Assembly: GCA_019745575.1 (NCBI GenBank)
Contig: JAIETA010000163.1
Location: 1-33,109 of the forward strand
Direction of reading: 5' to 3'
DNA from: Reyranella sp.
GTDB lineage: Bacteria; Pseudomonadota; Alphaproteobacteria; Reyranellales; Reyranellaceae
DNA: 33,109 bases
Shown: positions 1 to 33,109 of the stretch, piece after piece
Numbering within the stretch: the stretch's first letter is position 1
Layout of the letters: every line of letters starts with the position of its first letter
Translations under genes and position numbers: made by a program
The notes under the pieces: model-generated
Seen by the model: only the letters and a program-made list of their open reading frames with translations
Told to the model about the DNA's origin: nothing
Databases searched by the model: none

Positions 1-243
1 CGCGGCGGCGATGCGCTTGGCGCTCTGCTCCGCCTCCAGGGCCTCGCGTCGCGGCCGCAGCTCCTCGTCGGCCCGGACCTGCAGCTCCGCCAGCGACAGA
101 TGGGCCATGTGCTGGGGCAGCCGCACATTGTTGCCGTGGATGCGCTTGTAGTAGGCCGCTTCGGCCCACGACAGCGCCTCGATGCGTTCCGGCGGGCGCG
201 CGTGGCCCGGGCCGAAAAGCCGCTCGTTGTCGGTGACTGTCAT
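1..243 (-). CDS. Unrecognised small protein, N-terminal 81 residues (3' end outside the window)
   Basis: The reading frame starts at ATG 243-241 and is still open at position 1, so the C-terminus is missing. The start is supported by an AGGAAA Shine-Dalgarno just upstream and a good promoter at 310-338. The protein is hydrophilic and probably helical, with a conserved-looking core (EALSWAEAAYYKRIHGNN, then VRLPQHMAHLSLAEL) and a charged Glu/Arg-rich stretch. I see no signal peptide or membrane segment and do not recognise the family. A decayed second copy lies at 3974-4152, beyond the GNAT and NRPS-like genes. It aligns over the core but lacks 19 residues of the charged stretch and the whole N-terminus. 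The gene lies downstream of the NRPS-like gene on the same strand but has its own promoter, so shared function is not shown. Confidence 0.65.
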   Translation of the reverse strand, partial: MTVTDNERLFGPGHARPPERIEALSWAEAAYYKRIHGNNVRLPQHMAHLSLAELQVRADEELRPRREALEAEQSAKRIAAA

Positions 244-309
244 GTTCGTTTCCTATCAAGACGGGCCCGAGGGAGGCGCCACCAGCCTAAGGTTTCTTGG
301 CGTTGACCA

Positions 310-338
310 AGTATAGGCACGACAGGATCATATTGCAA
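310..338 (-). promoter_or_regulatory. Sigma70-type promoter of the small gene at 1-243
   Basis: On the minus strand, -35 TTGCAA (338-333) is followed after exactly 17 nt by -10 TATACT (315-310). Transcription would start near 303, leaving a leader of about 60 nt before the ATG at 243. An inverted repeat CTTGG-N6-CCAAG (296-311) overlaps the -10 and start site and could bind a repressor. The same layout is present in decayed form in the second copy (4195-4223). Confidence 0.6.
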
Positions 339-370
339 TAGGCCAAATCCGGTAGGCCGCTGCCCCACCG

Positions 371-389
371 TGCCGGCAGAATGCCGGCA
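371..389 (-). terminator. Hairpin after the NRPS-like gene (candidate terminator, no U-tract)
   Basis: A perfect 8-bp stem, TGCCGGCA-GAA-TGCCGGCA, begins 26 nt past the stop codon of the NRPS-like gene. It has no T-run, so rho-independent termination is only possible, not clear. The identical hairpin recurs at 4256-4274, 27 nt past the stop codon of the cyclase gene. Confidence 0.4.
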
Positions 390-415
390 GTCCGCTGCCG
401 GTCACCTCCCGTCTT

Positions 416-3202
416 TCAGCCTGTCGGGGGAACGGCCGTGGACTTGTGGTGGGCCTGAAGGACCAGACGTGCGAACCGCTCGCTCAGCTCTTCGCCGGCT
501 TGACCGGTCAGCATGGTCGAGTGATCGCCCGGCACGGCGACGATCGAGAGCCGGCTCGTACGCCCGTGCCAGCCGAGATCTTCCGGCGCGCCGGGCCGGT
601 TCTCCTGCGAGCGCAACAGCACGGTCGGCACATCGAGCCGCGGATGGCCTCCGGCGCCGAGCCAGCAGGCGTGGTGGTGGGCGAACAGCCGCATCGTCGC
701 GTGCAGTCGGGCGACGAAAATCACACTGCGCGGCAGCGGCGGATTCAGACCGACGACGGCGCGCACCAGCGCCCTGCCGGCCGGGCTGGCGAAGAATCCG
801 GCCGAAAGCAGAGTCTGAACCAGGCGCGGCCAGTCGCGGCGGCGCAAGCCGCGGCCGTAGCGGCGAATCTCGTCGGCAAAGGATGGCCGGCGCGCCGGAG
901 CGGCCTCGTAGGTCCGGCCGGTGACGTCGGTGTCCAGCACGAGAAGAAGGGCAACCTCGCGCCCGGCGTCGCGAAGCCGCCGGGCGGCCTCGAAGGCGAC
1001 GTCGCCGCCGTCGGAGTAGCCGGCGAACACCAGCGGCCCGACCGGCCGCAGAGCCACGACCTGCCCGACGGCGTGCGCGGCGATCGCCTCGAAGGACGCC
1101 GCGCGGCCGGCAAGCGTCGCGAGGTCCGGATAGCCGATCTGGCGGATGTCGAACTGCCGCAGACAGGCGGCCCGGAACGCCGCGAGGTAGGAATCGCCGC
1201 CGCCGCCCGGCGGAAAGAGAAAGATTGCCGGCTGGTCGGAGGCCAGGGTCTCGCGGGGCAGGGTCAGGCAGCCATCGAGCGCGTGCGCGAGCTGCTCGAC
1301 GGTCATCCGGCCGTCGAAGCGTTCCATGGGCAGCGATCGGCCGCACAACTGCTCGAGGTCGAACACCAGCTGCAGCAGGCGCAGGGAGTCGCCGCCCGAC
1401 TCCTCGAACGAATGCCGGCCCTGTGGCGGTCGGCCCAGGGCGGCGCGCCACGCCGTGTCGACCATCTCGGCCCCGCGGCGGCTGGCCGGTGCCGCCGGCG
1501 CCGCAAGCGGCTCCGCGATCCGGTCCCGTCGCGCCGCATGCGCCAGGAGCGCGTCCTCGTCGACCTTGCGGCCGGGCAGCAGCGGCAAGGCGGAAAGCAG
1601 ATGGATCTCTGCCGGCCGCATGTAGGCGGGCAGCGTGGCGGCCAGGCGGTCGCGCAGAGCGCTCGCCAGACCGGCCGGTGTGTCCCCGTCCGGGACGACG
1701 AAGGCCAGGATGCGCGGCTCGAGGTCGAACCGCCGTGCCAGCACCGCCGCCTCGGCGACACCCGGTGCGCGCCGGAGCTGGGTTTCGATCTCGGCCGGTT
1801 CGACGCGGTTGCCGAGGATCTTGATCTGTCGGTCGCGGCGTCCGAGCGTGACAAATAGGCCGTCGCCGCGCTGTCGCACGAGGTCGCCGGTGCGGTAGAC
1901 TGGAAGGTCGCTGCCTGCCGGGTCGACCTCGAAGGGCCCGGGATGGAGCGCGCCGGCGCGCCAGACGCCGGCCGAGGTCCAGGGGCTGCGCACGACCAGT
2001 TCACCGGCCTCGCCGCACGCGACAGGGCGGCCGGCCTCGTCGACCACGGCGAGGTCGATGCCGGCAAGCGCATAGCCTGCCGGCACGCGGGCGTCCTCGA
2101 CGGGCGGCTCGGCGGGCACGAACCACTGCACCAGCGCCGGCGCCTCGGTGGCGCCGTAGACCGACAATATGCGGCAGTCGGCCGGCAGCACGCGCCGCAT
2201 CTGCTCGAGGTCGATGGCCAGCAGCGCATCGCCCGAGGTCTGGACGCAGCGCAGGGAGGCGAAGGCGCGTCGGGCGTCGGCCAGCCGGCTGACGCTGCGC
2301 CATACGGCGGGAGTCGAGAACATCATGGTCAGGCGCCGGTCCTCGACGGCGCGCACCACCGGGCCGAGCCCGACGCGTTGCAGGTCGAGTTTCACGAGGC
2401 TCGCACCCGACAGCATGACCTCGAAGATCTGCTGCAGACCGCCGATGGTGCTCGGCGAGGCCAGCGACAGCACCTTGTCGTCGGGCCGCAGGTGGACGGC
2501 GTTGATCAGTTCCGAGGCGCGGTGCAGCACGGCGCGCTGCGACAGGGCAATGCCCTTGGGACGGCCCGTGCTGCCGGACGTGTAGACCACGAACGCCGCC
2601 GCCGCCGGCGCAAGCGGCACGGTGGCCGGCGGCGCCACGTGGCTGTCATGACCGACGGCCTTGCCGGCAGCTCCCTCGAGTGCCCCGGCGAGCGCCTCGT
2701 CGAGCGCGATCACGGCCGTGCCGGCCGGCAGCAGCAGGCCGCGGTCGATCTCGTCCTGCCGCATGATCGCCGCGCCGAGGCCGGCATCGCGCACGATTGC
2801 GGCAACGCGGTCCGGCGGATGATGGCGGTCGATCATGATGCAGGGCCGCGCCGCCGCGAGGCAGGCGAGCACGGCCACGGGATAGGCGGCCTCGTTGGGC
2901 AGCAGCACGCCGACCGCCCGGCCCGGCGGCACGGCCGCCTCTATCCGCGCGGCAAGGCGGCAACACGCCCTCCAGATCTCGCCGTAGGTCAGTTGCCCGG
3001 CCGCATCCTCGCAGGCGACGCGATCCGCAAAGGTGCTGGCGGCCTTGGCAAACAGTTCGAGGGCCGGCCGCTCGACCCACGAGGGGTCGAAGGGCGTGAA
3101 TGCGACCGAAGGTCCGTCAAGATCGAGGGGCATGGCCGGCGGGCGCGACCATCGCAGGCCGGCCGGCGCCGAGGGAGTTGGGGCGGAGGGCGGAAGGGTC
3201 AT
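416..3202 (-). CDS. Stand-alone NRPS-like protein, A-T-TE architecture
   Basis: A 928-residue protein starting at ATG 3202, 23 nt after the GNAT gene. Residues about 45-560 are an AMP-forming adenylation domain: A3 [13 protein letters not shown] (205-217), YGATE (349-353), YRTGD (436-440), A8 from LGRRDRQIK (453-461) and a candidate A10 lysine K546. Residues about 575-645 are a carrier domain with GGDSL, phosphopantetheine site Ser606. Residues about 655-920 are a thioesterase with GYSDG (Ser730), a likely Asp near 757 and His894. There is no condensation, reductase or epimerase domain. By eye, the position of GrsA Asp235, which holds the alpha-amino group, is Ile253, so a standard alpha-amino acid substrate is doubtful. 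The protein probably activates one carboxylic acid, loads it on its own carrier and releases it as free acid, ester, amide or dimer. The product is unknown. The GNAT partner could acylate substrate or product. Confidence 0.9.
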
Positions 3203-3225
3203 CGACGGCGGTGAACGGTCTGACC

Positions 3226-3891
3226 TCAGGAGGCGCGGAACAGCGGTTCGACGAAGCCGCGTCGGGCGAGAAACAGGGGCCGCGATCGCGCGGTGCGCTG
3301 GATATAGAACACGCGGCCGCACTCGCGCCAGCCCAGCGTCGCCAGGCCGCCATGGCTGCCCGTTCGGTCGAGGCTGGCGAGCGTATAGGCGTGGCGGTCG
3401 CCGCGGTCGCGCGCATGGCTCAACATCGCACGCAGGACGAAGGCATGAAGGCCGCGACCGCGGAATTCGGCCGGCGTCAGCGCGTCGGTGGTGTAGACCT
3501 CGCCGGGCTTCAGGCGGATCGGATGGCCCGGCAGGGCATCGCCCCAGCTGGCGCAAAGCCAGTTGATGTGGGCCACCCGCCCGCGATGGCTGGCGATGAA
3601 GCAGAGTTCGCCGCGGCGCAGGCGATCGAGATAGGCCGCCCGACCCGCCGTCCGGGCGTCGATGCCGTCGGTCGCCTCGCCGAGGAACAGCCACGGGTCG
3701 CCGGCATAGAGGGCGCAGATCAGGTCGAGGTCGGGCTCGGCTGCGATGCGCAACGAGACCTCGAGCGGCGGCGCGATCTCGGGCAGCGGCGGCGCGAGAG
3801 GCCGTTCCAGCAAGACGTCGCCGTGCAGCTGGCCGACCGGCGCGGCGAGGCGCTTGCCGATCGTCCAGAGTCGCGCCGGCATCTTCATCAT
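3226..3891 (-). CDS. GNAT-family N-acyltransferase
   Basis: A 221-residue protein. The start is taken at the tandem ATG-ATG (3891/3888), since further upstream the frame runs through the decayed repeat copy. Motif A of the GNAT fold is seen as TPAEFRGRGLHAFVLRAML (139-157), with RGRG (144-147) as the acetyl-CoA pyrophosphate loop. The preceding strand GEVYTTDAL and the later FYIQRTARSRPLFLARRGF fit the usual C-terminal part of such enzymes. No signal peptide is present. It is followed after 23 nt by the A-T-TE gene and is very likely co-transcribed with it, which suggests that it transfers an acyl group to the substrate or product of that enzyme. Acceptor and donor cannot be read from the sequence. 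Confidence 0.8.
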   Translation of the reverse strand: MMKMPARLWTIGKRLAAPVGQLHGDVLLERPLAPPLPEIAPPLEVSLRIAAEPDLDLICALYAGDPWLFLGEATDGIDARTAGRAAYLDRLRRGELCFIASHRGRVAHINWLCASWGDALPGHPIRLKPGEVYTTDALTPAEFRGRGLHAFVLRAMLSHARDRGDRHAYTLASLDRTGSHGGLATLGWRECGRVFYIQRTARSRPLFLARRGFVEPLFRAS

Positions 3892-3973
3892 TGGCCGGCG
3901 GCCGGCGGGACAAGCGGCGGGGTGGGCTGGCGGCCGTGGGGCCTGCTGTCCGCGTTCTGGGCGTTCATGGTTT

Positions 3974-4152
3974 TCAGTCTCGCGCCGGATCCGCGGGATT
4001 GGCAACGGGGTTGCCGGCGGCGATGCGCTTGGCGCTGCGCTCGGCCAGCGACAGATGGGCCGCATGCCGGGGTAGCCGCACATTGTCGCGGTAGATGCGC
4101 TTGTAGTCGGCCGCTTCGGCCCACGACAGCGCCTCGATGCATTCCGACGGGT
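3974..4152 (-). pseudogene. Decayed copy of the small ORF at 1-243
   Basis: The minus-strand frame encodes ECIEALSWAEAADYKRI, then VRLPRHAAHLSLAER and SAKRIAAG, followed by a short tail ending at TGA 3976-3974. This matches the gene at 1-243 but lacks 19 internal residues (57 nt, in frame) and its N-terminal part. The DNA that carries the start codon and Shine-Dalgarno in copy 1 is absent here and no replacement start is obvious. I regard it as a non-functional remnant of a duplication. Confidence 0.75.
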
Positions 4153-4194
4153 GCGGGCGGGGCGCCGCCGGCCTGGGGTTCTTGGTCTTGGCCA

Positions 4195-4223
4195 AGCATA
4201 GGCATGACAGGATCGTATTGAAG
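4195..4223 (-). promoter_or_regulatory. Weakened duplicate promoter upstream of the GNAT/NRPS-like pair
   Basis: This is the same position in the repeat as the promoter at 310-338. The minus strand reads CTTCAA (4223-4218), 17 nt, TATGCT (4200-4195). The inverted repeat CTTGG-N6-CCAAG is kept at 4181-4196. With its own ORF dead, any activity left would read into the GNAT gene about 300 nt downstream. Confidence 0.35.
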
Positions 4224-4255
4224 TCGCCTAGATCCGGTAGGTCGGCCCCCCACCG

Positions 4256-4274
4256 TGCCGGCAGAATGCCGGCA
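4256..4274 (-). terminator. Hairpin after the cyclase gene (candidate terminator, no U-tract)
   Basis: TGCCGGCA-GAA-TGCCGGCA again, identical to 371-389 and 27 nt past the cyclase stop codon. No T-run follows, so its role as a terminator is inferred from position alone. Confidence 0.4.
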
Positions 4275-4301
4275 GTCCGCCGGGCGACCGGCCGGCCCGT
4301 C

Positions 4302-5255
4302 TCAGCGGGCGCCGTCGATCTCGGCGAGGCGGATCTCGGCCAGGGCCTTGAACTCGCCCTCGGGATACTTCTCGAGATAGGCGTGCAGCGAGGCCGGGTT
4401 GTCGCTCTCGCGCACCGATTCCCAGAACGACAGTTCGACCTCGCGGTCCTGCGGATCGCGCATGCCGCCCTGGGCCGAGGCGAACTCTTCGAGGCGGGTA
4501 CGCGCCAGGGCCGCGAAGCTGCCGTCGGGATACTGCTCGAGGTAGGCCTCGTAGTCGGCGGCGCGCGCGCTCTCCTTGATCGATTCCCAGAACACGATCT
4601 CGACCGACTGCTGCTCGGCCGCCGTCGGCTCGGCGGGCGGCGTCTCGACCGACAGCCGGTCCGTCGCCGCGGACTCGCGTGCGAGTTCGATCGGCACCGC
4701 CAACGGCGTCTCGTCGTCGCCGTCGGCGGCATCGGGCAGCAGGCGGAAGACGCGGATCGGCTGGGCGATGTTCTTGACCGTCTGCTCGCCCAGGTCCCCG
4801 AAACCGTAGGGCACCTTGTGCCTTATGTGATCGCGTACGCCGCGCGAGATGCAGATGCCGCCGGCCGCGGCGAGCCCCTCGAGGCGCGCCGCGATGTTGA
4901 CGCCGTCGCCGAAGATGTCGCCGTCTTTCACCATGACGTCGCCGACATTGATGCCGATGCGGAAGAGCATGCGCTTGTCCTCGGGCAGCGCCTCATTGGC
5001 CGAGGCGAGGTCGCGCTGGATATCGACGGCGCAGTCGACGGCGGCGAAGACGCTGGCGAACTCGGCCAGAATGCTGTCGCCGGCCGTGCCGCAGATCCGC
5101 CCACCGTGCCGGGCGATCAGCGCATCGGTGACGGCGCGGTGCGCCGACAGGGTCGCGAGCGTGCCTTCCTCGTCGGTGCCCATCAGGCGGCTATAGCCCT
5201 CGATGTCGGCAGCGAGGATGGCGATCAGCTTGCGTTCGAGCGGCGGCGCTTCCAT
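4302..5255 (-). CDS. Class III adenylate/guanylate cyclase with two C-terminal repeats
   Basis: A 317-residue protein from ATG 5255; GTG 5270 in the same frame would add five residues, and neither start has a clear Shine-Dalgarno. Residues about 7-175 are the catalytic domain. The metal-binding aspartates are in LAADIEGYS (D17) and GTAGDSILAEF (D60), and the transition-state residues are in FGDGVNIAARLE (N120, R124). All key residues are present, so the enzyme should be active as a dimer making a cyclic nucleotide. After a Glu/Ala-rich linker come two repeats of about 40 residues (218-257 and 273-312), each built on FWES-x5-14-YL-x-YP-x-G-x-F-x-LA-x-x-RL. No membrane segment or sensor domain precedes the catalytic part, so regulation may come through the repeats. 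The gene is divergent from the CBS gene. Confidence 0.9.
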   Translation of the reverse strand: MEAPPLERKLIAILAADIEGYSRLMGTDEEGTLATLSAHRAVTDALIARHGGRICGTAGDSILAEFASVFAAVDCAVDIQRDLASANEALPEDKRMLFRIGINVGDVMVKDGDIFGDGVNIAARLEGLAAAGGICISRGVRDHIRHKVPYGFGDLGEQTVKNIAQPIRVFRLLPDAADGDDETPLAVPIELARESAATDRLSVETPPAEPTAAEQQSVEIVFWESIKESARAADYEAYLEQYPDGSFAALARTRLEEFASAQGGMRDPQDREVELSFWESVRESDNPASLHAYLEKYPEGEFKALAEIRLAEIDGAR

Positions 5256-5421
5256 GTCGGTGGGGCTCACCGGCCGGCGGCGCGCAATGGCGCCCGGGCA
5301 TCTGACTTCGAGGGCCGGAACATCGATGACTCCTGGCGGCGGTTGCCGGCAGGAGAGTTAACGCCGCCGGACGCCGCATGTTCCGCAAGCGGCTGCGGCG
5401 AGGAAGGCGCTACCGTCGATC

Positions 5422-5450
5422 GGGGCGCAGGTGCGCCCCCAAGGGGGCGC
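5422..5450. other. Two mutually exclusive hairpins in the cyclase/CBS intergenic region
   Basis: GGGGCGCA-GG-TGCGCCCC (5422-5439) and GCGCCCCC-AA-GGGGGCGC (5433-5450) share their middle strand, so only one can form at a time. They lie between two divergent genes, upstream of the FNR-like promoter and outside either coding region. The rest of 5256-5459 shows nothing else I can name. Confidence 0.4.
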
Positions 5451-5459
5451 TCCGGCCGT

Positions 5460-5501
5460 TTGACGCAGGTCAATCGGCGGGGCCGGCCGCCGGCGTAGTT
5501 T
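5460..5501 (+). promoter_or_regulatory. FNR/FixK-type box with -10 element driving the CBS gene
   Basis: TTGAC-GCAG-GTCAA (5460-5473) is a perfect match to the CRP/FNR-family consensus TTGAY-N4-RTCAA used by FNR, FixK and Dnr proteins. A -10-like TAGTTT lies at 5496-5501, giving a start site near 5508. The box centre (5466.5) would then be at about -41.5, the standard position for class II activation. The leader to the ATG at 5576 would be about 68 nt. Low-oxygen activation is inferred from this match. Confidence 0.65.
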
Positions 5502-5575
5502 GTGACAGTCCGGTGACGATGGTGCGGTGACGGTGCCGTGCGCCGGCCGTTCACAGCTTGTGCGGGGACATTGCG

Positions 5576-5995
5576 ATGAGACAGCTCCAGGACATCGTGT
5601 GGGACCAGAAGCCGGTGATGCTGCCGCCGACCGCCAGCGTGACGGCGGCGTGCCAGGCGATGCGCGATCGCCGCGTCGGCTCGGTCGTGGTGGCCGCGGC
5701 CGACGGCCGGCTGGCCGGCATCTTCACCGGCCGCGACGCGGTGTGCCGCGTGCTGGCAGCCGGCCGCGACCCCGCGACGACCAGCCTGGCCGAGGTGATG
5801 ACGGCCAACCCCGCGACGCTGGCGCCGCACCAGAGCGCGCTCGATGCGTTGCGTCTGATGTGGGACGGCGGCTATCGCCACCTGCCGCTGGTCAAGGCAG
5901 GCCGGGTGGTGGGCGTCGTCTCGCGCGGCGACTTCAAGGGCCTGGAACATCACCGTCACGACGAGGAGCGCGACCTCTGGGAGCACATGCGGTAG
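5576..5995 (+). CDS. CBS-domain pair protein
   Basis: A 139-residue soluble protein. The start at ATG 5576 is chosen over TTG 5558 because GGGGA lies 8 nt upstream. Two CBS motifs are seen: the first ends in VGSVVVAAADGRLAGIFTGRD, the second spans about residues 70-125 and ends in PLVKAGRVVGVVSRGDF. A short His/Glu-rich tail follows. Tandem CBS domains bind adenine nucleotides or S-adenosyl ligands and act as sensors, and no effector domain is attached. The upstream FNR/FixK-like box suggests induction under oxygen limitation, as for many stand-alone CBS and universal-stress proteins in alphaproteobacteria. The partner is unknown. Confidence 0.85.
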   Translation: MRQLQDIVWDQKPVMLPPTASVTAACQAMRDRRVGSVVVAAADGRLAGIFTGRDAVCRVLAAGRDPATTSLAEVMTANPATLAPHQSALDALRLMWDGGYRHLPLVKAGRVVGVVSRGDFKGLEHHRHDEERDLWEHMR

Positions 5996-6025
5996 CGGTC
6001 GAAATCAGACACAAGAATCCCATGG

Positions 6026-6103
6026 GCGAGCGGGACGCTCGCGGTCCGGAAGATCATGAGTCTTCCGGACCGCGCGCATCTCAGGGCGAAGTTTACTTCG
6101 CCC
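6026..6103. repeat. Cluster of three perfect stem-loops (REP-like)
   Basis: Between the CBS and hydrolase genes stand GCGAGCG-GGA-CGCTCGC (6026-6042), a 13-bp stem with 7-nt loop (arms 6041-6053 and 6061-6073, starting GCGGTCCGG), and GGGCGAAGT-TT-ACTTCGCCC (6084-6103). The first two stems share two bases. The segment 6061-6082 recurs with one mismatch at 11111-11132, which marks it as a dispersed element rather than a simple terminator. Confidence 0.6.
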
Positions 6104-6198
6104 GACGCGCTCATCGCTTTCCGTGTGTCGCCATCGAGAAGAGCCGACCGGGCGCGTCGGCGATTTGCCGCGGTGGCCGGCGTGCGCAATGATCGGGC

Positions 6199-6915
6199 AT
6201 GAAAACCTTCGCCCTCGGCCTGCTCCTCCTGCTGTCCGGCCTCGCCAGCGGCGCGGCGGCGCGCGACGAACTGGCGACCTCGGCCCCGATGTCGGGCGGC
6301 GAGACCGTGCCCTACATCCTGACGAGCAAGCCGGGCACGCCGGCCTACGCCGTGATCCTGACGCCGGGCGGCTCGGGGGTGATGAATCCCCGCATGGAGG
6401 CGGGCAAGCTCACCTTCGCCTTCGCCGGCAATTTTCTCATCCGCTCGCGCGAGCTGTTCGCCGACGGCCGCTTCGTCGCCGCCTCGACCGACGCGACCTC
6501 GACTCCGGCGCGCATCCTGGCGATCGTCCAGGACCTGCAGCGCCGCTACGGCGGGATCACGGTCTACGTCGTCGGCACCAGCTGCAGCACCGAGGCCACC
6601 ATGAAGCTGAGCGCGCCGCTCGACGGCCAGGTGGCGGGCTTCGTCCACACCTCGTCGATGAACAGCATCGCGGGTTTCGATCCGCGCCGGTTCAAGAGCC
6701 GCCATCTCGTCGTCTGGCACCGCATGGATGCCTGCCGGGCGACCAAGCCGTCGGCCAGCGCCGGCTCGCGCTCGAGCTACGGCACCGAGGCCATCGAGAT
6801 GGAGGGCGGCACGTCGGTCGGCGACGACTGCGAGGCGCGGTCTCATCACGGCTACAACGGCCTCGAGGCCGAGACCGTCGCCAAGATCAAGGCGTGGATG
6901 CTGGCCGTCCGGTAG
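6199..6915 (+). CDS. Secreted alpha/beta-hydrolase-like protein
   Basis: A 238-residue protein with an N-terminal signal peptide (hydrophobic stretch 4-16, probable cleavage after GAAA near residue 21), so it is probably periplasmic. The fold is suggested by strand AYAVILTPGGSG (49-60, oxyanion-like turn), nucleophile elbow VVGTSCST (124-131) with Ser128, a possible acid D177 in WHRMDAC and His216/217 in ARSHHGY. The elbow reads GTSCS rather than GxSxG; the last position is Ser instead of Gly. Four cysteines (129, 179, 211 and neighbours) could form disulphides. The substrate is unknown. The start has no strong Shine-Dalgarno but fits the signal peptide. It stands alone after the hairpin cluster. 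Confidence 0.7.
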   Translation: MKTFALGLLLLLSGLASGAAARDELATSAPMSGGETVPYILTSKPGTPAYAVILTPGGSGVMNPRMEAGKLTFAFAGNFLIRSRELFADGRFVAASTDATSTPARILAIVQDLQRRYGGITVYVVGTSCSTEATMKLSAPLDGQVAGFVHTSSMNSIAGFDPRRFKSRHLVVWHRMDACRATKPSASAGSRSSYGTEAIEMEGGTSVGDDCEARSHHGYNGLEAETVAKIKAWMLAVR

Positions 6916-7015
6916 GCCACGTCGTCCGCCGGCGCCATGCGCGGCTGGTCATTCAGACTGCCCCAGAACGATGTTGCGCGGAGCGGCAATCGGAGGAGCA
7001 TTGCGTCAGTCGATG

Positions 7016-7056
7016 GGTGCACGCGGTGCGTGTCGAAACCCGACACGCCGTGCACC
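7016..7056 (+). promoter_or_regulatory. Long hairpin just upstream of the ribosome binding site of the 7075 gene
   Basis: The left arm 7016-7035 and right arm 7041-7056 pair over 16 bp with a 4-nt bulge (7024-7027) and an AAACC loop (7036-7040). The innermost part is GCGTGTCG-AAACC-CGACACGC. It ends 6 nt before the strong AAGGAGG (7063-7069), so it would be close enough to affect translation or mRNA stability, or to be a DNA operator. Confidence 0.5.
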
Positions 7057-7074
7057 TGCGAGAAGGAGGGAGCG

Positions 7075-7335
7075 ATGGCCGTGAGTTTCTTCTTCGCCAA
7101 CCCGAGCTGGCAGGCCAATGGGACGGTCAACTGGTGGTTCGACGTCGGCGACAGGGACAATTTCTGGAGTGTTTCGGTGCGGCCTTTCCAGGCGAACGAC
7201 CGCGTTCGTCTGGAAGGCGGCATAGACTCGATCTCGGACAACAACCTGAAGCAGCGCACCGAATTCAGGGTCACGATGACCGCCAGCGGGGGCGGCGGGC
7301 TCGTCAAGCTGACGGCGATTAGGGTGACGCCATGA
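7075..7335 (+). CDS. Unrecognised 86-residue protein, probably beta-rich
   Basis: The start at ATG 7075 is fixed by AAGGAGGG 5-11 nt upstream; the frame's earlier ATG at 6937 has no such signal. The protein is short, without signal peptide or cysteines, with alternating hydrophobic and polar residues and many aromatics (SFFFANPSWQANG, VNWWFDVGDRDNFWSV) and a Gly-rich turn near residue 74. This pattern suggests a small beta-sandwich. I do not recognise the family. Its stop overlaps the next start (ATGA at 7332-7335), so the two are translationally coupled and probably act together. A large hairpin precedes the ribosome binding site. Confidence 0.75.
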   Translation: MAVSFFFANPSWQANGTVNWWFDVGDRDNFWSVSVRPFQANDRVRLEGGIDSISDNNLKQRTEFRVTMTASGGGGLVKLTAIRVTP

Positions 7336-7565
7336 AACTCTATGTCGTTCATGATGCGCGTGGGCGCATCCGCGCCGCCACGATGGTGGCAGGAGAAAAC
7401 GAGGCCGTGCTGTGCGGGCCGCTGCCGGGCAGGGGCCAGAAGGCGGCCGAGATCGAGGTTGCCCGAGAGCATCGCGAGTTCGGGCTCGAAAAGCTCTGCA
7501 CGTCCTTCCGTGTCGACACGCGTGGCGACCGGCCGCGGCTCGTCGAGGTCGCGAAACGGCGCTGA
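7332..7565 (+). CDS. Unrecognised 77-residue protein coupled to the 7075 gene
   Basis: Starts inside the stop of the preceding gene (ATGA). It begins MKLYVVHDARGRIRAA, then alternates basic and acidic residues (AAEIEVAREHREFGLEKL), with one Cys in LEKLCTSFRVD. There is no signal peptide or membrane segment. The first 30 residues look like two beta strands with a turn. The family is not recognised; tight coupling suggests a partner of the 7075 protein. It is convergent with the SOUL gene, whose stop lies 26 nt away. Confidence 0.7.
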   Translation: MKLYVVHDARGRIRAATMVAGENEAVLCGPLPGRGQKAAEIEVAREHREFGLEKLCTSFRVDTRGDRPRLVEVAKRR

Positions 7566-7590
7566 GGGTGCGGGAGCCCACGTCGCCCGC

Positions 7591-8232
7591 TCAGGGCGTC
7601 CGCGCCGCCACCGGCACCGAGACCTCGTTGCGCCGCAGCCAGGGCAGCGTCCACGGCGGATCGTAGAACCATGCCGAGGCGGGCCCGTCGGCGCGCCACG
7701 ACGCGGCCGCCATGGCCTCCAGCAGGGCTCGCTCTTTCGCGGCGACGGCGGCGGCCGAGCGGTCGCCGGAGAAGCGCAGGACGGCCACCTGTTGGGCCGG
7801 CACCTCGACGATCTGGACGGCGGAGTCGTTCGGCCGCGGCAGGGTGGCCAGGGTGTAGCGGCCGGGCATGAAGAAGCGGATGCGCCAGCGTCCAGGGGCC
7901 ACGCTCTCCTGCGCCACCGGCGCCGTCATGGCGATCGGCTCGGACGTCTGCGCCACCGGGGCGGTCATGGCGATGTCCTGCCGCGCCGTGTTGCCGCCGA
8001 AGATGTAGGCCGCCAGCCGCCGGAAGCCCTCGTTGCGGGCCGCCTCCTCGTCGCCCTCGACGAAGGTCTCGGCGGCGAGCCGCGGGCCGTAGGTCCGGAC
8101 CTCGATCTCGCCGAGCCTTGTGTCGACCGTGTAGGGCGGCTCCTCGGTGCCGCCGCGCACGCCCACCACCGAGCAGCCCGCCACCGCGAGGCCGGACAGC
8201 AGCGCCATCGCCTTGTTCATCAGGCTCCCCAT
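7591..8232 (-). CDS. SOUL heme-binding family lipoprotein
   Basis: A 213-residue protein from ATG 8232, which overlaps the MAPEG stop (TGATG); ATG 8220, preceded by GGGGAG, is a good alternative giving 209 residues. The N-terminus has a signal peptide with lipobox LAVAGC, so it is likely a lipoprotein facing the periplasm. SOUL features are the early YTVDTRLGEIEVRTYGPRL, then EGFRRLAAYIFGGN, a doubled IAMTAPVAQ, the late WRIRFFMPGRYTLATLP and VAVLRFSGD. The family binds heme or porphyrins in some members; the physiological role here is unknown. It is co-transcribed with a MAPEG gene. Confidence 0.88.
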   Translation of the reverse strand: MGSLMNKAMALLSGLAVAGCSVVGVRGGTEEPPYTVDTRLGEIEVRTYGPRLAAETFVEGDEEAARNEGFRRLAAYIFGGNTARQDIAMTAPVAQTSEPIAMTAPVAQESVAPGRWRIRFFMPGRYTLATLPRPNDSAVQIVEVPAQQVAVLRFSGDRSAAAVAAKERALLEAMAAASWRADGPASAWFYDPPWTLPWLRRNEVSVPVAARTP

Positions 8233-8636
8233 CAGACGACTCCGCTGCCGAGCTTGGTGAGGGCGCCCCACAGGCAGGCGGCGGCCGCGATGCCGATCAT
8301 CCAGAAAGTCGCCACGACCCCGGCGACGCGGAAGGCGAAGTTTTCCCGGGGCTGCGACATGCCGGCGGCGTGCGCCAGCCGGCCCGCCACCAGGGCGATG
8401 CCGAGCCCGTGCAGCAGCCAGGCGTTGGTGCCGAGGCTTTCCGCCAGCGCCAGCAGCAGGAGCGCCAGCGGCACGTACTCGGCGAAGTTGGCGTGCACGC
8501 GCATGCACCGCGCGAGGACGGCATCGCCGCCGTCGCCCACCGCGACGCGCGCCCCGCGGCGGGCGCGGATGACCCGGCTCGACAACAGCAGGAAGAGGGG
8601 TGCCAGCAGGCTGGCGTAGAGGGCGGCGATGGGCAC
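8232..8636 (-). CDS. MAPEG-family membrane protein
   Basis: A 134-residue integral membrane protein with GTG start at 8636 and an AAGGA Shine-Dalgarno about 10 nt upstream. It has about four hydrophobic helices: PIAALYASLLAPLFLLLS, YVPLALLLLALAES, LLHGLGIALVAGRLAHA and VAGVVATFWMIGIAAAACL. MAPEG hallmarks are RCMRVHANFAEYVPL and the later GRLAHAAGM. The family includes glutathione-dependent transferases; bacterial members are mostly of unknown substrate. The stop overlaps the SOUL start by one base, so the two are translationally coupled. Confidence 0.88.
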   Translation of the reverse strand: MPIAALYASLLAPLFLLLSSRVIRARRGARVAVGDGGDAVLARCMRVHANFAEYVPLALLLLALAESLGTNAWLLHGLGIALVAGRLAHAAGMSQPRENFAFRVAGVVATFWMIGIAAAACLWGALTKLGSGVV

Positions 8637-8804
8637 GCGCAGAAAGTCCTTCGGTCGGTCACTGGCGCCGGCGGCGCGGCCAGCCTCCTTAGACGCGGCA
8701 AGCGGCGCGGCGGATCAATCGACGGTGCCGGGAGGCGGGATCGGCCCTTGCCGACGCGCGGGCGGCGGGAGGACGATCGACGGATCAACCGGAGGGCCGT
8801 TGCC

Positions 8805-9014
8805 ATGGCACGCGTGAAGTGGAGCGACCGGCCGCGCACCCATCGCGGGGCGATCATCGGGGCGTTCGCGGGCATGGCCATGGCGGCCGTCGCGGTCTTC
8901 GAATATGCCGTCCACGGCAGCCTATTCGATCGCTACCTGATCATGGTGACCGGCCTGCTGGTCGGCGGCGGCGTGGGCGCGCTGATCGCCAGGGTGACCG
9001 CGCCGCGACCTTGA
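8805..9014 (+). CDS. Small two-helix membrane protein, unrecognised
   Basis: A 69-residue protein from ATG 8805, with GGAGG 9 nt upstream. A basic N-terminus (MARVKWSDRPRTHRG) leads to two transmembrane helices, GAIIGAFAGMAMAAVAVF (15-32) and YLIMVTGLLVGGGVGALIA (44-62), with many small residues that could favour helix packing. No function can be assigned. It is divergent from the MAPEG gene. The 168 bp between them show nothing I can name. Confidence 0.65.
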   Translation: MARVKWSDRPRTHRGAIIGAFAGMAMAAVAVFEYAVHGSLFDRYLIMVTGLLVGGGVGALIARVTAPRP

Positions 9015-9039
9015 CCGCCTTACCCTTATAGGGTAGTCG
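9011..9039 (+). promoter_or_regulatory. mqsRA promoter with MqsA-type operator
   Basis: The palindrome TACCCT-TAT-AGGGTA (9021-9035) resembles the E. coli MqsA operator (AACCT-N3-AGGTT) in arm pattern and spacing. It sits between TTGACC (9011-9016, -35-like) and a weak -10 position 17 nt later (9034-9039). Binding there would block RNA polymerase, giving the usual autorepression by antitoxin. Confidence 0.65.
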
Positions 9040-9046
9040 GGGCGAG

Positions 9047-9349
9047 GTGGAAAAGCGCACACTGCACTACGATCTGGCCCGCATCCAGGCGGATGTGCGG
9101 CGGCTCGGCGCGGCGGCGTTCACCAGGACCGCCCTCGACGGCGGCCGGGCAATGGGCCTCACGTCGGCGGAGATGCTCGGGGTGATCGCCGCGCTGTCGC
9201 GGCGCGAGTTCTACAAGTCGATGACGAGCTATGCCGACCACCGCGTATGGCAGGACGTCTATCACGCACCGACGCCGGTGCGGAAAGAGGCCTACATCAA
9301 GGTGACCCTGCGCGACGGCGCGCCGGTGATCCAGTTCAAGGAGAGGTGA
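9047..9349 (+). CDS. mqsR: MqsR-family toxin (mRNA interferase)
   Basis: A 100-residue protein with GTG start at 9047, chosen because the product begins MEKRTLHYDL, like E. coli MqsR (MEKRTPHTRL). The conserved stretch REFYKSMTSYADHRVWQDVY is followed by AYIKVTLRDGAPVIQFKER. The active-site residues of MqsR fall at K57, Q69 and Y83, so the toxin looks intact. It is a ribonuclease of RelE-like fold that cuts mRNA, mainly at GCU in E. coli. It is the first gene of a two-gene operon; the antitoxin gene begins one base after its stop. The Shine-Dalgarno is weak, which may keep toxin levels low. Confidence 0.92.
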   Translation: MEKRTLHYDLARIQADVRRLGAAAFTRTALDGGRAMGLTSAEMLGVIAALSRREFYKSMTSYADHRVWQDVYHAPTPVRKEAYIKVTLRDGAPVIQFKER

Positions 9350-9350
9350 G

Positions 9351-9752
9351 ATGCCACGGCGCTGCCCGAACTGCGACTCGCGCAAGGCGATGAAGCGTTT
9401 CGAAAACGGGACCTTCACGATCGGGCATGCCGGACTGGAAACGACGGTCGACGGTCTGTCGGGATGGCGTTGCGCGGCCTGCGACGAAGTCGAATTCGAC
9501 GCGAGAAGCGCCAAGCGCTATGCCGCGGCCGGCGACAGGCTGGTGCTACAGGATCGCGAGCGGCAGCGCCGGGAAGTCCGTCGCATCCGGCGCAAGCTCG
9601 GCCTCAGTCAGGTCGCGGCCGCCCGCCTCACGGGCGGCGGCCACAACGCCTTCTCGCGCTACGAGCGCGGCGAGGCGGTGCCGCTGCCGGCGGTGGTCAA
9701 CCTGCTGCGGCTGCTCGACAAGCATCCGGAACTTCTGAAGGAGCTGGCGTAG
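9351..9752 (+). CDS. mqsA: MqsA-family antitoxin and repressor
   Basis: A 133-residue protein, one base after mqsR, with GGAGAGGTG before the ATG. The N-terminal zinc site has C5 and C8 (RCPNCDS) plus C41 and C44 (WRCAACDE). The C-terminal helix-turn-helix begins at LGLSQVAAARLTGGG and contains NAFSRYERGEAVP, whose N99 and R103 match the base-reading residues of E. coli MqsA. The tail LLRLLDKHPELLKEL is also like E. coli. It neutralises MqsR through the zinc domain and represses the operon at the palindrome 9021-9035. Confidence 0.93.
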   Translation: MPRRCPNCDSRKAMKRFENGTFTIGHAGLETTVDGLSGWRCAACDEVEFDARSAKRYAAAGDRLVLQDRERQRREVRRIRRKLGLSQVAAARLTGGGHNAFSRYERGEAVPLPAVVNLLRLLDKHPELLKELA

Positions 9753-9795
9753 AAGTCAGGCCGGACGCAACGGCCGCCGCACAACTCCAAGCCAC

Positions 9796-11013
9796 TCACT
9801 CCGCCGCGCGCACGGCCTGCGCCGCCGGCGCGATCGCCTTCATCGTGCCGCCGTAGCGGTCGGTGAAGGCGGTGGTGTCGATCTCGTCGAGCACGATCTC
9901 GCGGTTCAGGACCTTTTCCTTCCAACTCAGCAGCTTGGGGTGCGCCGCCTGGAACTCAGGCATCACTTCCTGCGCGAACAGTTCCAGCGATTCGCAGATG
10001 TCCTCGTGCCGGTTCTTGCCGGCCTGGTTCAGGAGCACCACCTGGTCGATGTTCGATTCCTGGAACTTCTTCAGCTTGCGCCGGATCGTGTCGGGCGAGC
10101 CGATCAGGCCGCCGCGCAGCGAGGCCGCGTGCGCCTCCGGGTTGGCCTTCTTCCACTTCTCGTATTCTTCCCACATGTTGACCGTGCCGGCGGGCGGGCG
10201 GCGGCGGTCGGCGGACTGGCCGTAGAAGCGCAACGCGAACTGGAAGAAGGTGTCGCCGTCGGCCCGCGCGCGCGCCTCCTCGTCGGTCTTGGCGCACATG
10301 AAGAAGCTCACCAGGGCGATGTTGGGGTTGGTGCGGTAGTCGGCGAGCTTCTTCTGCCGCTTCACGAAGGCGTTGTAGTAGGCGTGCACCCAGGCGTGCG
10401 CCGCGTCGGCCGAGACGAACTGGAAGCCGAGCGCGCCCATGCCCCATTCGCCGGCCTTGGTGAGCGTCTGGAGCTGCGAGCAGGCGACCCACAGCGGCGG
10501 GTGCGGCTTCTGCAGCGGCTTGGGCACCACCATGCGCAGCGGAATGTTCCAGGTCTTGCCCGCGTGCTCGCTGGGGCCGTCCTTGAACATCGGCAGGATG
10601 GCGCGCACGGCCTCTTCGAAGATCTCGCGCTTGTTCTCCATGGTGACGCCGAACGGTTCCAGCTCGGTGATGGACGCGCTCTCGCCCATGCCGAACTCGC
10701 AGCGACCGTTGGACAGGAGATCGAGCGTGGCCACGCGCTCGGCGACGCGGGTCGGGTGGTTGGTCGTCACCTGGAAGATGCCGTGGCCGAGCCGGATGTT
10801 CTTCGTCCGCTGGCTGGCGGCGGCGAGGAAGGATTCGGGCGAGGGCGAGTGCGAGTACTCTTCCAGGAAGTGATGCTCGACCTGCCAGGCGTGGTCGTAG
10901 CCCAGGCGGTCGGCCAGCTCGATCTGGTCGAGCGCGTTCTGGTAGAGCCGGTGCTCGTCGCCGGGATGCCAGGGCCGGGGCAGCTGCAGCTCGTAGAAGA
11001 TACCGAATTTCAT
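9796..11013 (-). CDS. LLM-class flavin-dependent oxidoreductase
   Basis: A 405-residue bacterial-luciferase-like monooxygenase. The start is at ATG 11013 because GGAGGA lies 6 nt upstream; the earlier in-frame ATG is unsupported. Family features include MKFGIFYELQLPRPW at the N-terminus, GYDHAWQVEHHFLEEYSHSPSPESFLAA in pieces, IRLGHGIFQVTTNHPTRVAE, and GRCEFGMGESASITELEPFG. A C-terminal part ends with LIGSPDTIRRKL. The TIM-barrel enzyme uses reduced FMN and oxygen; the substrate is unknown. It lies 186 nt downstream of IorAB on the same strand, with a hairpin and repeat between, so it is likely a separate transcript. Confidence 0.9.
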   Translation of the reverse strand: MKFGIFYELQLPRPWHPGDEHRLYQNALDQIELADRLGYDHAWQVEHHFLEEYSHSPSPESFLAAASQRTKNIRLGHGIFQVTTNHPTRVAERVATLDLLSNGRCEFGMGESASITELEPFGVTMENKREIFEEAVRAILPMFKDGPSEHAGKTWNIPLRMVVPKPLQKPHPPLWVACSQLQTLTKAGEWGMGALGFQFVSADAAHAWVHAYYNAFVKRQKKLADYRTNPNIALVSFFMCAKTDEEARARADGDTFFQFALRFYGQSADRRRPPAGTVNMWEEYEKWKKANPEAHAASLRGGLIGSPDTIRRKLKKFQESNIDQVVLLNQAGKNRHEDICESLELFAQEVMPEFQAAHPKLLSWKEKVLNREIVLDEIDTTAFTDRYGGTMKAIAPAAQAVRAAE

Positions 11014-11110
11014 GGCGCGTCCTCCGGGGAGGAGCATGCCGGCAAATTCGTCGGGCGCAAGCGGCCGGGCGAAGGCGTTTCGCTGGAAGAGACGGCCTCG
11101 CGCCTCATGC

Positions 11111-11132
11111 TCTTCCGGACCGCGCGCGTCTC
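11111..11132. repeat. Second copy of the TCTTCCGGACC repeat core
   Basis: These 22 bases match 6061-6082 with one difference (G for A at 11128). Flanking bases also recall the other element (CTCATG on both sides). It lies in the 186-bp gap between IorAB and the LLM gene. Here the copy is not part of the same 13-bp hairpin, because the left arm differs. Confidence 0.55.
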
Positions 11133-11170
11133 GCGCGCCTCATGATCAAGGCGCCTGAGAATGCGCCGGA

Positions 11171-11187
11171 GCGGGCGGGCCGCCCGC
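11171..11187 (-). terminator. Hairpin after IorAB (candidate terminator, no U-tract)
   Basis: GCGGGCGG-G-CCGCCCGC is a near-perfect palindrome 12 nt past the IorAB stop codon. GC-rich stems without a T-run are common ends in high-GC genomes, but termination is inferred from position only. Confidence 0.35.
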
Positions 11188-11199
11188 GGTCCGTATGAG

Positions 11200-14100
11200 C
11201 TACTCCGCCGCCGCCTTCATCGCTTCCGGGTTGCGCCACTGGTGCAGCAACTCGGCTTCCTTCTTCTTCGCCTTCGCGAGATGCGCGTCCTTGACGTGGC
11301 CGTAGCCTTTTATGTCGTCTGGGATCGACGCCAGTTTGATCGCCAGGGCGTGGTTGGCGGGCGACAGGCCTTTTAGCAGCTCCGCCACCAGCGCCTCGTA
11401 CTGGCCGATCAGGGCGCGCTCGGTCCGCCGCTCCTCGGTGTAGCCGAAGATGTCGAAGCGGGTGCCGCGCAGCCCTTTTAGCCTGGCCAGCATCTTGAAG
11501 GCGGGCAGCATCCAGGCGCCGAACTCCTGCTTGATCAGGTGGCCGGTCTGCGGATCGCGCTGGGCGAACAGCGGCGGCGCCAGGTGGAATTTGAGCTTGT
11601 AGGCGCCCTCGAACTGGCCGGACAGCTGGGCCTCGAACGCGGCATCGGCATAAAGCCGCGCCACTTCGTACTCGTCCTTGTAGCTCAGAAGCTTGGAATA
11701 ACAGCGCGCCACGACTTCAGCCAAACCGGTGAGGCCGATCTTCTGTTCGGCCGCACGCACTTTCTCGACCAGCGCCTTGTAGCGTTGGGCGAGGGCTTCG
11801 TTCTGGTAGCCGGCGAGGTGCTTCATCCGGACGGCCACGATTTCGTCGAGCGTTTTGGCGAGGCGGGTGAAGGGAACCACCGTTGCGGGCGGGGCCGCCA
11901 GCTTCTCGACCGCGGCGCGGTCGGCGGCGGCGCGGCGGCCCCAGCGGAAGGCCGCGGTGTTCATGGCGACGGCGGCGCCGTTCAGCTCGATCGCCTGCTC
12001 CAGCGCCTCGTGGCCGGCCGGGATCAGGCCCTGCTGGTAGGCATAGCCCAGCATGAACATGTTGGTGGCGATGGAATCGCCCATCAGGCCGGTGGCGAGG
12101 CCGGTGGCGTCGAGGAAGTCGCAGGCCGCCGCGCCGGCCGCCGCTTCGATCGAGAGTCTTAGCGTGTGCGAGGGGAAGGCGATGTCGGGATGGCGGGTGA
12201 ACTCGCCGGTGATGGTCTCGTGCGTGTTCACGATGGCGCGCGACGCGCCGGTTTCCAGCCGGGCCAGCGCGTCGGCACTGGCGCTCACCACGAGGTCGCA
12301 GCCCAGCAGCAGGTCGGCGCCGCCGGCGCCCAGTCGAACGGCATGCAACGCCTCGGGCGTGGCGCCCAGACGCACATGGCTGATCACCGCGCCGCCCTTC
12401 TGCGCCATGCCGAGCTGGTCGAGCACGGTGACGCCCTTGCCTTCTATGTGCGCGGCCACGCCCAGGATGGCGCCGATGGTGACGACACCCGTGCCGCCGA
12501 TGCCGGTGATCAGCACGCCGTATGGCTTGTCGGCGAGTGCGGGCAGGGTGGGCGCGGGCGGCATCTCGGGCTCGGCCTTGTCAGCGGCGGCTGCCGCCGG
12601 CTTGCCGGCCTTTCCCCCCATGGACTGGCCTTTGCGCAGGCTGCCGCCCTCGACCGTGACGAAGGAGGGGCAGAAGCCTTTCAGGCACGAGAAATCCTTG
12701 TTGCAGGACGACTGGTCGATGGCCCGCTTGGAGCCGAACTCGGTCGCGACCGGCGTGACCGACAGGCAGTTGGACTGCACCGAACAGTCGCCGCAGCCCT
12801 CGCACACCGCCTGGTTGATCAGCACGCGCTTGGCCGGGTCGGGATAGGTGCCGCGCTTGCGGCGGCGGCGCTTTTCGGCAGCACAGGTCTGGTCGTAGAT
12901 CAGGACCGAGACGCCCTTGTGCTCGCGCAAGCTCCTCTGGACCTCGTCGAGCTGGTCGCGGTGATGGAAGGTGACGCCCGGCGCCCATTCGGTGCCGACC
13001 GGATACTTGTGCGGCTCGTCGCTCACCAGGGCGATGCGGTCGACACCCTCGGCGCGGACCTGGCGGCTGATGCGCCACGGCGTCACGTCGCCGTCGTGCG
13101 GCTGGCCGCCGGTCATGGCGACGGCGTCGTTGTAGAGGATCTTGTAGGTGATGTTGGTCTTGGTCGCGATGGCGTGGCGGATCGCCAGGATGCCGGAGTG
13201 GAAATAGGTGCCGTCGCCCAGGTTCTGGAAGACGTGCGGCATGTCGGTGAACAGGCTGGCGCCGACCCACGGCACGCCCTCGGCGCCCATGTGGGTAAAA
13301 GTCCTGGTGTTGCGCTCCATGCCGATGGCCAGCGTGTGGCAACCGATGCCGGCCATCGCCATCGACCCGTCGGGCACCTTGGTCGAGGTGTTGTGCGGAC
13401 AGCCGGAGCAGAAATAGGGCACGCGGGCGAGGCCCGATTCGTTGCGCACCTGGCGGCCGGCGCGACGCTTTAGCGCCTCGAAGCGCTGCTTGCTGCGCTC
13501 GCCGAGGCCCGCGAGGCCGAAGCGGGCGACCAGGACCGAGGCGATCTCGAACGGCGTCAGCTCGCCGTCGCTCTTGAACAGGTGCTGGCCGCGCTCGTCG
13601 TGCTTGCCGACCACGACCGGGCGACGGCCGATCTCCATGTTGAACAGCGCGTCCTTCAGCTGCTGCTCGATCAGCGGCCGCTTCTCCTCGATCACCAGGA
13701 TCTCGCGCTTGCCGGCGGCGAAGGCTGCGGCGCCCTCTGTCTCGAGCGGCCACACCAGCCCCACCTTGTAGATGGCGAGCCCCAGCCGCTCGGCCTCGGC
13801 ATCGTCGATGCCGAGCTCGTCCAGCGCCTGGCGGACGTCGAGGTAGGACTTGCCCACCGTGACGATGCCGAAGCGCGCGTCGGCGCGGCCCATCATCAGC
13901 CGGTCGAGCCGGTTGGCGCGCCAGTAGGCAAGCGCCGCCGGAATCTTCACCTGGTAGACGCGGCGCTCCTGGCCCAGCCAGTCGTCGGGCCAGCGGATGT
14001 GCACGCCGTCGGCCGGCAGGTGATGGTCGGACGGGGTGTGGATTTCCAGGCGGTGCGGATCGACATGGACCGAGGCCGAGGAATCCACCGTCTCGCTCAG

Positions 14101-14700
14101 CACCTTGAAGCCGACCCAGAGGCCGGAATAGCGCGACATCTCGAAAGCGTGCAGGCCCCAGTCGAGATACTCCTGCACGCTGGCGGCATGGATCACCGGC
14201 ATGCCTGCGGCGATGAAGGCGGGCTCGCTCTGGTGCGCCACGGTCGAGGACTTGGCCATGTGGTCGTCGCCGGCCAGCGCCACGATGCCGCCGTACCTGG
14301 ACGTTCCGGCGTAGTTGGCGTGCTTGAGAACGTCGCCGGAGCGGTCGACGCCCGGGCCCTTGCCGTACCACATGCCGAACACGCCGTCGTAGCGCGCGCC
14401 GGGGTAGAGATGGATCTGCTGGGTGCCCCACAGCGCCGTGGCGGCGAGGTCCTCGTTGGTGCCGGGCTGGAAGCGGATGTGGTTCTTTTCGAGGAAGCGC
14501 TTGGCCTGCCACAGCGCCTGGTCGAAGCCGCCGAGCGGCGAGCCGCGATAGCCGCTGATGTAGGCGCCGGTGTTGAGGCCGGCGGCCAGGTCGCGCTGGC
14601 GCTGCATCATGGGCAGCCGGACCAGCGCCTGCGTGCCGGTCAGGTACACCCGGCCCGCGTCGAGCAGGTACTTGTCGTCCAGGGTCACCGCAAGGGTCAT
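11200..14700 (-). CDS. Indolepyruvate ferredoxin oxidoreductase, fused alpha-beta (IorAB type)
   Basis: A 1166-residue protein from ATG 14700, with GGGAGG 5 nt upstream. The N-terminal part carries the pyruvate-type substrate domain (TGAYISGYRGSPLGGFD). The ThDP domain follows, with QNLGDGTYFHSG near residue 495 and NDAVAMTGG. A ferredoxin-like centre has C633, C636, C639 and C645 (CEGCGDCSVQSNC), with more cysteines at 666, 672 and 677. After an Ala/Pro linker, the gamma/beta domain begins at about 727 (ITGIGGTGVV, later AQKGGAVISHVR). The enzyme decarboxylates aryl-2-oxo acids such as indolepyruvate to acyl-CoA while reducing ferredoxin. Fused forms of this length are typical of proteobacteria. 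The exact substrate cannot be read from sequence. Confidence 0.9.
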   Translation of the reverse strand: MTLAVTLDDKYLLDAGRVYLTGTQALVRLPMMQRQRDLAAGLNTGAYISGYRGSPLGGFDQALWQAKRFLEKNHIRFQPGTNEDLAATALWGTQQIHLYPGARYDGVFGMWYGKGPGVDRSGDVLKHANYAGTSRYGGIVALAGDDHMAKSSTVAHQSEPAFIAAGMPVIHAASVQEYLDWGLHAFEMSRYSGLWVGFKVLSETVDSSASVHVDPHRLEIHTPSDHHLPADGVHIRWPDDWLGQERRVYQVKIPAALAYWRANRLDRLMMGRADARFGIVTVGKSYLDVRQALDELGIDDAEAERLGLAIYKVGLVWPLETEGAAAFAAGKREILVIEEKRPLIEQQLKDALFNMEIGRRPVVVGKHDERGQHLFKSDGELTPFEIASVLVARFGLAGLGERSKQRFEALKRRAGRQVRNESGLARVPYFCSGCPHNTSTKVPDGSMAMAGIGCHTLAIGMERNTRTFTHMGAEGVPWVGASLFTDMPHVFQNLGDGTYFHSGILAIRHAIATKTNITYKILYNDAVAMTGGQPHDGDVTPWRISRQVRAEGVDRIALVSDEPHKYPVGTEWAPGVTFHHRDQLDEVQRSLREHKGVSVLIYDQTCAAEKRRRRKRGTYPDPAKRVLINQAVCEGCGDCSVQSNCLSVTPVATEFGSKRAIDQSSCNKDFSCLKGFCPSFVTVEGGSLRKGQSMGGKAGKPAAAAADKAEPEMPPAPTLPALADKPYGVLITGIGGTGVVTIGAILGVAAHIEGKGVTVLDQLGMAQKGGAVISHVRLGATPEALHAVRLGAGGADLLLGCDLVVSASADALARLETGASRAIVNTHETITGEFTRHPDIAFPSHTLRLSIEAAAGAAACDFLDATGLATGLMGDSIATNMFMLGYAYQQGLIPAGHEALEQAIELNGAAVAMNTAAFRWGRRAAADRAAVEKLAAPPATVVPFTRLAKTLDEIVAVRMKHLAGYQNEALAQRYKALVEKVRAAEQKIGLTGLAEVVARCYSKLLSYKDEYEVARLYADAAFEAQLSGQFEGAYKLKFHLAPPLFAQRDPQTGHLIKQEFGAWMLPAFKMLARLKGLRGTRFDIFGYTEERRTERALIGQYEALVAELLKGLSPANHALAIKLASIPDDIKGYGHVKDAHLAKAKKKEAELLHQWRNPEAMKAAAE

Positions 14701-14870
14701 GGCAACCTCCCTGTTTGTTATGTAGGGACCGTAGCGACAGATTCTTACGCCTTTCAATCGGGAACGCGCGCGGCGTGCAACAAAGACGTTTTGAAGACGC
14801 CGCGGCCCGCCGATCGTGCGCACCGTTTCAAGGTGTCGCCCGGGAATGAAATGTTGTAATCACCCGCCGC

Positions 14871-15854
14871 ATGTCCGTTCTGGTCACCGGGGTCGCCGGC
14901 TTCATCGGCTCGCACGTCGCCGGAGCCCTGCTGGCGCGGGGCGAGGCCGTGGTCGGCGTCGACAACTTCTCCGACTACTACGACCCGGTGCTGAAGTTCG
15001 CGCGGCTGAAGCCGCTGCGCGAGGACAAGGGTTTTCACTTCCTCGAGGCCGACGTGGCCGACCGCACCGCGATGCTGGATCTCGCCCGCCAGTACGGCGA
15101 TCTCGACCGTATCGTGCACCTGGCGGCGCAGCCCGGCGTGCGCCATTCGATGGTCGATCCCTACATCTACGTGCAGACCAACGTTATGGGTCATCTCGTG
15201 ATGCTGGAGCTGGCGCGCGGCCTCGCCACGCAAAAAGAGGGCGGCCTAAAACACTTCGTCTACGCCTCGTCCTCGTCGGTCTATGGCGGCAACGCCAAGC
15301 TGCCGTTTGCCGTGTCGGACCCGGTCGACCGGCCGGTGTCGCTCTACGCCGCCACCAAGCGCGCCGACGAGCTGATGACCGAGACTTATGGCCATCTCTA
15401 CGGCCTCCGCGCGACCGGCCTGCGCTACTTCACGGTCTACGGGCCGTGGGGCCGGCCCGACATGTCGCCCTGGATCTTCGCCAAGGCGATCCACGAAGGC
15501 CGCACGCTGCATCTCAATCATCAGGGCCGCATCAGGCGCGACTTCAGCTACATCGACGACATCGTGGCCGGCACGCTGGCCGTGCTCGACAGGCCGCCGG
15601 CCGCGGCCGGCCACCGGGTCTACAACCTGGGCGCCGCGCGGAGCGAGGACATCGGCCGAGTCGTGGCGCTGTTCGAGAAGGCGCTGGGCCGCACGGCCCA
15701 GGTCGAGCTGAGGCCGGGCGAGCCCGGCGACATGCCGGAAACCGCGGCCGACATCGAAGGCACCACGCGCGACTTCGGCTGGACGCCCAAGGTGACGGTC
15801 GAGCAGGGCATTCCGCTCTTCGTCGACTGGTTCAAGACGTACAATCGGCTCTGA
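14871..15854 (+). CDS. NAD-dependent epimerase, UDP-glucuronate 4-epimerase-like
   Basis: A 327-residue extended short-chain dehydrogenase. TGVAGFIGSH (6-15) is the NAD Rossmann motif, D31 in VGVDNFSDYYD binds the adenosine ribose, YASSSSVYGG (131-140) supplies the catalytic Ser, and YAATK gives Tyr159 and Lys163. LRYFTVYGPWGRPDMSPW is characteristic of UDP-GlcA 4-epimerases, so it probably makes UDP-galacturonate for surface polysaccharide. The long KP-rich NFSDYYDP segment also fits. No other polysaccharide genes are adjacent except the epimerase fusion at 19166. It is divergent from IorAB over 170 bp, where I see no convincing promoter. Confidence 0.88.
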   Translation: MSVLVTGVAGFIGSHVAGALLARGEAVVGVDNFSDYYDPVLKFARLKPLREDKGFHFLEADVADRTAMLDLARQYGDLDRIVHLAAQPGVRHSMVDPYIYVQTNVMGHLVMLELARGLATQKEGGLKHFVYASSSSVYGGNAKLPFAVSDPVDRPVSLYAATKRADELMTETYGHLYGLRATGLRYFTVYGPWGRPDMSPWIFAKAIHEGRTLHLNHQGRIRRDFSYIDDIVAGTLAVLDRPPAAAGHRVYNLGAARSEDIGRVVALFEKALGRTAQVELRPGEPGDMPETAADIEGTTRDFGWTPKVTVEQGIPLFVDWFKTYNRL

Positions 15855-15919
15855 GGGGCGTCTGTGACTTGCGCGGAACTGCGCACGGCCCCATCTCTGG
15901 GGGCATCAGGAGTGTGTGA

Positions 15920-17689
15920 ATGAGTGCAATGCTGGGCGACCTGCCGACCTGGAACCTCGCCGACCTCTATTCCAGCCCGACCGGGCCCGACCTCGAAGCC
16001 GACCTGGCGCGGGCGGCAGCCGACGCCGAGGCCTTCGCCCGCGACCATGAGGGCAAGGTGGCCGGGCTCGACGGCAAGGCGCTGGGCGGCGCGATTGCCC
16101 GGTACGAGCAGATGTCGGACCGCATGGGCCGCATCGGCTCCTTCGCCCAGCTGCATTATGCCGGCGACATGGCCGATCCGGAGCGCGGCCGGTTTTCGCA
16201 GAACGTCTCGGAGAAGCTGACTGACATCGGCGCCCGGCTGGTGTTCTTCCGGCTGGAGATCAACCGCATCGAAGATGCCGACCTCGCGGTCCGGATGGCG
16301 GTGCCGGAGCTCGCCAAGTACGCGCCGTGGCTGCGCGACCTCCGGGTGTTCCGCCCGCACCAGCTGTCGGACGAGCTGGAGAAGGCGCTGCACGAGAAGC
16401 ACGTGGTCGGCCGTGCCGCCTGGTCGCGGCTGTTCGACGAGACCATCGCGCGGCTGCGCTATCCCTTTCGCAACGAGGTGCTGACCGAGCCGCAGATCCT
16501 CGACAAGCTCTCGAGCAAGGACGCCGAGGTGCGGCGCGACGCGGCCAAATCCTTCGGCAAGGTGCAGGGCGACAACATCGCGGTCTTTTCGCTGATCACC
16601 AACACGCTGGCCAAGGACAAGGAGATCGAGGATCGCTGGCGCAAGTATCCGCGGCCGCAGTCGTCGATGAACCTCGCCAACTGCGTCGAGGACGAGGTGG
16701 TGGATGCGCTGGCCTCGTCGGTGAAGGCGGCCTATCCCAGGCTCGCCCACCGCTACTACAAGCTGAAAGCCAAGTGGTTCGGCGTCGAGACCATGCCCTA
16801 CTGGGACCGCAACGCGCCGCTGCCCGAGCATGACGACCGCACGATCGCGTGGCCCGAGGCGACCCGGATCGTGCTCGATGCCTACGGCGCGTTTTCGCCG
16901 GAGCTGGCCCAGGTCGGCAAGAAGTTCTTCGACAATGCCTGGATCGACGCGCCGGCGCGGCCGGGCAAGTCGCCCGGCGCCTTCGCCCATCCCACGGTGC
17001 CGTCGGCGCATCCCTATCTGCTGCTGAACTACCAGGGCAAGGTGCGGGACGTCATGACGCTGGCGCACGAGCTGGGCCATGGCGTGCACCAGGTGCTGGC
17101 CGGCGGGCAGGGCGCGCTGATGGCCGACACGCCGCTGACCCTGGCCGAGACCGCCTCGGTGTTCGGCGAGATGCTGACCTTCCAGTCGCTGCTCAAGACG
17201 GCGCCCGACAAGGCCACGCGCAAGGCCATGCTGGCCGGCAAGGTCGAGGACATGCTGAACACGGTGGTGCGCCAGATCGCCTTCTACGATTTCGAGCAGC
17301 GCCTGCACATGGCGCGGCGCGAAGGAGAACTCACGCCCGACGCCATCGGCGAGATCTGGATGGCGGTGCAGACCGAGAGCCTGGGGCCGGCCTTCGCCTT
17401 CGACGACGAATACCGCGCCTACTGGTCCTACATCGGCCACTTCATCCATTCGCCGTTCTATGTCTATGCCTACGCCTTCGGCGACTGCCTGGTGAACTCG
17501 CTCTACGCCGCCTACCAGGCCGCGCCCGAGGGTTTCCAGACCAAGTACCTCGACATGCTGAAGGCGGGCGGCGTGAAGCGGCACAAGGAGCTTTTGGCGC
17601 CGTTCGGCCTCGATGCCTCGGACCCGGCCTTCTGGGACAAGGGGCTGGGCGTGATCTCGGGCTTCGTCGATGAATTGGAGGCGCTTTAG
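15920..17689 (+). CDS. pepF: M3-family oligoendopeptidase (PepF type)
   Basis: A 589-residue zinc metallopeptidase of the M3B clan. The zinc motif HELGHGVHQ gives His383, Glu384 and His387, with the third ligand Glu in the later LAETASVFGEML. N-terminal LPTWNLADLYSSPTGPDLEADL and C-terminal SYIGHFIHSPFYVYAYAFGDCLVNSLY are typical. No signal peptide is present, so it is cytoplasmic and probably degrades oligopeptides of about 6-20 residues. The start at ATG 15920 has AGGAG about 8 nt upstream. It follows the epimerase by 65 nt. Confidence 0.93.
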   Translation: MSAMLGDLPTWNLADLYSSPTGPDLEADLARAAADAEAFARDHEGKVAGLDGKALGGAIARYEQMSDRMGRIGSFAQLHYAGDMADPERGRFSQNVSEKLTDIGARLVFFRLEINRIEDADLAVRMAVPELAKYAPWLRDLRVFRPHQLSDELEKALHEKHVVGRAAWSRLFDETIARLRYPFRNEVLTEPQILDKLSSKDAEVRRDAAKSFGKVQGDNIAVFSLITNTLAKDKEIEDRWRKYPRPQSSMNLANCVEDEVVDALASSVKAAYPRLAHRYYKLKAKWFGVETMPYWDRNAPLPEHDDRTIAWPEATRIVLDAYGAFSPELAQVGKKFFDNAWIDAPARPGKSPGAFAHPTVPSAHPYLLLNYQGKVRDVMTLAHELGHGVHQVLAGGQGALMADTPLTLAETASVFGEMLTFQSLLKTAPDKATRKAMLAGKVEDMLNTVVRQIAFYDFEQRLHMARREGELTPDAIGEIWMAVQTESLGPAFAFDDEYRAYWSYIGHFIHSPFYVYAYAFGDCLVNSLYAAYQAAPEGFQTKYLDMLKAGGVKRHKELLAPFGLDASDPAFWDKGLGVISGFVDELEAL

Positions 17690-17708
17690 CGATGTCGATG
17701 GAGAACAG

Positions 17709-17815
17709 CCTCATGCTGAGGAGCGCGCGCAGCGCGCGTCTCGAAGCATGGGCCGCACGCACTCTGTTGCCCACCCTTCGAGACGCGACCCTGCGGGTCG
17801 CTCCTCAGGGTGAGG
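17709..17815. repeat. Long imperfect palindromic intergenic repeat
   Basis: The left arm 17709-17752 (from CCTCATGCTGAGGAGCG to GTCTCGAAGCATGGG) and right arm 17770-17815 (from CCCACCCTTCGAGACGC to CTCCTCAGGGTGAGG) are reverse complements with some mismatches. They enclose a 17-nt loop and each arm holds a smaller inner hairpin. Elements of this kind, with a CTTCGAGACGC and CTCCTCAGG core, are abundant in several alphaproteobacterial genomes. It fills the 142 bp between the peptidase and the ABC1 kinase. Confidence 0.75.
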
Positions 17816-17831
17816 TGGCGTTGTAACTGGT

Positions 17832-19169
17832 ATGGCCGCTGACGAGGGCGACTCGCTGGGCGGGCGGCTCGGCCGTTACGCCAAGGTCGGCTCGTCGGTC
17901 GGCGGCCTCGCCGTAAAACTGGCGGGCCAGCGCTATCTCGGCTTCGCGCTCGACCGCGACAAGCATGCCGGCGAGCTGAAGGCGGCACTCGGCGGACTGA
18001 AAGGCCCGCTGATGAAGGCGGCGCAACTGCTCGCCACCATTCCCGACGCGCTGCCGCCGGAATATGCCCGTGAGCTGGCGCAACTGCAGGCCAACGCGCC
18101 GGCCATGGGCTGGGCCTTCGTGCGCCGCCGCATGGCCTCGGAGCTGGGGCCGGACTGGCAGGCGAAGTTCGCCCGCTTCGACAAGGAGGCCTCGTTCGCG
18201 GCCTCGCTGGGCCAGGTCCATCGCGCGACGCTGCCGGACGGCACCGACGTGGCCTGCAAGCTGCAGTATCCCGACATGGCCTCGGCGCTGGAAGCCGACC
18301 TCAACCAGCTGAAAGTCGTGTTCGCGGTCGGCCAGCGCTTCGACCCGGCGATCCGCACCGACGAGATCCACGCCGAGATCACGATGCGGCTGCGCGAGGA
18401 GCTCGACTACCGCCGCGAGGCCAAGCATGTCGGCCTCTACCGCCACATGCTGCGCACCGAGCCCAACGTGCATGTGCCCGACGTCGTGGCGAGCCATTCG
18501 ACCGACCGGCTGCTCACCATGAGCTGGCTCGCCGGCGGGCCTTTGCTCGACTGGAAGAGCCGCTCCCAGGACGAGAAGGACGCGCTGGCCGTCAACATGT
18601 TCCGCGCCTGGTACGTGCCGTTCTATTCCTACGGCGTGATCCACGGCGATCCGCATCTCGGCAACTACACGGTGCGGCCCGATGGCTCCGTGAACCTGAT
18701 GGATTTCGGCTGCGTGCGCATCTTCCCGCCGCGCTTCGTGCGCGGCTCGATCGAACTCTACCGCGCGCTGATGGCCGACGACGAGGCGCGTGCCGTGGCG
18801 GCCTACGAGGACTGGGGTTTTACGGGCCTCAGCCGCGAGATGATCGCCGTGCTGAACCGCTGGGCGGCGTTCCTCTACGGCCCGCTGATGGACGACCGGC
18901 CGCGGCGCCTCACCGAGGGCATGGCCGAGGGTTATGGCCGCGAGATGGCGCAGAACGTCTTCGGCGAGCTGCGCAAGATGGGCGGCGTGCGGCCGCCGCG
19001 CGAGTTCGTGTTCATGGACCGCGCCGCCATCGGCCTCGGCGCCGTGTTCATCCACCTGCGCGCCTCGATCAACTGGCACCGGCTGTTCGAGGGCATGATC
19101 GAGGGCTTCGACATGGACGCGCTGGCCGCCCGCCAGGACGTCGCGCTGAAAGAGGTGGGGCTGGCGTGA
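17832..19169 (+). CDS. ABC1/AarF/UbiB-family atypical kinase
   Basis: A 445-residue protein of the ABC1 (ADCK/UbiB) kinase-like family, with start at ATG 17832. The conserved N-terminal element reads KAAQ (62-65), where UbiB/ADCK3 proteins have KxGQ. The Ala-rich loop is SFAASLGQVHRA (121-132), Lys143 in VACKLQ binds ATP, HGDPHLGN (271-278) holds the catalytic Asp273, and D291 in MDFGC is the metal Asp. All kinase-site residues are present. The family supports ubiquinone biosynthesis or other lipid steps; no direct substrate is known. There is no C-terminal membrane helix. The stop overlaps the next start (ATGA), which ties it to the epimerase fusion. Confidence 0.9.
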   Translation: MAADEGDSLGGRLGRYAKVGSSVGGLAVKLAGQRYLGFALDRDKHAGELKAALGGLKGPLMKAAQLLATIPDALPPEYARELAQLQANAPAMGWAFVRRRMASELGPDWQAKFARFDKEASFAASLGQVHRATLPDGTDVACKLQYPDMASALEADLNQLKVVFAVGQRFDPAIRTDEIHAEITMRLREELDYRREAKHVGLYRHMLRTEPNVHVPDVVASHSTDRLLTMSWLAGGPLLDWKSRSQDEKDALAVNMFRAWYVPFYSYGVIHGDPHLGNYTVRPDGSVNLMDFGCVRIFPPRFVRGSIELYRALMADDEARAVAAYEDWGFTGLSREMIAVLNRWAAFLYGPLMDDRPRRLTEGMAEGYGREMAQNVFGELRKMGGVRPPREFVFMDRAAIGLGAVFIHLRASINWHRLFEGMIEGFDMDALAARQDVALKEVGLA

Positions 19170-20380
19170 AGGTCCTGGTGACGGGATCCTCGGGCTGGCT
19201 CGGCCAGGCCCTGGTGCCGCGGCTGTTGCGCGACGGACACAAGGTGATCGGGCTCGATCCCGAAGCCGGCGCCACGACAAGCGTGGTCGGGTCCGTCGTC
19301 GACCGCGGGCTGGTGCGCCGCATCATGCGCGACGAAGGCATCGAGGCGATCGTCCACGCCGCCGCGCGTCACAAGCCGCACATCGAGACGCACGACAATT
19401 CCGAGTTCGTGGCGGTGAACGTGCAGGGCACGCTCAATCTCCTGGAGGAGGCGGTGGCGGAAGGCTCCAAGGTCGACCGCTTCGTCTTCACCTCGACGAC
19501 CTCGCTTATGATCTCGCAGCAAATCCGCGACGGCCGGGCGGGCGGCGCCACGGAAGCGATCTGGATCGACGAGACCCTGGCGCCGCTAAAACCGCGCAAC
19601 ATCTACGGCGTCACCAAGCTCGCGGCCGAGGAACTCTGCCGGCTGTTCAATCATCTGCACAGGCTGCCGATCCTGGTACTGCGCACCTCGCGTTTCTTTC
19701 CCGAGGAAGACGACATGGCGCACGCCATCGCCCAGTCGGGCGAAAACACCAAGGCCAATGAGTTCCTGTTCCGCCGACTCTCGGTCGAGGACGCGGCGGA
19801 AGCCCATGTCGTGGCGCTGGCGAAGGCCAGGGAGATCGGCTTCGACACTTTCATCATCTCGGCGATGACGCCGTTTTCGCGCGAGGATTGCCGTGAGCTG
19901 ATCGCCGACGCCCCGTCGGTCGTCGCCCGCTACTTTCCCGACTATCCCGCGCTTTATGCCAGGCGTGACTGGACGATGTTCCAGTCGATCGACCGGGTCT
20001 ACGATGCGAGCAAGGCAGCGCGAAAGCTGGGCTTCATCTGCAAGATGGGCTTTCGCGAGATTCTGAACAATCTCCAGCGTCTACAGATGAGCAGCTCGGA
20101 GCAGTTTCTGTTTGCCTGTGGAGATTTCCAGCAAGCTGAGGTCCAGGAGAGGGTCTTTGGCCATCGTTTGCATGGCAGGCCGGACGCTCTCGTCGGCTTT
20201 CGCCGAGAGCCTTTCGTGCAGCCCTCCAAGGTGGCGGACGAGCGTGTGGACGGGATGGTGTTCGAGGTAACGGACGCAGACCTTGCAGCGGCTGATGCGT
20301 ACGAGCCTCCCAACTACCGACGTTCAAGCGTCAGGACCGCCTCAGGCCTCCTGGCGTGGGTCTACCTCCGACAGAGCTAG
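19166..20380 (+). CDS. NAD-dependent epimerase/dehydratase fused to a GGCT/AIG2-like domain
   Basis: A 404-residue protein from ATG 19166, overlapping the kinase stop. Residues 1-303 are an extended short-chain dehydrogenase: TGSSGWLGQ (6-14), FTSTTS (108-113), YGVTK with Tyr147 and Lys151, and the ordinary end KLGFICKMGFREILNN. Residues about 312-404 match gamma-glutamylcyclotransferase/AIG2-like proteins: FGHRLHGRPDALVGF (331-345), VDGMVFEVTDADLAAADAYE (361-380) and LLAWVYL. E380 sits at the catalytic Glu position of this fold. The usual YG(S/T)L loop is changed to CGDF (318-321). The junction carries MSSSEQF (308-314), which looks like the start of a former separate gene, and the C-terminal DNA is less GC-rich. 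It could be a real bifunctional protein or a recent in-frame merger. Confidence 0.85.
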   Translation: MKVLVTGSSGWLGQALVPRLLRDGHKVIGLDPEAGATTSVVGSVVDRGLVRRIMRDEGIEAIVHAAARHKPHIETHDNSEFVAVNVQGTLNLLEEAVAEGSKVDRFVFTSTTSLMISQQIRDGRAGGATEAIWIDETLAPLKPRNIYGVTKLAAEELCRLFNHLHRLPILVLRTSRFFPEEDDMAHAIAQSGENTKANEFLFRRLSVEDAAEAHVVALAKAREIGFDTFIISAMTPFSREDCRELIADAPSVVARYFPDYPALYARRDWTMFQSIDRVYDASKAARKLGFICKMGFREILNNLQRLQMSSSEQFLFACGDFQQAEVQERVFGHRLHGRPDALVGFRREPFVQPSKVADERVDGMVFEVTDADLAAADAYEPPNYRRSSVRTASGLLAWVYLRQS

Positions 20381-20386
20381 CCATGA

Positions 20387-21049
20387 TCATGCGCCCAGCA
20401 CGAGGCTGCGCACTCTGTGCAGGTCACGCACGACGAAAGTGCAGAGAGACCTGATCTCGTCCGTCGCCTCGAGCAGATCGGGCACCATGATCGTCATCAT
20501 GCCGGCGGCCGCTGCGGAACGGACGCCGTTGTACGAATCTTCAAGGGCCAGGCAGAGACCTGGATCGACCTGCAAACGCTTGGCCGCCAACAGGTACGGG
20601 TCGGGTGCAGGTTTGCCGAAGGCGTAGTCGCCGCTCGCCACGATCTGATGGAAGCGGCCGGCGAGATCGTGCGCGCCGAGATGGTGCTGCACGGTCTTGT
20701 GCGAGGACGAGGTCGCGATGCCGCGCGGCAGGCCCAGCGTGTCCAGTGCCTCGAGCAGTTCGAGGACGCCCGGCTTCACCGTCAATCGGGTCTCGATGAT
20801 CACGTCGAAGTGCCGATGCCAGGTCGCCAGCAGTTCGTCGACGGGAAAAGAGTTGCCGTAGCGATCCAGGAGGAAGGCGCGGGTCTGTGCCCAGGGGCGG
20901 CCGATCATGGTGCGGAAGATGGCGGGCGTGATGTCGTGGCCGAGTTCATCGGCTGCGGTCATGATCGCTTCCTGGTAAAGCGACTCCGTGTCGAACAGCA
21001 GGCCGTCGAGATCGAAGATCACGGCAGCAGGACGGCGCGGGAGATCCAC
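20387..21049 (-). CDS. HAD-superfamily phosphatase/phosphoglucomutase-like protein
   Basis: A 220-residue protein with GTG start at 21049, which shares one base with the stop of the ThDP enzyme gene (TAGTG). Motif I is FDLDGLLFDTE (D13 nucleophile, D15 acid/base), motif II GIATSSSHKT, motif III GKPAPDPYLLAA and motif IV ALEDSYNGVRSAAAAGM. The cap between motifs I and II is the alpha-helical C1 type seen in beta-phosphoglucomutases and sugar-phosphate phosphatases. The substrate is unknown. Tight coupling to the upstream ThDP enzyme suggests a common pathway or a need for matched expression. Confidence 0.9.
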   Translation of the reverse strand: MDLPRRPAAVIFDLDGLLFDTESLYQEAIMTAADELGHDITPAIFRTMIGRPWAQTRAFLLDRYGNSFPVDELLATWHRHFDVIIETRLTVKPGVLELLEALDTLGLPRGIATSSSHKTVQHHLGAHDLAGRFHQIVASGDYAFGKPAPDPYLLAAKRLQVDPGLCLALEDSYNGVRSAAAAGMMTIMVPDLLEATDEIRSLCTFVVRDLHRVRSLVLGA

Positions 21050-22674
21050 TAACCGCGCACCCTCGGCATCATGATCATGTCCCACGGGCTCGGCACGTCG
21101 CCGTGCGGCACCCAGACGAGGGCAGGTGCATTCAGCGCAAACGCCTTGTGCAGCGCGTCTTCGAGCTGCCGGGGGTCGGTCGCCTTGAACGACGCGATGC
21201 CGAAGGAGTCGGCAAGCTTGCCGAAGTCGGGGTTCTGCAGGTCGGAGGCGATCAGGCGGTTGCCGTAGTGCTGCTGCTGGATGCGCTTCACGTTGCCGAA
21301 GGCTGCGTTGTCGAACACCACCACCACAATGGCGAGGTTGTGGCGCGCGGCGGTCGCGAGTTCGCCCACCTGGTACATGAAGCCGCCGTCGCCCGCGATC
21401 GCCAGCACCTTCCTGTCGGGCATTGCGGCCTTGGCGCCCAGTGCCGTGCCGAACCCCCAGCCGAGATTGTCCTGGTAGCCGGGCGAGAGATAGGTGCGCG
21501 GCCTCTCGATCGGCAAGGCGACGCGCGAGGCGAAGCCCATCTGCGAGACCTCGTCGACGAAGATGCCGTCCTCGGGCAGGGCGGCGCGGATCGCCTTCAG
21601 GAACCCATATTGCGGTTCGAGCCGCGACAGCCGTTCGGCGAACCAGGCGCGATGGCCTTTCAGTTCCTCGGCCCGCGAGGTCCGTGCGCGATTGTGCTTC
21701 GGCAGGGCCGCGATCAGGGCGCGCAATTGGGTGGCGGCATCGCCGACCAACGCGGCGTCGGGTTTGCGCAACCGGTCGGGCTCGTCCGGGTCGATGTCGA
21801 GGCGCACGACTTTGAGATTCTTGTCGATGCCCCAGCTGCCGTTCTGGATGAAGAAGCGTGTGCCGATCGCCAGCACCGCGTCGGCGTCCTTCCACAGGCG
21901 ATGGCCGACCGGCATGTCGACGGCGAGGCGATGCGAACTCGGCACGACTCCTCGGCCGCGCCGATATGAGCTGACCGGCGCTTCGAGCAGCTCGGCGAGG
22001 ACGATCACCTCGGCGCTGGCGTCGAGCGCGCCGCCGCCCACCACGATGATCGGCCGCTCGGCCGCGCCCAGGATTTTTGCCGCCGCGGTGATCGCCTCGT
22101 CGTCGATCGCTTCGGCCGGCAACGGCATCGGCTGGTCGGGCAGGGTGACGTCGGCGCGCCGGGCCCAGGTGTCGAGCGCGCATTCCAGCGCGACGGGACG
22201 CGGCCGCCCAGAGGTGGCGTGCCAGATCGCCTGGCTGACCAGGGTCGGCGCCTCCTGTGGGCTCCTGATGCGCTCGGCCCATTTGGTGATGTGGCGCATC
22301 ATGCCGAGCTGGTCGTGGATCTCGTGCAGATGGCCGTGGCCGCGGTCGATGTCGGCCTGCGGGATCTGGCCGATCAGGCCGACGACCGGCGCATTCATGC
22401 CGTAGGCGGTGAGCAGTGCCGCACCGGCATTCAGCATGCCCGGGCCGGGCACCACGGCGAAGGCCTGCGGCTTGCCCGTCACCAGCGCGGCGCCCAGTGC
22501 CATGTAGGCGGCCGTCTGCTCGTGGCGCGGATGGATCACGCGCAATCTGTCGGCGGCGTGGTAGAAGGCGTCGAACAGAGGATCGTTGTGCAGGCCGGGC
22601 AGGGCATAGACCGTGTCGAGGCCGTGGCGGAGAAGGGTTTCGACCGTGGCTTCGGCAGTGCTCAGACGCGGCAT
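21049..22674 (-). CDS. ThDP-dependent acetolactate synthase-like enzyme
   Basis: A 541-residue enzyme with all three domains of the pyruvate-oxidase/acetohydroxyacid-synthase group. The catalytic Glu52 lies in HPRHEQTAAYMALG. The middle domain starts near ERPIIVVGGGALD. The ThDP motif is AIAGDGGFMYQVGELATAA, ending in VVFDNAAFGNVKR. There is no adjacent regulatory subunit gene as would be expected for IlvBN, and the end HGDVPSPWDMIMMP is unlike IlvB, so it is better described as a ThDP enzyme of unknown 2-oxo acid substrate. The start is at ATG 22674, with a promoter that may give a leaderless transcript. Confidence 0.88.
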   Translation of the reverse strand: MPRLSTAEATVETLLRHGLDTVYALPGLHNDPLFDAFYHAADRLRVIHPRHEQTAAYMALGAALVTGKPQAFAVVPGPGMLNAGAALLTAYGMNAPVVGLIGQIPQADIDRGHGHLHEIHDQLGMMRHITKWAERIRSPQEAPTLVSQAIWHATSGRPRPVALECALDTWARRADVTLPDQPMPLPAEAIDDEAITAAAKILGAAERPIIVVGGGALDASAEVIVLAELLEAPVSSYRRGRGVVPSSHRLAVDMPVGHRLWKDADAVLAIGTRFFIQNGSWGIDKNLKVVRLDIDPDEPDRLRKPDAALVGDAATQLRALIAALPKHNRARTSRAEELKGHRAWFAERLSRLEPQYGFLKAIRAALPEDGIFVDEVSQMGFASRVALPIERPRTYLSPGYQDNLGWGFGTALGAKAAMPDRKVLAIAGDGGFMYQVGELATAARHNLAIVVVVFDNAAFGNVKRIQQQHYGNRLIASDLQNPDFGKLADSFGIASFKATDPRQLEDALHKAFALNAPALVWVPHGDVPSPWDMIMMPRVRG

Positions 22675-22682
22675 GTTGATGA

Positions 22683-22710
22683 TCTATAGAGAGCGCGGCG
22701 GGCGATCAAG
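22683..22710 (-). promoter_or_regulatory. Promoter of the ThDP enzyme gene, possibly leaderless
   Basis: On the minus strand, CTTGAT (22710-22705) is followed after 16 nt by TATAGA (22688-22683). The predicted start site, near 22676, is only about two bases before the ATG at 22674. There is no Shine-Dalgarno in the space left, so translation without a leader is likely if this promoter is used. Confidence 0.45.
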
Positions 22711-22719
22711 GCGGGCGTC

Positions 22720-23373
22720 ATGCCGGTGATGTCGGTCATCGCGGTGCGCGTCGTCGCGGTTCTGCTGATGGCGGCCTTTCTCGCCTGGTTCGCCGAGCGG
22801 CGGCTCGACCGCGCCGCCGAGGCCAAGACGTTCTCCGATGTCGCCCGCGTGCCGGCGGTCGACGTGGCGCTGGTGCTGGGCACGGCGCCGATCGGCCCCG
22901 AGGGCGGGCCCAACCGCTACTTCGTCTATCGCCTCGATGCCGCCGCAGCGCTCTACAAGGCGGGCAAGGCCAAGTACCTGATCGCCAGCGGCGCCCGCGA
23001 CGGCGACTACGACGAGCCGACGGCGATGCGCGCCGGCCTGATCGAACGCGGCGTGCCGGCCGAGGCGATCTATCGCGACTTCGGCGGCTACCGCACGCTC
23101 GACTCGGTGGCGCGCGCGCGCCTGATCTACGGCCAGACGCGGCTGGTCATCGTCTCGCAGCGCTTCCACCTCGGCCGCGCGCTGTTCCTGGCGGCGCACG
23201 AAGGCATCGAAGCGTGGGGGTTCGAAGCCCGCGACGTCGACACGCCCTACAGCATTTTTACAGAACTGCGCCGCTACCCCTCGGCCATGCGCGCCTTCTG
23301 GGACGTCTGGTTCAACACCCCGCCGCGCGAGACCGGCGCGCCGGTACGGATCGGCGTCGATCCGGCGGACTAG
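22720..23373 (+). CDS. SanA/YdcF-family (DUF218) membrane-anchored protein
   Basis: A 217-residue protein with one N-terminal transmembrane helix (about 4-22), so the domain is periplasmic. The DUF218 core has VDVALVLGTAPIGPEGGPN, an ALYKAGKAKYLIASGA strand-helix, EPTAMRAGLIERGVP, and the conserved DFGGYRTLDSVARAR followed by VIVSQRFHLGRALFLA. This matches the SanA branch, linked in E. coli to envelope barrier function. The biochemical activity is unknown. The start at ATG 22720 could also be the ATG three codons later. It is divergent from the ThDP gene with a gap of only 45 bp. Confidence 0.85.
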   Translation: MPVMSVIAVRVVAVLLMAAFLAWFAERRLDRAAEAKTFSDVARVPAVDVALVLGTAPIGPEGGPNRYFVYRLDAAAALYKAGKAKYLIASGARDGDYDEPTAMRAGLIERGVPAEAIYRDFGGYRTLDSVARARLIYGQTRLVIVSQRFHLGRALFLAAHEGIEAWGFEARDVDTPYSIFTELRRYPSAMRAFWDVWFNTPPRETGAPVRIGVDPAD

Positions 23374-23471
23374 CCGACATGCGGCGCTTCGCTTGCTGTG
23401 GCATTTGCCATAGGGCAGTCTTCTGGCTCGTCGGTGGCTTCCCTACCCACAGCAGGACGCGGGGGCGAGCG

Positions 23472-23891
23472 ATGTCGAAAAGAAGATGGCTGGCCGGAGG
23501 CGCGGCTGCCTTGATGGCAATTGCCGGATTGACTGGCTCGGCCAGCGCCCAAAGCCGACAGGACGAAGAATGGTGTGGGGGAAGAGACAGCGCCTCGCCA
23601 GACCGTAAAGCCTCGCCAGACCAAATGATCCGTGGGTGCACGGCTGAAATTCAGTCAGGCAAGCACAAGGGCGTTTCTCTCTCGCACGCTTTCAACAATC
23701 GTGCCTTTGCTTACACAAGGAAAGGTCAGTACCAGCTCGCCATCCAGGACTTTGATCAGGCGATCAGGCTCAAGCCGGGGGATGCGACAATGCTCAGAAA
23801 TCGCAGCCTCGCGAAAGAGAAGACGGGCGATAAGATTGGCGCCGAGGCCGATCTGGCTGCGGCCAGGCGCATCGACCCGAATATCCGTTAG
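23472..23891 (+). CDS. Small secreted TPR-repeat protein
   Basis: A 139-residue protein from ATG 23472, with GGGGGCGAG upstream. It has a signal peptide (MSKRRW, then a hydrophobic stretch, ending GSASAQ near residue 26), two cysteines (WCGG, RGCTAE) that could form a disulphide, and one to two TPR units, AFNNRAFAYTRKGQYQLAIQDF followed by LKPGDATMLRNRSLAKEKTG in pieces. TPRs bind partner proteins; this one would do so in the periplasm. No function can be assigned. Base composition is a little lower in GC than neighbouring genes. Confidence 0.75.
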   Translation: MSKRRWLAGGAAALMAIAGLTGSASAQSRQDEEWCGGRDSASPDRKASPDQMIRGCTAEIQSGKHKGVSLSHAFNNRAFAYTRKGQYQLAIQDFDQAIRLKPGDATMLRNRSLAKEKTGDKIGAEADLAAARRIDPNIR

Positions 23892-23912
23892 TCCACTCCG
23901 CCCAGTCTCTCC

Positions 23913-24908
23913 CTAACGCAGCCGCCCCGCCGGCTCGGCCGCCATGTCGCGCAGCTCGGGCACCGGCGAGACCACGGGCTTGCCGGCGAAATGCGCGTCG
24001 AGGTTCTGGCGGACGAGCGCGGTCATGCGGCGCTGGGCGTGTTCGGTGCCGCCGCCGAAATGCGGCGTCATCACCAGGTTGTCGAGCGGCAGCAGTTCGG
24101 TGCCCTCGTAGGGCTCCTCGTCGAAGACATCGAGGGCCGCGCCTTCGATGACGTTGTGGCGCAGAGCGTCGGCCAGCGCCGCCTCGTCGACCGCCCAGCC
24201 GCGGCTGATGTTGACCAGATGGCCGCGCGGCCCCAGCGCCTTCAGCACCGGGGCGTTGATGATGTGCCGGTTGGAGGCGTCGGAACGCAGGCAGACGACC
24301 AGGTAGTCGGCCCAGGTCGCGAGCGCCATGACGTTGGGGAAATAGGCGAAGTCGACGTCGCTTCGCCTGTTGCGGTTGCAGTAGCCGATCTCGACGTCGA
24401 AGCCCCTGGCGCGCTTTGCGAATTCCAGGCCGATGGCGCCGAGGACCTGGATGCCGAGCTTGCCGCCAGTGAGGCCCGCGATGGCGCCGAAGCGGTTGGG
24501 GATGCGCTTGGTCCAGTCGCCGCGGCGGATCATCTTGTCGGCGCGCACGATCCGCCGCGTCGAGGCGAGCAGCAGGCCGAGCGCCATCTCGGCGACGTCG
24601 GGTGCGTTGGCGTCGGCGCCGTGCGTGATCATGATGTTGCGCCGGCGGGCGGCGGCGAGATCGATGCGCTCGTAGCCGGTGCCGTAGCAGCAGATCAGCG
24701 ACAGCCGCGGCATTGCCGCCATCAGCGCGTCGCTGGCGCCGACGCTGCCGGTGGTGACCAGCGCCTCGACCTCGGCCGCCGCCGCGCGCGGCACCAGCGC
24801 CGGGTCGGGGCGGTCCATGTGACCGGCGATCTCGTAGCGCTCGCCGAGGGTGGCGAGGGTGGTCTTGGTGAAGTGGAAGCCGGTGAGGATGACGGGACGC
24901 TGAGCCAT
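23913..24908 (-). CDS. D-2-hydroxyacid dehydrogenase family protein
   Basis: A 331-residue protein from ATG 24908; an in-frame GTG at 24923 would add five residues. The catalytic Arg236 lies in VNISRGWAVDE, Glu265 in DEEPYEG and His283 in MTPHFGGGTE, so the active site is complete. The Rossmann loop reads VLGAIG (155-160), where most relatives have GLGxIG, and NRN (178-180) follows the second strand, as in NADPH-preferring hydroxypyruvate/glyoxylate reductases. Substrate and cofactor are inferred. It is divergent from pntAA, whose product regenerates NADPH; a link is possible but not shown. Confidence 0.9.
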   Translation of the reverse strand: MAQRPVILTGFHFTKTTLATLGERYEIAGHMDRPDPALVPRAAAAEVEALVTTGSVGASDALMAAMPRLSLICCYGTGYERIDLAAARRRNIMITHGADANAPDVAEMALGLLLASTRRIVRADKMIRRGDWTKRIPNRFGAIAGLTGGKLGIQVLGAIGLEFAKRARGFDVEIGYCNRNRRSDVDFAYFPNVMALATWADYLVVCLRSDASNRHIINAPVLKALGPRGHLVNISRGWAVDEAALADALRHNVIEGAALDVFDEEPYEGTELLPLDNLVMTPHFGGGTEHAQRRMTALVRQNLDAHFAGKPVVSPVPELRDMAAEPAGRLR

Positions 24909-24937
24909 GGTCCCGCGTATCACGCGGCCGGCCCGAC

Positions 24938-24955
24938 GGTAAATGCAGCTTTACC
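24938..24955. promoter_or_regulatory. Inverted repeat in the dehydrogenase/pntAA divergent region
   Basis: GGTAAA-TGCAGC-TTTACC has perfect 6-bp arms around a 6-bp centre and is AT-richer than its surroundings. It lies 29 nt upstream of the dehydrogenase start and 98 nt upstream of pntAA. It is a plausible site for a dimeric regulator of one or both genes. The regulator is unknown, and no clear promoter was identified for either gene. Confidence 0.4.
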
Positions 24956-25053
24956 ACGCGGCGAAAAACCGTCTTGGCAAAGAACGGAACGCTGTGCATG
25001 GTGCGGCGCAAGAACCGCGTCTTCGCGTCCCTCACCGACCCAAAAAGCGCTCC

Positions 25054-26223
25054 ATGAAAATTGCCATTCTCAAAGAACGCCGGCCGCACGAGACCCGCGT
25101 GGCCGCGACCCCGGAGTCCGTCAAAAAGCTCAAGGCGCTGGGCGCGGAAGAGGTCGTGATCGAAGCCGGCGCGGGACTGGCTGCGGCCTACACCGATCAG
25201 GCCTATGCCGAGGCCGGCGCCAGCATCGTGGCGGACGCCGCCGCGGCCATCGCCGCCGCCGACATCGTCTTCAAGGTGCAGCGGCCGATGTCGGCCGCCG
25301 AGGGGCTCGACGAGATCGCCCTGCTGCGCAGCGGCCAGACCCTGATGTCGCCGCTCGGCGCGCTCACCAACAAGGAACTGGTCCAGGCGCTGGCGTCGAA
25401 AGGCGTGACGTCGTTCGCGCTGGAACTGATCCCGCGCATCACGCGCGCCCAGTCGATGGATATCCTGAGCTCGCAGGCCAACCTCGCGGGCTACAAGGCG
25501 GTGCTGCTGGCGGCCAACAACTTCGGCCGGATCTTCCCGCAGATGATGACGCCGGGCGGCACGCTGGCGCCGGCCCGCGCCTTCATCATGGGCGTGGGCG
25601 TGGCGGGCCTGCAGGCGATCGCCACGGCGCGGCGGCTGGGCGCCGTCGTGACGGCGACCGACGTGCGGCCGGCGACCAAGGAGCAGGTGCAGTCGCTCGG
25701 TGCCAAGTTCGTGGCGGTCGAGGACGAGGAATTCAAGGCGGCCGAGACGTCGGCCGGCTACGCCAAGGAGATGAGCGCCGAATACCGCGCCAAGCAGGCG
25801 GCGCTGGTGGCCGAGCACATCGCCAAGCAGGACATCGTGGTCACCACGGCGCTGATCCCCGGCCGCAAGGCGCCGGTGCTGGTCACCGAGGACATGGTGA
25901 AGACCATGAAGCCGGGCTCGGTGATCGTCGACATGGCGGTCGAGCAGGGCGGCAACTGCCCGCTGTCGGAATTCGGCAAGGTCGTCGAGCGGCACGGCGT
26001 GAAGATCGTCGGGCCGGCCAACCTGCCGGGCGAGCTTCCGACCGATTCGTCGGCGCTGTTCGCGCGCAATCTGCTGAACTTCATCACGCCGATGGTCGAC
26101 AAGGAGACCAAGGCGCTGAAGATCGACCCCAGCGACGAGGTCGTGAAGGGCACGCTCGTGACACAGGGCGGCCAGATCGTGCACCCATCGCTCAGCCAGA
26201 CCCCCACGCTCAGCCAGACCTAG
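25054..26223 (+). CDS. pntAA: NAD(P) transhydrogenase subunit alpha-1 (NAD-binding domain I)
   Basis: A 389-residue protein from ATG 25054, where the family's [21 protein letters not shown] in pieces begins; the longer frame upstream is not coding. The dinucleotide fold is GVGVAGLQA (180-188), with D203 in VTATDVRP giving NAD specificity. The mobile loop region is [20 protein letters not shown] in part, and [11 protein letters not shown] follows. It is the soluble NAD(H)-binding component of the proton-translocating transhydrogenase, which makes NADPH from NADH using the proton gradient. The short repeated C-terminus [10 protein letters not shown] is unusual. It is followed after 10 nt by pntAB. 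Confidence 0.95.
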
Positions 26224-26233
26224 GAGCGGTCCC

Positions 26234-26659
26234 ATGAACGACAAACTCGCAGGCGAGGCCGCCAAACTCGCGACCCAGGCGCAGGAACTGGCCACCAACC
26301 TCAAGGCGGTGGCGCAGCAGGTGACCGACGTGGCGGCGCAGGGCGCGGCGGCGCTGCCCGACGGCCATATGCCGTTCGTGGCGCTGCTCACCATCTTCGC
26401 GCTGGCCTGCTTCGTCGGCTACTACGTGGTGTGGCGGGTGACGCCGGCGCTGCACTCGCCGCTGATGGCCGTCACCAACGCGGTGTCGTCGGTGATCATC
26501 GTGGGCGCGCTGCTGGCCGCCGGCCTGAAGGGGCTGGGCGCCGCCCAGCTGTTCGGCGCCATCGCCGTGGCGCTGGCCGCCGTCAACATCTTCGGCGGGT
26601 TCATCGTCACGCACCGCATGCTGTCGATGTTCAAGAAGAAGCAGCCGGTCAAGAAGTAG
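26234..26659 (+). CDS. pntAB: NAD(P) transhydrogenase subunit alpha-2 (membrane part)
   Basis: A 141-residue protein with GGAGCGG before the ATG. After a helical, charged N-terminus of about 45 residues come three hydrophobic helices: [39 protein letters not shown] in the middle, and [21 protein letters not shown], ending in a lysine-rich tail. The separate alpha-2 gene is typical of the three-subunit enzyme of Rhodospirillum rubrum and many alphaproteobacteria. In E. coli it is fused to alpha-1. It forms part of the proton channel with PntB. Confidence 0.93.
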
Positions 26660-26675
26660 GCGGGAGAGAAGAGGG

Positions 26676-28088
26676 ATGATCACCCAGGAAATCGCCGCCT
26701 ACGGCTATCTGATTTCGGCCATCTGCTTCATCATGGCGCTGCGCGGGCTCAGCTCGCCCGTGACCTCGCGCCAGGGCAACCTGTTCGGCATCGTCGGCAT
26801 GGTGATCGCCATTGGCGTCACCGTGGCGACCCCGGGCGTCGTCTCGCCGTGGCTGATCGTGGGCGGCCTGGTGGTGGGCGGCGCGGTCGGCACCGCGGTT
26901 GCGCTCCGCATCCAGATGACCGCCCTGCCGCAGCTCGTGGCCGCCTTCCATTCGCTGGTCGGCCTCGCCGCGGTGTTCGTGGCGGCGGCGGCCTTCGTCT
27001 CGCCCGACGCCTTCGGCATCGGCTCGCCGGGCAAGATCAAGATGCACAGCCTGATCGAGATGGGGCTGGGCACGGTGATCGGCGCCATCACCTTCACCGG
27101 CTCGATCGTGGCCTTCGCCAAGCTGCAGGGGCTGGTGTCGGGCGCGCCGCTGGTCTTCCGCGGCCAGCACCCGCTGAACGCCCTGCTGGGCATCGCCCTC
27201 GTCGTGCTGCTCGGCTGGTTCGCGCTGCGCGGCGGCCACCCGATGATCTTCATCCTGCTGATCGTGCTGTCGCTGGCGCTCGGCTTCCTGCTCATCCTGC
27301 CGATCGGCGGCGCCGACATGCCGGTCGTGGTCTCGATGCTCAACTCCTACTCGGGCTGGGCGGCGGCCGGCATCGGCTTTACGCTCGGCAACACCGCCTT
27401 GATCGTGACCGGCGCGCTGGTCGGCTCCTCGGGCGCCATCCTGAGCTACATCATGTGCAAGGGCATGAACCGCTCGATCTTCAACGTGATCCTGGGCGGC
27501 TTCGGCACCGACTCCTCGGCGGCCGGCGCCGCCCACGCCAAGTCCGACAAGCCGGTCAAGGCGGGCTCGGCCGAGGACGCGGCCTTCCTGATGAAGAACG
27601 CCGGCTCGGTGATCATCGTGCCGGGCTACGGCATGGCGGTGGCCCAGGCCCAGCACGCGCTGCGCGAGATGGCCGACATCCTGAAGAAGGCGGGCGTCAC
27701 GGTCCGCTACGCCATCCATCCCGTGGCCGGCCGCATGCCGGGCCACATGAACGTGCTGCTGGCCGAGGCCAACGTGCCTTACGACGAGGTCTTCGAGCTC
27801 GACGACATCAACCGCGACTTCGCCGCGACCGACGTGGCCTTCGTGATCGGCGCCAACGACGTCACCAACCCGGCGGCCAAGACCGACCCCACCAGCGCCA
27901 TCTACGGCATGCCGATCCTCGACGTCGAGAAGGCGCAGACCGTGCTGTTCGTGAAGCGCGGCATGGCCTCGGGCTATGCCGGCGTCGACAACGAACTGTT
28001 CTTCCGCGACAACACGATGATGCTCTTCGCCGACGCCAAGGTGATGTGCGAGAACATCGTGAAGGCGCTCGAAGGCTCCGCGCACTGA
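26676..28088 (+). CDS. pntB: NAD(P) transhydrogenase subunit beta
   Basis: A 470-residue protein of the usual length. The first 270 residues or so form about nine membrane helices with LPQLVAAFHSLVGLAAVFVA in part and RGQHPLNALLGI. The C-terminal domain III binds NADP(H): VPGYGMAVAQAQ (315-326) is the GxGxxA loop, followed by KKAGVTVRYAIHPVAGRMPG and NDVTNPAAKTDP. The domain is intact. It is the third gene of the pnt operon, 16 nt after pntAB. Its last 43 nt may be overlapped by the degenerate HAD gene. Confidence 0.95.
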   Translation: MITQEIAAYGYLISAICFIMALRGLSSPVTSRQGNLFGIVGMVIAIGVTVATPGVVSPWLIVGGLVVGGAVGTAVALRIQMTALPQLVAAFHSLVGLAAVFVAAAAFVSPDAFGIGSPGKIKMHSLIEMGLGTVIGAITFTGSIVAFAKLQGLVSGAPLVFRGQHPLNALLGIALVVLLGWFALRGGHPMIFILLIVLSLALGFLLILPIGGADMPVVVSMLNSYSGWAAAGIGFTLGNTALIVTGALVGSSGAILSYIMCKGMNRSIFNVILGGFGTDSSAAGAAHAKSDKPVKAGSAEDAAFLMKNAGSVIIVPGYGMAVAQAQHALREMADILKKAGVTVRYAIHPVAGRMPGHMNVLLAEANVPYDEVFELDDINRDFAATDVAFVIGANDVTNPAAKTDPTSAIYGMPILDVEKAQTVLFVKRGMASGYAGVDNELFFRDNTMMLFADAKVMCENIVKALEGSAH

Positions 28089-28696
28089 GCCGCTATCGCG
28101 CCGTCATCTTCGACATCGGCGGCGCGGTCGATCTCGAATTCGCCTGGGAGATGGCGCTCGACGGCGCCATTGCCGCGGCCTGCGGACTGGAAGGCATCCG
28201 CGTCGATCCGACGACGGTCGAGGAAGCGTCCGAGCTGGCGGTGGCCGCCTTCGCGCCCGATATCGTACGCCACATGATCGAGACGCTGTGCGGCGGCGAG
28301 CCCGCAACGGTGGCGCGCGTGGCGCGTCGGGTCGAGGCGATGACGGGACAACTCGATGCCTTCCAGATCCGGCCCGAGATTGAGGGCTTGCTGGAGCGCC
28401 TCAAGGCGCGCGGGCTGACGCTCGGAGCGCGGGAGCCGCGCTGGGAACGGCTTGAGCGGGCCGGAATCGCCGACCTGTTCACGCGCGATCACGGCATACC
28501 GCCGGCTGACTGTGTTTTCGTCGGCGACCGGATCGACGCCGACGTCGCACCCGCCAAAGCGGCGGGCATGGCCACCATCCAGTTCCGCTCCGGCCGCTGG
28601 CGCCGGCAGCGGCCACGTTCGGCGGCTGAAACGCCCGATGCCGTCGTTACCGATGTGGCCGAGTTGGAAGCGGCAATCGCAGCGCTCATGGCTTGA
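28046..28696 (+). pseudogene. HAD-like protein with lost catalytic motifs (probable decaying gene)
   Basis: The frame encodes YRAVIFDIGGAVDLEF (HAD motif I, nucleophile Asp kept), a helical cap, and VFVGDRIDADVAPAKAAGM (motif IV kept). Motif II, normally an S/T after a hydrophobic strand, is reduced to LTLGAREPRW. The motif III lysine region, normally a GxxKPDP-like stretch about 20 residues long, is missing: LFTRDHGIPPADCVF joins straight through. No normal start exists. GTG 28046 lies inside pntB, and the next possibility is a CTG at 28085 that straddles the pntB stop. I read it as a HAD phosphatase damaged by in-frame deletions. A non-catalytic role cannot be excluded, since the frame is open. 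Confidence 0.55.
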
Positions 28697-28733
28697 AGCA
28701 GCGCGACGCCAGCCCTAGTATGACAGTGTCATA
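28693..28733 (+). promoter_or_regulatory. parDE promoter with operator overlapping the -10
   Basis: TTGAAG (28693-28698), 17 nt, TAGTAT (28716-28721) form a good sigma70 promoter. The perfect palindrome TATGACA-G-TGTCATA (28719-28733) covers the -10 and start site and fits autorepression by a ribbon-helix-helix antitoxin dimer. The leader to GTG 28752 is about 24 nt and includes GGGAGG. Confidence 0.7.
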
Positions 28734-28751
28734 TCATTGGGAGGAATATCC

Positions 28752-29036
28752 GTGCCCCGTGCGAGTCGTCCCATTACTGTCACGCTCGGCGAACTTCATG
28801 AGAGTGTCGAGAGTCGCGTGACATCCGGCGCGTACGCCTCGGCGAGCGAGGTGGTGCGTGCGGCTCTGCGGGCACTGGATCGGGAAGAGTCGGCTGTCGA
28901 CGGCTGGTTACGACAGAAAGTGGAAGAAGCGTTCGCTGATCCGGCGCCGAGCGTCCCGGCCCACGAAGTTTTCCGTCGTTTGCGCGACCATCATGCGGCA
29001 GCAAGCAAGAGCCGCCGCCGCCGTGAAAAAATTTGA
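28752..29036 (+). CDS. parD: ParD-family ribbon-helix-helix antitoxin
   Basis: A 94-residue protein. GTG 28752 is taken as start because GGGAGG (28739-28744) sits 7 nt upstream, whereas the earlier TTG in the frame lies inside that signal. The ribbon strand RPITVTLGELHESVES is followed by VTSGAYASASEVVRAALRAL, the usual ParD/CopG DNA-binding fold. The C-terminal half binds toxin and is rich in charged residues (RRLRDHHAAASKSRRRREK). It represses its own operon at 28719-28733. The coding region overlaps parE. Confidence 0.88.
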   Translation: MPRASRPITVTLGELHESVESRVTSGAYASASEVVRAALRALDREESAVDGWLRQKVEEAFADPAPSVPAHEVFRRLRDHHAAASKSRRRREKI

Positions 29037-29334
29037 GGTCGTCTTTCGTCCTGCCGCAGAGGCCGATCTCCTTGCGTTGCACCGGCATATCGCTGAGGAC
29101 GCGGGCTTGGAAATTGCCGGGGACTACATCGGCCGGATCGAAGAAGTGTGTCTCTCTCTGGAAACCTCTCCCAAGCGCGGAACGACGAGGGACGATATCC
29201 GGGGCGGACTTCGGATCATGGGCTTCGAGCGTCGGGTGACGATTGTCTTCCAAGTTGGAAAAGCGGAGGTGACGATCGTCCGGATTTTCTATGGTGGGCA
29301 GGATTATGAGCGGGCGTTGCGTGCACGCCGTTAG
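29023..29334 (+). CDS. parE: ParE/RelE-family toxin
   Basis: A 103-residue protein starting at GTG 29023, inside the last 14 nt of parD; ATG 28993 would add ten residues and neither has a Shine-Dalgarno, so translation is probably coupled to parD. Family features are FEVVFRPAAEADLLALHRHIAED, YIGRIEEVCLSLETSPKRGT and the end VTIVRIFYGGQDYERAL. ParE proteins poison DNA gyrase, while the related RelE toxins cut mRNA; this sequence (GxDY near the end) fits the ParE group better. The toxin frame is intact. Confidence 0.88.
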   Translation: MKKFEVVFRPAAEADLLALHRHIAEDAGLEIAGDYIGRIEEVCLSLETSPKRGTTRDDIRGGLRIMGFERRVTIVFQVGKAEVTIVRIFYGGQDYERALRARR

Positions 29335-29689
29335 GCATTCGATACATAGGGCTATCGTTGTTGCCATGGTGGCGGCTCTTGGCTGGCCGTCTCATGCGGT
29401 GGCCCAGCCCGCGGCTCAGGAGATGCTGGGCACATGGGCCAAGAGCGGAAGGTGCTCGGTTCCAACGGAGCGGCTGGTCGTCACGCCGACGACGGTAGCG
29501 ATGGGTGAGGGCAAGCCTGCGGCGATTGTCTTCTACACCCACGAAGTAAGTGGCCGGCCGACGTTACGCTGGGCCGCCCAAGGCGAGGTCGCAAACGTCC
29601 AGTATGTCGAGCCGGATACTTTGGCCTTCTACGGCATGGGCTGGGGCATGGGCGGGCCGACCGCTGCCTATCGTCGTTGTTCGCCTTGA
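29306..29689 (+). CDS. Secreted hypothetical protein
   Basis: A 127-residue protein from ATG 29306, which overlaps the parE end by 29 nt; ATG 29291 or 29366 are alternatives. The hydrophobic segment AIVVAMVAALGW and cleavage region SHAVA-QP mark a signal peptide. The mature part has MLGTWAKSGRCSVPTERLVVTPTTVAMG and ends GGPTAAYRRCSP; the two cysteines could pair. The LGTW start and strand-rich sequence suggest a small beta-barrel. The family is not recognised. Confidence 0.6.
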   Translation: MSGRCVHAVRHSIHRAIVVAMVAALGWPSHAVAQPAAQEMLGTWAKSGRCSVPTERLVVTPTTVAMGEGKPAAIVFYTHEVSGRPTLRWAAQGEVANVQYVEPDTLAFYGMGWGMGGPTAAYRRCSP

Positions 29690-29693
29690 ACCA

Positions 29694-29722
29694 AACAAAA
29701 ACCCCCGGGGATGCCGGGGGTT
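29694..29722 (-). terminator. Intrinsic terminator of rpsU
   Basis: On the minus strand a 9-bp stem AACCCCCGG-N5-CCGGGGGTT (29722-29700) is followed by TTTTTGTTTGG. This is the clearest rho-independent terminator in the window, 24 nt past the rpsU stop codon. The stem also lies just past the end of the convergent secreted-protein gene and may block read-through from that side. Confidence 0.85.
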
Positions 29723-29746
29723 GTCGTCTCGTGCGAGGAGAGAGGA

Positions 29747-29950
29747 CTAGTAGCCCTCGCGCTCCATGCGCTTGCGCATCAGCTTGCGGGTGCGGCGGAT
29801 GGCCTCGGCGCGCTCACGGGCGCGGCGCTCGGAGGGCTTCTCGTAGTTGCGGCGGAGCTTCATCTCGCGGAAGATGCCCTCGCGCTGCATCTTCTTCTTC
29901 AGGACGCGCAGCGCCTGATCGACGTTGTTTTCACGAACGAGAACCTGCAC
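29747..29950 (-). CDS. rpsU: 30S ribosomal protein S21
   Basis: A 67-residue protein with GTG start at 29950 and AAGGAAG 8 nt upstream. [21 protein letters not shown], in pieces, is the S21 signature. [20 protein letters not shown] and a basic C-terminal tail follow. S21 helps initiation on the small subunit. It is a single-gene unit with its own terminator, divergent from coq9. Confidence 0.95.
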
Positions 29951-30018
29951 TTCGATCGCTTCCTTCCAATGCGGCTTGCCCCGCGGATTGACCGGGGCCT
30001 GAATTCAGAGGCGGCGTA

Positions 30019-30037
30019 GGTATCACAGGGCGATACC
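30019..30037. promoter_or_regulatory. Inverted repeat in the rpsU/coq9 divergent region
   Basis: GGTATC-ACAGGGC-GATACC has perfect 6-bp arms and a 7-nt centre. It lies 69 nt upstream of the rpsU start and just before the -35 of the coq9 promoter. It could be an operator or a leader hairpin of rpsU. Confidence 0.35.
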
Positions 30038-30038
30038 C

Positions 30039-30067
30039 TTGGGAACCCCCCGATTGACCCCTATATT
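30039..30067 (+). promoter_or_regulatory. coq9 promoter, probably giving a leaderless transcript
   Basis: TTGGGA (30039-30044), 17 nt, TATATT (30062-30067). The start site would be at about 30074-30075, the A of the coq9 ATG. There is no Shine-Dalgarno upstream of this ATG. Confidence 0.5.
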
Positions 30068-30074
30068 CCACGTC

Positions 30075-30737
30075 ATGGATGAGCAGAAAACCCCCGATTT
30101 TGCGGGAAATGACCCGGATGCCCTGCTGAGGGACCGCCTGGCCGACGCTCTTGCCTCCGAGGCGAGCTTCGACGGCTGGACGCGGGCGGCCCTCGCCAGC
30201 GCCGCGCGGGGCCTCGATCTGCCGGCCGGCGAGGGGGAGAGGCTGTTTCCCGGCGGGCCTCTCGATGTCCTCGCCTATCTCAGCCGGCGATCGGACATGC
30301 GCATGGTCGAGGATATGGAGAAGGAGGGCGTCATCGCCCTCAAGATCCGCGATCGCATCAAGGCCGCCGTCCGCATCCGCCTGGAGCGTCATGCCGGACA
30401 GCGCGAAGCGGCACGGCGGGCGCTTTCCCTGCTGTCGCTGCCCTTCAATGCCCCGCTGGCCATGAAGCTGCTCTACGGGACTGTGGACGCCATGTGGTAC
30501 GCGGCGGGCGACACCAGCACCGACTTCAATTTCTACACCAAGCGCGCGACCCTGGCCGGCGTCTATTCCTCGACCCTGCTCTACTGGCTGAACGACCGCT
30601 CGCCCGACGCCGAGGCCACCTGGGCCTTCCTCGACCGACGCATCGACGACGTGATGCGGATCGAGAAGCTCAAGGGGCAGGTCAGGTCCTGGACGAACCC
30701 GAAGAGGGCGGCAGCACGCCCGGCAGCACGTAGGTGA
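30075..30737 (+). CDS. COQ9-family ubiquinone biosynthesis protein
   Basis: A 220-residue protein from ATG 30075; the upstream in-frame start at 30039 lies within the promoter. COQ9 features are a TetR-like helical N-terminal part (LASEASFDGWTRAALASAA, LFPGGPLDVLAYLSRRSD), then IKAAVRIRLERHAGQREAARRAL and the late DTSTDFNFYTKRATLAGVYSS in pieces. COQ9 binds lipid and presents ubiquinone intermediates to the COQ7 hydroxylase at the membrane. It is common in alphaproteobacteria and mitochondria. Its last 56 nt overlap, tail to tail, with the end of purK. Confidence 0.92.
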   Translation: MDEQKTPDFAGNDPDALLRDRLADALASEASFDGWTRAALASAARGLDLPAGEGERLFPGGPLDVLAYLSRRSDMRMVEDMEKEGVIALKIRDRIKAAVRIRLERHAGQREAARRALSLLSLPFNAPLAMKLLYGTVDAMWYAAGDTSTDFNFYTKRATLAGVYSSTLLYWLNDRSPDAEATWAFLDRRIDDVMRIEKLKGQVRSWTNPKRAAARPAARR

Positions 30738-31797
30738 CGTGTCCCATCTTGTGGCCCATCTTGCGGCCGGGGCGGGCTTCCGCCTTGCCGTAGAGGTGCA
30801 GCCGGGCCGTCGGCTCGGCGAGGTAGCGGGGCCAGCCGTTGGCCTCGTCGCCGATCAGGTTCTCCATGCGCGACGGCGCCAGCACGTCGACCGGCCCCAG
30901 CGGCAGGCCGCAGATGGCGCGGACCAGCTGCTCGAACTGGCTGGTGGCGCAGGCGTCCATGGTCCAGTGACCGGAGTTGTGCGGCCGCGGCGCCATCTCG
31001 TTGGCCAGCACGCGTCCATCCTTCGTCACGAACATTTCCAGCGCCACCAGACCCACGAGATTGAGGCCCTGCGCCAGTTCGATTCCGAAGCGCTCGGCCG
31101 TGGCGAGCGTTGCCGCCGGCAGGCCTGACGGCACGGTGGTGGTGCGCAGGATCCCGTCGCGATGGCCGTTGATGCCGATCGGGAAGCAGCGCGTGGCGCC
31201 GTCGAGCCCCCGGGCGACGATGGCGGAGACCTCGCACTCGAAATCGACCATGGCTTCGAGGATGCATTCCCGCCGGCCGAGCTTGTCCCAGGCGGCGGCC
31301 AGTCCCGCCCTGTCCGTCACGCGCGCCTGGCCCTTGCCGTCATACCCCTCGGTGCAGGTCTTGAGGATGCCGGGCAGTGCGGTGGCGGCGGCGATGTCGG
31401 CCTCGGAGCGGATGGGCTGGTAGTCGGCCGTGCCGATCCCGAGCTTGCGCAGGAAATCCTTCTCACGGAGGCGATGCTGGGCGAAATGGATGGGCTTAAC
31501 GCCCGGCCGGACCGGCTTCAGCTTCTCGCATTCCAGCACGGCGCCTTCGGGGACGTTCTCGAACTCATAGGTGACGACGTCCACCTGGGCCGCGAACCGG
31601 GCTAGGGCCTCGACGTCGTCGTAGGCCCCACGGACATGGCCGGCGCAGACCAGCGCGGCGATCGGATCTTCGTCCGGGGCATAGACGATGCAGCGGTAGC
31701 CCAGGCGGGCCGCGGCAAGCGCCGTCATGCGCCCCAACTGGCCGCCGCCCAGGATGCCGATGGTCGATCCCGGCGGGAGAGGAGGAGCGGCCGCCAT
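30682..31797 (-). CDS. purK: 5-(carboxyamino)imidazole ribonucleotide synthase
   Basis: A 371-residue ATP-grasp enzyme from ATG 31797, which shares one base with the purE stop (TGATG). GILGGGQLGRM near residue 15 is the nucleotide-fold start, followed by TYEFENVP, KTCTEGYDGKGQ, and LANEMAPRPHNSGHWTMDACATSQFEQ in pieces. It converts AIR, bicarbonate and ATP to N5-CAIR for purine synthesis. It is the last gene of the DUF465-purE-purK operon. Its C-terminal codons overlap coq9 on the other strand. Confidence 0.95.
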   Translation of the reverse strand: MAAAPPLPPGSTIGILGGGQLGRMTALAAARLGYRCIVYAPDEDPIAALVCAGHVRGAYDDVEALARFAAQVDVVTYEFENVPEGAVLECEKLKPVRPGVKPIHFAQHRLREKDFLRKLGIGTADYQPIRSEADIAAATALPGILKTCTEGYDGKGQARVTDRAGLAAAWDKLGRRECILEAMVDFECEVSAIVARGLDGATRCFPIGINGHRDGILRTTTVPSGLPAATLATAERFGIELAQGLNLVGLVALEMFVTKDGRVLANEMAPRPHNSGHWTMDACATSQFEQLVRAICGLPLGPVDVLAPSRMENLIGDEANGWPRYLAEPTARLHLYGKAEARPGRKMGHKMGHVTYVLPGVLPPSSGSSRT

Positions 31798-32330
31798 CAG
31801 CGGTGGGCCGGGGAGTCGTCTGTGGGAAGCTTCGCGACAGCTGCCGTCTGGCGGGTCCGCCACGCTTCGACAGCGGCCATGATTTTGGCGTTGCCAAGAC
31901 CGACGATGGAGGCTGCCAGAAGAGCCGAATTGATCGCTCCCGCGCGGCCGATGGCGAGTGTTCCGACCGGTATGCCCGCAGGCATCTGGACAATAGAAAG
32001 AAGGCTGTCCTGCCCCTTCAGGGCGGCGCTTTCCACCGGGACGCCCAGAACGGGCAGAGGAGTCATGGCGGCCGTCATGCCGGGAAGGTGGGCGGCACCG
32101 CCCGCGCCCGCGATGATGACCTGCAAGCCGCGCCCCTTGGCGCTGGCAGAGTAGTCCATCATGCGTTTCGGGGTCCGGTGCGCGGAAATAATGCGCGCTT
32201 CGAACGGGACGCCCAGCGCCTCCAGCGTCTCGGCGGCGTGACGCATGGTCGACCAGTCGGACTGGCTGCCCATGATGAGGCCGACCGCCGGCCTGGCGGC
32301 AGGGCGGCGTTTTGTTGTTTTCGTGGCCAT
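31797..32330 (-). CDS. purE: N5-carboxyaminoimidazole ribonucleotide mutase
   Basis: A 177-residue class I Pur[14 protein letters not shown] holds the CAIR-binding SxSD, then [10 protein letters not shown] with the catalytic His, [12 protein letters not shown], and [18 protein letters not shown]. The N-terminal ten residues are basic ([11 protein letters not shown]) and an extra tail of about 15 residues follows the core. It rearranges N5-CAIR, made by PurK, to CAIR. Its ATG lies 7 nt after the DUF465 stop. Confidence 0.95.
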
Positions 32331-32337
32331 GCTCTTC

Positions 32338-32562
32338 TCAGGCGATGATATCGGGAATGAGCCGGCTTTCCAGCCGCAGGATCTGGTCCTTCAGGCCGAG
32401 CTTGCGCTTCTTGAGCCGCTGGAGCTGCAGCTGGTCGAACGGCGGCTTTTCGATCAGGCGATCGATCACCTCGTCGAGGTCGCGATGCTCGCTCTTCAGG
32501 GCCTCCAGCTTGGCCTTGATGGTCTCGGCGTCCGGCGGGTCCGACGACGTCAGGTCATTCAT
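32338..32562 (-). CDS. YdcH/DUF465-family small coiled-coil protein
   Basis: A 74-residue, highly charged helical protein: [19 protein letters not shown], then [21 protein letters not shown]. This matches DUF465, a small two-helix hairpin family of unknown function that is common in alphaproteobacteria and often next to purE. It is the first gene of the operon with purE and purK. The start is ATG 32562. Confidence 0.88.
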
Positions 32563-32656
32563 GCGGGGCGCACTCGTCCAGGCAGGCTAGCCACGTCGCT
32601 CCCGGCCGTGTACCCCGGAGCCCGCCCAAAGGGAAGCACCCAAAAGCCAACAAGCC

Positions 32657-33109
32657 GTGTCGGATTTTCTCCCCCACCCATTCTGGAACTTCTCGCTCGA
32701 GCTCTATTCGGGCGATGGCGTGGCCGAGGCCTGCCTCGACCTGCAGGAGCGGCGCGGCTGCGACGTCAATGTCCTGCTGTTCTGCTGCTGGCTGGGCGCC
32801 TCGGGGCGGCCGACGCTGACGGCCGAGCGGCTGCGCTCGATCCTCGCCGCCAGCGATGCCTGGCAGTCGGAGGTCGTGAAGCCGCTGCGCGAGATGCGGC
32901 GCCGACTCAAGGACCGGAGCTGGCCGGGTGCCTTGCCCGAAACGGTGGATGCCGTGCGCCGGCGCGTTGCCGACGCGGAACTGGCGGCCGAGCACGCGGA
33001 GCAACTCAAGCTCGCCGGGCTGCACACGCCGCCGGCCGATCGCGATCGTTCGCCAGAGAAGCGCCTGCGGGCGGCCGTCGGCAATCTCGGCGTCTACGCC
33101 GTTTGTCTC
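32657..33109 (+). CDS. TIGR02444/DUF2390-family protein (3' end outside the window)
   Basis: The frame runs open from GTG 32657 to the window end, giving 151 residues. It starts VSDFLPHPFWNFSLELYSGD and continues GVAEACLDLQERRGCDVNVLL, FCCWLGASGR, then VVKPLREMRRRLKDR. This is the pattern of the DUF2390 (TIGR02444) family, small cytoplasmic helical proteins of unknown role. No good Shine-Dalgarno precedes the GTG, but the family's usual beginning fits here. It is divergent from the DUF465-purEK operon. Confidence 0.8.
   Translation, partial: MSDFLPHPFWNFSLELYSGDGVAEACLDLQERRGCDVNVLLFCCWLGASGRPTLTAERLRSILAASDAWQSEVVKPLREMRRRLKDRSWPGALPETVDAVRRRVADAELAAEHAEQLKLAGLHTPPADRDRSPEKRLRAAVGNLGVYAVCL

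Follow-up and report, generated by a model that had tools for sequence, protein, structure and literature searches.

A direct repeat of a dispersed HTH gene family around a GNAT/NRPS-like gene pair in Reyranella

In Campbell-type integration, or in tandem duplication with an insertion between the copies, direct repeats flank the inserted DNA, one copy is broken, and relatives carry one copy without the insert, all of which is also the case at the locus described here. In the REP/RAYT system, the RAYT genes are IS200/IS605-type transposases lying between two inverted REPs, of which there are usually more than 100 per genome (PMC2817692). A survey of concertedly evolving gene families in prokaryotes lists 26 genes, mostly in important complexes and pathways (PMC6053082). 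We analyzed a Reyranella locus that touches each of these systems, in a window of 33,109 nucleotides (the whole stretch of DNA under study) beginning at the end of contig C338.

Layout of the repeat and its two copies

On the minus strand, the genes follow one another in the originally predicted order of cyclase, broken copy, GNAT-like gene, NRPS-like gene and outer copy. The features concerned are as follows.

1–243, minus strand: outer copy, an HTH-family gene visible over its first 81 codons, with 65–71% identity to the N-termini of full-length relatives (G030, G081)
310–338, minus strand: putative promoter of the outer copy, of sigma-70-like type (TTGCAA and TATACT, 17 nt apart), recognized by eye in the sequence
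371–389, no strand assigned: hairpin of the outer copy, TGCCGGCA-GAA-TGCCGGCA, exact pattern
416–3202, minus strand: NRPS-like gene, 928 aa, with Pfam AMP-binding, AMP-binding_C, PP-binding and Thioesterase; orthologues in G077, G079 and others
3226–3894, minus strand: GNAT-like acetyltransferase gene, matching GNAT only weakly (TIGR03827 at E = 5e-4, far short of the cut-off)
4012–4280, minus strand: inner copy, a broken 5' portion of the HTH gene seen in the outer copy, without start codon, aligned with the outer copy and the G081 copy
4256–4274, no strand assigned: hairpin of the inner copy, identical sequence, exact pattern
4302–5270, minus strand: adenylate/guanylate cyclase-domain gene adjoining the inner copy (Pfam Guanylate_cyc), with orthologues of 82–87% near alaS in eight relatives

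The predicted direct repeats were borne out by a local alignment of positions 3–395 with 4015–4280, in which 235 of the 266 aligned bases are identical (88%, with 127 gap bases) and whose score of 340 lies well above the maximum of 129 among 500 shuffles. The hairpins also stand where expected, about 26 nt past the preceding stop codon, the distances being 26 nt from the NRPS stop (416) and 27 nt from the cyclase stop (4302). The only other DNA match to the repeat in this genome (C260:4613–4673) was inspected, and no family gene was seen there. The window gave no Rfam or tRNA hits.

Since the window begins at the end of C338, the outer ORF runs off base 1 after 81 codons, and what had been taken for a small ORF is in fact the 5' part of an HTH gene of about 235–278 codons. 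For the same reason the repeat has no definable limit at its 3' end, the outer copy being cut at exactly that point. The contigs C65 and C279 were considered as carriers of the rest of the outer gene and rejected, their ends carrying other family members. The inner copy has lost its start, as predicted, and shows two main losses of about 57–60 bases each rather than a single loss of 57 nt; one takes the start codon region and the other lies near the 3' end. Its promoter boxes are unlike those of the outer copy. On the cyclase side, a suggestive extension of the repeat was found for the 30 nt adjoining the hairpin segment (13 of 2000 shuffles; one of four lengths tried, uncorrected), and a longer reach into the cyclase gene was rejected, the longer stretches among the four giving no such signal.

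The outer and inner copies are nearer each other (88%) than either is to the G081 copy. Their dS is 0.13 (33 codons), against 0.38 between the outer copy and G081, which roughly dates the duplication to a time later than the divergence from G081, and dN/dS is about 0.8 between the two copies and 0.3 between the outer copy and G081, on 33 codons with very few sites. The assembly is of metagenome type and many contigs of the clade end inside HTH genes, as C338 does, so that a chimeric contig, or the double placement of one copy, had to be considered. We regard such an artefact as very unlikely: with a 12% difference over the aligned bases, several indels and different neighbors, the copies are two distinct sequences.

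Elsewhere in the window, an MqsR/MqsA-type toxin-antitoxin pair lies at 9047–9752, and an MqsA-type antitoxin gene is also found beside an HTH-family copy in G030 (L126 3826–4236). The 3' part of the cyclase gene (4307–4605) contains two direct repeats 165 bases apart and about 74% alike, corresponding to a repeated segment of about 55 residues.

The alaS–S6199 interval and the origin of the arrangement

We compared the interval between alaS and S6199 in related genomes. As a general observation, its gene order varies between species (L059–L066, L127, L130), with the cyclase gene on either side of S6199, the CBS gene in different places, and the HTH gene found in some species, broken in others and absent from the rest. 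In G081 the stretch from alaS to the cyclase gene contains a single intact HTH gene and no GNAT/NRPS pair, and G032 has an HTH remnant directly after the cyclase stop; the single module originally expected in relatives without the pair was thus found, intact in one and as a remnant in the other. The HTH gene lies between alaS and S6199 in G010, and between the CBS gene and S6199 in G030, which has no cyclase gene there, while G063, G080 and G023 have the same interval without an HTH gene. The upstream and coding sequence of the outer copy is closest to the G081 copy (score 362, compared with at most 271 for the other family members compared), and in a protein tree the outer copy stands with the alaS-site copies, apart from a second conserved-site group; the inner order of this tree is not settled, given its 81 codons and the long branch of G010.

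The gene looks resident at the alaS–S6199 site, because it occupies the same interval in four genomes, with a remnant in a fifth; the count of four includes the present genome (G000), whose alaS side is assumed, as its alaS is on another contig that is itself cut inside alaS. This distribution speaks against the original suggestion that the small ORF module is itself the unit of mobility, and likewise against a mobile hairpin-promoter-HTH module that carried or flanked the pair in the manner of a composite transposon. For a mobile module one may cite the dispersal of the family, in one subfamily of which similarity stops sharply at about −87 and about +850 relative to the ATG, and the recurrence of the hairpin at other HTH loci of this genome. 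Old paralogues whose conservation is confined to promoter and gene would, however, show similar limits; no transposase domain reached the Pfam cut-off in five full-length relatives, and neither a target duplication nor terminal repeats were recognized. We therefore consider a mobile module improbable.

The hairpin itself is of narrow distribution. Counting exact copies and leaving out diverged ones, the pattern occurs at five places in this 4.9-Mb genome, once in G079 and nowhere else among the 65 genomes, and a large repeat family was rejected on the grounds that just 2 of 65 genomes have the exact pattern. The sites beyond the window are L132 5147–5165, L133 4894–4912 and L134 3733–3751. Four of the five adjoin HTH-family genes or remnants (both window copies, C172 and C102), an association noticed after the fact, and the HTH ORF on C102 is broken and visible over only about 40 codons; at the fifth, on C126, the promoter is similar and no HTH gene was seen. 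The G081 copy bears a related hairpin and promoter, with TTTACA/TATAGT-like boxes at the position matching the outer promoter, and the G030 sequence is a direct repeat that forms no hairpin. A general role of the hairpin as part of the HTH module was rejected, most scanned copies being without such a stem upstream. The outer hairpin folds as an 8-bp stem within a 39-nt segment no more stable than its shuffles (z = −0.65), and a classical terminator is not evident, there being no T run after the stems.

The NRPS-like protein combines adenylation, carrier and thioesterase domains, and the NRPS proteins of the different genomes align across nearly their whole length. GNAT orthologues of 50–70% were found in nine other genomes, all at other loci (a weak hit in G007 was set aside). 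The two genes are adjacent in G077 and G079 and are separated by one gene in G006, G015 and G062. The GNAT of this genome is nearest to that of G077 (70%, compared with 57% for G079), yet its alaS is slightly nearer to that of G079 (86.4%, compared with 83.8% for G077), a mismatch in sequence affinity that suggests horizontal movement or differential loss. As separate observations, GNAT-like and single-module NRPS-like genes recur together in Reyranella (L122 6694–10045, L123 7085–10458 and window 416–3894), and in several genomes, read by eye, the pair is near branched-chain amino acid type transporter genes.

Two old HTH paralogues around an ancestral GNAT/NRPS pair, parts of which were lost by relatives, would agree with the losses common at this locus (the remnant in G032 and the empty intervals of G063, G080 and G023). 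On the other hand, the pair was found between two modules in no other genome examined, a conserved pair flanked on both sides by intact paralogues was likewise seen in none of them, and elsewhere the pair is at unrelated loci; moreover, the greater likeness of the two copies to each other than to the G081 copy is as a duplication after the split predicts. Old paralogy is thus an unlikely account.

We conclude instead that the pair was probably inserted at a lone HTH gene already resident there, whose 5' part was duplicated, a reading based on a comparison with other species, no conspecific strain lacking the pair being among the genomes. As the relatives show, an ancestor of this Reyranella had one HTH gene, with a promoter of its own, beside the cyclase gene on the alaS side. 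The GNAT-like and NRPS-like block would then have been inserted beside or inside this gene in the lineage of this genome, duplicating a segment from about the cyclase stop through the hairpin and promoter to at least 80 codons. As far as visible, the partial copy left beside the cyclase gene would have decayed, and the outer copy, which we assume to be full-length and joined to the original flank, would have retained promoter and start. The geometry fits a single crossover (Campbell-type integration) or a tandem duplication with insertion between the copies, the type of crossover being an inference. Of the original proposal, insertion with duplication is favored by the single module in G081, the remnant in G032 and the pair at other loci. 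Other histories of the locus are possible, since gene order in the interval varies among species.

A dispersed HTH family with a small-terminase-like region

The HTH gene belongs to a little-known DNA-binding family that has 7 to 25 members in related genomes. In the genus Reyranella, 16 of 65 genomes have 7–25 matches each to the family profile, 4 more have one each and the other 45 have none; outside the genus but within the same taxonomic family, ten matches were found in one genome and a single match in each of two others. A tree of alaS, of uncertain rooting, groups most of the 16 HTH-rich genomes, with G010 apart. Full-length relatives are 235–278 aa long in the nearest subfamilies and up to 376 aa in another, and carry an HTH region. 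Solved structures gave weak matches only, the best being lambda CII (E = 0.046), and a literature search on multi-copy orphan small-terminase-like families found nothing direct. The gene most likely encodes a regulator that binds DNA, perhaps at its own promoter, given the CCTAT motifs common to the promoters of the family near the −35 and −10 boxes.

One subfamily was compared at 29 loci from eleven genomes, 24 of which fall in eight shared sites with a flank similarity of about 81–94%. Among the 26 loci with enough sequence, from ten genomes, mean nucleotide identity was 88.7% between different sites of the same genome and 82.4% between the same site of different genomes. Grouping by genome required 9 label changes, against a shuffled mean of 14.1 and with none of 200 shuffles as low; grouping by site required 13, a number as low being reached in 46 of 200. 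The genome signal may partly reflect uneven relatedness of the sampled genomes, and several forks are weakly supported, so that the sequences are suggestive of concerted evolution of this subfamily. Its copies (L008, L014, L015, L022, L026, L175–L194) sit at conserved chromosomal sites, and many contigs end inside them. At family site B the upstream regions differ, and some contigs break within the HTH gene.

Because this other subfamily is dispersed and apparently homogenized within genomes, copies of the family may plausibly recombine with one another, for the clade in general rather than for this event in particular. One might go further and imagine a clade-specific dispersed family that is kept alike by gene conversion and whose copies give homology for rearrangements bringing cargo, such as the GNAT/NRPS pair, an idea that we hold to be rather doubtful. 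The rearrangement would be an ordinary gene acquisition with a flanking duplication, and the HTH family is the better lead: the better question is why one Reyranella group retains 7–25 genes from a phage-like family of DNA-binding proteins, and whether some of these genes stay similar through recombination.

Comparison with known systems

Campbell-type integration differs in that no circular donor, integrase or plasmid marker was seen here and the outer junction is at the contig end. The phage terminase small subunit phrog_4044 is matched across the HTH region by five full-length relatives, some strongly and some weakly (E = 3.9e-15 to 1.1e-3), the window's own 81 codons stopping before that region. 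In contrast to a phage gene, the family is chromosomal and has many dispersed copies, and no relative was found in viral contigs, phage records or plasmids. As to an adjoining large terminase gene, as in a phage or prophage, the neighbors of the HTH genes were read by eye, and we do not file the HTH gene as a phrog_4044 phage terminase member. With REP/RAYT (PMC2817692) the locus shares a short palindrome adjoining an ORF. The palindromes are, however, not abundant (five exact copies in 4.9 Mb) and stand on one side of each gene, and the five full-length relatives had no Pfam match to an IS200/IS605-type tyrosine transposase. With the concertedly evolving prokaryotic families (PMC6053082), one HTH subfamily shares same-genome copies that are closer than same-site copies elsewhere, although here concerted evolution is only suggested, and for an orphan HTH family.

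Follow-up and report, generated by a model that had tools for sequence, protein, structure and literature searches.

A pair of adjoining genes in a 33,109-nucleotide contig of Reyranella sp. (GCA_019745575.1, JAIETA010000163.1; this whole stretch is referred to as the window) encodes a single-module, NRPS-like A-T-TE enzyme and a GNAT-fold acyltransferase. The explanation that accounts best for the pair, and which we hold tentatively, is that of an accessory locus in which the A-T-TE enzyme uses an acid without an alpha-amino group, likeliest an alpha-keto acid, and the GNAT serves the same pathway. The domain set, the conserved catalytic residues, two changes in the substrate pocket, the pairing itself, and one empty site are direct observations. 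Keto-acid enzymes of the A-T-TE layout are already known, and the Reyranella pair appears to be a variant not described before. A-T-TE enzymes of a single module are small and easily handled, and a conserved bacterial family bearing both of the pocket changes that have been linked to keto-acid selection would make the two-residue rule testable beyond the few described enzymes. The recurring acyltransferase partner and the natural empty site are part of the value of this pair as a test case, and small acyl products new to science could come out of such work on Reyranella.

The A-T-TE enzyme and its GNAT-fold partner

The genes and domains of the pair are as follows:
416..3202 (-): A-T-TE single-module NRPS-like enzyme, 928 aa (ORF, ATG start, Pfam domains, full-length homologue alignment)
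437..1225 (-): thioesterase domain, residues 660-922, putative triad Ser730/Asp757/His894 (PF00975 and predicted model)
1277..1456 (-): carrier (T) domain, residues 583-642, with Ser606 as attachment site (PF00550)
1580..3052 (-): adenylation domain, residues 51-541 (PF00501 at 51-414, PF13193 at 471-541)
3226..3891 (-): GNAT-fold acyltransferase, 221 aa, upstream of the A-T-TE gene (predicted model and structure matches)

The A-T-TE protein is intact, with its domain set and catalytic residues kept. Pfam recognizes AMP-binding, AMP-binding_C, PP-binding, and Thioesterase domains and no condensation domain, bearing out with exact coordinates the preliminary description of a minimal enzyme that ends in its own thioesterase. 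The frame is open as far as 3913, and homologue starts cluster near the ATG at 3202. In an eight-row homologue alignment, D440, K546, S606, S730, D757, and H894 are invariant, as is the motif YTSGSTG save for Ser in place of Thr212 in L028; the codons of these six residues, of Ile253, and of Ala351 were checked. The T-domain motif is GGDSL in 12 of the 13 Reyranella-group T domains and RGDSL in the remaining one (L033). PF00975 spans only residues 660-785, and the thioesterase was taken to end with the final helix seen in the predicted model; Ser730, Asp757, and His894 presumably form the triad, their roles being assigned from known TE domains. The whole-protein model (mean pLDDT 76.2, pTM 0.52) resembles known NRPS modules among its best 50 matches, and pocket geometry was not drawn from it.

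The best PDB sequence match is LgrA, whose two A domains together give 269 bits, and the nearest solved structures by sequence, among the best 60 matches listed, are general NRPS A domains. Naming the enzyme by NCBIfam was rejected, with 100 families matched at E <= 0.001 and the best 25 of these 100 all under their cut-offs. Close identity to a characterized enzyme, which would have spoken against the earlier proposal, was found neither in PDB nor in NCBIfam. No relative was found on viral contigs; three stretches fitted a pattern, and none of them encoded one.

The GNAT gene is separated from the A-T-TE gene by 23 bases. Its product is assigned to the GNAT fold from a predicted model (mean pLDDT 87.5) which many GNAT structures match: among 999 chains taken from the top Foldseek hits, 935 reached Z of at least 8, with a top Z of 16.1. 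The sequence match is weak: Pfam gives no family for the window protein at E <= 1, the NCBIfam model GNAT_ablB scores 19.6 bits where 205.1 are required, and the best PDB sequence match has E = 0.044; Acetyltransf_1 was detected at E <= 1 in five of the eight aligned members (best E 1.1e-4). The acyl-CoA motif of GNATs is Q/R-x-x-G-x-G/A, and at its site the window protein reads R144-G-R-G147-L-H149, the final position being His in all eight rows. The mycothiol synthase MshD, VipF, and glycine N-acyltransferase share the fold, and GNAT structures are 6-19% identical to the window protein among the best 50 matches listed, a match that does not indicate function.

Two altered positions in the substrate pocket

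Two positions of the adenylation domain bear on the substrate:
2444..2446 (-): Ile253, in the column where ordinary A domains have the amino-contacting Asp (HMMER, MAFFT, codon)
2150..2152 (-): Ala351, in the column of the YGPTE Pro, LgrA Pro483 and StsA Met415 (HMMER to LgrA chain 9be3_A)

In HMMER alignments to the two A domains of LgrA, Ile253 stands opposite the Asp each time, with D396 of chain 9be3_A opposite Ile253 and P483 opposite Ala351. The Asp column holds Ile in 26/26 family A domains aligned with MAFFT, comprising all 15 Reyranella-group rows (14 from the genus itself and L050, from a bacterium that groups with them) and all 11 rows of a sister group in other Alphaproteobacteria. 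The residue aligned by eye in the preliminary description therefore stands. The YGPTE Pro is found in none of the 26 family domains and in 9 of the 10 control NRPS A domains, which were taken from plasmid records and include one near-identical pair; Asp likewise occupies the Ile253 column in nine of these ten. More distant rows (L068-L070) carry Ser or Asn at the Ile253 column. AMP-ligase rows from the own genome (L003-L005) showed Met, a gap, and Met in an earlier alignment and were left out of the final MAFFT alignment behind the counts of 26/26 and 9/10. Ala351 is a second pocket change, overlooked in the preliminary description, and like the first it speaks against an alpha-amino acid. For the rest of the pocket (G, Q, F, Q, S, V, A, L), no code that could be checked agreed, and substrate prediction from these residues was abandoned.

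Activation of an aryl or fatty acid, with a thioesterase that either hydrolyzes the product or passes the group to the GNAT, would agree with the missing amino-gripping Asp and with secondary matches to acyl-CoA ligase models, such as TIGR03098 (exosortase A-associated acyl-CoA ligase, 205.1 bits) and PRK06187 (166 bits). These scores are, however, far below the cut-offs (592.35 for TIGR03098), and Ile together with a non-Pro residue is the combination reported for the keto-acid domain StsA, which leaves an aryl or fatty substrate improbable.

According to PMC11253843, StsA has Ile at the Asp place and Met at the YGPTE Pro place, and the LgrA substitutions P483A and P483M brought a small but significant gain of keto-acid activity. 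With both changes present in StsA, and with this activity gained by the LgrA substitutions, the likeliest substrate is an alpha-keto acid. Keto-acid A domains are described in PMC10949194 as typically having an aliphatic residue for Asp235, although HcaB, a presumed keto-acid domain, retains Asp. Val at code position 1 is given as a sign of keto-acid A-T-TE enzymes in PMC10316625.

Neither mark is specific, since an A domain of the own genome (L002) combines Asp with Ala at the two columns, and one control (L106) combines Ile with Thr; acyl- and aryl-acid ligases, too, commonly lack the YGPTE Pro. The missing Asp is also no proof of an amino-free substrate, because McyG activates L-Phe despite Val at this position (PMC11253843). 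The earlier suggestion of an acid lacking a free alpha-amino group is supported by Ile253 and Ala351 and left short of proof. An ordinary amino acid may be used despite the Ile, with the thioesterase releasing an aminoacyl product or dimer and the GNAT N-acylating the amino acid or the product. Besides the McyG precedent, this account, which we consider unlikely, can draw on the best-scoring model for the A domain, TIGR01733 (amino acid adenylation, 262.5 bits), on the Asp-bearing L002, in which Ala at the Pro column is compatible with amino acids, and on the fact that an amine substrate gives a GNAT partner most sense. Against it, the TIGR01733 score falls below the cut-off of 317.4, and the Asp is replaced and the Pro missing in every one of the 26 family domains. 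N-acylation of the activated substrate by the GNAT, which was also part of the original proposal, conflicts with the amino-free acid of that same proposal, since such an acid offers nothing for the GNAT to N-acylate. The other role suggested there, with the carrier-bound acid as acyl donor for the GNAT, may apply.

With an amino-free acid as the preferred substrate, the A domain would adenylate the carboxylic acid, most likely an alpha-keto acid, and load it on the protein's own carrier serine. From there the thioesterase would take over the acyl group and, on the model of A-T-TE keto-acid synthetases, either condense it with another acid or a nucleophile or hydrolyze it off. The GNAT would work in this pathway too, where its target is probably an amine or hydroxyl group on an acceptor or on the product. 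The compound made is probably a small one, with a keto acid or an acid like it as starting material.

The StsA depsipeptide synthetase module includes a ketoreductase domain. The window protein, compared with StsA by description, shares its Ile for the amino-contact Asp and its non-Pro residue at the YGPTE Pro; it differs in consisting by Pfam of A, T, and TE domains only, whereas StsA is a module of a depsipeptide synthetase. DatA has the A-T-TE layout. According to PMC9379647, this Streptomyces enzyme forms polyporic acid from phenylpyruvate in vitro. The A-T-TE layout of the window protein is also that of the quinone and furanone synthetases (fungal AtrA, NPS3, and CorA; bacterial RalA and EchA; DatA like EchA), and PMC10316625 states it for the quinone synthetases; the first code position holds an aliphatic residue, there Val and here Ile. 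The likeness rests on layout and pocket, these enzymes being set beside the window protein by description, and unlike them the Reyranella enzyme has a GNAT partner.

Conservation of the pair and its probable insertion site

The preliminary description had placed the two genes in one operon, and their pairing is real. Across 65 genomes of the genus, the A-T-TE gene occurs in 11, the GNAT gene in 10 (the own genome included), and both in 9 (Fisher 1.7e-8, uncorrected for kinship and with the own genome counted), and the GNAT gene lies upstream on the same strand in all eight loci that hold both. A GNAT match is missing from two A-T-TE genomes, G027 (given as 100% complete) and G032 (60%); G058 (84% complete) has the GNAT gene and lacks the A-T-TE gene.

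The pair is flanked by two copies of a small gene:
3..395 (.): repeat copy 1, direct repeat with small ORF, beyond the TE end (repeat search and BLASTN)
4015..4280 (.): repeat copy 2, shorter, upstream of the GNAT gene (three BLASTN pieces, 81-91% identity to copy 1)

At the empty site in the relative G055, a single copy of the small gene is present and the pair is missing. The pair would have been acquired by insertion as an accessory small-molecule locus. Base composition does not clearly mark the pair as foreign, its GC being only a little above that of the adjoining DNA (0.73-0.74 in 1000-base windows over 501-3500 versus 0.66-0.72 over 4001-8000).

Neighbouring genes and possible fates of the acyl group

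The small pathway first envisaged fits the window, but many relatives carry further genes beside these, coding for a CoA-ligase subunit, a Liv-type transporter, or a lasso-type cassette. At E <= 1e-120, the CoA-ligase alpha-type subunit is found in 8/65 genus genomes, every one a GNAT genome, and is absent from 4 of the 11 A-T-TE genomes (G000, G027, G032, and G050). As an obligatory partner it was rejected, the best match in the own genome being 31% identical and none reaching E <= 1e-120. The GNAT may take an acyl donor derived from CoA, since this subunit occurs in 8 of the 10 GNAT genomes, the window genome being without it.

Of the 13 Reyranella-group loci, 6 carry a lasso-type Asn-synthase gene downstream in the same orientation, NCBIfam lasso models score under cut-off, and the own genome carries a lasso-type cassette on another contig (C310). 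Decoration of a polysaccharide, hinted at by genes near the relatives in other Alphaproteobacteria, or, in some Reyranella, of a lasso-type cassette peptide with the acyl group of the enzyme, transferred by the thioesterase or the GNAT, is rather unlikely, even though these downstream genes would suit it. The neighbours of the relative in L095 include genes in which Pfam finds Wzz, Polysacc_synt, glycosyltransferase, and Asn-synthase domains, and BLAST families common to that locus recur in L094, L096, L098, and L099; the window itself has an NAD-epimerase-type gene (14871-15854) that is 45% identical to one in L100. On the other hand, lasso-type genes (cyclase and PqqD-like) were found neither on the L024 stretch, which belongs to the closest relative, nor at E <= 1e-15 on the window contig, which ends 415 bases past the A-T-TE gene, and a lasso-type Asn-synthase homologue (E <= 1e-100) is present in 41/65 genus genomes as against 11 with the A-T-TE gene. 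From this distribution and the locus survey, the lasso cassette was rejected as an obligatory partner. It is distinctly improbable that the family is an unrecognized alphaproteobacterial lineage of keto-acid A-T-TE enzymes which recruited a GNAT and, in some Reyranella, became part of lasso-type loci (even as A-A-T-TE), acylating a ribosomal peptide; if true, it would link single-module NRPS-like enzymes with ribosomally made peptides.

The literature search returned no report of a pathway of an A-T-TE enzyme and an acetyltransferase in alphaproteobacteria and little on Reyranella natural products, and the earlier label of an undescribed pathway holds within that search alone. Profile matches to the window family include A-T-TE-like proteins on the Mesorhizobium plasmids pMLb and pMspAR07a and in other Alphaproteobacteria. 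This sister group shares with the window protein Ile at the Asp position and the missing YGPTE Pro (11/11 rows) and falls with the Reyranella group on one side of a tree branch (100/98). No match to the window GNAT was found at E <= 1 near the sister-group genes on the 14 stretches searched; several of their loci adjoin polysaccharide-type or Asn-synthase genes, and some a second AMP-ligase with an ACP.

A conserved GNAT and A-T-TE gene pair

At the left end of the window, which is one contig (C338) of a 364-contig, 4.9 Mb genome, two genes lie 23 bases apart:

3226-3891, minus strand, GNAT gene
416-3202, minus strand, A-T-TE gene

Pfam assigns A, A_C, T and TE domains to the A-T-TE protein and detects no condensation domain in it. 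Residues D440, K546, S606, S730, D757, and H894 are invariant across eight aligned homologues, among which the YTSGSTG motif varies solely at Thr212 (Ser in L028, another locus carrying both genes). The contig stops 415 bases past the A-T-TE gene, where the visible sequence on the left ends.

The two genes are a real, conserved unit, and one that is probably functional. Among 65 genus genomes including its own, GNAT is found in 10, A-T-TE in 11, and both in nine (Fisher 1.7e-8, uncorrected for kinship). A GNAT match is absent from two A-T-TE genomes, G027 (listed as 100% complete) and G032 (60%); G058 (84% complete) carries GNAT without A-T-TE, and G028 has the two on separate contigs. At E <= 1e-60, A-T-TE was found in none of 10 non-genus genomes of the family. 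In all eight loci with both genes (window, L024, L025, L027, L028, L031, L032, and L033), GNAT shares the strand of A-T-TE and lies upstream of it; the two are immediate neighbours in the window, L024, and L028. The other five hold oppositely directed genes between the two, a CoA-ligase alpha-type subunit among them; at E <= 1e-120 this subunit occurs in 8/65 genus genomes, every one a GNAT genome. Liv-type transporter genes are among those intervening in two loci and lie upstream on the same strand in L024, and the Liv-type permease, at the same threshold, occurs in four of the 65, all with A-T-TE. Neither the subunit nor the permease was detected in the window genome at E <= 1e-120. The predicted GNAT model broadly matches GNAT structures, mycothiol synthase and glycine N-acyltransferase included, with no pointer to substrate.

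The substrate pocket

HMMER aligns Ile253 with the amino-contacting Asp of LgrA and Ala351 with the Pro of its YGPTE motif (residues 396 and 483 of chain 9be3_A). By MAFFT, Ile occupies the Asp column in all 15 Reyranella-group A domains (from 13 loci, among them L050) and in 11/11 from the sister group, and none of these 26 domains retains the YGPTE Pro. Two genes of the Reyranella group encode A-A-T-TE in a single frame, with two A domains ahead of one T and one TE (by Pfam in L032, by alignment in L033):

L032, 4273-8766, A-A-T-TE gene, its A domains differing in pocket type
L033, 10262-14602, A-A-T-TE gene, its A domains differing in pocket type

Ten NRPS A domains taken from plasmid records served as controls. 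Hand-picked from 18 listed hits outside the A-T-TE relatives (H3, H4, H5, H8, H9, H12, H14, H15, H18, and H19; L103 and L105 are near-identical), they carry Asp in 9/10 and Pro in 9/10. The odd control, L106 from Paracoccus alcaliphilus plasmid p305818, has YGTSE instead of YGPTE, with Ile and Thr at the Asp and Pro columns; the residue after this Ile is Asp, and a one-position alignment shift, which would return Asp to the amino-contact column, is possible. The pocket rule is weakened by an own-genome A domain that keeps Asp yet has Ala at the Pro column (L002), and by the more distant profile matches L068-L070, in which the Asp column holds Ser or Asn and the Pro column Ser. Four of 22 own-genome matches, the window protein not counted, were aligned, and the AMP-ligase rows L003-L005 (Met, gap, and Met) were removed ahead of the final MAFFT alignment. 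In the tree, all 26 Ile domains fall on one side of a single branch (support 100/98), with a program warning of long branches meeting among the outer rows.

A review describes the keto-acid-selecting StsA as carrying Ile where the amino-contact Asp would be and Met in place of the conserved Pro, and a small but significant rise in keto-acid activity when LgrA Pro483 is changed to Met or Ala; McyG has Val at the amino-contact position and activates L-Phe (PMC11253843). Asp235 is elsewhere described as typically replaced by an aliphatic residue in keto-acid domains, with the exception of one presumed keto-acid domain that retains it (PMC10949194), and Val at the first code position as a sign of keto-acid enzymes (PMC10316625). 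The A-T-TE layout is that of the quinone synthetases, with RalA and EchA as bacterial counterparts (PMC10316625), and DatA is reported to convert phenylpyruvate to polyporic acid in vitro (PMC9379647). By the sequence of its pocket and its layout, the window enzyme is best described as a new variant among A-T-TE keto-acid-type enzymes, and its likeliest substrate would be a keto acid, to which we assign slightly less than an even chance.

Flanking repeats and a site without the pair

Direct repeats of a small ORF flank the pair at 3-395 and 4015-4280, matching in three pieces of 81-91% identity; DNA like the first copy occurs in 11/65 genus genomes. A stretch of G055 (L121) holds one repeat copy (7826-8208, sharing 74% identity with copy 1), followed directly by the cyclase gene (8230-9204, 88% DNA identity) and then by luciferase-like and oxidoreductase genes in the window's order. 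This stretch has no match to the GNAT or A-T-TE gene, nor to four window genes between the cyclase and luciferase-like genes, and neither A-T-TE nor GNAT was found across G055 (85% complete) at the thresholds of the 65-genome searches. Because repeats flank the pair and a single-copy site without it exists in G055, the pair is probably an accessory insertion. Stretches from three other genomes (L122-L124) contain the small ORF without the window's neighbour genes.

The cyclase-like protein of the window (4302-5270, PF00211) contains an internal direct repeat (4307-4382 / 4472-4547, 74% identical). The fused oxidoreductase at 11200-14823 combines TPP_enzyme_C, POR, and DUF6537 domains, and 865/1207 of its residues are matched at 87% identity on L121.

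Lasso-type cassettes and wider relatives

A lasso-type cyclase homologue (Asn-synthase-like) lies downstream of A-T-TE on the same strand in six of the 13 Reyranella-group loci (L026, L027, L029, L032, L033, and L050), and some of these also carry PqqD-like, NTP_transf_5, and HprK-like genes. Since matches to the NCBIfam lasso models fall under their cut-offs and no leader protease gene was identified in the locus parts examined, "lasso-type" is a label of likeness.

L026, 12211-16881, lasso-type cassette downstream of A-T-TE
L050, 4348-9215, lasso-type cassette downstream of A-T-TE
L026, 15291-15566, candidate precursor
L050, 7719-7898, candidate precursor

The candidate precursors have a KRPYAEPVL or KKPYAEPVL leader, which we take to resemble lasso leaders, and the L050 candidate matches Pfam DUF5972 at E 0.032. 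In the window's own genome, contig C310 (L076) carries, at 6569-10924, PqqD-like and NTP_transf_5 genes alongside a lasso-type cyclase homologue; the A-T-TE search of that genome returned from this contig one weak AMP-ligase match (46 bits) and nothing else.

At E <= 1e-100, the profile matches 6/385 class genomes, of which two (the window's own and one other) are Reyranella, and 8/398 phylum genomes, own included, in draws that overlap. By Pfam, the relative in L095 is adjoined by Wzz, Polysacc_synt, glycosyltransferase, and Asn-synthase genes, and BLAST families common to this neighbourhood reappear in L094, L096, L098, and L099. In other Alphaproteobacteria, namely at L046 (11911-19551), L093, L097, and L100, genes for an Asn synthase, an ACP, and a second AMP-ligase accompany A-T-TE; L046 also has an annotated NAD-synthase-like protein, and Pfam recognizes one in L100.
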